From: Closterium sp. NIES-65
Taxonomy: Eukaryota > Streptophyta > Zygnematophyceae > Desmidiales > Closteriaceae
DNA length: 64,000 nt
Assembly: GCA_948144175.1 (NCBI GenBank)
Contig: CANXME010000886.1
Span: 744,001-808,000 of the forward strand
Reading direction: 5' to 3'
A program made the translations under genes and the position numbers. Shown piece by piece: positions 1 through 64,000 of this stretch (position 1 is the first letter of the stretch; each line of letters opens with the position of its first letter). Under the pieces are notes generated by a model that worked only from the letters and a program-made list of their open reading frames with translations, was not told the origin of the DNA and made no database searches.

Positions 1-545
1 TCTCTGCTCGCATCCTATCATCTTAAGAGAAAACATGAGAGTGCATGTGCTACATTCATTCTGTTCCCTAACCGCTCTCCCCAATCTTATTCATCTCAGA
101 ACCCCCCTCTCGTCCTCTCAGGTCTGCTGCTTGCTTCCACTCATCCCTACAGACATTACAAGAGTTCGAATGTTCCATCCCACCTCACTCCCCTCTTCCT
201 CTCCGCTCTCCACTGCCACCACAAAGGTCCCAGCTGCTGCCTCACTGTTTTATTTCTATTACCACTTCAATGATCAATCCCATCTGAGCCCGCCAGTACG
301 TGCAAAATCAGCCCTCCTCGGCGCCCTCTCTGCTCTTCTGTAGGTGGACGGACAGTGCTTGCAGCGGGTGGGGGCACAGCAGGCAGCAACGCGATTAATC
401 CCCCCTAGGTTCAGCCCCCCCAAGCTCAGCCCCCCCAAGCTCAGCCCCCCCAAGCTCAGCCCCCCTAGGTTCAGCCCCCCAGGGTGCCCTCTCTGCTCGT
501 CTGGAGGTGGTCGCACAGTGCTTGCAGCAGGTGGGGGCACAGCAC
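1..545. repeat. dispersed repeat family R1, copy A
   Basis: The same pieces recur in the same order at 1,041-1,400 (continuing at 7,301) and at 21,760-22,245, with a fragment at 8,700-8,900. They include an ACATGAGAGTGCATGTGCTA block, a CAGCTGCTGCC block, a GCCAGTAGGTG block and a GTGCTTGCAGCAGGTGGGG block. The reading frames across it are low-complexity and unconserved, so I see no gene. Between 405 and 480 it holds a short C-rich tandem repeat built on CAAGCTCAGCCCCCC. Confidence 0.7.
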
Positions 546-554
546 AGCATGAAC

Positions 555-897
555 GGGCTGTGTGGGTGAGAGGGGTGAGTGGGCTGTGTGGGTGAGTGGG
601 CTGTGTGGGTGAGAGGGGTGAGTGGGCTGTGTGGGTGAGTGGGCTGTGTGGGTGAGAGGGGTGAGTGGGCTGTGTGGGTGAGTGGGCTGTGTGGGTGAGA
701 GGGGTGAGTGGGCTGTGTGGGTGAGTGGGCTGTGTGGGTGAGAGGGGTGAGTGGGCTGTGTGGGTGAGTGGGCTGTGTGGGTGAGAGGGGTGAGTGGGCT
801 GTGTGGGTGAGTGGGCTGTGTGGGTGAGAGGGGTGAGTGGGCTGTGTGGGTGAGTGGGCTGTGTGGGTGAGAGGGGTGAGTGGGCTGTGTGGGTCGG
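555..897. repeat. 43-bp minisatellite, about 8 copies
   Basis: The landmark GAGAGGGG recurs exactly every 43 bases (568, 611, 654, 697 and so on) within a GAGTGGGCTGTGTGGGT background. Because 43 is not a multiple of 3, the frame rotates and all minus-strand frames stay open as His/Ser/Pro/Thr repeat peptides. Those frames are a by-product of the repeat and not genes. Confidence 0.9.
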
Positions 898-1040
898 TGC
901 CCAATGAGCGTGACCCACTCTGAACTATTGTTCCCACTCCTCCTTTTAGTTATCCTTGCGAATTATGGGCAAATATTGCAAGGAGTGGAAGCAATAACAG
1001 AGAGTTACACATGACCAGGTTACTTTCTCCGTTACTCTCT

Positions 1041-1400
1041 CTTACAGTGTTCTTTCTGCTTCTCGCATCCCATCCCTGATAATCTTGCATGCTTATCCTA
1101 CTTTCTCAGTGAAGCTCTCTCAATCTCTCTGCTCCTTTCATCCTATCATCCCAAGAGACAACATGAGAGTGCATGTGCTACATTCATTCTGTTCCTTAAC
1201 CGCTCTCAGCTGCTGCCTCACGGCTCTAATCACCACTTCAATTGCCACTCATCAGTCTACTTTCTTCCACTGTCACTACAAACATCCCAGCTGCTGCTCA
1301 CTGCTTTATTTCTATTACCACTTCAATCCCATCAGAGACCGCCAGTAGGTGCAAGATCAGCCCTCCTCAGCACCCTCTTTGTCCTTCTGGAGGTGGACGC
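1041..1400. repeat. repeat family R1, copy B (left part)
   Basis: This is a second copy of the R1 family, about 1.1 kb downstream of copy A. It is interrupted at 1,400 by the copia element. Its sequence resumes at 7,301, and the junction AGGTGGACGC/ACAGTGCTTG matches the uninterrupted version near 7,425-7,450. Confidence 0.75.
1396..1400. repeat. target site duplication GACGC (left)
   Basis: GACGC lies directly before the TGTTAG end of the left LTR and directly after the TTCTCACA end of the right LTR (7,301-7,305). This is a perfect 5-bp duplication, typical of copia insertion. Confidence 0.95.
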
Positions 1401-1690
1401 TGTTAGTGTTAGCCTTCAATCTCACACTTTGTACTTTGTATTTTCTATATCCTAGAGTAGTGTAGTTTGCACATTGTGTTTGGTTGGGTGTACACCTACA
1501 TCCCAACCAAACCCAAATGTAATCTCCAAGCAATCTCCAACCCATCAATTGGAGATTGCCTTGGGATTACCCCCAATCCCTAGGGATTGCCCCCGATTCC
1601 CTTCCCCATCCATTCCCTCCCCTTCTTGGATGTACTTATAGAGCTTCAAGCTCATTACTAATGTATCGCTTCTAAGCCTAAGTTCTCACA
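1401..1690 (+). repeat. Copia-1 5' LTR
   Basis: The 290-bp LTR is bounded by TG and CA. A TATA-like ACTTATAGA lies at about 1,632. It differs from the 3' LTR by one base near 1,465, three in the CCAACC region around 1,509-1,521, one near 1,545 and one near 1,651. Confidence 0.95.
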
Positions 1691-1703
1691 TGGTATCAGA
1701 GCC
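1691..1703 (+). other. Copia-1 primer binding site
   Basis: TGGTATCAGAGCC directly follows the LTR. It is complementary to the 3' end of plant initiator-Met tRNA, the usual primer of plant copia elements. Confidence 0.95.
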
Positions 1704-1937
1704 CGTCAACCGCACACGCGGATCATGATCCTCTTATCTCTGCAGATGTTCATCCCGCAAACCTCGGCGGAACCACCTTCAATCTCGTCGCCGGTGATTC
1801 GCGACATTCATGGGCGGAAATTCTCCCGCACCACTTTCCCGTCACTTTCGACGACATCTACTAGTTCACTGGGAAGCGCATCGTCGGCGCTATAACCTAT
1901 CGCTCGTTTTTTCATCAACGTCATCGCGTCATTTCTT

Positions 1938-2102
1938 CTTCTCGTCGGGCCGCCGCCCGTCGCCTTGCAACTTCTCGTCGGGCCGCCGCCCGTCGCCCCG
2001 CAGCTTCTCGTCGGGCCGCCGCCCGTCGCCCTGCAGCTTCTCGTCGGGCCGCCGCCCGTCGCCCCGCAGCTTCTCGTCGGGCCGCCGCCCGTCGCTCCGC
2101 AT
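1938..2102 (+). repeat. 33-bp minisatellite in Copia-1 leader, 5 copies
   Basis: A unit starting CTTCTCGTCGGGCCGCCGCC repeats with starts at 1938, 1971, 2004, 2037 and 2070. It lies in the untranslated leader between primer site and gag start. The period of 33 keeps frames open, giving Gly/Arg/Pro/Ser repeats, but no start or domain supports translation. Confidence 0.85.
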
Positions 2103-2391
2103 CTGCACTCCTACCCCCATTCCCCCCCCACCTTCCCGCAGCTGAACAAGTGCAGCAGCGCAGCCGAGCAGCCGTGTAGCCGCGAAGCGGAGCAGCAGCG
2201 TAGCCGCGAAGCTGAGGGTGGTGTGTGGGGGGGTGTGTGGGATTAGAGTTAGTACTACGGAAATCGGCCGATTCGACCTAATTTCGATGGTCTGAAAAAT
2301 CTCTCTACAAGGCATTCCGATGCGGCCGACATTGCGCGCCGCTCGTGACTTAAGAGCGGCGCTCCGCGCGAGACATTAAGGGACCTTCATC

Positions 2392-4395
2392 ATGGCCTTC
2401 TCCTCGTCCACCATGGCCAGCCCCATCACCCCGCTCCGCCTTGAAGCCGATGGCTCTAGCTCCAACTTCAAGGCATGGAGCTACAGGGTTGACAAGCACC
2501 TCCTGAGTCGTGACGTGCAGGGATTGGACCTCAAAGACGTTCTCCTCAACCGTGGCAAAGGAAAACAGCCCCCTCCCCCCCCTGAGCTGACCGAATCCGC
2601 TAGTGATACTAACAGGAGGGCGTACGAGGAAGCTGTTGAGAAGTACCGGAAATGGGAGAAGGCAGATGCTGCTATCATCAGCGTCTTCATTCCCTCCACC
2701 CCTCTCGAACTAGTCAACACGTTCCACAACTACCCTACCTCCAACACCATCTGGAAGTACCTCCAGGACCGGTTCATGAACAAAACGGCGGTCGGGGTTG
2801 CCATCCTCATCCCCAGCATATTCCAGGTCCGCCTTGAGGATTGCTCGGGAATGGCTGACTACATCGCCAAGGTGCAGACTATTCATGGCGAACTGAAGGA
2901 GCTGGGCATAGTCTTCCCCGAACAAGCCCCTGCAGCCGCCCTTCTTATTGATCTCACCTCGGCATATGAAGTAATGAGGAAGATGCTCCTCACGCTCTCA
3001 GCGGAAGACCTCACATTTGCTAAGGTCTCATCCGCACTCTTCTCTGCTGAGAAAGATTCCACGGCTCAAGCCAAGGCTTACGCCATCCGCGCTCCCATGC
3101 CGCAAGCAAGTGTCGCATCGGCCCTCGCCTCGGCGCCTTTCCAGCGCAACCGCTTCCCTCCGTGCACCTATGTCGTTAAGTATGGCAATCGCAAGGGACA
3201 AGTGTGTGGTGGCACTAACCACCCCCTTGCTACGTGCTTCAAGAAGAAAGACGACGAATGGTATGCCATTCACGGAGTGGACAAGAAGCCGCCGAACTGG
3301 ATGCGCCCTCGTAAGGCCAACCTAGTTGAGGTCCCGGACCCCGCTCCGGCTAGTGCTAGTGATAGTGCTCTTGCTGATGTGCGTATCAACCTGTTGTTTC
3401 CTGGCACTGCCATGATTAATGAAGCTTCCTCCCAGTACCTTGGCTCATCACAAGCACCACAATACATAGAGTTCACACTCGACAGCGGCGCCACACACAC
3501 TGTACTCAAGGAGACACTCTCCTTCAAACCCTACACAGCACCCATCCCTCTCCTAGGAGCTGACTCAAGCTTCACCACTCATGCCAAGGGTTCATCCACA
3601 GTCCCGTGCCCCGCCTTCCCTTCCGGCACTGTCACTGGAATGTGCGTGCCTTCACTCCGCCACTATCTCGTGGCCCAAACGGAAATTCAGGAAGCCGGGA
3701 TACGCACCATCTTCTGGGAAAACGAGAACTATGGTGATATCCTCGACCCACTCACCAACAAGGTCTTGACTCGTTTCACCCTCAACAGCAGCGGCCTTTA
3801 TACGCTACAAGTACCCATCCCACAGGTGTCAACCACCCAAACAGCGGCGACTACCTCACCATGCTCGTGCCGCAGTTTCTCCAACCCGACCATACTCTAC
3901 CACCATCGGCTCGGGCACCCAAACTTCTGCCCACTTGCTGACATGGCCTCCAAGAAACTTCTACTTGGCCTGCCAGCCTCACTTCCTCCACCACCAGACT
4001 CCCCCGCTCCCACGTGCCTTGACTGCACCAAGAGCAAACTGCGTCAACAGCCCCACCCGGCCTCACCCTCTGTCGCAGCAGGACCACTGGACCTGGTACA
4101 CCTGGACGTCTGGGGCCCTGCCTCTGTTCCCGCACGAGGTGGTTATCGCTACTTGTTATCGTCGATGACCACTCTCGCTACGTCTCTGTTCACCTCCTCC
4201 ACACTAAGGCTGCGGTTCCAGAGGTCCTCATGGCGTGGGTTAAACAGGCACAAACCACCTTTGACCGCAAAGTCAAGCGCCTCCACTCAGATGGTGGTGG
4301 TGAGTTTTGCAACGACAAGCTCAAAGCCTTCTGCTCTTCAGAAGGCATCCAGCAAAACTTCACCCTCCCTGACAGCCCGCAGCAGAACGGCATAG
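2392..4395 (+). pseudogene. Copia-1 gag, protease and integrase N-terminal half
   Basis: The frame opens at an ATG just after the leader. Residues about 25-235 form a copia Gag domain of the UBN2 type. Residues 258-282 hold a Cys-His box with unusual spacing, C258-X13-C-X4-H-X4-C, in place of the usual CX2C. The protease active site DSGA is at residues 364-367. A GAG-pre-integrase module follows (HHRLGHPN, then CLDCTKSK), then the start of the integrase core (DLVHLDVWGP). Near 4,150 one base appears to be missing, and the true integrase frame continues in the next frame. The last roughly 80 residues of this frame are therefore out-of-frame noise. Assignment as copia gag-pol is certain; the product is not functional here. 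Confidence 0.9.
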
Positions 4396-5861
4396 CTGAG
4401 AGCCGCAACCACACCCTGGTGCAGATCACTCGGTGCCTCCTCAGCCACTCCAACGCTCCACACTCTCTCTGGGGGTACGCTCTCTACCACGCCGCCCTCC
4501 TCTACAACCTTTACCCCCACCCGCATCTTCCCGACACCACTCCAACCACACTCTGGCTCGGGAAAACACCCACTGCTCGCTCTCTTCGCGTTTGGGGGTG
4601 CACCGCCTATGTCCTCCTCAACCCTCAGGCTCGACGGCAGCACGGCGGCAAGCTCAGTCCCAAGACCCAGACGTGCATCTACCTCGGGCACAACGCCGAC
4701 TCGCCTGACTACCTCTTCCTCAATCCCTCCACTCAACAGTTGGTCCGGAGCCGCGACGTTGTCTTTGATGAGACCCGCCCATTCTACTCCACTTCGGGAC
4801 GGGACCCTCTCCCTGATCCACCTTCCCTCGTGTGGGCAGACTTTGATGCGCCTCCTGACCTCCCGCCTGCTCCGGCCCCTTCACCTCCTACCCCTCCTGC
4901 CAACGCACCGTCCCCCTCTGCGGTCTCTGACCCGCCCTCACCGGTGTCTTCGGCAGCTGCTCCTCCATCCCCCTCACTTCCCACTCCGCCGACTGTGCAG
5001 CCACCTCCGAGCGTACTTATCACCTACCATCGGCGGTCCCACCCTCTGGCCCCACCTCCTCCCCCGGTTCCCCCCACCACAGAGGAACCCGCTCTCCCAC
5101 AGTCGCCCGAGTTGATCACGTACCACCGGCGGCCCATTCCCCCGCCCAAGCCTCCTAAGTCAACCCCTCCGACCCCGCCTGCCCCACCCTCTTCTCCGGT
5201 GGCTCATGGCACTCGTTCGCATGGCGCTGCTCTTCCACTAGCGCTGGTTCTTCGATACACGGCGATCACACCGCCTCCTCCTGCTGGGGGGGATGTGCCC
5301 TCTACCCTTCTGGAAGACAGGCATGAGGAGCTGTGTGATCTTCATGCAGTCATTCCTCAGCTCTCACACATCTTCCCCGACATCACTGACTCACCCTCCC
5401 TCAACTTCGCGGAGAACCCGACCATCCCTATCCCTCTCACCGTCCAAGAGGCTCTCTCAGGCCCTCATGCTGCCGAATGGCGTGCTGCCATGGAAGCGGA
5501 GATTGCAGCATTCACCCGCAACCACTCCTTCGACGACGAGACTCCACCTCCAGGAGTCAACATCGTCGGGGGCAAGTGGTTGTTCCGTGTAAAACAGCTC
5601 CCAGACGAGGCCCCGGTGTTCAAAGCACGTTACGTAGCCAAGGGCTTCACCCAGCTGCAGTACCGCGACTTCTTCCTAACCTTCTCCCCCACATCCAAAC
5701 CTCCCACCATTCGTACGGTCATGGATGTCGCAGCGCGAGAATACTTTGAGATCAAATCCATGGATGCCTCATCCGCCTTCCTACAAGGACGTCTCAAGGA
5801 GACAGTGTTCATGGACAGAGCAGAAGGCTTCCCAGGAGAATTCCCTCCCAACACTGTCTGA
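4160..5861 (+). pseudogene. Copia-1 integrase C-terminal half and start of RT
   Basis: After the lost base near 4,150 the integrase core resumes with the catalytic context HSDGGGEF and PQQNGIAE. The integrase C-terminal domain follows, then a Pro/Ser-rich linker of about 200 residues containing two LITYHRR motifs. The reverse transcriptase begins at about 5,440 (AEWRAAMEAE, GGKWLFRVK, KARYVAKGFTQ, MDASSAFLQG). The frame stops at TGA 5,859-5,861, where copia RTs normally carry a Trp before the YGLKQ motif, so a TGG-to-TGA change is the simplest reading. Confidence 0.9.
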
Positions 5862-6986
5862 AAGCTGAATCGCCCCGTCTACGGCCTTAAGCAAGCCCCT
5901 CGCGAATGGCACAACAAGGTGAAAAAAGTCCTCCTCTCCCTGGACTTTTACCCTTCCACTGCTGACCCGACTCTCTTCATCCGCTGTCATTCTGAGCCAT
6001 TCTACATCCTGGTCTACGTGGATGATTTCATCCTCGTTGCCAAGGACTCAGCCCAGATGACCTCTGTCCAGGCTGCCCTGAGCAAGGCCCTCTAGATGAA
6101 AGACCTCGGTGACCTCAAGCACTACCTGGGGATGGAGATCACTCGTGATCGCCAGGCTCGCACCATCTCACTCTCCCAGGAGTTCTACATTGACAATGTG
6201 CTCAAGCGGTTTGAGATGGAGCTGTGCACACCTGTTGCCACCCTGTTGCCGCTGTAACACCTCCTCACAGCTCCAGCTGTACCCACACCAGAGGCCTGCT
6301 CTGAGCCATACCTGGAGCTTGTTGGGTCCCTCATGTACGCCATGATGTGCACCCGACCGGACTTGGCCTATCCTGTCAGTGTCCTCTCTCGCTACGTGGC
6401 CCCTGGACGCTTCACTGATCTTCACTGGAAGGCGGCGAAGCGGGTGTTGCGCTATCTTCAGGGCACCAAGTCTCACTTTCTCACACTCGGTGGGCTCTCC
6501 CCTCCTCGCCTAGAAGGTTACACCGACTCCTCCTAGGCTGATGACCAGACCGACCGACGCTCCTCTAAGGGGTACTGCTTCACCCTTGGGAGCGGAATTG
6601 TCAGTTGGCGCTCCACCAGGTCGTGTGCAGTCTCCCTCTCCTCCTGTGAGGTAGAGCTCTACGCTGGCACCATGGCTGCTCAGGAGGCCCGTTGGCTCAC
6701 CTTCCTACTCCAGGAGCTTGGTTTCCCCCAGTCCGCCCCCACCCTCTGGTGTGACAACCAGAGTACCATCCACATTTGTCAAGACCCTGTGTATCACACC
6801 CGCACCAAGCATATTGAACTCCGGCACTTCTTCATCCGTGACCTTGTCCAACAGGAGCAGCTGAAAGTGGAATACGTTGCATCTGACTGCAACCTGGCTG
6901 ATCTGTTCACCAAGCCCCTTGGGAAAGTTCCCCACCACCGTCTCCTAGGCGCCATGGGGCTCTGTGCACCACCCTCTCTACCCTGA
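5862..6986 (+). pseudogene. Copia-1 RT palm and RNase H
   Basis: The RT continues in the same frame with VYGLKQAPR, the catalytic YVDD box near 6,015-6,026, and MKDLGDLKHYLGMEI. RNase H follows, with SLSSCEVELYA, the WCDNQS motif and HIELRHFFIRDLV near the end. Further in-frame stops fall at 6,093 (TAG), 6,255 (TAA) and 6,534 (TAG, at a position that is Trp in the family). The terminal stop is at 6,984-6,986. All four internal stops are explainable as C-to-T or G-to-A transitions. The domain is recognisable to its end, so decay is by point mutation and not truncation. Confidence 0.9.
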
Positions 6987-7001
6987 GTTCGATTGACGCC
7001 T

Positions 7002-7010
7002 ATGGGGGGG
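7002..7010 (+). other. Copia-1 polypurine tract
   Basis: A run of seven G directly abuts the 3' LTR, the usual position of the plus-strand primer. Confidence 0.8.
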
Positions 7011-7300
7011 TGTTAGTGTTAGCCTTCAATCTCACACTTTGTACTTTGTATTTTCTATATCCTAGAGTAGTGTAGCTTGCACATTGTGTTTGGTTGGGTG
7101 TACACCTACATCCCAACCATAACCAAATGTTATCTCCAAGCAATCTCCAACCCACCAATTGGAGATTGCCTTGGGATTACCCCCAATCCCTAGGGATTGC
7201 CCCCGATTCCCTTCCCCATCCATTCCCTCCCCTTCTTGGATGTACTTATAGAGCTTCAAGTTCATTACTAATGTATCGCTTCTAAGCCTAAGTTCTCACA
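7011..7300 (+). repeat. Copia-1 3' LTR
   Basis: This is a 290-bp copy of the 5' LTR, about 98 percent identical by eye. It is followed by the right target duplication GACGC at 7,301-7,305 and then by the remainder of R1 copy B. Confidence 0.95.
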
Positions 7301-7480
7301 GACGCACAGTGCTTGCAGCAGGTGGGGACACAGCATGCAGCAACACGAATACTCCCCCAAGCTCAGCGCCCCAAGCTCAGCGCCCCCCATGTTCAGGGCC
7401 CCAGGGTGCCCTCTCTGCTCTTCTGGAGGTGGACGCACAGTGCTTGCAGCATTTGAGGGCACAGCATGAATGGGGTGCGC
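7301..7480. repeat. repeat family R1, copy B (right part)
   Basis: The sequence continues R1 from GACGCACAGTGCTTGCAGCA, then the AAGCTCAGC C-rich block, then a second AGGTGGACGCACAGTGCTTG block. It is what remains of the host copy after the copia insertion. Confidence 0.7.
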
Positions 7481-8065
7481 GGGTGAGTGGGGTGAGTGGG
7501 GTGAGTGGGTGAGTGGGTGAGTGGGGTGAGTGGGGTGTGCGGGTGAGTGGGGTGAGTGGGGTGTGCGGGTGAGTGGGGTGAGTGGGTGAGTGGGTGGGTG
7601 GGGTGAGTGGGGTGAGTGGGGTGAGTGGGGTGAGTGGGATGAGTGGGTGAGTGGGTGAGTGGGGTGAGTGGGGTGAGTGGGGTGAGTGGGGTGAGTGGGT
7701 GAGTGGGGTGAGTGGGTGAGTGGGGTGAGTGGGGTGAGTGGGGTGAGTGGGGTGAGGGGGTGAGTGGGTGAGTGGGGTGAGTGGGGTGAGTGGGGTGAGT
7801 GGGTGAGTGGGGTGAGTGGTTGGGTGGGCTGTGTGGGTGAGTGGGGTGAGTGGGGTGAGTGGGGTGAGTGAGTGAGCGGGCTGTGTGAGTGAGCGGGCTG
7901 TGTGAGTGAGTGGGCTGTGTGAGTGAGTGGGCTGTGTGATTGAGTGGGCTGTGTGAGTGAGTGGGCTGTGTGATTGAGTGGGCTGTGTGATTGAGTGGGC
8001 TGCGTGAGTGAGTGGGCTGTGTGAGTGAGTGGGCTATGGGGTGAGTGGGCTGTGCGGGTCGGTGC
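7480..8065. repeat. GT-rich minisatellite
   Basis: About 580 bases are variants of GAGTGGGGT and GAGTGGGT, grading at about 7,830 into GAGTGGGCTGTGTGAGT-type units that resemble the 555-897 array. All minus-strand frames read as Pro/His/Ser/Thr repeats. No gene is supported. Confidence 0.9.
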
Positions 8066-8085
8066 CCAAGGCCTGGCCAACTCAT

Positions 8086-8500
8086 ACTGGCGTTTGGAGT
8101 TGAAGCCCCAACAAATGAGCTGCTGAGACGTGGAGAGAGAGGAATGAGGGTGCGAGAAGGAGCACGTTGCAGCAGACTTCCGTTTGGAGTTGAGGCCACA
8201 GCGGATGTGCTGCTGAGTGGTGGGATGGTGGGAAGGGATATGCATGTATGTGCGAAGCATTCAATGCGAGAGTGGGAAAGGATGGTGAGTCAAGGGGGGC
8301 ATCATGAATGTTGCACATAGATTGAGCAAGAGAGTAATTGGAGGGAAAGAGAAGCAGAAGGTCAAAGCGGACTGGCGTTTGGAGTTGAAGCCAGAGCGGC
8401 AGGCTTGCCCTACTGGGAACTGGCTGGATCACCATGCCTGTGCTGTGCAGCACACTGGCGTTTGGAGTTAATGCCACATCGGATGCGCTGCTGCCGGTTG
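8086..8500. repeat. repeat family R2, four short copies
   Basis: The phrase TGGCGTTTGGAGTTGAAGCC or a close variant occurs near 8,088, 8,178, 8,371 and 8,458. The longer block AGAGCGGCAGGCTTGCCC through GTGCAGCACACTGGCG (about 8,392-8,475) reappears at 13,808-13,880. The function is unknown. Confidence 0.65.
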
Positions 8501-10035
8501 AGAGAGCGGAAGCGATGGTGAGTGGGGAGGGGAGATGGTGAGTGGGAAGAAAGTAGTGGAGATTAGCCAAGTAAGGTATGTACTGGATATGCTCGTTCAG
8601 CTCTGTCCTCGTAAAATTTTTGTATGCTCACAATGATATCCTACTGATTGTGCGAGTAATTTACGGTATGTTTACAGTGATAGCATACTCATTGTGCGTG
8701 TCTTCATGAGCCAAACTATCCGTGCTTTTTTTTTCTTTACTGCGTACTCACTTCCTCACAAGTCCGCTCCTCGCTTCCCCTAACCCCAAGAGACACCATG
8801 AGAGTGTGGCCATTCCGTCCCACCTCACTCCCCTCTCCATCACCACAAATATCTCTCAGCTGCTGCCTCACCGCTCCAATTCCTTCGTAGCCAGCCGCCC
8901 AAGGCTGCTCTTTGTGCAACCAAGGCTTGCACTATCTGGGCTGCAGGTCCTGCAGGAGTGGCAACCTGTTGCCCCATTTGTAGTAGTAGTACCTGATGGC
9001 GCTGAAGTGTTCAAACTGGTGGATGTTTGCTGTTTAGTGGATTGTATGAGAGTGTTTTCAAAGGTGGAATTTGCGTAGTGGAATGTGTCATGCAGCGCAT
9101 TCTTTGAGACTGCAGTGTTATTTCAGTCACATGTTTGGCAGAACGATATATACGTGACATAGCTATAATCCGGATTTATGCATGAGAATTACACTGGGGA
9201 TTCTTGTTCAGTCATTTTATGTAGATTATAATACAGACCTGATTGTTCCATATAGGCTGATGCAATTGCGAATAATGTAACACACTTCCTGCGACACTGT
9301 TGTGCTTTGTAACGAGTCACTTTTGCCTGCAGTTTACCATCGGAGGATTGCCCGCGCTTTTCTCCCTGCCATGCTCGGCTCCAGCATGCTTCGTTTGCTC
9401 AAATACGAGGTGGAAAGAACGCGCTCCCAAGAAGCGCTCACCGGTGTCAGATCCAGACGTTCTCTGAGATGCATGCGTGTTCCACGTAGAGGTTCGCGAT
9501 TTGTTTCGTCCATGCGAGACCCTGCCGGTGAAACAACGTACCTGCCAACGAGCCATGTTTGCGCCCTCGGTCCTGAATTCTCCTAGCCCCACCTTTTGTC
9601 ATATGGGAGTTTGTCCACCACGAAAAACAGTCAGCTGAGCCCAGCTTGGGATCCATGAAGGTGATCCGCTGAAGTCTGGATGAATCGCAAACGCGAGGAT
9701 TTGGCATGGACGAATTTCAAGGCATGGAAACACGTCAGCCCGGGCGTGAGGAGAGGACACCTTGAGCTTGCCAGTCATTACGAGCCGCCGGGGGAGGGAA
9801 TCGTCTCGAGCCTTGCCTCCTCACCACAGGTCAGCATAAGGAGTCGCGGTTCGTGCTGTTGGAATCAAGAGACGCTGAGTGACACCAGTATGCGTCTCAT
9901 GATAGAAAGTTGCTCAAACCCCTCCAGAGCTTTGTTCTCCATCACGATAGAGTTCTTCGTCTTTCATCAGCTCTGGACACCGAGATATCGATTCTTACCT
10001 TTCCTAGACCTTCCTGTCAGATCTTGGCCGTTTAG
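8501..10035. other. intergenic; R1 fragment, no gene seen
   Basis: Positions 8,700-8,900 resemble the 140-250 part of R1. The rest is unique sequence without a convincing coding frame. The long frame running through 9,680-10,279 overlaps the F-box gene in another frame and is not conserved. No promoter motif stands out before the F-box start. Confidence 0.5.
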
Positions 10036-12313
10036 ATGGAGAGTCTTAACCACTTCTATCGACTTCCAGATGACCTTCTCACGAAGATTCTATGGTTTCA
10101 GGATGGGATGCCTTCCCAGACTGGTATTGATTCTTCATGGGGCTCGCTTCCTGCTTGGCATTTTAGGGCAAATAAATCCACTCCTCCAGCCTGCGCGGAT
10201 GCAGCATTCAATCTGCTCATCGCGTCCGTATGCAGTCGCTGGCGTCAACTCGTTAAGCATGAAGTCACCGGCCTTCTAGTTCGAGAAAACCTTGTCGTGT
10301 CTCGTCAAAATTTGGCGAAGGCCGTGGCTTGTATCGCCAACCTAGAGGATCTTCGTCTGAGCGACGGCAGCATCCAAATTCTAGACGACTCGTTCCTCGC
10401 TCGCCTTGCTACCTCACGGCCCAAGCTAAAAGTTCTTCAAGTGGGTCGCGGGGTCACACCAAAAGATAGTGGAGGAGACAAGGATAAGTACCCAGTTACA
10501 AAAGCCGGTCTGGACAATTTTTTTTTTGAAGTGCACTCAGCTGGAGAAGATATCCCTTCACTGCCTTCATAAAAATGCTGAGTTACCGGATTCTTTTTTT
10601 CAGCTGGAGCGTCTTCATACTGTTCTTCTAACAGGCATTTCAGCCTTGACACTCTCCGAATATTCAAGACTTTCGTCTCTCACTTCTCTCCACATTGCTG
10701 TCCCGAAACTGACACATCAGCAACTGTCAGGTCTTGCTCGTATCCCAAGACTCACCATACTTTCGATCTCCAGTAACATCTGCCTTCCTGCGGTAACTTT
10801 CCCAGCTGCTCAGCTGCATTATTTGAAGACACTCGAGTTCAAGATCACTAGTCCTGGATTCACATCATTGTTCCCTCCGGGATCAACGCGCCTTCGTCTA
10901 GAAGAGCTGGTGATCACCCAATCCGCCAACCTGGAGCACCTTCCCGATGACATTGGAGAGCTGCTGCCGTCCCTTCGTGAGCTGACCATTCGTAACTGCT
11001 CTCAGCTCAACCACCTCCCCGAACAGATTACAGCTCTAACCGGATTGGAGTGCGTGTACATGTCCAAGTGCTCCAAAGTTCACAGCCTCCCCAAGGGTTT
11101 CGGACAGCTGCCTGCTCTCAAGACACTGATGCTGGAGGGGATGTCTCTCACAGAGCTACCCGACTCCCTCAGCCAAGCCACATCTTCGGAGAAACTACAC
11201 CTGGATTCATGGAACCTTCAGCAGCTGCCAGCAGAATTCTGCAACCTCACACCTCTCAAGTCACTGAGGCTCAAGATTCCCGGACTGGAGGTGCTTCCAG
11301 AAAGACTTGGATGGCTCAGCAATCTAGAGACTCTTCACGTGGATGGGTGCAGGCAGTTGTTTTTCCCCTCTTCGTTTACGCAGCTGTGTTCTCTTACAAG
11401 CCTTGAGTTCCGCCGCTGTGCAATTTTAATGCTTCCCTGGGGTTTAGACAAGATGATTAACCTGCAGCATCTTTTCATTTATGATTGCCATGCTGTCAGG
11501 GAGATACCGGAGTCTGTCACTGGACTCACTAGCCTTGTAACCTTGGTCATTGAGGATTGTACAGGGCTCTCATCGATGCCAAGAACGCTAAGTACCCTAG
11601 GGAAGCTCCAGCGGTTGAAGGTCACTAATTGCGGAGGGTTGCGTGGGTGTCCTCTGTCGCTGCCACTCTCCCTTGAGGCCCTTATCTGGACGAACATGAT
11701 AACTGCTTTCCTGCCTGTGACCTTCCTGTCTTCTCGTTTAAGGCACTTGGAGGTGGATTTGACAAAAAATACTGAACAGTTCTTGATCAGCGCGAGTTCC
11801 TTTCCTCAGCTCCAGTTCTTGAGAATCTGGGGTGCAAAGAGGATTCGGGCTCTCCTACAAGGCATCAGAGGGGCATTGCAGCTGCGAGAGCTGCGCCTTA
11901 GTTATCTTGAGGATGTCAAGCTACCAGAAACGATTTTACAGCTGCAGCAGCTGACATCATTGAGTGTTGTTCACTCACCCAAGCTGGCCTCAATCCCCGA
12001 CAGCATCGGAGCATTATCCAGATTGCGCATGCTGGATCTGTCAGGGTGTAAGGCCCTGCATCAGCTACCCTCGTCTCTCACGCAGCTTCGCTGCCTCTCC
12101 AAGCTTTGTGTTGGTGGGACTTCCATCCGCTTCTTTCCTCCCAGGTTAACACAGCTGACCAGCCTGAGGACACTCAACCTTCATGGCTGTTACAAATTGG
12201 AGGATTTGCCTATGGATTTGTTCAGGATGACGATGCTACAGAGTTTGAATATCTTAGGGTGCAGGCGATCCGACGACATACCCCGTGCGCTGCGCTGTAT
12301 GCTTAAGCCTTGA
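10036..12313 (+). pseudogene. F-box/leucine-rich-repeat protein, copy 1, frameshifted
   Basis: The ATG at 10,036 opens an N-terminal F-box-like segment (LPDDLLTKILWF, then ASVCSRWRQLV). A stretch similar to copy 2 (46,365-48,678, minus) and at least fifteen leucine-rich repeats of the plant LPxxLxxLxxL type follow. At about 10,518-10,527 there is a run of ten T where nine would keep frame. The first frame ends at 10,572, and the LRR part continues in the next frame to a stop at 12,311-12,313. Copy 2 reads N-F-F-L-K-C across this point, which supports a one-base insertion. F-box/LRR proteins usually act as substrate receptors of SCF ubiquitin ligases; that role is inferred from family. If the extra T is a sequencing error the gene may be intact, about 757 residues long. 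Confidence 0.8.
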
Positions 12314-12676
12314 GGTTGTATATGATTACCTACCAATATGTTTCTGAAGTGTTCAACCTGATGATTACTTTTCCTCTTGTGACTCGATCAGAAAAGTGGC
12401 ATTCCAATTATGAGTCACATATCTCATGCCAAGTGTTATGCCAGGCTGATGACAAGCAGGCCATCAGATCAGTTGTCATGGGCTAGCATCTGTTACTAGT
12501 CTCGCCTTAGAGCTTTACATGCCATCGTGTGGGGAAGCTGTATAATAGATGTATGGTGTGTGAACAGAGTTAAGCACGCAAGATATACAGCCGACTGGAA
12601 TACATTGCTGGTAGAACACAAACGAGATATTAGGTAGGGAGCTACTAAAAAACCAGTCCTCTTCGCTGCCTCTCTG

Positions 12677-12810
12677 TGCTTAATGTTGACAGAGCTGAAG
12701 CTGCTGCAAGAGGTGGATATTCGAGGATCCAAGGACGCCATTGATCGCATGCCACATGCATTGCGCTGTGGTATCCGAAACATGCATGAGCTGACTATTA
12801 TATCTTAGAC
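12677..12810 (+). repeat. second copy of the F-box/LRR 3' end
   Basis: The frame LTELKLLQEVDIRG, then MPHALRCGIRNMHELTI, then a stop resembles both the end of the LRR gene at 12,220-12,300 (RMTMLQSLNIL, IPRALRC) and the tail of copy 2 (LTELKVLQELNV, ALRRGLRDMHGLT). It looks like a partial duplicate of the last repeat, or the ancestral C-terminus displaced by about 370 bases. Confidence 0.6.
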
Positions 12811-13590
12811 CAGCAGCAATATAGTGTGCATGATGATTTCATTGCACAGGTTCATATAGTCCTGCTTTCTGTTGAGCAAGTCTGGTAAGCTGTTTTAGGA
12901 ATGCTTTGATATCTGAGGGCCACATTACATGGCACATAATCTCAAGCTGGTGTGGTTCGGTTGTTTCCAGCCCCTTGCAACACTCCCTTTTCACCAAGAT
13001 CAAGAGGAGGGACACTGAAATGTGCATGTCAGTTGATCAACCCAGCTGTGATAACGGCCTTATCCCTTCTGGAGAAACCAATTTTTTCATCAGCAGACGA
13101 GCTTTGACCGTGACTGACTACTCTCTCCGTTCCACAATAATCCACCTTCTTGCTGAACCCTCCCCCCTTTTTCCCTTTGCCTGATTTTCTTTCTTTTGGG
13201 TGGGCAGCAATCTCAACATTCTGATACTCTAGTGAATTCTGAAGACATTGTATGGATGCGTGAAAACGGTGATACGAGTGATTTGAACCTGAACGCAACT
13301 ACCAGTGCAGAATGTTGGACTACGTTACATGCCCCAGCTGAGAGAGTGCTGCGCCCTTCAGACATACCAAGCGATTCGGGAAACAAAGTGAGTTCCGTTA
13401 ACTGTATACTCTAGACCTGAACACTTACCGCTACTAGTATCACTATTGTTGTTATCTTTGTTATTATTAGTTCGTTGGAATGCAAGAGTGCTCTCTCCTC
13501 CTACTAACTGCCATGCTCTGCCATACTATGTCCCCCCTCACCCCAACTGTCGAGGTCCACTGTGCGGGTGAGTTCGGGTCAGTAGGTAAG
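12811..13590. other. intergenic, no feature seen
   Basis: I see no conserved reading frame, RNA gene or repeat here. Short frames in all phases look random. Confidence 0.5.
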
Positions 13591-13591
13591 A

Positions 13592-13735
13592 AATGCATGA
13601 GATGGGGATGCATGAGATGGGGATGCATGAGATGGGAATGCATGAGATGGGAATGCATTAGATGGGAATGCATGAGATGGGGATGCATGAGATGGGAATG
13701 CATGAGATGGGGATGCATGAAATGGCTGATCCCCG
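13592..13735. repeat. 15-bp minisatellite, about 9 copies
   Basis: Units of ATGCATGAGATGGGG or ATGCATGAGATGGGA repeat in tandem. The 15-base period gives an open frame of His-Leu-Met-His-Ser repeats on the minus strand, which is not a supported gene. Confidence 0.9.
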
Positions 13736-13804
13736 CCCGTTCTCTACCACTTTCACCCACTGTCCCTCTTTCACCTCCTCACGTACTCTTTCCTCCAGGC
13801 TGTA

Positions 13805-13890
13805 TTAAGAGCGGCAGGCTTACCCAACTGGGACCTGCCTGCATCACCGTGCCTGTGCAGCACACTGGCGTTTGGAGTTGAATCCGCAGC
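13805..13890. repeat. repeat family R2, distant copy
   Basis: This block (AGAGCGGCAGGCTTACCC through CACTGGCGTTTGGAGTTGA) matches 8,388-8,480 with scattered differences. It shows the R2 repeat is dispersed and not only local. Confidence 0.65.
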
Positions 13891-14110
13891 AGAAAATAGG
13901 ATTTTCTGATCGCATGTGAATCAGCCAGCTCCTGTATTTTCTTCAGATTTGCTCGGTAGCTTGAGACGAGTTTTGAGGGGCCTAATAATTTGTCTCAAAT
14001 TCCGTCCTTTTAACTTGTCTCTTTGAGGCTCCTCAAAGCTTGTTCTCACCTCTGTCTTTCCTAGATATTATTCACTCATGTTTTTTGTATATGCTACTTT
14101 GCAGATGCAA

Positions 14111-14149
14111 TATCATCCCTCATCATCCCTCATTATCCCTCATCATCCA
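14111..14149. repeat. CATCATCCCT short array at left edge of gypsy
   Basis: Tandem ATCATCCCTC-type units abut the gypsy left end. The same units appear beyond the right end at 21,692-21,745, so the element sits inside this array. The array hides any target duplication. Confidence 0.8.
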
Positions 14150-14708
14150 TGTCGCGCTATTAACACATAGACTGCGGCTAAGTGTGAATTGCACAGCAGC
14201 TTAAGGTGAGGTTGTACTATATTGCTGTTTGGTTCTTGTACTCATACTTTCGTTTGTGTGCTTGGAATGTACTGTACATATATGGAGCCGAGCAGGGTGG
14301 AGAAGCTCGAGGAATTTGGTGGGGACAGGGTGGAGTTCGATTCCAGGCTGGGAATTCGGTTCAAGGCTGGGAATTCGGTTCCAGGCTGGGAATTCGATTC
14401 AGAGAATGCAATTCCAGCTGGAAGTCGGTGCATGCCTAGTGGGCCACTGGGACCCAGCTAGCACCTAGAAGCTATCGCGAGCAGCACTGCTGCTATGCGA
14501 CTTGGCAACTAGAGTTAGCTTGTGGGACAAGCAACCTAGGCAGAAGGATGGCTGGGACTTAGGCAGGGGAGGATACCTGCTCCGTGCTTTTTGCTTGTTT
14601 GTTTCTCGTAATACTGCAATTCGTTTCCCAACCAAGGAGGCAAGCAGCTAGGAGAAGCGAACAGCAAACTGACGGAGCCCTTGCGAGGGAGGATTTAGAC
14701 TTGTTGCA
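14150..14708 (+). repeat. gypsy 5' LTR
   Basis: The 559-bp LTR starts TGTCGCG and ends TTGTTGCA. Near 14,335-14,400 it holds 19-bp tandem units containing GGGAATTCGGTTCCAGGCT, one fewer than in the 3' copy. Apart from that the two LTRs differ at only a handful of positions, which implies a young insertion. Confidence 0.9.
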
Positions 14709-14854
14709 AATAAGCAAAAAGGTAGCGGTAGAGAAGCGTACGGGCGCAGAGGCCCGGTGTTAGCCACGGCGTCAGGGCCGTGAGGCATGAGCGATACGGA
14801 TCCAGATCTACACATCCATCAGTTGCGGTCGGGACAGAGGTATCCGCTAGGACT

Positions 14855-15517
14855 ATGGAAGGTCGGGAAGAGCCGCCTGTGAAGCCTGGATTCCATGCAG
14901 ATGGAGGAGTTAATGAAACGCAAGGAGGAAAGGGCCCTGATCTGCCGAAGGAGGGTGGGAATCGTCAGGAGAAATTGCCCAGCTCGGTGCACAACTCGCC
15001 AGGACGACAGAGTGAGGCGAGATCTGGGCAGCAAGGATCGCAGCAAGGAACGCCTGAGCGTGGTGAGGCGCACCCGAAGATCGAGATACCAGACCGCTTC
15101 TCAGGGGCACCAGGTGAAGAGCCAACCCTGAAGAACTACCTTATGATGATTGATGATATACGGTACACCTGGGAGAGAGAGGGGTTAGATCCGATATATT
15201 TTTTCAGAGGATTGGGAAGGACACTAAAAGGGGAGGCACTGACACACTACAGAGTGGAGCGTCAGGGGCTGCTAATGCAGTGCAAGAATGGTGACTTTGC
15301 GCAGGGAGAGATCACTGACCGATTTTTGGATACGCTGCGTGAGCAGTTCCCCGGGCACTCAGCTGAGCGTATGATAGAGTTCCAAGACTTTAAAAGAGGA
15401 CGGGCCGAGTCGCTGCTGGCATACTACAACCGGCTGCTGGAGCTGGCTGAGGATATGGGCTGCGTTGAGGAGCGTACCTTGGTGACGAAATTCCGGGGGG
15501 GTTGGAGGAGGAGCTGA
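14855..15517 (+). pseudogene. gypsy Gag, N-terminal part
   Basis: The first ATG in the open frame is 14,855. After a charged, disordered N-terminus comes a Ty3-type retrotransposon Gag domain (IPDRFSGAPGEEPTLKNYL, then LREQFPG, then QDFKRGRAESLLAYYNRLLEL). Near 15,497-15,503 there is a run of seven G where six would keep the frame through LEEELMNEMK. The product is cut short at 15,517 and the remainder of Gag continues in the next frame. Confidence 0.85.
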
Positions 15518-15779
15518 TGAATGAAATGAAAACACGTCTGTACGCTTTGGGGATGAAGGCGAGACTCAGGCAGGTGTATCAAGTGGCGAAAGAAGTGGAG
15601 GAAGGGCGGAGGTTCTTTGAAGGCCTGAGAGGAGCAAGCTCCAGCCGATCAAACAAGCGAAGGAGACCAGCCTCGGCAGCAGCTGAAGGAAGGAGGGGGG
15701 AGGAAGAACGAAGAGAGAAGCCCTGGGAAGACCCAAGGCGGAGTGTGGGGAAAAGGGGCATATACGGAAGGACTGCACA
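15502..15779 (+). pseudogene. gypsy Gag, C-terminal part to first zinc knuckle
   Basis: The frame continues Gag with an Arg/Glu-rich segment (KTRLYALGMKARLRQVYQVAK). A second frame change near 15,730 is needed to read into a degenerate knuckle (CGEKGHIRKDC, first Cys missing) and then the well-formed knuckles that follow. The coordinates give only the part that is best read in this frame. Confidence 0.75.
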
Positions 15780-16560
15780 GTGGGCATTTTATGCGACACC
15801 TGTGGCGTGGAGGGGCACTTCAGGCGAGACTGCCCCAAGGCTCCCACCTGCACCAACTGCGGCAAGAAGGGATACACGAAAGAAAGGTGTTACAGCCGAG
15901 GAGAGAAGGAGAAAGGGAAGTCCGCGAGAGAGCTGCAGCTGGAAAGGGAGCTGGCGAAACTAAAGGCACAGATGGAGAAGACTCAAGTCAGTGAGGATCC
16001 TGAGAAAGCGCTGCTAGCCTGGGAGGAAGACGAAGAAGAATCAGATGAGGAGGAACCGGAGTATGGTACGATGACATTACAATCTCGACCGCGGGAAGAG
16101 TTGGGGCTGAGGAGCAAAGGGGTAGACGGCAGAGCCAATGAAAAGGCCTACGAGAGGAGAGGCCCCAAGATACAACAGAGTGGAGATGAGAAGCGGACAG
16201 CACGGCGACGGCCTGACGAGAGAATGGTGTGTCAGCCTACGGCGTTGGTAGCTGAACCCGGAGTGGTGGCTGTAAGAGGCATACGGGTGGATAACGCGGT
16301 GGTGGACACTGGGGCGCAGAGTGTGCTGATTGGGAGGAAGCTGGGGGAGCAACTGAAGGCTTAAGGGGACTTGGAGCTAGTGGAACGGGGATTACTCATC
16401 ATGACGGCGGAAGGGGGAGCACCCAAATGGATGCCGTGCACAAAGGAGCCAATAGAGATTACGCTGCAGCCTGGGGGAAGGGGTGAGACCAAGATACGAG
16501 TGCAGTGCGGGATGACAGAATCAGATGACTACGACATCTTGCTAGGCATGGAGCTGCTGT
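15780..16560 (+). pseudogene. gypsy zinc knuckles and aspartic protease
   Basis: A CX2CX4HX4C zinc knuckle (CDTCGVEGHFRRDC) is followed by a second in which the His is Tyr (CTNCGKKGYTKERC). A Lys/Glu-rich spacer leads to the retroviral-type protease with active site DTGA at 16,305-16,316 and the second conserved strand DYDILLGMELL near 16,530. An in-frame TAA at 16,362-16,364 splits the protease. The frame is the same on both sides, so this is one nonsense change or, less likely, a readthrough site. Confidence 0.85.
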
Positions 16561-16769
16561 TTAGGGTTGGGGCGACAATATGTACTTGGGAGGAGCGGGT
16601 GCAGTACCGTACTGAACGTTGGAGGGAAGGAGGTAAGCTGGGCGAACTGCCGGTCAGGTTTGTTAAGACAGAACCCAAGAGGGCCTGGAGAGCAGGGGCG
16701 GTCAGGGGAGAGAGGAAGAATTGGGATGGAGAAAGCGCACTGGCAGGAATGGGGGCAAAGCTGAGTGAG

Positions 16770-17719
16770 TACAGTGTGACGCTAGTGGAGCTATTCGGAG
16801 GCATAGGGGCGGGGCTTGCAGCAGCCTTAGAGGCCGGCCTAGAGATTAAGAAGTGGCATTACATAGAGTTAGACCCGGAGGTGCGTAAGATGGCGTGGAG
16901 TCACGCCAGGGCCCTGCAGGAGCGGTATCCAGCGCAGCTGCGAAAGCAAGTCATAGTAGAGGCAATGAAGAGAGAGCATTGGGATGTAAGGGAGATCAGC
17001 AGGCAGGAAGTGAGGAGCTGGGGAAAGGTGGACTTACTGGTGGCCGGATGGGAGTGCCAGGGCACTTCTCGGGCAGGCAAGGGAAGAGGGCTGCAGGATG
17101 AGCGCACGGGGTTAATAAAAAAAGCTCCTGGAGGTCATGGCCTGGATGAGGGAAGAAGAAGAAGAATACGCGTACATCTTGGAGCTCGTGGATATGAAGG
17201 GCGATCCACGAGAACCGGTGCAAGCTGTGAGGGAGATGGTAGAGGAGCTAGGGAAGGGAGTGAGTTGGGGATGCGGCCCTGCACGGAGCATGATGTCACC
17301 GGACACGGTGCTACTGGCAGAACGTGCTACCAGAGGAAGATCTGCGCGCAAGACTGTCCAGGGTGGAGAGGGATGATCGGAGGATAGTGGAGGACATCCT
17401 GGAACCCGGGCGAGTGGCAGCTCCAGTGTGGAAGCCGGATCATCCCCTGCAGCACCAGTGCAACAGGATAGGAGAGGCACGACGAGCCTTGCCGACGCTG
17501 GTCGCCTATCCAGGAGCAAGGGGGTTCGTTGAGGCAGATGGCCAGCCTGGGCCAGGGATGATATATGACCACAAAAGGAAGAGGTGGGAGGAGCCGACAG
17601 CTTTGGAGAGAGAATTGGCTATGGGTTATCTAGCGGGAGCAACCGCAGCACCGGGTGTAAGTGAGGAGGCAAAGAGGGCAGCGGTGGGGAGAGCTATTGA
17701 TCAGCACTCACTGAGATGA
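16770..17719 (+). pseudogene. cytosine-5 DNA methyltransferase domain of gypsy polyprotein
   Basis: The domain opens with the AdoMet-binding motif I (LVELFGGIGAGLAAALEAG, core at 16,791-16,814) and an acidic IELDPE strand. Motif IV reads AGWECQGTSRAGKGRGL with the putative catalytic Cys codon at 17,055-17,057; the usual Pro before it is Glu. A motif VI-like ILELVD follows, with Leu where ENV has Asn. A motif VIII-like CHRTRCYWQNVLP is at 17,294-17,332, and the C-terminus (TALERELAMGYLAG, VGRAIDQHSLR) resembles motifs IX-X. The spacing and the RxRxxWxN block are most like DNMT3/DRM-type enzymes, which is an inference. Breaks: seven A at 17,117-17,123 (six keep frame), GGGG at 17,267-17,270 (three keep frame), TGA at 17,291 and TGA at 17,717. 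It is fused in frame after the protease and precedes RT. Confidence 0.9.
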
Positions 17720-17731
17720 CTGATTTGCGAA

Positions 17732-19597
17732 ATGAGGAAGGGGGAAAAGGGGCCTGGAGGTAAGAAGGCAGGGGGGGAAAGGGGGCTGCGGAAGCAGCCA
17801 GCGTACTCAGCGGTGGAGCTGAAAAAGGAAGTAAGGGCGGAGCCGAGGCAAGAGAAGCTGAATGTCAGCAAGGGGCCAGAGAAGGAATGGGAGATAGGGG
17901 CAGATGTGGAGGCAGGGGCTGCAGAGGCGATCAGGCAGCTGCTGAAAGCGCATAGGGGCACATTTGCATACAACTTGCAGGAGCTGGGGCAGTACAAGGG
18001 CGGGGAATCAGAAATAAAGCTCACGACGGAGATACCGACTTACCAGCGCAGGAGGCGCATGAATGCTGAAGATGCGGCCATCTGCAAAGAGAAGTGTGAG
18101 GAGCTGCTGGCAGCAGGAATCATCCGCCCATCCGAGTCTAGTTATGCAGCTGCCACGGTGGTCGCAGCCAGGAAAGATTTGACCGGCGCGGTTCTGTCAC
18201 GACGGATGTGCGGGGACTACCATGATTTGAATAAGATCACAGAGCCTGACCGCTATCCCATGCCGACAGCAGAGGATATATTTGACCTGCTGGAAGGGGC
18301 AGTCATTTTCACCACGCTAGACCTTAGGCAGGGGTTTAACCAAATTGCCATAAGGGAGGAGGACAAGCGCAAAACCGCTTTTCACGGGGTGGACGGATTG
18401 TATGAGTACAACAAGATGCCATTCGGCATGCGGAACGCATCTGCCGTGTTCCAGCGAGCAATGGATCAGGTACTGCGAGGCATACCAGCAGCAGCGTGTT
18501 ACATTGGTGATGTGCTGGTCTTCAGCAAAACGGACAGGCAGCATGTGGAGGACCTGAGACGGACACTAGAAGCAATAGCAGCAGCAGGACTCACCTGCCA
18601 CCCAGAGAAGTGTAAGATAGCAAGGCGGACGGTGGCGTATCTGGGATTTGAGGTGAAAGGGGGCAGGCTGGGTATTCAGGAGGCGAAGGTTAAGGTGCTG
18701 GACAAGCTGGTGCCGCCGAAGGACAAGTCAGGGCTGAGAGCATTGCTCGGCTTCCTGAACTACTACAGGAAGTTCGTGCCGAACTTTAGCCGGCGAGCGA
18801 ACCTCCTGAATCAACTGCTCAGGGAAGGAAAGCGATGGGAGTCGGGACAGGAGGAAGAGGCGGCTAGACAGGATCTATTAGAGGCAGTACGGACAGGCAC
18901 ACTGCTACAGATACCCAGGGCAGATGCTCCCTTCATGCTTTACACTGACTGGAGCTGCATGGGGATGGGGGCAGTCCTGTGCCAGGAGATTGAGCGAGAG
19001 GAGCGAGTGGTAGCATTTGCTAGCCGCAGCTGCAGCCCCACCGAGGCAAATTACTGCTGGTATGAAGGCGAGGGGTTGGCAGCTGTATGGGGCATCAACC
19101 ATTTCAGGGTCTACCTGCAGGGGCGTAGGTTCGTGCTGGTAACCGACCATCAGCCCTTGATGTGGCTGATGACAAACCAGGAACTGACGGGACGGAATGC
19201 CTGCTGGGCGATCAAGCTGCTGGGATACGACTTTGAAATTCGCCACCGCCCGGGCAAGACCCTCCAGCATGCTGACGGTCTGTCTAGGAACCCTCCACCT
19301 GTGCAGCCCCTGGCGCAGCTGGTAGCCGTAGCACAGGTGCCGGCAGCTGGCTGGGGGCAAGAGAAAGTGGAGAAGATGCAGCTAGATGTCTGGGAGGATA
19401 CCGAGACTCTGGAGTGGATTAAGGGAGGGAGCACGGAGGGCGAGGAGGCCAGTGAAAGGGCAAGGGCCAGGGGGCAGCACTACCGTTGGTACCAAGAGCA
19501 GCTGCAGCTTCGCACCAGTGAGGGATGGAAGATAGTGCCACAAAAGAAGGACAGGGAAAGGATCATGCGACCGGTGCATGGGAAGCTGGGGCATTAG
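17732..19597 (+). pseudogene. gypsy reverse transcriptase and RNase H
   Basis: This 621-codon frame holds a gypsy RT ([64 protein letters not shown]). The catalytic YxDD box reads YIGD at 18,500-18,511, so one of the two metal-binding Asp residues is missing. RNase H follows (LYTDWSCMGMGAVL, VTDHQPLMWL, HRPGKTLQHADGLSR). The frame ends at TAG 19,595-19,597 inside the integrase His-His zinc finger, directly after VHGKLGH, which looks like a nonsense change. With the YIGD change the RT of this copy should be inactive. Confidence 0.92.
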
Positions 19598-20782
19598 GGA
19601 ACGGCACACACCAATCAACTGCTGAGCACGATGTACTGGTGGGCAGGGATAAGGAGGGACGTCAAGGAGCTGGTAGATGAGTGTGCAGCCTGCAGTCGTA
19701 ACAAAGCAGCACTGGAGAAGGCAAGGGAAGAGCTGCAGTCATTGCCGATTCGGGGACTGGGCTACGGCTGGTCGCTAGATTTGGCTGGGGAATTACCTCT
19801 ATCCAAGAAAGGCAAGCAATACATACTCGTGATGGTAGAGCACACTAGTAAGTGGGTAGAGGCCAGGGCACTGCCGAGCAAGAACAGTGGGCTGATTGCA
19901 GAGGCGTTCGTGGAGCAAGTGATCACCAGGTTTGGGGCGTGCGGGGAGGTGTTAACTGACCAGGGTACCGAGTTCAAGGGCTGCTTTGAAGAGACTTTGC
20001 AGGAGCTGCAGATCACTCACCGTGTGACATCAAGGTATCACCCGCAGTCGGATGGGTTAAAGGAGCGGCTGATTCAGACGCTGAAGAGAGGGTTGCGGGC
20101 CTACGGGGAGACGAACAAGAGAGGATGGGACCAGAAGCTACACTGGATCCTTGCAGGTTATCGCTTTGCCAAGCAAGCGGCATTGAAGGACATGTCGCCC
20201 TACCATCTGCTGTACGGGAGGCACCCCATCCTACCCGTGGATGCACCGAAGTTGCTAAGTGCGACGGTAGATGCAGACGAGCCACACCTGTGGGCTGAGC
20301 TGGCTAGGAAGAGGGCGGCCTACCTGAAGGAACTGACGCCGGCAGCGCTGGACAACCTCCACGTGGCGCAGCTGAGGGACGCTAGGCGTTATCAACAGAG
20401 GAAGGCAGGAGAGGAGGGATGCAGACGTAAGGGAGTAGAGACTGGGGAGGAAGTGTACCTGAGGCAGCCCAAGCGAAATACGCTAGACCTGCCAGTCGGA
20501 CCAGAACGCTGGAAGGTGAAGGAGATGAGGCAGTCCGGGGTGCTGGTGCTAGAGGACGAGCGAGGAAGGCGCATCAAGGAGCACGTTACCAATGTGGCCG
20601 CGGCTGGAAAAGGGAAGGGTCAGGCTAAGGGTCCCGAAGCCAGAGTTGCCTGTGCTGGAACTCAGGCTCGGGAGGGGGCAGTGCAGCCTGAGAAACAAGG
20701 AGAAGGCAGGAGCAGCATCATCACATACACCAGGAGGAAGAAGAGGCAGATAGGCGGCACCGGGACAGGCAAGCAGGCATGA
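19598..20782 (+). pseudogene. gypsy integrase
   Basis: In the same frame as the RT, the HHCC zinc finger continues (YWWAGIRRDVKELVDECAAC). The DDE core has its three acidic positions: Asp in WSLDLAGELP, Asp in LTDQGTEFKG and Glu in SDGLKERLIQTLKR. The C-terminal part (YHLLYGRHPILPVD, RNTLDLPVGPERWKV) ends in a basic tail. I see no chromodomain. The stop is TGA at 20,780-20,782. Apart from the nonsense codon at 19,595 this module is intact. Confidence 0.9.
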
Positions 20783-20897
20783 GAGGATGAGGGTGAGAGA
20801 GGAGGTGGAAGTACCTGTCACGAAGAAACAGGGAATTTGAGAAAGAGGAAGAGAAGAACAGTCGGAAGAGCAGAAGGAGGGGAGCTACTTCACGACA
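20681..20897 (+). repeat. gypsy internal 3' tail (first copy)
   Basis: The segment holds the last codons of integrase and a purine-rich stretch (GAAGGAGGGGAG) that could be the polypurine tract. It is about 15 bases from the LTR and does not abut it as usual. An equally long near-identical copy follows the right LTR at 21,478-21,694. Confidence 0.85.
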
Positions 20898-20899
20898 GC

Positions 20900-21477
20900 T
20901 GTCGCGCTATTAACACATATCCTGCGGCTAAGTGTGAATTGCACAGCAGCTTAAGGTGAGGTTGTACTATATTGCTGTTTGGTTCTTGTACTCATACTTT
21001 CGTTTGTGTGCTTGGAATGTACTGTACATATATGGAGCCGAGCAGGGTGGAGAAACTCGAGGAATTTGGTGGGGACAGGGTGGAGTTCGATTCCAAGCTG
21101 GGAATTCGATTCCAGGCTGGGAATTCGATTCCAGGCTGAGAATTCGGTTCCAGGCTGGGAATTCGATTCAGAGAATGCAATTCCAGCTGGAAGTCGGTGC
21201 ATGCCTAGTGGGCCACTGGGACCCAGCTAGCACCTAGAAGCTATCGCGAGCAGCACTGCTGCTATGCGACTTGGCAACTAGAGTTAGCTTGTGGGACAAG
21301 CAACCTAGGCAGAAGGATGGCTGGGACTTAGGCAGGGGAGGATACCTGCTCCGTGCTTTTTGCTTGTTTGTTTCTCGTAATACTGCAATTCGTTTCCCAA
21401 CCAAGGAGGCAAGCAGCTAGGAGAAGCTAACAGCAAACTGACGGAGCCCTTGCGAGGGAGGATTTAGACTTGTTGCA
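20900..21477 (+). repeat. gypsy 3' LTR
   Basis: The 578-bp LTR matches the 5' copy but has one extra 19-bp unit (559 + 19 = 578). It starts TGTCGCG and ends TTGTTGCA. Confidence 0.9.
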
Positions 21478-21694
21478 GTGCAGCCTGAGAAACAAGGAGA
21501 AGGCAGGAGTAGCATCATCACATACACCAGGAGGAAGAAGAGGCAGACAGGCGGCATCGGGACAGGCAAACAGGCATGAGAGGATGAGGGTGAGAGAGGA
21601 GGTGGAAATACCTGTCAAGAAGAAACAGGGAATTTGAGAAAGAGGAAGAGAAGAACAGTCGGAAGAGCAGAAGGAGGGGAGCTACTTCACGACA
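21478..21694 (+). repeat. duplicate of gypsy internal tail beyond the 3' LTR
   Basis: This 217-bp segment repeats 20,681-20,897 with a few differences and ends CGACA directly against the CATCC array. TGTCG at 14,150 and CGACA at 21,694 are inverted copies, as expected at the ends of an LTR element. The true LTR may therefore include this tail, with the left LTR having lost it together with the primer site. Confidence 0.8.
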
Positions 21695-22245
21695 TCCCTC
21701 ATCATCCCTCATCATCCCTCATCATCCCTAATCATCCCTCATCATGCTTCACCATGCCACATCGTGCCTCATCACCTCATTATGCTCTTCTCCATGATCC
21801 AAATACATGTTCACAACTCCCCTCTCCCTCTCCCTCTCCCCTCTCCACTGCCACAACCTCTACTGCCACCGCAAGGATCCCAGCTGCTGCCCCACTGACT
21901 TTTGAGGCAATTCATAACTTAAAAAGTCAGTCGACTCGAAAGTCCTCTCCACTACCACAACCTCTACTGCCACCACAGGGATCCCAGCTGCTGCCGCTCT
22001 GCTTTATTTTGTATACCGTTTCAACCCCATCAGAGCCTACTAGTAGGTGAAGAATCAACCCTCTCTGGCGCCCAATCTTCTAATTTAGAGGTGGATACAC
22101 ATGCTTGCAGCAGGCAGGTGCACAGCATATGCAGCAGGCACATGGGAGGTGCTGAAAGCAGGCAGCAACACAGGTCAACCCCTACCAGGAGCTCAGTTCC
22201 CCCAAGCTCAGCCCCCAGGGTGGTCTCTCTGCAGAAATAAATACT
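21695..22245. repeat. CATCATCCCT array and repeat family R1, copy C
   Basis: The ATCATCCCTC array continues from the left flank of the gypsy element. From about 21,830 the R1 blocks reappear: CCCAGCTGCTGCC, a CAACCCCATCAGAGCC block, AGGTGGATACACATGCTTGC and CCCCCAAGCTCAGCCCCCAG. The CCTCTACTGCCACC segment occurs twice, at 21,850 and 21,960, around a short ACTTTTGAGG..AAAAAGT spacer. Confidence 0.7.
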
Positions 22246-22774
22246 CATCTTGACCGCCCTTCCTCATCCGTCAATGATCATTGTGTAGGGCGGAGCATGC
22301 TCGTAATAGGAATTCATTTAAACATTTTCATGTGCTTTGTGCACGACGTTGCATGCGAAAAAAATCAAACTAGCAAAATAGTGAATTCTGATTCGGCTTA
22401 ATGTTAGCTGAGTTCTACTGGTTTCGCTTCTCATTCTTGTTACTCCAAACTTATTGTACGGCGCTTATGTGTTAGCGTTGGCGACGCTGGTGCGCACAGT
22501 AACGAGTATGATCTCTCTCGAACGGTCACCCATGCTTTCTGTCACGACGACTCAAGCACGACAGCCGCTTAGTACTCTAGGTTCTACCAGCCTTTCCCAG
22601 TCAGCGACGAGATTCTTTGTGTTATGTGCTAGCGCGAATACAGGGTTGTTTGCGATTGAAACCCTCGACATCAATCATTGCAGCGAAGTGTCTGCTTAGT
22701 ACGAAGTTTACTGAAGTTAAGTCGTTCAGTACTAATCAGGCTCTAGACTACACAACTGGGTGGTTCTAGCAGCC
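22246..22774 (+). other. upstream region of the RBM42-like gene
   Basis: About 530 bases of unique sequence precede the ATG at 22,775. A small open frame at 22,454-22,699 has no recognisable domain. The region presumably holds the promoter and 5' UTR, but I can identify no specific motif. Confidence 0.4.
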
Positions 22775-25700
22775 ATGGCGCATCTTCTAAGCGAGTTGGA
22801 TCGCTTCGAAGAGGAGATGCGCGCGCTCGGTGCGGAATCCGCTTCCGCGAAGGCCGCTCCGCCTCCCGCGCACCTCATTGCGCAAGTGCCCCTTCCGCCC
22901 GCTCCGCCTCTCCCCGCTAAAGGCACACCTCCCGTTTCCCCCGCTCCGCCTCCCCCTCGCCCCCCTCCGTCGTTCCCCCCAGGCGCTTCTCCCGCGCGGC
23001 CCTCCATATCCCATTTGCCTGCCCCGCCTCCTTCCGCCTACTCCCCCGCGCCTCGTCCGCTACCGCCACACGCCCTTCCTCCTCCACCTTCCGCGTTCCC
23101 CCCAACTCCGCCTTATCGCCCCGGCGGTTCTTGGTCACAGTCTCCCGCCGCCACTCCCCCTGCTGCGCATGTTCCGCCGTCCCCCCCTCTTCCCCCGCCA
23201 GCCTCAGGCTCAACCCCCCCGTTTCCGCGGTACCAAGCACCCGCGCGACCGTCATTTCCGCCCTTTCCCCCGCCCGCACACACAGTTCCGCCTTTCAGCA
23301 GCGGCGCGGGGGGAACTGCTCAATTTCCGCCTCTCCCGCCTTCCGCGCCCGCCCCCGCGCCTGCCCCTACGCGGAAAGTATACGCCGCTGCGCCCGTGAA
23401 AGTAACCAAGGGGGGAGATGCGGGGAAGGAAGGGGAAGCAGGGGAGGCGGAAAAGGGGTCGGGGGAAAAAGCGGGGGAGCAGCAGGCGGAAAAAACAGCA
23501 GTATCTGCAGGCAAAACCACTCCGCCAATCCCGCCGCCCCCTCCTGCCCCCTCCGCTTCAACAGCAGCACCAACACCATCACCACCACCCCCAGCAGCTT
23601 CAGCAGCAGCAGCGGCAGCAGCAGCAGGGCCTTCAGGGGGATACGGGGGCGGCTCTGCGCACGCGGGCGGGGCTGCAGGCATGGCGCAATACGGAGGGGG
23701 AGCTGGGTTCCCCCCAGGGGCAGGGTTCGCGGGAATGGGCGGATACGGGGGCATGGGCGGGGGAATGGGGGGAATGGGTGGGGGAGGGTATGGGGCAGCT
23801 GCAGGGGGGTATGGAGGAGGGGGAGCAGCGTTTGGAGCCGGTGGAGGGGGGTATGGAGCGGTGGGAGGGCAGTATGGGGTGGGGAGCAGCAACGGGCAAG
23901 GGACAACGCTTTCTGAGTTCCTGGTAAACCCTCAATCATTCTCCCTGCAAGTGAGGCTGCCTTTGGCTCGCCTCACTGCTTTTGACACGACTCAGTAACT
24001 TCCAGGGCATTTCCCTCTCTGAGTTTGTTTATAAGCCCTCGACACGTCTCAAATGCCCCCTTTCTCCTCCCTCCCCCCTCTCCCTCCCCCCTCTCCCTCC
24101 CCCCTCTCCCTCCCCCCTCTCCCTGCCCCCCTCCCCTCTCTTTCCAAACAGCCCATCCAATGACACGCCCTCCTATGTTTGCCTCTTCCATGCTCACGCG
24201 GGTTCCATCTCTCTCCTTCCTCTTTCCTCCCCCTCCTCGTCCCCCTTGTGTCCCTCATGACAGGCCAACCCCAATGCAGCAAGAGCGTCAGGGAAGCCAA
24301 TCAACTCACAGGTCGTTTTGACTGTTTTCCCCCCTTACCACCCTTCCTCCCCTCCCCTCCCCCCCCCCCCCCCCCCCCCCCCCCCATTTCACCCCTGTGT
24401 CAGGCCAACCCCAATGCAGCAAGAGCGTCAGGGAAGCCAATCAACTCACAGGTGAGTTGTGGTCGAGCTTTGACTGTTTTTCTCGAGTCACTTGTTACCG
24501 TGTTAGATACATACGCAACGCAAAAACCTCTGCCAAAAGGGATGAAGCGTTGGTCAGTCCGCCCGCTCACACTCCCCATCTCTTCCCCCCCCCTCTCCCC
24601 CCCCACCTGTCCCTTTCCTCGCCTTCCCCAATCAGGTGGAGCAGCTGTTTCAAAGGGATGCAGCCACGATCCACCCGGCGGCTCCTTAAGCCACTCTGTT
24701 AACCCTTTTCTTCTTTCAACTCCTCCTTTTTCCCCCGTCCCCTTGTCTCAAGTGCAGGCGGAGCAGCTGTTTCAGAGGGATGCAGCCATGATCAACCCGG
24801 CAGCACTGGAAGGAGTCAAAGCACCTGCACTGCTTTTTTCTGTCCCTTGTTAACCTGCACCTGCACCTGCACCTGCACCTGCCCCTGCACTGCTTTTCCC
24901 TCACAATTATCTGCTCTCTGCCCCTTGTTTCCTGCTCCCTCCCCCCCCCTTGACCCCTATCAGGCGGAGCAGCTGTTCCAAAGGGATGCAGCCATGATCA
25001 ACCCGGCAGCATTGGAGGGTGTTAAAGCTGCCCTGGCCAGTAACGTGCCGCTGGGCATGGCCGGGCAGGCTGCCGGGCAGCAAAAGAAAAAGCGGCCGGT
25101 GCCGAGAACAGCAGCCGGGCAGAAATGGGAAGATCCAACTCTAACTGAATGGCCCGAGAGTGAGTTTTTCCACCCCTGCTTGACGGATCCCCCCCAACCC
25201 CACATTTCCCCCATAATCCAAACCATGTACCCCCCATACCTCTAATCCCCTTGCCCACATTCCTCATATCCGCATATCATTCCCCCATGCCTTAGATTTC
25301 CATGCCCACAGTCTTCATATCCTCCACATGCCCTCATCACCAATACCCCTGCGGAGTGGTGGCACGACACATCCCTCAATGCTCCCCTACACCCAATGTT
25401 CCCCATACACATGCCCATCCCCATGCAGACGACCGTCGGATATTCTGTGGGGATCTGGGCGACGAGATGATTTTTGAGAATTCTAAAAAACCGACGACGT
25501 GCTGGCCAAGCCACGTCGCCCAGATCCCCACGAGATATAGCCACGTAAAAGAAGTAGTGTTTTGAGACGTCTCAAAGCACTTCTTCTTTCACGTGCCTCC
25601 CCTCCATTTCTTCTTTCACGTGCCTCCCCTCCATTTCTTCTTTCACGTGCCTCCCCTCCACTTCTTCTTTCACCCATCCATACCCCACTCCTCCATACCC

Positions 25701-28700
25701 GTACCCATCCCCCTACAGACGACCATCGGATGTGCTGCCTGAGGCACACCCCTCAATGCTCCCCTTCACCATACCCCATTCCCTCATACATACCCACACC
25801 CGTCCCCACACAGACGACCATCAGCTGTTCTGCCGGGATCTGGGCAACGAGGTGAATGATGACGTGCTGACATGACACAGCCTCCAATGCTCCCGTACCC
25901 GATACCCTTCATACACATGTATTCCCATTTTCACCCAGACGACCATTTTTTAGTCGACTAAAAAATCGACTCATTACACATGTACTCCCATTCTCACCCA
26001 GACGGCCATCGGATATTCTGTGGCGATCTGGGCAACGAGGTGAATGACGACGTGCTGGTTAAGCCATCACACCACACTCCACACCCCCCCCCCCCAACCC
26101 CTCAATACCCTTTAGTACCCTTCAGTTCCCCTTACCATTCCCATGTGCCCACATACTCACATCCCCATGCAGACGACCATCGGCTGTTCTGTGGTGACCT
26201 GGGCAACGAGGTGAACGATGACGTGCTGGCCAAGGCATAACCCCACAACCCCCAACCCAACTGTGCCCACCCATACCTTCGATACTGTCATATCCCATGC
26301 CCTTACCTTCCCTTCCTCATGCAGACGACCATCGGCTGTTCTGCGGGGATCTGGGGAACGAGGTGAATGGCGATGTGCTGGCCAAGGCACAACCCATACT
26401 CCGCCCGTACCCCTCTACCCCTCACCCATACACATACCCATCCCCATGCAGACGACCATCGGATATTCTGTGGTGATCTGGGCAACGAGGTGAACGATGA
26501 CGTGCGGGCCAAGGCACACCCCATACTCTCCACACCCTCTATACTTCCCCCTATAACCCCCCCATACCCCATTACCCCCGTAAACCCCATACACCTCCCC
26601 ATCCCCACCCAGACGACCACCGGCTGTTCTGTGGCGATCTGGGGAACGAGGTGAACGATGACGTTTTGTCCAAGGCGTTTCAGAAGTACGCGTCGTTCAA
26701 CAAGGCCAAGGTGAGGCAGTTAGTACAGGAAGGTGTGCAGTGGTGGGAGTGCGGTGGTATGCGGTGGCAGGGAGTGCAGTGGTGCTAGCACGCTGTGCTG
26801 GCCAAGGCGTTTCAGAAGTACGCGTCGTTCAACAAGGCTAAGGTGAGGTGGCAGGGACGGGGTGATAGGGGTGCGGTGGCAAAACAAAAGTGCGGTGGTG
26901 CGTGCTGGCATGGTGTGCTGGCATGGTGTCTTGTCCAAGGCGTTTCAGAAGTACGCGTCATTCAACAAGTCCAAGGTATGCTGTACCTATGGGCCATGGC
27001 AAGGCAAGGTGGGGTAGCTGATAGGGGTGCGGTGGTGCTGGTATGCTGTGCTGTCCAACCAAGGCGTTTCAGAAGTATGCGTCTTTCAGCAAGGCAAAGG
27101 TGAGCTGGCTGGTATTGGTAGGCTGTAGCTATGGACCTAATGGGCCAATTCGAGATGAGGCATGGTCCGCCTGGTAGGCAGGCATTCAGTGGTGCGTGTA
27201 GCAGCGAGGTTGTATTTAAGACGTCTCAAAAACAACCTCGCTACACGTGGCAATTCAGTGATGAGGCGCCTTTTGAAGCGCCTCAAAAGGCGCCTAGTAG
27301 GCTAGGCAGGCTTTTGAGGCGCCTCAAAAGGCGCCTAGTAGGCTAGGCAGGCTTTTGAGGCGCCTCAAAAGGCGCCTAGTAGGCTAGGCAGGCTTTTGAG
27401 GCGCCTCAAAAGGCGCCTAGTAGGCTAGGCAGGCTTTTGAGGCGCCTCAAAAGTCGCCTAGTAGGCTAGGCAGGCTTTTGAGGCGCCTCAAAAGGCGCCT
27501 AGTAGGCTAGGCAGGCTTTTGAGGCGCCTCAAAAGGCGCCTAGTAGGCTAGGCAGGCTTTTGAGGCGCCTCAAAAGGCGCCTAGTAGGCTAGGCAGGCTT
27601 TTGAGGCGCCTAGTAGGCTAGGCAGGCTTTTGAGGCGCCTCAAAAGGCGCCTAGTAGGCTAGGCAGGCATTCAGTGGTGCGAGCGAGCATGGTTTGTTGG
27701 CTGAAGCATTCCAGAATCTCTTTCCGTTTTGCCCTCACTCTGGCTCTAACTCAACTGCCCCACTCCACCCTCTCCCCCCGCCCCCCGCCCGTTCAGGTGG
27801 TGAGGGACAAGACCAGGGGAAGACCAAGGGGTATGGGTTTGTGAGCTTTTAATCCAACCCTTATGCTTCATCCTACCCTTTCTCTGTCCGCCTGGTTGTT
27901 CATTCCTCCGCCAGGTGGTGAGGGACAAGACTACAGGCAAGACCAAGGGGTATGGGTTCGTGAGCTTTGGTGAAGTGATGGACTGTGCTGCTGCTCTCAA
28001 GGAGATGAACGGTGAGTCAAGCCAGTCAATGAAGTCAACGGAGTCAATGGAGGGTGAGTAAGTGAACTGAGGGTCAGTTGGGGGTCTTTGCAAGTGATGG
28101 ACTGTGTTGCTGCCGTCAAGGAGATGAACGGTGAGTCAGGATAGTCAATAAAGTCAACAGGGGGTGAGTGAAGTGATGGACTATGCTGCTGCTCTTAAGG
28201 AGATGAGCGGTGAGTCAAGGCAGTCAATGGTGAGTCAATGAAGTCAATGGTGAGACAATCAAATCAATGGTGAGTCAACGCTGGGTCAAGATTGAAAGAA
28301 AGGTGAGCTGGTAAGTCAGTGGGTCATGTAGTCAAGATTTGGTTAAGTGATGGACTGTGTGGTGCTGCACTCAAGGAGATGCAGCAAGAGTCAACAACGG
28401 TCAACGGAAGTCAACAATGGTCAACAGAAGTCAACATGGTCAATTAGGGTGCTTAAAGTACCTGGTTCTGTGCGATGTCCTTTGTTCTCTCTGCTTTCAT
28501 GTGTTGCTGGTGTGCGCAGGGAAGTATGTGGGCAATCGGCCAATCAAATTGCGCAAGAGCTCGTGGCAGGAGAGGATCGACACGGAGGCTCTTAAATCTC
28601 GAAACCGGAGCAGCCGGGTAAGCTGCACCTCAACATTTGAATGCCTTCCAAACTTTCCGCGTTATGTGCTTTTTCTACAATGTTTGTTTTGGCTCTTGAC

Positions 28701-28835
28701 GACCCCGTGCATGTGGTAACATTTTTTTCCCCTTTGTTTTCTTAAAAAAAACCTTTGTTCTTGTGATCACGTGGCTGGCTGCGTGTGTGACAGCCTAAGG
28801 AGAAGCGACAAAAGAAGAACTTTTTGCACCGATGA
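22775..28835 (+). CDS. RBM42-like RNA-binding protein, seven exons
   Basis: Predicted exons are 22,775-23,923, one of 24,264-24,311 or 24,404-24,451, 24,964-25,159, 26,613-26,710, 27,915-28,011, 28,520-28,617 and 28,794-28,835. All have GT-AG introns and phases that close, giving about 575 residues. The first exon encodes a Pro-rich segment and then a Gly-rich segment. A basic stretch (KKKRPVPRTAAGQKWEDPTL) leads into a single RRM with RNP2 LFCGDLG and RNP1 KGYGFVSF. The end is KYVGNRPIKLRKSSW and a Lys-rich tail. The pre-RRM and RRM sequence matches the RBM42 family, nuclear proteins linked to pre-mRNA splicing. The short basic C-terminus is typical. The ATG at 22,775 is preferred over an in-frame GTG at 22,760. 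Introns are filled with partial copies of neighbouring exons. Confidence 0.9.
24264..24451 (+). repeat. identical tandem copies of RBM42-like exon 2
   Basis: The 48-bp exon (ANPNAARASGKPINSQ) occurs at 24,264-24,311 and 24,404-24,451 with identical sequence, each with its own CAG acceptor and GT donor. Because 48 is a multiple of 3, splicing one or both keeps frame. The spacer holds a C-run of about 27-30 bases at 24,357-24,385. Confidence 0.9.
24636..24825 (+). repeat. partial 5' copies of RBM42-like exon 3
   Basis: Two copies of the exon start (EQLFQRDAA), each after a CAG acceptor, precede the complete exon at 24,964. They begin at 24,636 (changed, ending in a stop) and at 24,758 (running to GGAGTCAAAG, then diverging). 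Confidence 0.85.
25446..25532. repeat. inverted duplication around a palindrome
   Basis: TGTGGGGATCTGGGCGACG (25,446-25,464) returns inverted at 25,514-25,532. Between them is the near-palindrome TTTTTGAGAATTCTAAAAAA (25,471-25,490). The arms are part of an exon 4 copy. Confidence 0.75.
25542..25595. repeat. hairpin with TTTTGAGACGTCTCAAAG centre
   Basis: Arms CACGTAAAAGAAGTAGTG and CACTTCTTCTTTCACGTG (16 of 18 complementary) flank the 18-base centre at 25,560-25,577. The right arm belongs to a tandem host repeat (TTCTTCTTTCACGTGCCTCC, about four copies to 25,672). The left arm therefore looks like an inverted copy of local sequence. Confidence 0.75.
25945..25966. repeat. 22-bp perfect palindrome
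   Basis: The core TTTTTTAGTCGACTAAAAAA, with A before and T after, is a perfect palindrome. It interrupts a stub copy of exon 4 between two nearly identical ACATGTA(T/C)TCCCATT segments. Confidence 0.85.
26797..27101 (+). repeat. partial 3' copies of RBM42-like exon 4
   Basis: Three copies of the exon end (KAFQKYASFNKAK), each followed by a GT donor or donor-like site, lie at about 26,800-26,842, 26,932-26,975 and 27,058-27,101. They start at the same GCCAAGGC point at which the upstream partial copies stop. Confidence 0.88.
27196..27246. repeat. hairpin with AAGACGTCTCAAAA centre
   Basis: GTGTAGCAGCGAGGTTGT (27,196-27,213) returns inverted, minus three bases, as ACAACCTCGCTACAC (27,232-27,246) around a TTAAGACGTCTCAAAA centre. 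Confidence 0.75.
27258..27670. repeat. 41-bp tandem array with an 18-bp palindrome per unit
   Basis: About ten units repeat every 41 bases (GCTAGGCAGG at 27,301, 27,342, 27,383 and so on), with one shorter unit near 27,600. Nearly every unit contains the perfect palindrome TTTTGAGGCGCCTCAAAA followed by GGCGCCTAGTAGGCTAGGCA. It lies in intron 4 of the RBM42-like gene. Confidence 0.92.
27798..27851 (+). repeat. partial 5' copy of RBM42-like exon 5
   Basis: After a TTCAG acceptor the sequence GTGGTGAGGGACAAGACC copies the start of exon 5, with a small deletion, and ends after GTGAGCTTT. The complete exon begins at 27,915. Confidence 0.85.
28085..28390 (+). repeat. partial 3' copies of RBM42-like exon 5
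   Basis: Three copies of the exon end (AAGTGATGGACTGTGCTGCT through GAGATGAACG, with donor GGTGAGTCA) occur at about 28,093-28,139, 28,169-28,216 and 28,344-28,385. The last has lost its donor. GTCAATGAAGTCAA-type repeats separate them. Confidence 0.85.
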
Positions 28836-30038
28836 CACTTGAAACCTGATGATACTGACAGCTCAGATTTACGTTATGGATGGATGTTGTTTTGATACCG
28901 ATGTGTGTTGCATAATCATTGAAGTGACCAGTAAATTGGACATATTGTGTCGCCACAATGTTTTCAACAAGCATGTGGCTCGTTGGAATCTTACCCTATG
29001 CCAGAGTTACAGTGGAGTGAAATCATAGCCTTTATGGATAAAGATAAGCTATTAAACTTGAAAAAACACTTCTGTGTACGTAAGAAATAATGATCATGTA
29101 TCTCAGCGAACAGTAATCGAGGCCCACAACAAGATGGATAACGTGTGCATGGTACAAAATTCGCCAGCTTCAAAGCTGCTGCTCCAACAAACCTGCTTCC
29201 CTTGTAGGCTCGGAGACGATCAGCCACACGGAACCATCCCGAAGCAATTCGGAAGCCTCGAAAAAGCTTACACTATTGCATGTCCGAACCAGGCGATGTG
29301 GTGCCGAGCCGGGCCAAGCAGTCATCCGCCTGGGACATTGAGTCTGCCCCTTGAACAGGTCCCAAGGTACCTTAGTGGATTCAGTCTGACAGAATCTGCT
29401 AAGCAGCTAACTAACAGAGTCTGTCAGCCTCCTAAGCTCTACCTCGTTAGGCTCTGTCTGTGCAGCTGAGCTTTTCCAAGAGTCATAGCTGGTCGTGCTG
29501 CATACTAAGACAGCTGATCGGTCGCCTGCTGTGCCAGTCCCTGCATTTACTAGGACAGCTCTCTTGACGCTTTCCTGACGTGTCTCGCTAAAGCTCAGTA
29601 GATTGTTAACGGATTGCCGCAGGTCAGCTACCCACGCGTGATCTCTCGTTCTTTCGGCTTCATCTCGGAGCCTCCCTCTTCCTGACACGTTACACTTGAT
29701 CTTGATTCCTTTCATTTCTTCACGATCGTCGAGTTCAGCATCTTTCGGCTGGCGACCGATCGTCAGGATCGCTGTCTTGGTCCGCGTTTGTCTAGATTCG
29801 AAACGCAATCCAGCAAGACGGTCAATTTACGCTGACGACGGATCTGAGCCGTCGATCAGTACAGTTCAAAGCCTGGGACCTCTCAGGAAACTCTTCCCTC
29901 CTCCCGTTTCCAAAATAACTTCCGAACTAGCGAATCCGCCGCGATTCCGTCTTCCTACCGGATTCCGTCCATCGTGTATTCTCCTCCATCCTGACTCCTG
30001 ATCCGGACTGCGCTTCCCTCGTCCCTCGCTCCTGTGCC
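28836..30038. other. intergenic between RBM42-like and DRP3 genes
   Basis: The 1.2 kb holds the 3' UTR of the RBM42-like gene and the promoter and 5' UTR of DRP3. I see no conserved frame, RNA gene or mobile element. Both genes read in the same direction. Confidence 0.5.
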
Positions 30039-33000
30039 ATGGCGTACACGCGTTCCGAGGTCGTGGAGGAGGAGGAAGCTTCCACAATAGAGCTACTGGG
30101 CGACTCGGTCATCCCAGTAGTTAATAAACTGCAGGATATCTTCTCCCAGCTCGGATCATCCAGCGCGATCGACTTGCCGCAAGTAGCCGTTGTGGGAAGT
30201 CAGAGCAGCGGGAAATCCAGCGTGCTCGAGTCGCTCGTCGGGAAGGATTTCCTGCCACGTGGATCCGACGTGGTTACGCGCCGACCGCTGGTGCTCCAGC
30301 TGGTGCAGGTGCCGAAGCGCGCGGACGGCAAGGCGGAGGAATGGGGGGAGTTTTTGCACCTGCCGGGGAAGAGATTCACGGATTTCTCCGCGATCCGGGA
30401 CGAAATTCAGGTGATATATTTTTTTCTAAGTCTTTAACGCGTTGGGTAGAAACAAGATGCGGGACTGTTGATTCCCCTGCTTTTCTTTTTCTCATTTTCC
30501 CTTTGTGAATCTCTCTTTTTGGATTTCCCTTTCTGAACCCTTCCTGTCTAAACCCTTCTTTCTCATTCCCCCTTACTGAGTCCCCCTTCTTTCCTCTGTC
30601 CAATCGTCCCTTGTTCGGAACTCCAAGCCAAGTTCACGATCAACCCAAAAGAAGAGTCTTGCCACGTGTGTTCCCTGGATTCACTGGTTTTGAGGATCTT
30701 CAAACACAGACCCACGAGTCACTGGAGCTCCTAATCCTTGTGTGCTTGTGCTGACTGGGACGAGAATTTCCTCTATGGCTCATCCGCTGGCGCATTGCAT
30801 TTCCCCTTCTTTGAATTGACTCAAAATCATAGCCTTGCCAGTCGCGTAATTCACTGGAGCTACTCATCCCTGTGTTCTTGCGTCCACTCAGAAGCGAAGT
30901 CGTCACGAGGTTCTACCACTGCTTTTGCACTGCAACTCTTCCGTTCCTGCTTCTGCTTTTCCGTGTCTACTGCTCGTTCCCGCACTCGCAGCAACATGGG
31001 CGTCATGGGGATCTGCTCGCCCTTCGTGCTCACCATCACTCCTGATCTTACTCTACTGCTCTCCTACTCGATTTCTTCCCTCTTGTGGTCTTTCTTCACC
31101 CGTCCTTCCCTCCTGTCTCGATCTTTCCAACCCCGCCTGCAGTTGGAAACGGAGAGGGAGGTGGGGATAAGAAAGGGCATAACGGAGAAGCAGATTCGGC
31201 CCAAGATCTTCTTGCCGCACGTGCTCATCATCACTTCTGCTTCTCCTCTTTCCCTCCTCCCGCCTCCCTCCGGTCTCAATCTCCCCTGCAAACCCTCCTG
31301 TCCCCAACCCACCCCTCCAGCTGGAGACGGAGAGGGAGGTGGGGATAAACAAGGGCATAACGGAGAAGCAGATTCGGCTCAAGATCTTCTCGCCGCACGT
31401 GCTCACAATAACCCTCGTGGACCTGCCCGGCATCACCAAGGTGCCCGTCGGCGACCAGCCCTCCGACATCGAGGCGCGCGTGCGATCCATGATCCTCGCC
31501 TACATAAAGCACGAGACCTGCATCATCCTCGCTGTTACCCCTGCCAATGCGGACCTGGCGAATTCGGACGCCTTGCAAGTGGCACGCATGGCTGATCCGG
31601 ACGGTGAGTCCAACTCCTGGTGCTCGTGCACTTTTCACCAGTTGGTTGGGTTGTGGGACATGGGCGTTGGTCCATGATCCTGGGGAGGTGCCCTTGGGCG
31701 ACCAGCCCTCCGACATCGAGGCGCGCGTGCGCTCCATGATCCTGGCCTACATTAAGCACGAGACGTGTATCATTCTGGGGGTCACGCCTGCCAATGCGGA
31801 CCTGGCGAACTCGGACGCGCTGCAAGTGGCACGCATGGCTGACCCTGACGGTGAGTCTGGTTCCTGGTGTTCATCTGGCTGGGGGGGGGGGGGGGGGTAG
31901 CATGGGGACGTAGTCACGTAGATAGATATAGAGGCGCATGTGCAATCCATGATCCTGGCCTACATCAAGCACGAGACGTGTATCATTCTGGCGGTCACGC
32001 CTGCCAATGCGGATTTGGCTAACTCGGATGCGCTGCAAGTGGCGCGCATGGCTGACCCTGACCGTGAGTGTGACCCACTGGTGTAACCAGTGGTTTGGTT
32101 GGGCTGTGGGACAGACAGCAGGTGCGCTTCATGATCCTGGCGTACATCAAGCAGGAGACATGCATCATTCTGGCAGTCGTTGCTGCAAATGCGGACTCGG
32201 CGAATTCAGGCGCGCACAAGTGGCGCGAATGGCAGACCCCGATGGTGAGTCAAAATGGTGGTGGTTCAATTGGGCAGTGGGGCAGGACAGAGAGGGGGTG
32301 CGCTCCATGATCCTTGCTGTCATGCCCATCAACGCTGTCTTGAAGCGCCGCCGGGAGGGGGTGCCGGATGGTGCGCTGCATAGGCAGCACTGCCTGTGAA
32401 TCTTTGGTGGAAGAGTGAGTCCGTCCCTGGAAGATCTTTTTTGAGAATTCTCATATGCAATACTGTCACCACACTTTGGTGTTGTGTGGACGCACGGAAA
32501 GGCAGACATTGAAAGGGGGCAGGGGGAAAGGGGACTACCCAAGCGGATTGATGTGGGAAGGGAGGCAGGCATGATTTCCTTCTGGGTTCGCCTAAAATCC
32601 CAGGAAAAATAACATGAAACATGCTAATAGGTAGTCACTTTATGTTGCTTGCATGCCATTCTGTTAAGTCTCGGGTATTAAAGTGTTCCAGAACTTAGTT
32701 TGACAGTTTCTTGAAGTGCCATTGTGTTTTTGTCTCCTAATTCAGTCAGCCATTTCCTTCTCTGGATCTCGTCATGATTCCCTATGCTTTGTATGTGTGT
32801 CTGTTCCCCCGCACTTCTTGTTGCTATCCTGTCAGGGCATCGAACGATCGGAGTTATTACCAAGGTATGATGTTTCTTCTAGTTTGCAGATTACGCTGCT
32901 GCTCTTGCTGTTTGCTTCTCTTGCACATTATTTTGCATTCATTCCTTTCATGCGTGAAGAGTGAGTAAGGGCGTATCCCTGGGTGGTGGCAGGGCCACTG

Positions 33001-36000
33001 TAGATGGCAGCCTGCCACGAACACATAAAACGCCAGGTTGGTGTCAGGAAATTTGGCGCGCGAATACAGGTGCGTGATTGGGCAATGCCCCAAAAATGTC
33101 ACTTCAATGCCACCAAATACGAGTCGCGCGCGCCTCGGTAAAAATGTTGGTGGCATGCGGTTTTCCCGCATGCCACCAACTCTGCCATCTACAGTGGCCC
33201 TGCCACCACCCAGGGATACGCCCTAAGAGTCATAACTTCTCCTTCCGTTTGCCACTTCAGCTGAACGAACAACTGTATACCAGGGAAGCAGGGATATCCT
33301 TTCATTCAGACGATGAACTGCCTCTTGTCATACCCTCCGCCCCTAATTCTTAGTTGATCGTTTCCTGCTTCATCCTGCAGGTTGACATGCTGTTGCTCCT
33401 AATCCTCTCTCCTCTTTTCGTTCTGTCATCCCTCCAGCTCGACATCATGGACCGTGGCACAGATGCATGCAACCTGCTGCTAGGGAATGTCATTCCGCTG
33501 CGCCTGGGCTACGTGGGCGTCATCAACCGCAGCCAGGAGGTGCGCTTGTGCGCGTGTGAACACTTTCATCTCACTGGGTAGTTGTGGAGAACATTAGGTG
33601 AGTGTGTGTCAACAGATGCATGCAATCTGCTTCTGGGGAATGTCATCCCCGTGCGCCTGGGCTATGTGGGCGTCATCATCCGCAGCCAGGAGGTGGGTTT
33701 ATTTGAAGGTGGGGCTGAGGAGGTAGTGAGTGTTGGGGGCCGGGGAGGTGTGTGTGTTTACTGGGATGTACCCTTCTTCAACGCTAGAGAATGTCATCCC
33801 ACTCCGCCTGGGCTATGTGGGCGTTATTAACCACAGCCAGGCCAGGAGGTGCGTTGATTCCAACGGAGACTTGTTTGATGAGAGTGCGTGAGGTGAGGTG
33901 AGGGATGCCTGCAACCTGCTGCTAGGGAATGTCATTCCGCTGCGCCTGGGCTGTGTGAGCGTCACCAACCGCACCGCAGCCAGGAGGTGTGTTCTTGCAC
34001 TTGTGAATGTGTTTATTTCACTGGGTAAGTAGTTTTGACGTGCGTGCACTGGGGGTGTGTGTGTGTGTGTGTTGACGGATGACCACAACCTGCTCCTAGG
34101 GAATGTCATGCCCCTGCACGCGGACTATGTGGGCAGGGCATCATCATCTGCAGCCAGGAAACGCCCACATCATACCCTTTCTGCCCTTGTCCCATGTCAT
34201 GCCTCTTCTCTTCTCCCCCCTGTCAGGACATTAACGCGAAGAAGAGTGTCAAAGATGCTCTCACCTACGAAGAGGCCTTTTTCCGAAGCAGACCGGTGAG
34301 TTCGAGAAGCTGTTTTGTTAAGGCTGAGGCGAGCAAATTGTTTTCCATACATAGCTGCGCTGTGCTTGTGATTCGTGAACTGGTGACTTCGAAGTTTTCA
34401 TTTTCCATTTGTTTGTGAGGGAGACCCACTTGTGACTTGCTGGTGTTCTGTACTCCCACTCGTGACTCGTCTGTATGCCTCTTTGCATGTCTGTTTGCAC
34501 GTGGCACCACAGGTTTACCATGGCTTGGCGGATCGGTGTGGGATTCCGCAGCTTGCTAAGAAGCTCAACTCGGTGAGTAGAGAGTCTAGTTGGTAGGGGC
34601 TTGCAGGAGTCATTACAGAAGGGAATTGAAATTAGTGTAGCAAGGGATGTGGGTAGAATGGGTTATTATTGGGTTATAATGGGGTACTTCTGTTTTACCA
34701 TGAGTTGGAGGATTGGAATGGGATTCTTCAGCCTGTCAAGAAACTCAACCCAGTTAGTTGAGAGCCCAGCTGATGGCACGTTTGCTTCCGACAGTACCAC
34801 GCTATGTGTCCACTAGTCTTTCAATCCCTTTCGTTAGATTCTAGTCCAGCACATCCGTCTGCTGCTGCCGGACCTCAAGGCGCGGATGAACCCTCTTCGA
34901 GGCTTATTAGCATTCACATGTCGTCATCTCTCCCCTCTGTGTGGCTGTCTCCTCTCAGATTCTCGTGCAGTACATCCTCCTACTCCTGCCGGGCCTCAAG
35001 GCACGGATCAACTTTCACCCTTCAACTGCTTCTGTCTCCGCCTCCATCCACCCCCCTCACTGCGTGCTTTCAGATTCTAGTGCAGCAGCACGTTCTTCTG
35101 CTGCTGCCGTACCTTAAGGCGCGAATCAACGCTCAAATGTTCATTCGATTCACATGTCCTTTCACGTCTTTGCCTCTTCATTCCCCCCCCCTCACTGCCT
35201 GGTTTCAGATTCTAGTGCAGCACATTCGCCTGCTGCTGCCAGATCTCAAGGCGCGGATCAACGCTCAGATGGTGGCGGTGCACAAGGAGCTTGTGGGGTA
35301 CGGGGAGGCGGCAGAGCGGGTGAGTGAGTGTTGTGTTGCAAAGAGAGGGTTGTACACAGCAAAGGGTAGATGGGTAGGTTCAGCGTTCAGATGGTGGCGG
35401 TGCACAAGGAGCTCATGGGGTGCGGGGAGGCGGCAGAGCGGATGAATGTTGTTTGGTTTGAGGAAGTGCACAGAAAGGGTGATTGTTATCTTGTAGGAGA
35501 TGCACATAAACGCTGATACGAAGGTTGCCTGTGCACAAGAAACTCGTAGGGGATAGGGGGGGATAGGGAGACGGCTGATGGATGAAAACAGGGATGGTGA
35601 GCTGGAGAGGAGGTGTTGAGATGGGAGGTGGGATGATGCGTGAAATGAGGGGGCAGGGACTGTGAGGTGGACAGAAGGTCCTGACATGGGAGGTGAGGGA
35701 GATACGTGAAGAAGAGCACGTTTCTGTCAAGGAGGCATCAGGTGATGAAACTAGTGTTTTGAGACGTCTCAAAACACTACTTCTATCAGGAGGTGCGGAG
35801 ATGGGAGGGAGGTGAGGGAGAAACGTCAAGGAGAGCAAGGGAAAAGAAAAAAAGATACGTTTTCGTGAAGGAGGCGTCATCACCACTGTCTGTCAACGTC
35901 CCATGCACTCTGTGTTTGTGGTGATCCCCTTCTCCGGACTTTGTGCTCCTCTAAGGTGTTTTTGTGGGCCACGTTTGGGTGATTCTCCTCCCTGCTGCCT

Positions 36001-39000
36001 GTATGTGCTCCCTTCCCCTCAGGCCACCATGGGAGTTCTTTTGCTGAACATTCTCACCAAGTACTCTCAATGTGAGTTGCTCTTCCAACCCCCGCTGCTA
36101 CATTTAAATTTGTATGTTGCAATAAGAGTTTCCGGGCTTTCAGTGCGTGCACTGTAAGTCTGCGTGAGTATTAATGAATCTACAGGAGATGTTTTCTAGC
36201 TTAACATCTCAACCCAACCCAAGTGCTCTCAACGTGAGTTGGGTGTGTGTGCGATTAGTTTGACTGACTTTTGATGGTGTGCTGTAAGCGTGTTTTATTT
36301 TCCTAGTGCACACTCTATTTACCTGCATTGTATTTTTTATCCTGTGAGCAGCCTTCGTGACAATAGTGGACGGCAAGAACCAGGGCATGTCCACAGCCGA
36401 GCTGGCAGGACCGGGGAGGAGCTCGAATCCACTACATGTTACTCATGTGCATCTCTTTCTTTTCCTGCTGCGTATCTTACCCTGAGCAGCCTTCGTGACG
36501 ATAGTGGATGGCAAGAACCAGGGCATGTCCACAGCAGAGCTGGCGGGAGGAGCTCGAATCCACTACATCTTCCAAAGCATCTTTGTCAAATGCATCGACG
36601 TGAGTTTGGTTTATTGATGTGAGGTAAGTTCGGCGCATTGAGTTGAGTCCCGTTTGATGTCCTAGACATCTTTGTCAAGGGCATCAATGTGAGTCACATG
36701 ATCACATCGGGTCTTCCATATTCCATGTGTGCGTGCATGCGAGTTCAGTGCATGGATGTGAAGTTCCCTCCCTTCACTCCGTCCCTTCACTCCCTCCCCT
36801 CCCATTGTGCCTCTCAGGAGGTGGACCCCTGTGAGGACCTTTCAGACGAGGACATTCGCACAGCCATTCAGAACGCCACGGGAACGAAGAATGCGCTTTT
36901 CGTACCGGACGTAAGTTTAGCCTTCACCTATTTGTTGTATGCTTTCACTCACTTCTTGCGTGTCAGGTGTGAGTAAGTAATGCCTTGGTTATTTATCCGC
37001 TGTAACTGCTTCCCCAAATTCCTTTACGCTTCTCGTTCCGCCCATCCCCTCGGCTCGGCAGGTGCCCTTTGAGGTGCTGGTGAGGCGGCAGATATCGCGT
37101 CTGCTGGACCCCTCGCTTCAATGCGCGCGCTTCGTCTACGACGAGCTAGTCAAGGTGAGACTTTCTTATAACGAGGTGACCAGTCAAAAGCCACCCGTAA
37201 TCACAAAGTTACAGAAATAGCGTCTGCTGGACCCCTCGCTTCAATGCTCACGCTTCGTCTACGACGAGCTAGTCAAGGTGAGGCACCTCCGCCCCCTCCT
37301 TCAGAGCAGCAAGGTGTATACGTTCAGGTGCGTTCAGGTGCGTTCGCTCACCTCATGCGCGCGTGTGTCTGCTGGACCCCTCACTTCAAGCCAGTTTCCA
37401 TTCTTCTCCCTCCCTCCCTCTCCTGCTCTGTGCCTCACTCACAGATCGCTCATCGCTGTGAGTCGTACCAGCTGGCCCGCTTCCCTGTATTGAGGCGCAA
37501 GGTGGAGGAGACGGTGGGGAGCTTTCTCAGGGAGGGGCTCACTCCTGCTGAGACCATGATTCGGCACCTCATTGACATGGAGGTATGGGGATTTGGGCAA
37601 GGGGGGGTATGGGGTGGGTGGGTATGAACGTTCAACTTCTCAGGGAGGGGCTTACTCCTGCAAAGACCATGATTCGACACCTCATTGACATGGAAATATG
37701 TTTTGAATGGACTCAAAACTGCGCTGCCAAGGCTCACAAGAGGGTAGGTCCGTTCGGCGGAGTCGACGTGGAGACGACCATGAAGCTGTTTTGAAAAATA
37801 CTGACGAGAGACATGAACCCTCGTCAGTATTTTTCGAAACTACTCCATGGTCGTCCCCATGTCGACTCCGCCAAACGGACCTACGCTCTTGAGAGCCTTG
37901 GCAGCGCACACACGGATGGCAGCAGTAGTGCGGTCCCCCTGTCGGTCGAGCAGGATTTTACGGACGACGTTCTTCGTACAGGAAAACGGAGGCAGAAAAA
38001 TACATCAATACATCAATACATCAATACATGAATACATGGCATCCAAGCTTCATTGCTATGGCTTATCTTCACAGTCTTTCCACCTGTTCTTCACCGCTAT
38101 GTTCCCCCTGCCTCCTTCCGTCTTGTATGACCAGATGGATATCAATACATCCCACCCTAGCTTCATGGCAAGCAGTAGGGATTATTTTCCACCACCTTTC
38201 CACCTGTTCTTCCCCCCTTCCTTCCCTTCCTTATATCCCCCCTGCTTCCTTCCGTCTTATGTAAGCAGATGGATTACATCAATACGTCGCATCCAAGCTT
38301 CATTGGGGGCAGCAGAGCCGTTGAGATTATCCTGCAGCAATTGAGGGTGAGTACACAAATACCCTTGAAATGTTGGAGCATTTGGAAAGTATGGTCGATG
38401 GATCATGGAGGTAGTTCCTTGGTTTAGCACTGGCAGCAATAGGTTAAAGGTTCAGATTGCTCGCCTTGTTTTGAACATGCAGCTGTGGTGCTTCGTTTAA
38501 ATTCGTACGGTTAGAATCGTCCTGTTTTGTTGTGTGCCGTTTCCTCCCACGCCCCTTCCCCTACCTGCAGGGAAGAACAGTGAGGGCACGAGCAGCAGAG
38601 GCGGGTGCTGCACTGACAGCAGCGGGAGCAGGAGGGTAGCTTCGTATCGATTCACACTGAAAAAACGATTGTCCTGTTTCATTGTGTGTTGCGTCCTTCC
38701 TCCTGCCACTACACCACTCACACCTGCAGGAAGGGAAGGGCAGTGAGGGAGGAGGGCAGGGAGCAGCAGGGGCTGGCGCTGCTGGTGGTGCACTCACAGC
38801 AGTGGCAGCAGGAGGGGGGTCCCCGTCAACTGCTGCAGTGGCGTCAGTGGCAGCAGTGGCAGCAGGAGAGCAGCTTCGTTCTGAGTCCCACGGTTTGATT
38901 TCTCCTGTTTCATTGTGTGCTGCATGCTCCCTGTCCTTTCCACTCCCCCACACCTGCAGGAAGGGAAGGGCAGTGAGGGAGGAGGGCAAGGAGCAGCAGG

Positions 39001-42000
39001 GGTTGGCGCTGCTGGTGGTGCACTCACAGCAGCGGCAGCAGGAGGGGGGTCCCCGTCAACTGCTGCAGTGGCGTCGGTGGCAGCAGCAGCGAAGCAGAGG
39101 GTGATGCTGATGAGGAAGGAGGGAGCGGGGCAGGGTCAGGGAGGGCAAGAGCAGCAGCAGCAACAGGGGGGCAAGCAGGCAGCCACTGCAAATGGCACAG
39201 TGGCAGACAAACAAGGTAAGGATCTCTGGCACTAGTGATATTGTTCTTGTAATTGTTATGGTTATTATAGTTTTTGAGAGTGTTGCTCAGGAATGCCACA
39301 GCCCTAGCTCCTTTCCCCCTCAACTCTCTTCCCCCCTTGCTGCTCTCACCACCTTACTTGTTCCTCCCTCCCTCTCCTTCCTCCCACCTGCTCACAGGGT
39401 CCTCGTGGGGCGTCTCATCCATCTTCGGAGGGCAGGAGAGGAACCGAGCAGCAGTCTCATGTGCCACAGCGCTCACTCCCTTCCCGCTCACTCCCTCCTC
39501 CTGACTCAATCTCTCCCTCCTCCTGACTCAGTCTCTCCCTCCCTTCCTCCCTTCTGCTCGCAGGGTCCTCGTGGGGCGTCTCATCCATCTTCGGAGGGCA
39601 GGAGAGCAACAGAGGACCCCACCCCGCTGTCACAGACCTCACCCCTCGCCCCTTTGCGTCTGGCAGCAGTGAATGGTAATCAACGGGCCTCCTCTCATCA
39701 TCTTCCTCTCGCGCCCTCTCCCTGCCACCTGCTCACAGGGTCCTCGTGGGGCATTTCGTCCATCTTCGGCGGGCAGGAGAGGAACCGAGGAGGATCCGTC
39801 TTGTCTGCCACAGCCCTCCCTTCCCCCCTGCCTCGCTTCCCCTTGATTCTCTTCATCTTTCATCCCTCCTTTCCCTCGCATCACAGGGTCCTCGTCGGGC
39901 ATTTCGTCCATCTTCGGCGTCACAGCACTGTCTGGGGCCAACAAGCTCACTCTCGTGCTTCATCCTCCCCTCCCTCCCCTCGCATCTCAGGGTCCTCGTG
40001 GGGCATTTCGTCCATCTTCGGCGGGCAGGAGAGGAACCGAGGAGGAAACGTCTCGTCTGCCACAGCGCTCACGCCCTTCCCACTCGCTTCGCCTGAACCC
40101 ATGTCTGCCCCTGGTGGTTCTGCTCCCAACGAGCCTGCATCCACAATCCTTCTCAGAGAGGTATACATTTGTTCTTCTATCAGTTTTGCCCCTGCCCCTC
40201 TCTTTGTACGCTTTCCGCTTCTGTTCTTCTCTTTTGGTTGCTTGGTTGGTGGGAGGCACTCTCAGGTGCGGAGCGGTGGAAGTGGGTTGGGGAAGGTTGG
40301 GTTACAGGTGGCCATGTTCGTTCTCTCGTTCACAGCCGTTAGGGTTTGTTTTGTCTTGTTTTCAAGGCCAGCGGAGCTGATTCTGAGACGATTTTTTAGG
40401 CGCCTCAAAAATCGTAAGGGTTTGTTTTGTCTTGTTTTCAAGGCCAACGGAGCTAGTTCTGAGCCTCAAAGGTAGCTCTGTGCCTGTTTGTGGGCAGAGC
40501 GGAGGTGTGCGGGAGGGGAGGAGGGGCAGGAGTGGGGTCCGCAGCAGCAGAGGCATTCTGGGAAGAAGAAGCAAGGATGCTGCAGCTTCAGCCACACGTG
40601 TCTTGACTACAGCAGCTGCTGTCCCTGCTGAAGCAGAACAGATGACCACAGCTGGGCCTGTAGTTTCTGTGAGAGGACCCAGCACCTTACAGTGGCAGCA
40701 GCAGCAGCAGGAGGGGCAGATAGAGTTAACAGAGCAGCAGCAGCCACCGCTGCGGGTGGTGATACAGCAGCAGCAGGTGAAGGAGCAGCAGCAGCGGCAG
40801 CAGCGACGGTGGTGGCGGCGGCAGCGGCAGGGGTGGGTGGGGATGGCGTTGATGGGGGCAAGACTCGTGCTGCATTCCATGGCAGCAGGGGGAGAGGTGC
40901 ACTTACACACCCCTTTGGACCCTGATGTGAGAGGCATGGTGCATGCCTTGGCGATTCCTCACAATGACATGCCTGAGGGCATGCGTGTTGGGAATAGGGA
41001 TGCGTCTGGAGGGGTTAAGAGGGGTGCAGATGGTGCTGTGCTGCGGGGAGGTGTGCAGCAGGCTCTGCCGTCTGGGGGAGGAATGAGTGAAGGGAGGGGG
41101 GATGGGGAGCAGGAAATGCACACCCAGTCGAGAAGAGGGGGTCAGGAGCAGGCGCAGGAGCAGCAGCAGGAGCAGAAACAGGAGCAGCATGCGCAGTTGA
41201 GAGGGGATGGTCAACAGGAGCAGCAGCAGCAGCGTGAGCAGCCGGAGGGGCGAGGAGACGAGTCAGCAGGCGCATCTGCCCGTGATGTTGTTTTCCAGGT
41301 GCTGGACCCAGCAGCACAGAACGAGCAACAGGAGCAGCAGCAGCAGCAGGAGCGAGAAAGTGGGTTGAAAAGAGGAACGGAGACGAGTGGGGACGCGGCT
41401 CGCAGTGACCCTTTCGGTGGTGCTGATGATATTGGCTATGTGAGGAGGGAAGCAGGTGGAAATGCGGCTGAGGGGGGCGAAAGGAACATGGTGGTTGACG
41501 ATAGTGTTGCAGCAGAGGCAGGAGCGAGGCTGGAGCTTGGTGGGGGTGATGAGAAAGAGAGTGAGGCGCAGCCAATGGGGAGGTTTGTTGAGGACGCTAG
41601 GTTGGAGGTAACACCAACTGCTTCTGGGAGGCTGAATGAGTCTGCCCACTGTATAGACCCCATGTTTAGTCATAGAAGTGAAGACCAATTTCAACACCAA
41701 CAGCAACAGCAGCAAGAAGAGGCACAGGCCAATCCTTGGGTAGCAGATGGGGATGTTGTAGGGAGCAGACAAAGAGACAGCATGGGTTGGCTGAGAGACA
41801 GGCAGAAGCAGAGGCAGAGCAGCAGCGGGACAAGACGCAGGAGCATCTGGCAGCAGGAAGGTTACAACCACAATTACAGCTACAGCTACAGCTACAGTAG
41901 CCACTTGGGGTTACCCTATGCAGCGTCAGCATCAGTGTCATCACCACGGCTCTCCCGATCGCCACGAGCAGCAACAATGGACGAGTGGGAGTGGCTGCAG

Positions 42001-44575
42001 CAGCAGTCACAGCTAGCCGTCTCCCTGCCCCGTGTAGGGTCCTATCCCGGTGCCTCTGGGGTGTGGGCGAAGCAGAAAAGAGCCTTATTTTCTAACATGT
42101 TGTGGCCTCCCTCTCGTGTTTGGTCCTGTGTGTTGTTGTATCTGCTGTTTTCTCTTGCTTGGAGTGGGAGTGGCTGCAGCAGCAGTCGCAGCTAGCCATC
42201 TCCCTGCCCCCTATAAGACCTACCCTGTGCCTCTGGGCTGGGGGGTGGGCGAGGATGGGAACAGAAAGATCTCTAAATGTCACGAGGATGGGCGAGGGTG
42301 GGCGTGTTGCGGCAATTCTTTCGTGTTTGGTCCTGTGTGTTGTTGTATCTGCTGTTTTCTCTTGCTTGGAGTGGGAGTGGCTGCAGCAGCAGTCGCAGCT
42401 AGCCATCTCCCTGCCCCCTATAAGACCTACCCTGTGCCTCTGGGCTGGGGGGTGGGCGAGGATGGGAACAGAAATCTCTAAATGTCATGAGGATGGGCGA
42501 GGGTGGGCGTGTTGCGGCAAATCTTTCGTGTTTGGTCCTGTGCGTTGTGCCATTATGGTTTTCTCTCCTCTTCTTTCTTCCTCCTCAGTGCTTCAAGTCT
42601 TTTTCCCCCCATCACCTCTACCCCTTTCTGGTCTCTATCCCCTTGCAATTGCCTCCCTTTTCCCACCCTCGTTTCTCTTTCTCGTACCCGTCCCCACCCT
42701 TCACTCCTCCTGTTCTTTCCAGCGTTATCTCTCTCCTCCCTCATGCCTTTTGTTCTCCCTAAATTGTTAAAACGGGTAGCGTGTGTGCATTAGGGCATGG
42801 AGATTTGAGTGATTTGTGTGTGTTTTCTTCATCTTTTGTTTCCTCTCTCCTTTCCGTCCCCTACCTCCCCTCTTCTGCCTCTTCCCCTTTCTCTCCCTAC
42901 TGTGTTCCTCCAGCCGCCCTCGATTTTGCGAGCGAGCGAGCAGCGATCAGCAGAGGAGGGCGTGGAGATTGGGGTAACCCGCTTACTCTTAAAGTCATAC
43001 TATGACATTGTGAGGAAGAACATTCAGGATGCGGTACCCAAGGCGATCATGCACTTCCTGGTGAGTGTGTTTGGCGGTGGGTGGGTGGGTGGGTGAGTGG
43101 TCCTTGCATGCTTGTCATTGTGAGGGCGTGAGGACTGGACTGGGTGTCTTGGCTGCTGCTGCTCCTGAAGTCATGCTACGGCATTGTGAGGAAGAACATT
43201 CAGGATGCGGTACCCAAGGCGATTATGCACTTCCTGGTGAGTTGTATTGTGTGGTGGGGTTGCTGCTGGTTCCCTGCTGGATAGGGGTGACTCGCCTCCT
43301 CTCGCTCACTCGACCCTTTCTTCCCTTATCGCCGTGTGTGAATCTTCCGTTTTTACCCCCCATATTCCAGGTTAACCATGTGAAGAGGGAGCTACACAGC
43401 GTGTTCATCCAACAACTGTACAGGTAAGCTGATTGGTCAATGTGGTGCAAGAGTGGAATTTTATTGCACAAGGGATTGAACAGATCGAATTCGGTGCAAG
43501 GGAGCTGCACCCGGTGCTATGTCAAACCCTTTTGTATTCCGGCTCTGTGAATTGCAGGGAGGCGCTGTTCGAGGAGATGCTGCAGGAGAGGGAGGACATT
43601 GCATCGAAGCGGCAGCGGTGCAAAGACATATATGCAGTGCTGCAGCAGGCCGCATGGGTACGTAACGTGTTTGCATTTGAAGCAGAGTGTGAGTGCATGA
43701 AGGTGCAAGCTTGAAGCAGCAGCGGTGTAAATATGTTCATGCAGTGCTGCGGGCAGACTGCTTGGGTAATCTCTCTTGAAGATAATCCGACTTCACTCCA
43801 ACTCCCCCTTTTTCTCCCTCTCCCCCTCTCCACACCCTTCCCCTTCCCGTTCCCCTTCCCCCCAACAGACGCTGGACGAGCTCCCAATAGACCCAGACGC
43901 CCCCTCTCGCCCCTCTGGACCTTCCCTACTCCTTTCTCCTGTCTAACCCCCTTTTTTCCCTCTCTCCCTCTCCACACCCTTTCCCTTCCCCACATCCCCT
44001 TCCCCCCAACAGACGCTAGACGAGCTCCCATTAGACCCAGACGCCCCCTCTCGCCCCGCCTCCTCTGCTCTCGACGCCACCGGTCTTCCCCCGTCCTCCG
44101 GCCTCCTTCCACCTTCTCCTGGCTACCCCTCTCCCGCCCCCTCGTTGCCCTACCGCCCTGCACTCGCCTCTGCTGGTGGTGCTGGTGGTGGCGGTGGTTC
44201 TTCATATGGCTACGGGCATGGACGGGGATTGAGCAGCAGAGAAGGGGGGATGGCGCCCATTCCTTATGGCACTCCAAGCAGTCAGGTATGCCTAACAAAA
44301 AAAAAGAGGTGTGCTGGTTCCACACATCTATCTGCAATCAATGATATCTGTTTTCAAGCTGTCGCATCCACCCGTCCCAGAGGGGAGGATCACAAAAAAT
44401 CAATAACTCACTTTAATCACCCTTTGTCCATTCTCCCTTCCCCTCTCCCTTCCCCTTTCACTCCCTCACCCCGCTCTCACCACCCCCTGTTTCCCATTCC
44501 CACGCACAACACTCTCTGCCGTTCCACCAGCAGCTGTCCCGGCCTGATGGGCCTCGCAGTATCGTCCATGCATGA
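30039..44575 (+). CDS. DRP3: DRP3-type dynamin-related GTPase, about 21 exons
   Basis: Exons: 30,039-30,410; 31,321-31,603; 32,836-32,864; 33,438-33,539; 34,227-34,295; 34,513-34,572; 35,209-35,319; 36,023-36,071; 36,490-36,599; 36,818-36,910; 37,062-37,154; 37,445-37,582; 38,269-38,346; 38,960-39,215; 39,991-40,160; 40,498-42,033; 42,914-43,060; 43,371-43,423; 43,558-43,657; 44,013-44,285; 44,531-44,575. All phases close, giving about 1,388 codons. The GTPase shows [12 protein letters not shown] (G1), VTRRP (G2), LVDLPGITK (G3) and ITKLDIMD (G4). The middle domain ([37 protein letters not shown]) and the GTPase effector domain ([26 protein letters not shown]) match plant DRP3, which divides mitochondria and peroxisomes. 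Between them are an Ala/Gly-rich exon and a 512-codon Gln-rich exon; usual DRP3 length is about 800 residues. No PH domain is seen. The last exon is the least certain. Confidence 0.9.
30992..31240 (+). repeat. partial 5' copies of DRP3 exon 2
   Basis: A copy at 31,141-31,235 repeats the exon start ([22 protein letters not shown] through CACGTGCTCATCATCAC). A more decayed piece at about 30,992-31,042 retains CTCGCCCTTCGTGCTCACCATCAC. The complete exon starts at 31,321. Confidence 0.85.
31685..32345 (+). repeat. partial 3' copies of DRP3 exon 2
   Basis: Copies of [22 protein letters not shown] through ARMADPDG and its GT donor occur at about 31,690-31,851, 31,926-32,064 and 32,120-32,245, with a last remnant near 32,297-32,340. 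They become less alike with distance from the intact exon. A G-run of 16-17 bases lies at 31,881-31,898. Confidence 0.88.
32836..32864 (+). other. 29-bp microexon of DRP3 (HRTIGVITK)
   Basis: Between a GTCAG acceptor and a GTATGA donor, 29 bases supply the codons for [10 protein letters not shown], including the start of the G4 motif. The phases match the neighbouring exons exactly, and no other sequence in the 1.8-kb gap encodes this essential segment. Confidence 0.88.
32969..33223. mobile_element. PIF/Harbinger-like MITE in a DRP3 intron
   Basis: The 255-bp element has 42-bp perfect terminal inverted repeats beginning GGGCGTATCCCTGGGTGGTG and is flanked by TAA on both sides (32,966-32,968 and 33,224-33,226). 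A 3-bp TAA/TTA duplication and GGG-starting ends are typical of Harbinger/Tourist elements. No coding capacity is present. Confidence 0.88.
33613..34165 (+). repeat. partial 3' copies of DRP3 exon 4
   Basis: Copies of the exon end ([26 protein letters not shown] plus GT donor) lie at about 33,616-33,693, 33,785-33,850, 33,904-33,988 and 34,083-34,162. The intact exon is the first one, 33,438-33,539. Confidence 0.88.
34838..35136 (+). repeat. partial 5' copies of DRP3 exon 7
   Basis: Three copies of the exon start ([17 protein letters not shown]) occur at about 34,839-34,888, 34,959-35,011 and 35,073-35,140, before the complete exon at 35,209. They stop at or just after GGCGCGGATCAACGCTCA. 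Confidence 0.87.
35380..35580 (+). repeat. partial 3' copies of DRP3 exon 7
   Basis: A copy at 35,380-35,442 repeats QMVAVHKEL through EAAER, starting at TTCAGATGG. A weaker one at about 35,527-35,580 keeps GTGCACAAGAAACTCGTAGG. Confidence 0.8.
35752..35779. repeat. 28-bp perfect palindrome with GACGTC centre
   Basis: The centre TTTTGAGACGTCTCAAAA is extended on both sides by TAGTG and CACTA. Weaker pairing continues to GATGAAAC and TTCTATC. It lies in a DRP3 intron. Confidence 0.9.
36222..36692 (+). repeat. partial copies of DRP3 exons 8 and 9
   Basis: CAAGTGCTCTCAACGTGAGTTG at about 36,220 copies the end of exon 8 with its donor. A copy of exon 9 at 36,353-36,455 has a disrupted AGGACCGGGGAGGAGC and stops at CACTACAT. 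A 3' remnant (ACATCTTTGTCAAGGGCATC plus donor) is at 36,664-36,690. The intact exon 9 is 36,490-36,599. Confidence 0.85.
37217..37692 (+). repeat. partial 3' copies of DRP3 exons 11 and 12
   Basis: A near-perfect copy of [19 protein letters not shown] with its GTGAGG donor is at about 37,220-37,276. A stub is at 37,366-37,388. [19 protein letters not shown] repeats at about 37,638-37,694, downstream of exon 12. Confidence 0.87.
37720..37907. repeat. large hairpin, about 87-bp arms
   Basis: The sequence from 37,720 (TGCGCTGCCAAGGCTC) to about 37,806 (CTGACGA) returns in inverted, slightly diverged form at 37,821-37,907. About 14 bases lie between (GAGACATGAACCC region). It sits in the intron after DRP3 exon 12. 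No target duplication is visible. Confidence 0.85.
38003..38175 (+). repeat. partial 5' copies of DRP3 exon 13
   Basis: Two decayed copies of the [13 protein letters not shown] coding start occur, one at about 38,003-38,055 inside an ACATCAATACATCAATACAT repeat and one at 38,135-38,170 after a CCAG acceptor. The intact exon is 38,269-38,346. Confidence 0.75.
38570..39955 (+). repeat. partial copies of DRP3 exons 14 and 15
   Basis: The Ala/Gly-rich exon 14 ([13 protein letters not shown]) has earlier copies at about 38,570-38,640 and 38,730-38,885. Exon 15 ([17 protein letters not shown]) has four earlier copies starting near 39,399, 39,565, 39,740 and 39,888, each after a CAG acceptor, before the complete exon at 39,991-40,160. 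Confidence 0.87.
40347..40462. repeat. direct repeat split by a 26-bp palindrome
   Basis: A roughly 45-bp segment (GGGTTTGTTTTGTCTTGTTT through GGAGCTGATTCTGAG) occurs at about 40,347-40,388 and 40,418-40,462. Between them is the near-perfect palindrome centred on GGCGCC (TTTTTTAGGCGCCTCAAAAA). Confidence 0.8.
40498..42033 (+). other. 512-codon Gln-rich exon of DRP3
   Basis: An open, in-phase exon runs between the acceptor GTGGGCAG and the donor CGT/GTAGGG. It encodes Gln-, Glu- and Gly-rich sequence with several CAG runs (for example 40,693-40,711, 41,156-41,175 and 41,330-41,350). A short [10 protein letters not shown] tract lies near the end. It ends just before the segment [10 protein letters not shown] that starts the effector domain. 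No known domain is seen. Phase continuity on both sides supports inclusion in the mRNA, but only transcripts can confirm it. Confidence 0.65.
42160..42425 (+). repeat. partial 3' copies of the DRP3 Gln-rich exon end
   Basis: [16 protein letters not shown] (about 41,978-42,033) is repeated at about 42,160-42,209 and 42,367-42,416. The roughly 200-bp unit includes downstream intron (TGGGCGAGGATGGG, CTTTCGTGTTTGGTCCTGTG). Confidence 0.88.
43165..43240 (+). repeat. partial 3' copy of DRP3 exon 17
   Basis: AAGTCATGCTACGGCATTGT through GCACTTCCTGGTGAGT repeats the last part of exon 17 with its donor, about 180 bases downstream. Tyr-Tyr-Asp has become Cys-Tyr-Gly in this copy. Confidence 0.88.
43708..43925 (+). 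repeat. partial copies of DRP3 exons 19 and 20
   Basis: Positions 43,712-43,766 copy the end of exon 19 (AAGCAGCAGCGGTGTAAA through GCTTGGGTAA). Positions 43,868-43,925 copy the start of exon 20 ([17 protein letters not shown]) after a CAACAG acceptor. The intact exons are 43,558-43,657 and 44,013-44,285. Confidence 0.87.
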
Positions 44576-44979
44576 TCATCAGCACATGGTAATGCATATG
44601 TGATTCTCAACAGATGGCGATGCAGACACGATGATTACCATCTGGCATTGCTTACATGGCCATCCATTCCTTATCATCAGCACATGGCAATGTGTGCATG
44701 ATCGTCAGCGCCACGTGGCGATGTGCTCATGACCATCTGTGCCACGTGGCGATGCGTGCATGCATGCCCATCAGCACATGAGCAGTCTCACATGACTGCT
44801 GTCATGAACAGTGTATGTTTCGCCATTTTCAAGCAGTCGTGCCATCCACAGTCACTTCGCACCTTCAGCGCCTACCTTCCGTGAAGCTCAAGCGCATGGT
44901 TTGTGCTACAGTACCAAGGCAGCCCTCCCGTTCACAACCATTGATTTTCAAGGCCATGTGTCATGTGTTATGGTGGTTA
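44576..44979. other. 3' flank of DRP3, short imperfect repeats
   Basis: The stretch holds variants of CATCAGCACATGGCAATG and GCCACGTGGCGATG in tandem between 44,575 and 44,790. I see no gene. Confidence 0.5.
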
Positions 44980-45494
44980 CCGTCTCCCCCCGGATATACC
45001 CCCATGGGGGGCAATAATAAAACAGGTTTTTTCATGGGGGTGGGCTTATAATCGAGTAAATTTATAAGCGCCGGCGTTTATAAAATGACATACATATTTT
45101 TTTATATCTTTTAACACCAAACTGTAGGTCTCGTGCTTGCCTTTTCAATCGAGTCGAAGTTACATGGGATCGTCTGTGAAATTCTCGCGCGCGCTGGGAG
45201 ATACACCCAATCTGACTCACATCCAGCTCCTGACAGGTCCTGCTGACTGGACCCGCATCCAGTGCAGGGTCCGAATGTGAAGGGAACCGAATCTGCAACA
45301 TATCCGCCTGCTAAAGTAAAAATCGTTACAGCTTTTTGAACACATTTCAAATTTTAAAGTTTACGTGCGCTTATAATAAAACAAGTTTTTTCAAGGGGTG
45401 CGCTTATAATCGAGGAGGGGATATAAGCGCCATATGCCAATTAGAAGCGCCAGGCGCTTATCCTAGGGTGGCGCTTATATCCGGGGGGAGACGG
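44980..45494. mobile_element. non-autonomous element with TIRs CCGTCTCCCCCCGGATAT
   Basis: Ends CCGTCTCCCCCCGGATATA and its inverse ATATCCGGGGGGAGACGG bound 515 bases and are flanked by TA on both sides. Inside, a roughly 60-bp direct repeat (AATAAAACA(A/G)GTTTTTTCA through TATAAGCGCC) occurs at 45,012-45,072 and 45,374-45,434. There is no coding capacity. Superfamily is uncertain; TA flanks would suit Tc1/mariner. Confidence 0.75.
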
Positions 45495-46364
45495 TACTTT
45501 ACACTGAATCTTGATGTCCAGAGAATACAACATATATATGTTGTAACATATCGAATAATGTGGCTTAGCTTCAGATTCTCCTGCATATCTTCCAACAGGC
45601 AGCTCTAGCAGTATTTGCACTCAGATTCCTACATCTCAATTACTGTATTCATGTCTTTTGGATTCACAACATTCTACGGTAACAAAAGTCAAGTCGTTGC
45701 CCACTCAGAAAGCTACGCATATCAGGAATGGGTGAAGGGAGGGAGAGTTCAGCTAAGAGACGGGGTCAGGGCTTCAGATTCGTTTTGGGCCACCCTTAGT
45801 AATCAGGGTTCTAGGTGTAGTCAACCCTGATGTGTAGGGTAAAATTTTTGTTTCCCTGACAAATGCAGGGTAAAAAACAGTTAGTCTGTTTGGGCAGGGT
45901 ATTCTTGAAAACTTGTGATTAGTTAAAATCATGAAGCACTCAAGATCAATGGCTAGTAGTTTAGCTGGTCAATCGCGCATTAGATCTGTAATCGTAAGTT
46001 CAAATCTCACTAGTGGTATCGTTTTGTTGGGACCTGTATAGTGTTTCGTCTCGCTACGGAGCACTTAGTACCAGTATAGCTTGGATTGTACACTGTACAG
46101 TCAGAGTAATGTGTTCCTTATGCTGTTTTTCAAAGGGTATTGAAAAACTTACACTTTCTGGCCTAGGGTAAAAAATCCACTACCCTGCCTGTGAAAGGGT
46201 AACTGAAAAAAGCGGCCGCCAGTCAGTGCAAAAAGGGTATTTTACCCTGATAACGAAAGGCATGGACGGGGTGGCCAATAGACAGAGAGTTATCCAACAT
46301 GAAGCATGGCCATTTGAAGCAAATAAACTTATATACCTACTACTAAGCACTATGTTGCTGCTAG
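45495..46364. other. intergenic; possible small element with AGGGTAAAAT ends
   Basis: AGGGTAAAATTTTTG at about 45,836 and GGTATTTTACCCTGAT at about 46,235 are short inverted ends, and GGGTAAAAAA-type words recur between them. A stretch at about 45,960-46,020 has box A-like (TAGTTTAGCTGG) and box B-like (AGTTCAAATCTC) words of a decayed tRNA-like sequence. None of this is certain. Confidence 0.35.
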
Positions 46365-48678
46365 GTCAGGATCTAACGAAGGTCAGCCCATGCATGTCCC
46401 GGAGGCCACGGCGCAGTGCACGGGACATGCCATCAAGCGCTTGCTTGCACCATCTGACATTCAACTCTTGCAGCACCTTCAGCTCCGTCAAATCCTCTGG
46501 CAACGCCTTCAATCAATCACAGCCAAATAGATTCAGTGTCCTCAGCCTGGTCAGCAGTGCAAACCTGGAAGGGAGATGATGGATGTTTTGTTAAGTCTAA
46601 GCACGCAGAGGCAGCGGAGCTGTGTGAGCGAAGATGGTAACTTCTGTAGGGCGTTACAATCTGATAGATCCAGCTCACGCAGCCTGGATAATCGACCGAT
46701 GCCATCGGGGATCGAGGTAAGCTTGGGTGCAAGGACCTTCAACAATGTCAGGTGTTGGAGCTGTGAAACCGTTTCTGGCAACTCCCGAAGTTCCTCAAAG
46801 TTACATAATCGCAAATCCCGCAGCTGCTGCACTGCGGAGCCGAAGTTTTCTGGAAGGGTCTGAATCCTTTTACCATTCAAGATACTCAAGACGTGGAGAT
46901 GGCCAAGTGAGCTCCAGGGAACGGAAAGCCTCTCCACGCCATCTGCCAATCCCAGCTCCAAGTTCCTCAGACAAATTGGTTGGGAGATTTTGAGGGAATG
47001 AATCGACCTGACCGTTGTTCTTCCAAGACAGAACCTCCAGGGAAAGTGGCAGCGACGTAGGAAACTGACTCAGCCGTTCACACAACACGACCCTCAGCCG
47101 CTTAAGCTTTCCAAGGCTGCTTAGCCTTCTCGGCAGCAAAGATACCCTTGGACAAAACTCAATGGTCAAGGTTACAAGGCTAGGGAGCGTTGAAACAGAG
47201 TCTGGAATCCTCCTGAGTGCAGAACACCCATGAATGTTTAGATGCTGCATGTTCCTCAGTTTTTCCAGACCATCTGGCAGCTCTTCAATCTCACAGTGGC
47301 TGAGCTCAAGACTTGTGAGAGAAATCAGCTGCGTGAACGAAGCAGGGAGCTGCTCCAGAATGCATCCACGCACGTGAAGAGTCTCTAGGCTGCTGAGCCA
47401 TTCCATCCTCTCAGGAAGCACCACCCCCCGAAGGCTCAATGTCTTGAGAGATGTGAGGCTGCTGAACTCTTCTGGCATCTGACGGAGCCTAAGTGTGCAG
47501 TGATGTAGGAACAGCCGCTCCAGAGATGTAGCTTGGCAGAGCGAGTCAGGTAGCTCCGAGAGCAGAATGCTCTCCAGCATGAGTGACTTGAGAGCAGCAA
47601 ACTGTCCAAATACATCCGGCACGCTGTAAAGCCGGTTACTCTCAGTAATGGTCAAACACTCCAATGCACGTAGGGAAGTGATACTGTCCGGGAGTTGGTC
47701 GAGCTGGTGGCAATCGCGAATAGTCAGCTCACGCAGGCACGGCAACAGCTCTCCAAAGTCATCGGGAAGGCGCTGGATGTTGGCGGATTTCGTGATCACG
47801 AGCTGCTCTAGACGGATCCATGGCCTTCTTGTAGGGAACAATGAAGTGAAACTAGGACTAGCCAGCTGGAACTCGAGAGTCTTCAGCTGAGCAGCTTTGA
47901 GAGTTGCAGCTGGTGAATCATTCTTGTACAGGTGGATTTCACTGGAAATAGAAAGTTTAGAGAGACTTGAAATGCGAGCGAAGGCTGACAGCTGTTTATG
48001 TGTCAACCTCGGGATAGCAATATGGAGAGAAGTCAGAGATGGAAGTCTTGCAAATTGGGAGAGTGTGACGGCTGAAATGTTTGTTAGGAAAACCGTGTGG
48101 AGATGCTGCAGCTGAAAGAAAGTATCCGGCAACTCGGCGTTTTTATGAAGGCAGTGAAGGGAAATCTCCTCCAGCTGATTGCACTTCAGGAAGAAATTCT
48201 CGAGACCGGCTTCAGTAACTGGGTGGCCATTCTTGCTCCCTCCACACCCCGTCGGTGTGATCCTGCGACCCACGTGAAGAGCTTTCAGCTTAGGTCGTGA
48301 GGAAGCAAGGTGAGCGAGGAATTCGTTGTCAACAATTTCGACACTCCCGTCGCGCAGGTGAAGATTGGTGAGGTTGTCGAACAAAGCCAATGCGTTCGCC
48401 AAGTCTTGACGAGATACGAAGCGGTTTTCTTGGACTGAGAGACTCGTGACCTGACGTTTGACGAGTTGACGCCAGCGGCAGCATACTGACGCGATGAGCA
48501 GATTGTGTGCTGCATCTGCAAAGGCTGGAGGAGTGAATGTATTCGCCCTAGAATGCCATTTAGGAAGTGAGCCACTTGAGGAATTAATATCAGTCTGGGA
48601 AGGCATCCCATCCAGGAACCACAGAATCCTCGTGAGGAGATCATCTGAAAGTCGATTAATGTGTGAGAGACGCTCCAT
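46365..48678 (-). pseudogene. F-box/leucine-rich-repeat protein, copy 2, broken near the C-terminus
   Basis: The minus-strand ATG at 48,678 opens 600 codons: an F-box-like start (LSDDLLTRILWFLDG, ASVCCRWRQLV), then leucine-rich repeats very like copy 1 (10,036-12,313). Near 46,965 the frame changes. Aligned to copy 1 it lacks about 8 bases where copy 1 reads FLSSRLRHLE. Repeats resume in the next frame (SIPDGIGRLSRLRELDLSDC) until a further change at about 46,565. The tail LTELKVLQEL through GLRDMHGLT ends at 46,365. Family function would be substrate recognition in an SCF ubiquitin ligase. The two copies are 36 kb apart in opposite orientation. A shortened protein of about 600 residues could still be made. 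Confidence 0.8.
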
Positions 48679-48690
48679 GACTTAAGGAAA

Positions 48691-49022
48691 ATGTTTGAAG
48701 CGACATCTGGTTGTCCAAGCCGAAATCCACCAGGAAATGTAGAAGGTCGGACATATGATAGGAGTAAGAAAGTTGCTCATACGATAGGAGTACGAATCTT
48801 TCGCAAGTCATCATTTCTTCTCTACTACAGAGACTCGATCACGGCTCAGCATGCTAGCCAGTGGTTTGGAGGTAAGGTGGGTAAGGAGCTGACAACATCA
48901 GTGGGGGGGAATGCCTCCTCACCTTGAACAAGCTCGAAAGAAACGGCTTCCGTGATCTCTTCAAGTTCAGGCTGACATGTTCCCTGACAAAGTTGAACAG
49001 ACTAGTGGTTGGTCGGTCTTGG
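48691..49022. other. upstream of F-box/LRR copy 2, nothing seen
   Basis: These 330 bases hold no conserved frame or repeat that I can recognise. They do not resemble the upstream region of copy 1. Confidence 0.4.
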
Positions 49023-49439
49023 CTTAAAGCTCGCGGCCCAAATTGTACAACTTTACTAAAGTTGCATGTTGGGAGGTGAGGGAGCAGGGTTGGCTAGTCG
49101 AGGTGTTGGGCGGGTTGAGGGCTTTGGTTTCGCCCAACTTCTCGCCAATCTCAAACACATTTCGCTGACTTAGTAGACCCCAGGGGCCACTTCGCGTTTG
49201 GTTGCATGAGTCCCATATTGCACAAATACTATCCTTGCCAGTTTCCCACCCAACCCCCTCCGCAAACACTGTTTCAATTTTGCTAGCCAATCAGCTCAGT
49301 GTTTCAAATTGACTAGCCAATCAACTTCCTTCGTACAACCCGTAACCTCAATTCGCAAAACCAGGACCTGCAAAACAACTATCAATCAACCTTACTAAGG
49401 TTGCCCAGCGCGGCCCCAATTTGGGCCGCGAGCTTTAAG
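49023..49439. mobile_element. MITE-like element with 23-bp TIRs
   Basis: CTTAAAGCTCGCGGCCCAAATTG at the left end returns inverted at 49,417-49,439. Just inside each end is a small palindromic word (ACTTTACTAAAGT left, CCTTACTAAGG right). The element is 417 bp without coding capacity. No clear target duplication is seen, so the superfamily is open. Confidence 0.75.
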
Positions 49440-49464
49440 GGGATCAGGTCGTATCCACGTCAAG

Positions 49465-50981
49465 TGTCAAGAGGGGCTAGTGTCATGACACCAACTCGGA
49501 GGACTATCCCTCCTGGTGTCAGCTTAACCGACCGATGTGATCGCGAGAAAACGCTCAATGTCTTGAAATTGAAGTAAATGATTAGGAAGGGTAAAGAGCA
49601 AGTAGAGAGAAAGAAAACTCCTAGAAGAAAGAGTTAAGAGTGAAGTAAGACGAAATTGATAAGATAAATAAACCTATGAAGAAGAGATTGAGTAAGAACG
49701 TAAAGGCTAAAAAAGTTAAGGATAAAAATAACAAACTTCAAAGGAAGATGATGAAAACATTTAAGGGAGAGAACAATTGATTGAAAGAAAGATATTGAGT
49801 GGGTGATTGATGAGAAGGTAAAAGAGCTTGAAAATTAAATAAACTTGATAATGGAAACTAAGATTTGAGAAGAAATGATACTTGATAGAAATGAAGAGGC
49901 TTTGAATAGGGAAGCTTTAATTGAGAAACTTGACAAGAGTGAAAGGAGGAGGTGACTTGCCTTAAAGAGTCTTACTTGTCATTTTGAAGGAGCTTTGTAA
50001 CTTGAAGAAGCCAAGCTTGAATTGTGAATCTTGATTGTTGGAAGGAGAGTGAGATCCAAGCTTGATTGTTGAGTAGATCTTGATTGTTGAGTGGAGAAGC
50101 ACCTCCAAGCTTGAGTGTTGAGGTGTAGATCTTGTTTATTGTGTAGAGAAGAACCTCCAAGCTTGAGTGTTGAAGGTGAAGCTTGAGTCTTGATTAGAAG
50201 AAAGTCAAAGGTTGATGTTGAGGCCTCAAAACTTAAAATGCACTAGTCCAAAGGAGGTATATGATGGTCTTAAAGAGCAACCATTGAAACAATCTAGTAG
50301 AAAGACTATGAAGCATAAGCTTCTCTAGAGTTGGAGAACATGGCTATGAGCTTGGATTGGGAGAGGTTGGTGGTGAGTGGAGCCTTAGGAGTTGGGCATG
50401 AGGAGGAGGACTTTGAAGTGGCCTTGTGAGAGCTTGGAGTAGAGCTTGTGGAGAGCTTAGGTAAAAACTGGCTTGAAAAGTATAAGTGAAGAATGGGGTG
50501 GACCCTTTGTTTTGTATTTGGTGGAGCTTGGGGTTGGATGAAGGAGAGGAGGAGATGAATGATTGTGATTGGTTAAGTTGGATAAGGTGGGGGTGATGAA
50601 TGTGGCCTTGAAGTGAAGGCTTGGTGAGTGGGATGAATGTGGCCTTGAAATTAAGGCTTGGTGATTGGAATGAATGGGGCTTTGATTTAAGGCTTGGTAG
50701 GGAATCTTTGGATTGATTGGTGGAGTTTGGGATGAGAAGGTTGAGGAGGATTGGAGAAGATATGAGGTGGAGGATTGAAGGATTTATATTGGCTGAAAAT
50801 GGAAGTGTGCCTTGCTGATTGGAGATAAGGATGATGAAGTGGCGAATGGGTAATGCTGGTAGATGCCCTTTGCAGATTCGAATTTTGGCTGACGGGGAAA
50901 CTGTGGCGAAATTTTTTGCCACGTGAAATTTTTCCCGCCACCCTGGTGCCACGCGAGCAGCAGCAACAGTTCATTCCAACA
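49465..50981 (-). repeat. Copia-2 3' LTR (inner end not fixed)
   Basis: Reading the minus strand, GCGAGGGGG is followed by TGTTGGAATG at 50,981, a typical polypurine tract and LTR start. A TATA-box-like CCAATATAAATCC lies at about 50,785-50,797. The end at 49,465 (CTCTTGACA) is a guess from other LTR ends here. The region is rich in AAGCTTGATTGTTGAG-type repeats (49,990-50,210). Without the other LTR the length cannot be checked. Confidence 0.55.
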
Positions 50982-52383
50982 CCCCCTCGCACTGCTGACC
51001 CTCGGAGCGAGAAGAAGGAGCGGAAGGGACAGCAGTGGAGAAGCACTCAAGAGACTCAATCGGCATCAATCCGGCGCGGTGGCGGCCAAGAAGAAAGAGG
51101 TGCCGGGGGAGGATCTTAGTCAGGAAGTCAGCAGCCTGGTCCGTGGTGCTGCAGTAGGCCGGTGTCACAACTTTGTTCTTAATCAGCTCTCGAATGTAGT
51201 GATACTGGATATTAATGTGCTTTGTGTGTCCATGATAGACCGGGTTCTTGCTCAAGGCGATCGCCGATGTGTTGTCAATGTGCACAATGGTCGGCTCATG
51301 CTGGGGAAGACCCAACTCCGTCAGCAACCCTCTCAACCACACAGCCTCTCTTGCTCCTTGCGTCACAGCCATGTACTCCGCCTCTGTTGAAGATAATGCC
51401 ACACAGCCTTGCTTCTTCGATTGCCAAGAAATAGCTGCTCCCGCTATCACAAACATGTAGCCTCCGGTGGACTTCCGCTTTGAAAGAGGACCTGCCCAAT
51501 CCGCATCCGTGAAACCATGCAAGACACTACCATGCTCATGTCCATGAATGAAGAGACCATAAGATTTAGATCCGGAGAGGTAGCGCAGGACACGCTTCGC
51601 AGCGTTCAAGTGCTGAGTAGATGGCGCGGAAAGGAACTGAGAAAGCACGCCCACAGCATGAGAGAGATCTGGGCGGGTGCAGACGGATGCGTACATGAGG
51701 CTACCGACAATGCTTTGGTAAAGATTAATGTCGATGGGGGAAAGGAGTGATGAAGGAGGTGCGTTGTAAGAAGAAGGGGATGAAGAGGATGAAGGTGCAA
51801 GAGCCTCGTGGAACTCGTCCCAGTCAGAAAAGGGTTCGGTCTGAGAGGGCTGATGGTCAGAAGTGGAAGGGGAAGAATGCTGAAAAGTAGAAGGGAGAGG
51901 TGTAGATGCAGGATTGCAGGTGAGAAGGCCAAAGCGAGAGAGGACCTTGTGAATGTATCGCTCTTGGGAAAGAAATAGAGAGCGAGAAGGACGGTCACGA
52001 ATGATGTTCATGCCAAGGTAATATGATGGCTCACCCATGTGTGTCATGACGAACTCCTTAGTGAGCATACCTTTGATGTGGGTGAGAAGGGAGAGAGAAC
52101 CTGACACCATGAGGATGTCATCCACATACACTATCAACCACAGTACCTGATGCACCTCCGTGTGCAGGATGTAGAGTGCAGGGTCATACTCAGACTGTGT
52201 GAAACCTTGTGCCAGCAAGGCAGACTCTAATGCGTGATACCAAACCCGTGGAGCTTGCTTCACGCCATACAGGGACTTGTGCAGCCTACAGACTCTCTCA
52301 GTACCATCATGATACCCATCAGGTTGAGACGTGTAAATCTCCTCCTCCAAAACGCCGTAAAGGAAGGCGTTGGAGACGTCCAG
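50971..52383 (-). pseudogene. Copia-2 RT C-terminal part and RNase H
   Basis: The frame continues directly from the upstream integrase-RT frame after a TAA at 52,384-52,386. RT motifs are SLYGVKQAPRVWY, the catalytic VYVDD at 52,137-52,148, and YLGMNI. RNase H shows FTDADWAG, SSTEAEYMA, HIDNTSAIAL and KHINIQYHYIRE. The stop TGA lies about ten bases inside the 3' LTR, so the polypurine tract is translated. This half is free of lesions. Confidence 0.9.
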
Positions 52384-54570
52384 TTAAATGATGTAGAGAT
52401 CCATCCGTACTGCCATGCCAAGAAGAGCGCGGACACTGGTGTACTTGGCGACCGAAGCAAATGTTTCATTGTAGTCTTTTCCAGGAACTTGAGAGTATCC
52501 CTTGGCGACCAAACGAGCCTTGAACTTGTCCAGGGATCCATCACCCTTCACCTTCACCCGGTAGACCCATTTCACTCCCACGAGCTTCTTTCCTTTGGGT
52601 AATGGCTCCAAATTCCAAGTCCCCCTGTCGAGTAAACTTTCCAGTTCTGCCTTTTCCGCTGCTAACCACTCCTCCTTAAATGCTCCTACCATTGCTTCTT
52701 TGCGATTGAGAGGCTCGGGTGGAAGTTGGGAAATGGCGAAACAGGTGGTGTGGATCCTGCATTGGAAGCAGGTGCGACCGCTACACAAATGTGTTGGGGG
52801 TGAGCTAAGAGTGGAATACGTCGCATGAGAGGTGAAGTGCGCAGATGACGAAGTAGAAGATGTTGATGGTGCTGACGTGCTCGTGTCTGGTGGATAGTTG
52901 ATATTAATTTGGTTGGGTGACTTAAGCGGTGCTGCTGGTTGAGAATGAGCTTCTGATGAAGCTCTATTAGTCGGAATTGTCGAATGGAGTTGCTGGATAT
53001 GGGGAGATGTGTGTTGTTGTGTTGGTGGTGGCTGCACGGTGGATGGTATGAGTTGACGATGATCTGGAAGGTGAAGAAGGGCTGCTGGACGATAGCCGCT
53101 GGGCCGATAAACGACGAGAGGTGTGAGTGAAGGCTGGAGAGAGTGAGTGTCGGGAGGATGTTGCTGTTGCTGCTGGTCCTGCTGGTGAGTAGGAGGGGAT
53201 TGAAGAGGAGGAGGTAAATCGGGTGGAGATGGTTGTTGTCGTTGTTTTGATGGAGGCGGTGATGGCTGCCGCTGATGTTGCTCTTGATAATGAGGGGTGG
53301 GAGCAAAAGATGATGGCGGTAGTTGTTGGTCTTGAGCATGAGACGCATCTTCGTGTTGCTGCTGCGGTGATGATGCAGGAACTCCACTTAGAATGATTGT
53401 TGGAAGTTCGAAATCTGCAAAGGTAGAGAAGGGAGGAACTTGCGAGGAAACAAGAGGGAAAGAAGATTTCCAAGAAGACGGGGACATGTCTTCATAGAAG
53501 ATCACGTCCCTTGACACAATGTCTCTTTTTAAGAGAGGATCCCACATCAACCAGCCCTTACTCTCCTTGGCCATGCCCAGATGCATGCCCCATGCTGCCT
53601 TGCTTTCAAACTTGCTGCGTTTGTCATCCAGCACTTCGTACTGACTCATACAGCCAAAAACTCGAAGCATGGACACATTTGGCTTTACGCCGTATAATGC
53701 CTCATAGGGTGTAACACCCTCAACATGGGAGCTTGTCAGCCGACGATTCTTGACCCAAGCAGCATGGGTAACAGCTTCTCCCCACCATGAGTCATCTAGA
53801 TTCATGTGGGAAAGAAAACCTCTTGAGATCTCCTGGATCGTACGGTTGTATCTCTCAGCAGTACCATTTTGTTGAGGTGTTGCTGGGCATGATAATTGCT
53901 GCTCAACTCCAAGGTTGGTAAGGAAAGAGCGGAATGAGTTAGACATGTACTCTCCTCCACGATCAGAACAAAATATCTTGACCTTGAGACCCAACTGACG
54001 CTCAACATAAGGGAACCAAGACTGAATAACACTGGGAGCTTCATCTTTGGATCCAAGAAGAGAGATCCATGCAAATTTTGTATGATGGTCAATGAGTGAC
54101 ATTACATACTTTTTCCCTGTACGACTCGGAGTACGGGAAGGACCCATCAGGTCACTATGTATGAGCTCAAGTGGTTGAGAGACTTCAGACTCAGAAGAAT
54201 AGAAAGGATGACGAGGGAGCTTAGCTTCAACACAAGTATGGCACGATGAAGGAGAAGATGACAGTTGCTTGGAGATGATAAGACCATCAACACTTGCATG
54301 AGCTTGCATGTGTGTGATACTAGACTCTTCAGGATGACCAAAACGACAGTGCCAAGTGTAAAGGGATGCAGATGTTCCAGAGTGAAGTCTTACCGAGGTG
54401 GTAGTAGCAGCAGTCGAGGGACTGCTATAGGGCTTGACAGATGGTTGTGCATCAATCTCCACTCGATAGAGACGTCCATTTCGAACACCTCTTGCAATAG
54501 GATGCTCAGTTGGAGCACGAACCTGACCAGAACCATCTGAGAAGGAAATAGAGATACCTTTCTCTTCCAT
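52384..54570 (-). pseudogene. Copia-2 integrase and RT N-terminal part
   Basis: A GAG-pre-integrase module (LYTWHCRFGHPEESS, CHTCVEAK) leads to the integrase core with LELIHSDLMGP, CSDRGGEYMS and PQQNGTAERYNRT, which carry the D-D-E residues. A Gln/Ser/Pro-rich linker of about 250 residues follows, then the RT start (EEWLAAEKAELESL, GVKWVYRVK, KARLVAKGYSQ). The frame ends at TAA 52,384-52,386, where copia RTs read Q-L/M-D-V, so a CAA-to-TAA change is likely. Confidence 0.9.
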
Positions 54571-55056
54571 TTAACCAATTGAGAGAAGATTTGCCCCTAG
54601 TGAGGGGACAAGCAAGATGCCTGAGAATGACATATGGATTCCCTCTGGGCTGAGGAACGTCATTGTGCCCTCTGCTTCAACTGGCACCAAATGATTGCTG
54701 GCAACAACCACTTCTTTCACGTTGGAGGGCTGGAGGCCGTGAAGAAGGGAAGCATGAGGAGTCATATGTTGATCACATCCACTATCCATAAACCAAGTCT
54801 TGGGGTCCTGGGTAAAGGCATGGAGACAAGAGAATGATGCAAATGCAAAACTCGGTGTATTTGAATGAGTGGAATCTTTCTCATGTGAAGCGGATGGCGT
54901 CTGCGAAGTGGTGGCTTGAGGAGGCGCCTCGGGAGTGAAAGAGAGTTGTGGCATAGAGGAAACAGAGACTTGGTTTTGAGATGAGACTTGGGAAGCATTC
55001 TGAAAACATGGTCCATGATGCGCGATTACCATCAGATAAACTCCTGCTAAACTCAC
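54571..55056 (-). pseudogene. Copia-2 protease fragment
   Basis: The segment holds the copia protease active site WFMDSGCDQHMT and ends GANLLSIG followed by TAA at 54,571-54,573, directly continued by the pre-integrase frame. A CAA-to-TAA change is the simplest explanation. Upstream of about 55,016 the sequence is no longer copia-like and belongs to the Mutator-like gene. Confidence 0.85.
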
Positions 55057-56479
55057 CCTACCGTGTGGTACACACCTCCCGCAGCCATGTCGGATCTATA
55101 CTTCTGGGTGCAGGTAGCTGAGTTGTGGTTAGGCCCCAAGCAGGTCCTGCAGCGATAGTTCGCCGGCGGAGCATCCCTGCGCCTGTAGGATGGGGGACGG
55201 CCAAGACCCCTAAGCGTGAACGTATGTGCGTCACACACGCCCTGGGGCACAAGTGTTGCCTGTGCCATCAGGGTGTCGATGCAGGTCCCGGGAATGGTGT
55301 GGGAGTATGTGCGGCGGAGGTTGACTGTCGCTAACATACTCCCACCCGTTCTTGTTTGCCCAGGGGAAAAACGCCATGGCATGTGCGCACGGAAAAGCAT
55401 ACTCTTTCCAATTGCCGCACTCACAGCTACCCTCGCCACGGATGTCGACGATGTAGCTGCGTGGGGTTGGGTCCGTCGCGTTGCCGTTGTTTATCACCTC
55501 CGCAAAGAACTCGATGTTGGAGATTTTCACCTCGTAGTTCTTTGCCCGCTCGCACTTCTCCTCATACCGTTTTCTCCCCCACTCCGTAAAGTAGTCATCC
55601 CGGGCTCTAGCCTCCTCACGCCGCTCATGAAACTTCTTGACGTTGTAGTCCCACATTGATGCTAACAAATACGCGGGGGGCAGACGCCGGATGGATTTCA
55701 CGGCCCCGTTGGTCGACTCCGCCATGTTGCTCGTGTAGATGCCGACTCTTCTCGTTGGTGCCGCACATCGAGCCCACTGCTTCTCGTAAACCCAGATTCT
55801 GTTCCTGCGTGCAGTGTAATCACCACAAAAGCCTGTTCGGACCCGCACACCATCCTCACCGTCCTCCAAGGAGTCCTCTTCCACGACGGTCGCCTCGTCC
55901 TCTACAACGCTGGGCATCTCCTTGTTGGTGTTCCCAAGCGCCGTTCCCGGGTCCACGGTGGGAGTAGGGTCACGGGTTGCTGCCGCAGTCGGTGGTGGCT
56001 GGCGGGTGGGTGCCGCGGTCGGTGGTGGCTGGCGGGTGGGTGCCGCGGTCGGTGGTGGCTCTCGGGTTGGTGCCTCGGTTGGTGGGGTGACTCCCGGGAC
56101 CGCGGCTCTCAGAACAATGTTGCCCAAGCTAAAGCACGCAGCTGTTCCTCGCCATCCGCTTGGCACGACGATCGGTGAAGATCGTCGTAGTGGTAGTGGC
56201 TCCGGCTGGAAAATAGTGGGTGTCGTTGTTTCTGCATGATGGGCAGCAATAGGGACACGGAGACGGACATTATGGTCGTGTGTTTTGCAGTACCAAATGA
56301 GCAGTAACCCATCAATGTAAGACGGCCTCTCATTTACTAGATATTTACACCTCGATGTGAAGATTACATCGTGCATCTAGTTGTATCTACCACACATATA
56401 ATGTAACTAAAGAACGGAGGGGCGCATTGACAAACCGTTGTTCAAACGAACCTGTTGCTGCAGATGGGTCGTACGGAGT

Positions 56480-57250
56480 GGATGGTGACGGCGTTGCGGA
56501 TGGTCCATCATGAGTGGCCGGGCGAGGGGTTGCAGAGGGCCTCCGCACCACGGGTGGGCTTGGCGCAGCGGACAATGCTGGTGCAGCGGAAGGGTGGGTC
56601 GCAGAAGCGCGTGACGGTGTTGCGGATGGGCGTGGCGCTGCGGACGGCCCTAGCGCTGTATGTGGGCTCGGCGCTGCGGACGCTGCATGTGCAGCAAATG
56701 GGCGGGCCGCAGCAGCGGGCGACGGTGCTGTGGACGGGCGGGGCGCTGCGGACGGCCCCGGCGCTGCAGATGGGCTCGGCGCTGCAGATGATGCAGGTGC
56801 CGCGGACGGGCGGGGCGCAGCAGCCGGTGACGGTGCTGTGGACGGGCGGGGCGCTGCGGCCGGCCCTGGCGCTGCAGATGGGCTCGGCGCTGCAGATGAT
56901 GCAGGTGCCGCGGACGGGCGGGGCGCAGCAGCGGGTGACGGTGCTGTGGACGGGCGGGGCGCGGCGGACGGCCCTGGCGCTACAGATGGGCCGGTCGCTG
57001 CGGATGATGCAGGTGCCACGGACGGGCGGGCCGCAGCAGCGGGTAACGGTGCCGCGGAGTGGCGGGGGGCTGCTGAATGCCCAACCGCCGCGGCATTCGG
57101 TGGTGGGCGTCTTGCGCCGCCCTGTCTCTGTCGGCGGCCGCTTCGCTGCGCCTGTGCCTGGCGTGCACGCCGCCGTGCTTCGGCCGCAATGTTGTTGGCG
57201 GTCGCACGCGTCCGGCGTGTTTGCTGAACGTTGCGGCGGCGAATACGAAG
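56480..57250 (-). repeat. Ala/Pro/Ser-coding repeats inside the MULE gene, 108-bp period
   Basis: Landmarks such as CTCGGCGCTGCAGATGATG recur 108 bases apart (56,775, 56,883, about 56,991), which is 36 codons. On the minus strand the unit reads as SAAPxPSTAPSPAAAPRPSA-like sequence. Standard MULE transposases have no such block between the catalytic core and the TSNxAES motif. Confidence 0.8.
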
Positions 57251-57922
57251 GCCAGCTGGTGGACGGGGGTTTGGCACCGGCACATCGACCACAGGCGCCG
57301 TACCGTAAAGGTAAGTCGTGAGCAAGGGATGTGATTCCCGTGCACCGACCTTGAGCTCGTTGTACTTGTCCAAAGACCGGGCTGTCAAAAGCCGCCATAA
57401 CATGTCCGCGGAAGTCTTCCCGAACGGCTTCACGTTTGCTGCATGTGCCACCCACAGAAGTAATGCGCCACCTTCTCAGGGAACACTTCCTTCACCGCCG
57501 GGATGAGACCTTTGTCCCGGTCGCTGATGATGGCCGCGTTGTCCCGTCCCTGCCAGTCGGAGCAGTGCTTATCAAAGAGTCGGCAAAACCAAGTCCATGT
57601 GTCCTTGGTTTCGCTCTCTACGAGCGCCTACGCGATGGGGATGATCTGCTGATTGCCGTCCATCGCGTTGGCGTACAGCAGAGTAGCCTTCTGTGCACGG
57701 ATCGGAAAAGTCCCGTCCATTGCGATGACAAGCCTGCACGTCTTCAGTGATTCACGTGTTGCACTCGGCGCCATGAAGAAGCGGAGAAATTCGTGGTTGT
57801 AAGTCAAAAGCTCCACGGTTGCTCCGCTGTCGATCTGCCGAATGCGCTCTTGCACCGCCGGAATGTAGCGGAATGACTCGCAACAGTCGCCGAATCGCTG
57901 CGACGTGATGCCTACCTTCAGC

Positions 57923-58033
57923 CTGCGTGGGTGGAATGTATGGGTGGTATCGGGACATGAGTAAAGTGGAGGCAACACAGCCGCTAAAAGAAAAACTCCC
58001 TTGATGTTCGGACTATGACGGGTGGACGCTCAC
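57923..58033 (-). other. probable intron in the MULE transposase gene
   Basis: Minus-strand CTACTG/GTGAGC and CACGCAG/GCTGAAG give a 111-base GT-AG intron. Removing it joins NNAYW to LKVGITSQRFGDC in frame and removes the stop that otherwise follows NNAYW. Confidence 0.65.
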
Positions 58034-58434
58034 CAGTAGGCGTTGTTGTAAGTTAACCTTGGACCGGAGCAGGCCTGAATCTGCCTGGCGTAGTCCCAAG
58101 GGGCGTTGAACGGCGCTGCACGGACGAAGTTGCCGGATTTCCGCCAAAGGTACTTCCTCTTACGTCCCATACCCGGCCACCACCGGTTCCGGTATACACG
58201 GTCGCATGTGTGCTCTGCGGGATCAGACAGCTCAACGATTCGCCACGGTCCGTTCCGCTCGAGACGAGCGTAGCTGCACCGCCATGGGCAAGGGGGGTCC
58301 AACCCAAGCTTCTGACTCTTGCACAACGCTAGCGCTGATGCCATTCTGGATGACTTCATGTAGAAACCGTATTTATGCACGACCGCATCATCAAGCAAGG
58401 CAAAGAGGCAATGATCCCGCGAGGAGTACCAGTT

Positions 58435-58809
58435 TGTCAGAATCCCAACCACTAGACCATTGGGATAAAAGGGCTTGTTTCAGTAGCGGGTCAGTGCGCC
58501 CATAACCCCCCAGGCGAACGCGCCTGTAACCCTCTCCAGGATCAATCGGGCATCCACAGTGCATATCTACTGACACCCCCCCACACTAGGAGGCCCAGGA
58601 CTAAGCACAGTGGCAACGGCCTACTTGTGCATACACCGGGAATCGAACCCGAGACCGCTCTGATACCATGTCAGAATCCCAACCACTAGACCATTGGGAT
58701 AAAAGGGCTTGTTTCAGTAGCGGGTCAGTGCGCCCATAACCCCCCAGGCGAACGCGCCTGTAACCCTCTCCAGGATCAATCGGGCATCCACAGTGCAGAT
58801 CTACTGACA
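58435..58809 (-). mobile_element. TRIM (miniature LTR retrotransposon) nested in the MULE
   Basis: Two 141-bp direct repeats (58,435-58,575 and 58,669-58,809) start TGTCAG and end CTGACA and differ at one base by eye. Between them, read on the minus strand, the 93-bp interior begins TGGTATCAGAGC (initiator-Met primer site, 58,657-58,668) and ends in a G-tract (58,576-58,582). CAGTT flanks both sides (58,430-58,434 and 58,810-58,814). There is no coding capacity. Removing the element and one CAGTT joins the MULE frame without a stop (EGN to WYSSRDHC). Confidence 0.95.
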
Positions 58810-58934
58810 CAGTTACCCTCCTGAATGGCAGCGTTATCGTTGATCGTAGGCCCCTCCTCGGGTTCAAACTCTATGTCGAACTGCTCCAGTATAATGTTGT
58901 ACATGTCACGGCCATTAGCTGGAGGTTCCTCCAT

Positions 58935-59467
58935 TGTGACACGGATACAACACCTCGGTAATCCACTCGCAATATATAGATTGTCATCTACTGCCTGGGT
59001 TTTTTAACGGCGAGACGCGAGCACATGTTTACGACATGTTTAACTGCATCTGGTGTTGGAGAATGATGGACTCGGAATTCCTGACACTTCAGACAAGAGC
59101 TAGGAACAACAACAATTCATTTGTCAGTCCCCGGTGGCATAATCCTGGTAGTGGTTGCCACCAGTGCGTCTCGTCAGAAATCGCGGCGACTGAATTGTGT
59201 TATGATCGCTGGCGTATTTATTACCAGATTCTGAACACATTATACCCAATCAAGCCCAGACGAGTGGCATGTATATGAAAAAGTGGTACGATAATTGCAA
59301 ATATGAACGGACCATTCAGGAACTCGCGTAGCCGCTGCCAACACACCGGCCAATATCACTGATACTCAAATTATGCCAGGCGCGGTTTGCAAAAGTAATC
59401 AACCGACATTTTGCTGGTAGAGTAACTACATTTACTGTGTCATCTATTTTTTGTCAAACATTAGATA
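58935..59467. other. region between MULE and Copia-3, nothing certain
   Basis: The AT-richer sequence has no conserved frame. It may contain the outer end of the MULE, but I found no terminal inverted repeat matching the 55,050 side. Confidence 0.4.
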
Positions 59468-59689
59468 TGTTCTGCTTGTGTAGGCTACAGTGGGTTAGCC
59501 TATAGGGGGTACACAATTCTAGGGTTTCCTACTTGTACTCATTTCACTGCTAGTTCATCCATTCCTGTTCGCTTATTCTCACATGGTATAGAGCGGGTCC
59601 TTCTACGGACTGTTTTTTCTTGGGCCCACCGAAGCGCCCCCCGAGGCGCGATCTTTTTTTTAGCGACCCCTCGGGTCGCCATTTCCCCT

Positions 59690-60560
59690 GCGGCCCCGCC
59701 GCCTTCACTGACGCGGCCCCGCCGCCCTCTCTGTCGCGGCCCCGCCGCCTGCTCTCACGCGGCCCCGCCCCGGCTCCTTCGCGGCCCCGCCGCCTGCTCT
59801 CGCGCGGCCCCGCCCCGGCTTCTACGCGGCCCCGCCCCGGCTTTCACGCGGCCCCGCCGACGGCTTTGTCGCGGCCCCGCCCAGGCCCTTACGCGGCTCC
59901 GCCGCCTGCTCTCGCGCGGCCCCGCCCCGGCTTCTACGCGGCCCCGCCCCGGCTTTCACGCGGCCCCGCCGACAGCTCTGTCGCGGCCCCGCCCAGGCCC
60001 TTACGCGGCCCCGCCGCCTGCCCCCGTCGCGGCCCGGTCACCTCCTGACGGCCCCGCCGTCCCTTCGTGACGGCCCCGCCGTCCCCTCCTGACGGCTCCT
60101 GCCGTCCCCTTCTACCGGCCCCGCAACTGCACCTGCTGGCCCCGCCGCTGCACCTACCGGCCCCCCCCACCACCCACCCCCCCCTTTTCCCGTCGCCTGT
60201 CGAGGCGACCTGAGGGGGCCGGCAGAGGGGTGGCAGGTGTGTGGCCTCCCCTGCTTCTCCTCCTCCTTCATCTCCCACTGCAGCAGCCGAGCCGCTCACC
60301 TGCAGCAGCCGAGCCGCCCCACCGCCGAGCCGCCCTGCACCCGAGCCGCCCAGCAGCCGAGCCGCCCTGCCGCCGAGCCGCCGGGTCGCTGAGTTGCTGA
60401 GCTGCAGTTGCTGCCGAGCCGCCCTGCCGCCGAGCCGCCGAGTCACCGAGCTGCTGAGCTGCAGTTGCTGCCGAGCCGCCTTGCCGCCGAGCCGCCCGAG
60501 TCGCCCGAGCCGCCGAGCCGCCGAGCTGCCGAGCCGCTGAGTCGCCGAGCCTACTCTTCC
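59690..60560 (+). repeat. GC-rich leader minisatellites of Copia-3
   Basis: Positions 59,690-60,030 are tandem CGCGGCCCCGCCnnnGCTnT units of about 20-24 bases. Positions 60,030-60,160 are CTGACGGCCCCGCCGTCCC-like units. Positions 60,290-60,550 are GAGCCGCCnnGCCGCC units. Frames stay open by composition only. The usual copia Gag domain, which I would expect between leader and zinc knuckle, is not visible. Confidence 0.8.
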
Positions 60561-60691
60561 CACCACTGGTGAGCTCTTGCCCTGCTAGCACGCTGCGCGT
60601 CGCCTGCTTGCCTGCCTGCCTGCCTTTTGGCTTGCCTGGCTGCCTGCCTCCCTGCTGCTAGTCCTGCTCCTGCTTCTACTTGCGGAGCCAA

Positions 60692-62878
60692 ATGCAGCCC
60701 CAGCGACGCCGGCGTGAGTCCCTCACGCCCCAGCAGCTGCGTGAGTGGTACGCTGGTTGGGGCTGTAGGGGTGGCGACGCTACTCCTACTTCCACTCCTG
60801 CTGCTTCTACTCGTGGTGGCGGCCAGATGCAGCTCCCGCGACCCTCTCGCGTGTCTCTCACGCCTCGCCAGCTTCGTGAGTGGTACGCTCAGAGTGGAGG
60901 GTCTCTCAGTGCTGTTCGCTGCTCTTACGTGATTCGCACTGGTACTCGGACTGGTCAGCCTTGTGGGACACGTAGTCATACACCGTCCAGCTGCTTCGCC
61001 CGTCTGAGCGACGCCTGGCGTACCGTGTTTGGCGACGAGGCTGAGCTTCCCGACTGGGTGGAGTTGCTTAGGCAGAGGGTAGATATATATGCTCTTGACT
61101 ATGATGCTATTCTCACTGCCATGTATGCATTGCCTACTAGTGCTGACCGTGCCGGTCACCTGTGCGTCCCGCCTGACCCAGGTATAGGACCTGCTGCTCT
61201 AGCAACTGGTGAGGCTGCTGCTCTGGGTGCTAGTGAGTCTCCTGCTCCAGGTACAGGTGCGGCTGCTGCTCTAGGTGCTAGTGAGTCTGCTTCCTCAGGT
61301 GCGGGTGAGGCTGCGCTCTCAGGTACCGCGTTGGCTTCGGCCTCCCTCACCTTTACACTTGACTCTGGGGCTTCTCGCTCCTTCTTTCGGGACCGCACCA
61401 CACTCACGCCGCTTGGTCGGCCGGTTGCAGTCTCCCTGGCTGACCCCTCTGGGGGTCCTGTCCTCGCTCACTTCTCCACTGTCCTCCCGTGTCCGGCTGC
61501 CCCCTCGGGCACCCTGTCTGAACTGTACCTCCCCTCGTTCTCGACGAACTTGGTGAGTGGTGCAGACCTACAGGATGCGGGGGTTCACCAGTTCACTCCT
61601 GCGAGTCAGCGGGTGACCCACTGCACGGACGCACACACAGGCCGGCACCTGGCCACGTTCTCGCGTCGGCCGGGGTCGAGCCTCTACACCCTGACCACTG
61701 AGTCTCCTCCTGTCCCCGCGTCCGGTCAGGTAGCAGCGTCGGGTCAGGTGTTTGCTGCTGCGTCCAGGTCTGGTCCTGAGTCTGCCCCCTGTTCGTGTCG
61801 CCTCCTGTCTCACGAGACTCTTCTGTGGCACCACCGTCTAGGCCACCCCTCCTTGCCCCGTCTTCGGGGCATGGCTTCCCGTGTCCTTGTCTCTGGTCTT
61901 CCCCAGTCTCTCCCTCCCCTTCCTTCGGGACCAGGACCTTCCTGTGTCCCCTGTGTCGAGGGGCGCCTCAGGGCTGCTCCTCACTCCTCCCAGTTTCCCC
62001 CGACAGAGGCTCCTCTGCAGACGCTTCACATGGACGTGTGGGGCCCGGCCCCCGTCCGTGGGCAGGGTCACGAGCGCTACTTCCTGTTGGTGGTTGACGA
62101 CTACTCGCGTTACACCTCAGTCTTCCCCTTGCGCAGCAAGGGTGCTGTCACTGAGGTGCTGATCGACTGGATCCGCGAGGCTCGTCTCCAGCTCAGGAGG
62201 AGCTTCGGCTCGGACTTTCCTGTTCTGCGTCTGCACTCTGACCGAGGTGGGGAGTTCTCCTCTCGCCTTCTGCGAGACTACTGTCGTGCACAGGGGATCC
62301 GCCAGACCTTTACGCTTCCGGACTCTCCACAGCAAAATGGGATTGCTGAGCGCCGCATTGGCATGGTCATGGATGTCGCTCGTACGTCCATGATGCATGC
62401 GGCTGCCCCCCATTTTCTGTGGCCGTTTGCGGTTCGGTACGCGGCGCATCAGCTCAACCTTCACCCCAGGGTCTCTCGGCCCGCGATGTCCCCAGTGTTA
62501 CTGTGGACGGGGAAGGTTGGCGATGCGTCTGCGTTCCGTGTCTGGGGATCTCGGGCGTTTGTCCGCGACTTGTCTGCGGACAAGCTGTCCCCCCGTGCTG
62601 CTCCCTGTGTCTTCCTTGGCTTCCCCCCTGACGCTCCAGGGTGGCAGTTCTACCACCCCTCCTCTCGTCGTGTTCTGTCCTCCCAGGACGTCACGTTCGA
62701 CGAGTCAGTCCCCTTCTACCGCCTCTTCCCCTACCGTACTCCTTCCCTTCCCCCCCCCCACCGGACTTCCTGGTACCAGTTCCCCCCCCCCCCCGGTAGA
62801 CCCCCTCCCCCCTCAGGTTCCTGCCCCTTCAGGTGTGTCCCAGGTAGACACGGTCGAGCCAGTCGAGGTTGCTGCTGA
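60692..62878 (+). pseudogene. Copia-3 zinc knuckle, protease and integrase
   Basis: The first ATG of the open frame is 60,692. Two SLTPxQLREWYA motifs stand at the N-terminus. The Cys-His box has the same unusual spacing as in Copia-1, C-X13-C-X4-H-X4-C (first Cys codon 60,920-60,922). The protease site DSGAS begins at 61,361. LLWHHRLGHPSLPRL and CVPCVEGR form the pre-integrase module. The integrase shows HMDVWGPAPV, LHSDRGGEF and PDSPQQNGIAERR. Past about 62,750 the frame is lost in runs of C, and the 62,878 stop is out of frame; the true frame continues with APSGVSQVDTVEP. Gag is missing or unrecognisable. One or two bases in poly-C decide whether it is broken. Confidence 0.88.
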
Positions 62879-64000
62879 GTCTGGTCCTGCTGTGGGTGCT
62901 GAGCCTGGGGGTGCTGCTGCTGGGGGTGCTGAGCCTGGGGGTGCTGAGCCTGGGGGTGCGAGGCCGGGGGGTGCTGAGTCTGGGGGTGCTGAGCCGGGGG
63001 GTGCTGAGCCGGAGGGTGCTACGTCAGGAGCTGCTGAGCCTGGGGGTGCTGGGCCTGGAGGTGCAGAGCCTGCGCCTGCTGGACCTGGGGGCTCTCCGGT
63101 TCTTCCGTCTCGGCGGGAGCCGCTCTCTCCACAGGAGCTGCGCGAGTGGTTTGCTCGCCGCTGGAGGCGTGCTGCTGGAGCTGGAGCTTCTTCGCCTGCT
63201 GAGGGTGCTGCCGGTCCCGGAGCTGCTGGGCCTGCGGGTCCTACTGGAGCTGGAGCTACTGAGTCTGGGGGTGCTGAGTCTGGAGCTGCTGAGCCTGGAG
63301 GTGCTGAGTCTGGAGCTGCTGAGCCTGGGGTTTCTCCTGCTGCTGCGTCTCGCCGGGAGCCCCTCTCTCCCCAGGAGCTGCGTGAGTGGTTTGCTCGCCG
63401 CTGGAGGAGTGCTGCTGGAGCTGGAGCTTCGTCGACCGTCGAGGGTGCTGGTGCTGCCGGTCCCGGAGCTGCTGGGCCTACGGGTCCTACTGGAGCTGGA
63501 GCTGCTGAGGGTGTTGGTGCTGAGACTACTGCTGTCTGTCCTGGCGGTGGTTCTGCTGCTGGTGCTGCTGGAGGTCCTGCCGCTGGAGGTGTTGGTGGCG
63601 CTGGTGCTGTCGCTGAGGGTGCTGGTGCTGTCCCTGCTGAGTCTGGAGCTGCCACGCGGCCTCGGCCGTACTTCGTTCCGCTCCTACAGCAGGTTCTTGG
63701 TCTTTCTCCTTCGGTAGAGTGTCCACAGCCTGTCCAGTCGCAGTCACTGTTGGAGCCTTCCTCTCCTCTGCCTGCTCCCTCTCCTTACACTGGTCCTACT
63801 GGAGGTCTTGCTGAGCGTCGTGAGCCTGCGTCTCGTCCCGCGTCGCCTGTTCGTGCTACTCGCGCTAGTGGTCGCGGTTCGCGTCAGCGTCCTCCTCCTG
63901 TCCCTGGCACGCACCGGATGTCTCTGCGTCCGTCCACTGCTCCTCTGCGTGCCCCTTTGCCTTCTCCTCCTGAGTCCTCTCTTCCTGCGCTTGCCGACCC
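62810..64000 (+). pseudogene. Copia-3 integrase-RT spacer, repetitive, incomplete
   Basis: In the frame that continues the integrase, the spacer reads as GAEPGGAE-type repeats with two long, nearly identical blocks that include SRREPLSPQELREWFARRWR (about 63,108 and 63,350). A Pro/Ser-rich part (SPLPAPSPYTGPTGGL) resembling the usual end of the spacer follows. The RT would begin beyond the window. The open minus-strand frames here are composition artefacts. Confidence 0.7.

Follow-up and report, generated by a model that had tools for sequence, protein, structure and literature searches.

The window analyzed here, a 64,000-nucleotide stretch of contig CANXME010000886.1 (positions 744,001 to 808,000) from the zygnematophycean alga Closterium sp. 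NIES-65, contains a retrotransposon insertion at 14150-21694. Its parts follow one another in the order repeat A1, gag, protease, C5-cytosine methyltransferase (MTase), reverse transcriptase (RT), RNase H, integrase, repeat B1, repeat A2, and repeat B2, an arrangement referred to below as A-coding-B-A-B (Table 1). The insertion site lies inside a ATCATCCCTC microsatellite, and a tandem array of ~9 copies of a 15-bp unit (AATGCATGAGATGGG) occupies 13592-13725, immediately upstream of the insertion. Elsewhere in the window, Copia-type elements or their remains were identified at 2380-5861 (+), 50971-54570 (-), and 60662-62878 (+) through Pfam copia gag, integrase, SH3, and RVT_2 domains, and long frames of leucine-rich repeats, similar to plant resistance-type LRRs, were observed at 10430-12313 (+) and 46870-48681 (-). 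Rfam and tRNA scans of the whole window returned nothing.

Table 1 Features of the insertion and its flanks (window coordinates)
Feature	Position	Strand	Evidence or remark
Left target-site flank, TCCA	14146..14149	.	Flank comparison; L018, the partner copy sharing this site, reads TCCC
Repeat A1, 5' terminal repeat, start TGTCGCGC	14150..14708	+	
gag region, CCHC zinc knuckle, frames broken	14709..16250	+	
Aspartic protease, DTGAQS, stop at 16362	16251..16763	+	Pfam match weak, under cut-off
C5-cytosine MTase domain, DNMT3-like	16764..17737	+	PF00145, tblastn, profile
Reverse transcriptase and RNase H	17720..19597	+	RVT_1 2.1e-27, RT_RNaseH 1.6e-30
Integrase, H2C2 zinc finger and DDE core (rve)	19598..20782	+	PF00665 2.6e-13, PF17921 2e-8
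Repeat B1, end ...CTTCACGACA	20678..20897	+	
B1/A2 junction, CGACA-GC-TGTCG	20893..20904	.	Resembles joined element ends plus 2 extra bases
Repeat A2	20900..21474	+	7 mismatches at 559 sites against A1
Repeat B2, right end of the insertion	21475..21694	+	6 mismatches in 220 against B1
Right target-site flank, TCCC	21695..21698	.	

The window element is a degenerate copy and is dead, as its MTase is distributed among three frames (16764-17123, about 17125-17268, and 17270-17737) and interrupted by stops at 17291 and, at the domain's end, 17717. Further stops fall in the protease (16362) and after RNase H (19595), and the frame changes affect gag as well as the MTase. The gag region is ~150 bp shorter than in six other copies (L019, L022, L023, L024, L028, and L031), with the gap located at a 7-base overlap. 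The RT catalytic motif at 18500 reads YIGD (YIDD in copies L037, L038, and L039), and the integrase frame terminates within B1. TGG, the start of a tRNA primer-binding site, is absent from the 92 bases downstream of A1.

Identification of the methyltransferase domain

The initial annotation had placed an MTase at 16770-17719, between a gypsy protease and RT. Both the context and the position held up: the DTGAQS protease on one side and RT, RNase H, and integrase on the other flank a match to PF00145, and the coordinates were right to within ~20 bases of those obtained with P0022, an 890-aa protein of the window's subfamily from Closterium NIES-54 whose single frame spans protease (a weak match), MTase, and RT. 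Mapped by tblastn, P0022 matched 16764-17123 in frame 3 (91% identity), 17038-17268 in frame 1 (64%, partially overlapping the frame-3 piece), and 17270-17737 in frame 2 (93%). PF00145 itself matched the frame-3 piece 16365-17384 with E = 8.5e-5 (22.6 bits against a cut-off of 22), a significant match to the DNA_methylase family that removes the possibility of the segment having no C5 MTase relative. The C-terminal MTase piece of the window, searched alone, matched no Pfam family. A profile of ten related MTases matched the window element at E = 4.7e-65 and gave zero matches in the remaining window and in 5 codon-shuffled versions of the element. In L037, L038, and L039, PF00145 scores were 29.5-36.6 bits, over the curated cut-off.

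Four motifs are present in the window copy: I (FGGIGAG), IV (GWECQG), VIII (CHRTRCYWQN), and X (GRAID). The initial motif reading thus stands for I, VIII, X, and the Cys-Gln of motif IV, with the correction that motif IV is ECQ and not the canonical PCQ. In an alignment of 35 sequences, conservation is complete or no lower than 90% at the catalytic Cys, the Gln, the motif VI Glu, the motif VIII RxR, and the motif I glycines.

Motif IV of C5 MTases is PC(Q/N), in which Cys is the nucleophile, and to our knowledge its Pro is almost universal. The pattern was found in 24 of 29 Closterium proteins, as ECQ in 23 and DCQ in one, so that Glu or Asp replaces the canonical Pro in 24/24, with Cys and Gln kept. 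P0024, in which the pattern was missed, is also ECQ by reading, and the remaining four proteins have no such motif. Outside Closterium, 69 of 109 proteins matched the pattern: 48 have ECQ, 16 PCQ (including P0137, a bacterial-type enzyme of the usual kind), 2 PCE, and single proteins SCE, SCQ, and ECA; PCQ also occurs in L107 and P0010. When the Glu/Asp label was placed on a tree built with this residue masked, 16 changes were needed, 5 of them forced by well-supported branches. The Pro/Glu change therefore occurred, or was undone, several times, and these natural ECQ and PCQ pairs offer material for study of the C5 MTase catalytic loop.

A large gypsy-type family with intact members

The genome searched was that of the window, an 874-Mb assembly of 2,400 contigs. 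The PF00145 profile gave at least 123 matches (the best 123 of 901 candidates scored), and a search with the Closterium MTase P0003 gave at least 145 (the best 145 of 1,360 candidates, all with E <= 3.1e-100), a figure that includes allelic or duplicated contigs. The MTase segment is therefore not an accident of one copy. Frames of at least 2,000 aa were associated with 40 of the 145 matches listed, 36 of these being free of stops inside the match. In eight of the 145 listed, the frame has the same length to the residue (2,463 aa), pointing to either recent bursts or contig duplication. The full-length domain of the initial annotation is broken in the window copy, but intact frames exist in other copies.

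Three such copies were resolved by Pfam. The single frame of L037 (2,321 aa) encodes CCHC, protease, MTase, RT, RNase H, H2C2, and rve; that of L038 (2,150 aa) has the same series, with the protease below the Pfam cut-off; and that of L039 (1,795 aa) has protease (below the cut-off), MTase, RT, RNase H, H2C2, and rve, and no CCHC match. The protease-RT-RNase H-integrase order with a DDE integrase, a hallmark of Ty3/gypsy (Metaviridae-type) elements, is thus present. In the first protein search, 10 of 11 proteins came from Closterium NIES-53, -54, and -67 and the remaining one from an ENA contig; the L037 MTase and P0016 of Closterium NIES-65 share 98.8% identity across 334 aa. We conclude that the window element belongs to a large Ty3/gypsy-type family with recently active members, whose polyprotein reads gag-protease-MTase-RT-RNase H-DDE integrase.

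The MTase stretches of nine loci are open as they stand, and those with stops were excluded from the selection analysis. MTase dN/dS was 0.07 for L003 versus L039 (dN 0.08, dS 1.23), the well-measured pairs being only those of L003 with L007, L009, and L039, three nearly identical loci. Most MTase pairs are saturated: the other computable ones gave 0.18-0.26 at dS 1.8-2.8, near saturation, and the remainder were too close or yielded no value. For RT, dN/dS was 0.05-0.14 (computable pairs, dS > 0.2), and the close pair L028-L022 gave 0.69 at dS 0.04. MTase and RT distances were correlated (r = 0.91, 14 rows; 0 of 2,000 permutations as high) in a set whose range is widened by two metagenome rows and two near-identical pairs, indicating that MTase and RT travel together.

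Split repeats and target-site duplications

A genome search with repeat B returned 36 matches, of which two are the window's own, 29 lie in 19 stretches that were retrieved, and five, all short, were left out. The A-coding-B-A-B form was found at eight loci, namely, the window/L018 (the same site), L019, L022 (whose left end lies beyond the stretch examined), L023, L024, L037, L039, and L042. L037, L039, and L042 represent other subfamilies, and the form spans at least three sequence subfamilies. Two loci (L031 and L038) have a shorter A-C-B form, with a single A and a single B, and solo A-B units occur at L025/L026 (one site), L029, and L030. At L020/L021, again one site, A-B-A-B in one contig corresponds to A-B-A-B-A-B in the other, a difference attributable to unequal exchange between haplotypes or to duplicated contigs. 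L027, L028, and L032-L036 are tandem or partial remains. The solo and A-C-B forms are the expected leftovers of recombination between A1 and A2 or between B1 and B2, although the A-C-B insertions L031 and L038 could be a primary product rather than B1-B2 recombinants. L038 had at one stage been taken to lack terminal repeats, a reading rejected after comparison with L042 revealed its A-C-B structure.

A 4-bp target duplication was identified at 12 of the 13 sites with both ends in view: TCCC at L018 (TCCA/TCCC in the window, within a microsatellite repeating TCCC), CACC at L019, CATC at L020/L021, AAGG at L023, CCAT at L024, GGAG at L025/L026, ACTT at L030, GCTC at L031, ACTC at L037, TACC at L038, TGAA at L039, and CATC at L042. 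At L029, a solo A-B whose right end has eroded, no clear duplication was seen. The B1/A2 junction reads GACA-GC-TGTC in all junctions read (the window and 12 other loci, L021 twice) save L036, where TC stands for GC. At L024, A1 and A2 are identical (0 differences in 581) and B carries one change; given the identical A repeats, we regard L024 as a young insertion with the A-coding-B-A-B form.

L028 was also considered as a circularly permuted insertion. This was thought unlikely: its two gag cuts overlap by 4 bases, like a target duplication, and the foreign sequence adjoining the right cut is common to L027 and L028 (the left cut is seen in L028 only), from which a foreign element probably lies inside the gag of a tandem array. 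This foreign element (start TGTCAAAC) seems to be inserted at L028 1558/8514 and L027 9275, and the right flank of L039 matches its other end by eye.

The element had initially been described as lying within one LTR pair, a description that has to be replaced. Two simple identical end LTRs, a Ty3/gypsy hallmark, were not found, the repeats being split at all eight loci; the short target-site duplication, another Ty3/gypsy hallmark, is present; and so are the split direct repeats in A-coding-B-A-B order that characterize DIRS elements. DIRS elements use a tyrosine recombinase and are not known to make target duplications. The window family, in contrast, has a DDE integrase and target duplications, and no tyrosine recombinase match (PF00589) was listed for the polyprotein pieces of the window, L037, L038, or L039. 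This combination blurs the DIRS/LTR boundary and predicts specific cDNA forms.

Kinship and placement of the methyltransferase

A profile of 13 MTases (A2) run against PDB sequences retrieved DNMT3A first (5.3e-20), followed by DNMT3C and DNMT3B (DNMT3B 2.6e-17) and, lower, by M.HhaI (7e-10), 4onj (7e-9; PDB title, DNA methyltransferase), which we take to be a DRM, DRM2 (6e-8), and DNMT2 (1.6e-4); neither DNMT1 nor CMT was among the 60 rows listed. With a single Closterium protein as query, the values were 7.7e-4 for DNMT3A, 0.0096 for DNMT3B, and 0.018 for 4onj. Judged by these sequence comparisons, the element MTase is nearest DNMT3A/B, compared with DRM, DNMT1/CMT, DNMT2, and bacterial enzymes.

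A rapidly built 85-row tree places the Closterium MTases in one clade (23 rows, SH-aLRT 99) adjoining 58 other rows, 50 from metagenomes and 8 labeled chlorophyte (one of which, P0125, has no species name). The 81 rows split from two DNMT3 rows with support 83 and from two bacterial rows with support 99. Without the bacterial rows and with L107 and P0010 added, 83 rows stand apart from DNMT3 (SH-aLRT 98), and L107 and P0010 join the Closterium MTases (SH-aLRT 98). These trees set the group apart from the DNMT3 and bacterial rows, but with two DNMT3 rows only they cannot prove placement inside Dnmt3. The trees also combine long DNMT3 branches with few references, and many metagenome rows are fragments without demonstrated retroelement context.

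MTases of Chromochloris (P0047 and P0053, JGI code Chrzof1), Cymbomonas (P0110), and Chlamydomonas eustigma (P0102) and those from metagenomes group with Closterium, and ECQ is common among them. They differ in the place of the MTase, which in most cases with visible neighbors lies downstream of RT/RNase H or upstream of the integrase zinc finger; many metagenome rows have no visible neighbor. The MTase is upstream of RT in each of the 14 proteins compared that have both domains and come from Closterium or the window's genome. Chromochloris P0047 and Cymbomonas P0110, on the other hand, have RNase H, MTase, and H2C2 in a single protein (with weak H2C2 matches), and C. eustigma P0102 has MTase and then H2C2. 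Among metagenome proteins, the MTase follows RT in P0041 and P0070 and precedes it in P0050. Related MTases thus sit at two Pol places, split roughly into a streptophyte and a chlorophyte type, which may reflect either two captures or a single capture followed by a move. Other domains observed in MTase-match proteins were a PHD finger near the integrase in P0052, P0097, and P0133 and a G-patch in P0043, P0047, and P0111.

L107 (contig CADCWO010000201.1) encodes gag, protease, and MTase in one frame, followed by RT and RNase H. It differs from the Closterium elements in its canonical PCQ, although its MTase joins theirs in the tree. The contig was binned as an uncultured Synechococcales cyanobacterium and is probably misbinned algal DNA.

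A viral or bacterial origin was considered and rejected. A viral scan with alignment A1 yielded one locus, L001, on a contig that looks bacterial (an impression from its frames) and carries ordinary PCQ enzymes. Scans with profile A2 yielded 63 viral loci, whose matches covered 34-215 query residues at 24-50% identity, together with 37 loci on contigs assigned to prokaryotes. The most conspicuous of the 37 is L107, itself a gypsy element (E = 1e-60, with 37% identity across 342 query residues). No close viral or prokaryotic donor was found in these lists of 63 and 37 loci, L107 having been examined.

Proposed role and alternative explanations

Cytosine methylation is a main route of retrotransposon silencing in plants and animals, and here a genetic parasite seems to keep a means of silencing that its hosts normally direct against it. 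Retention of a DNMT3-like MTase in Pol, in at least 145 genome stretches with many long open frames, argues that the family must gain from it. The explanation of the whole that we favor, and hold to be reasonably probable, is that the window carries a degenerate copy of a gypsy family whose Pol MTase methylates the element's own cDNA, and whose split repeats, through their B-A junction, serve as a template restoring the element's ends. The MTase would be made in Pol together with RT and, as part of Pol, would enter the particle with RT and integrase. By analogy with the role proposed for published retrotransposon DNMTs, it may methylate cytosines of the cDNA before or at integration, and new copies so methylated might pass for methylated host DNA or avoid being recognized as foreign. 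In DIRS-type elements the B-A block restores ends missing from the RNA. In the window family the internal B-A junction, which holds both ends adjacent, could likewise be the template for ends lost at the RNA termini. Integrase would then act at the GACA/TGTC ends, with loss of the 2-nt spacer and a 4-bp stagger. We infer such a hybrid route from the gypsy enzyme set and from target duplications that point to cut-and-join by a DDE integrase, and offer it as a guess drawn from sequence.

The CpG observed/expected ratio is 0.61 in the window element, between those of its flanks (0.57 and 0.66), 0.61 in L024, and 0.71-0.85 in L037, L038, and L039. The window element is not CpG-poorer than its flanks, no element-specific methylation footprint was found in these ratios, and the earlier suggestion that host and element share control of silencing gains nothing from them. 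Copy-private C-to-T and G-to-A changes were ~2.9 times denser at CpG (91 of 500 versus 153 of 2,458 positions, in eight copies, two of which, the window and L018, are one insertion), a pattern that fits genome-wide methylation and is silent on which enzyme methylates.

The competing accounts concern either the structure or the enzyme. That a host or bacterial MTase gene fell by chance into a single retrotransposon copy might be supposed from the broken frames of the window copy by itself, but it is refuted by the genome-wide matches, the in-frame fusions in three copies, and the single Closterium clade, and we give it practically no credence. Hardly more credible is an artefact in which a plain LTR element (LTR = A) lies beside a rearranged tandem copy. 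Tandem and solo forms do exist (L020, L021, L027, and L028); however, the arrangement recurs at eight loci in three or more subfamilies, the seven with both ends in view start with A, end with B, and have 4-bp target duplications, and the same form is reported for the KnitGypsy-Dnmt3 element in a figure legend (PMC5890265, Fig. 4c).

Doubts about the enzyme carry more weight. The MTase could be catalytically dead and retained for DNA or nucleosome binding or for polyprotein cohesion, as the uniform loss of the motif IV Pro in Closterium might suggest. The altered residue is not the nucleophile, though, and the conservation described above, of the nucleophilic Cys and of key residues in motifs I, VI, and VIII, speaks for activity, which makes this reading unlikely. 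We find it a little harder still to accept that the enzyme has an RNA substrate (host RNA, the element's mRNA, or the tRNA that primes it) or modifies host chromatin in trans. DNMT2, of the same superfamily, methylates tRNA, and a changed substrate could accompany the altered motif IV; against this, the nearest solved kin are the DNA enzymes DNMT3A/B, with DNMT2 far weaker (1.6e-4 versus 5e-20). RNA methylation was raised for SymbioLINE-Dnmt by de Mendoza et al. (PMC5890265). We retain methylation of the element's own cDNA as the proposed role; Closterium, which is culturable, belongs to a class close to land plants, and by present data has young copies, would make that role testable.

Comparison with known retrotransposon methyltransferases

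We consider it possible, and advance it tentatively, that the green plants, streptophyte and chlorophyte algae alike, carry an ancient gypsy lineage with its own de novo DNMT. In such a lineage the catalytic loop would have been retuned (Glu for Pro), the enzyme would have moved between two Pol places, and split repeats with a B-A circle junction would be used by a retroviral-type integrase, making it a DIRS/LTR hybrid.

That retrotransposon MTases occur in dinoflagellates and charophytes, as the initial annotation stated, is published (PMC5890265, de Mendoza et al. 2018). A later article citing that paper mentions DAM-/DCM-encoding Ty3/Gypsy and DIRS elements in green algae, charophytes, and others (PMC6338049), so a green-algal occurrence is not wholly unreported. 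The main text of PMC5890265 contains no occurrence of Closterium, Chromochloris, Cymbomonas, Chlamydomonas, or chlorophyte, and that of PMC10407611 does not contain the words retrotransposon, methyltransferase, or LTR. Within the literature covered (titles and abstract openings, with subscription journals mostly outside the scope), no retrotransposon DNMTs were reported in Closterium, Chromochloris, or Cymbomonas, and split repeats in a gypsy element were reported only in PMC5890265. The earlier idea of a new lineage in this host is therefore borne out in part: Closterium is absent from that main text, but KnitGypsy-Dnmt3 already embodies the same basic idea.

In Symbiodinium, SymbioDIRS-Dnmt3 and SymbioLINE-Dnmt resemble the window family as retrotransposon-borne C5 MTases, and SymbioDIRS shares the A-coding-B-A-B form. 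Unlike the window family, they rely on a tyrosine recombinase or a LINE endonuclease and not on a DDE integrase, and they are reported as independent acquisitions (PMC5890265). From the same source, methylation activity of SymbioDIRS-Dnmt3 was shown in yeast, and cDNA methylation was proposed for SymbioDIRS by its authors.

The closest counterpart is KnitGypsy-Dnmt3 of Klebsormidium nitens, which PMC5890265 describes as an LTR Gypsy element with DIRS-like repeats whose Pol ORF includes a Dnmt3-related MTase. Purifying selection is reported for it, and its DNMT produced no methylation in yeast, a result that the authors called inconclusive. The text consulted gives neither the MTase position in the KnitGypsy Pol nor its motif IV letters nor any target duplications, and the terms protease and target site do not occur there; no Klebsormidium-named protein was among our 138 MTase-search proteins. 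Compared by description only, the two systems are alike in their charophyte host, in a Dnmt3-type MTase within a Gypsy Pol, and in DIRS-like repeats. They differ in host class, that of the window family being Zygnematophyceae, and the window family has ECQ. The Closterium family is thus a second charophyte case. It is present in many copies, shows target duplications, and has an altered motif IV, and its MTases have a wide circle of relatives in chlorophytes and metagenomes.
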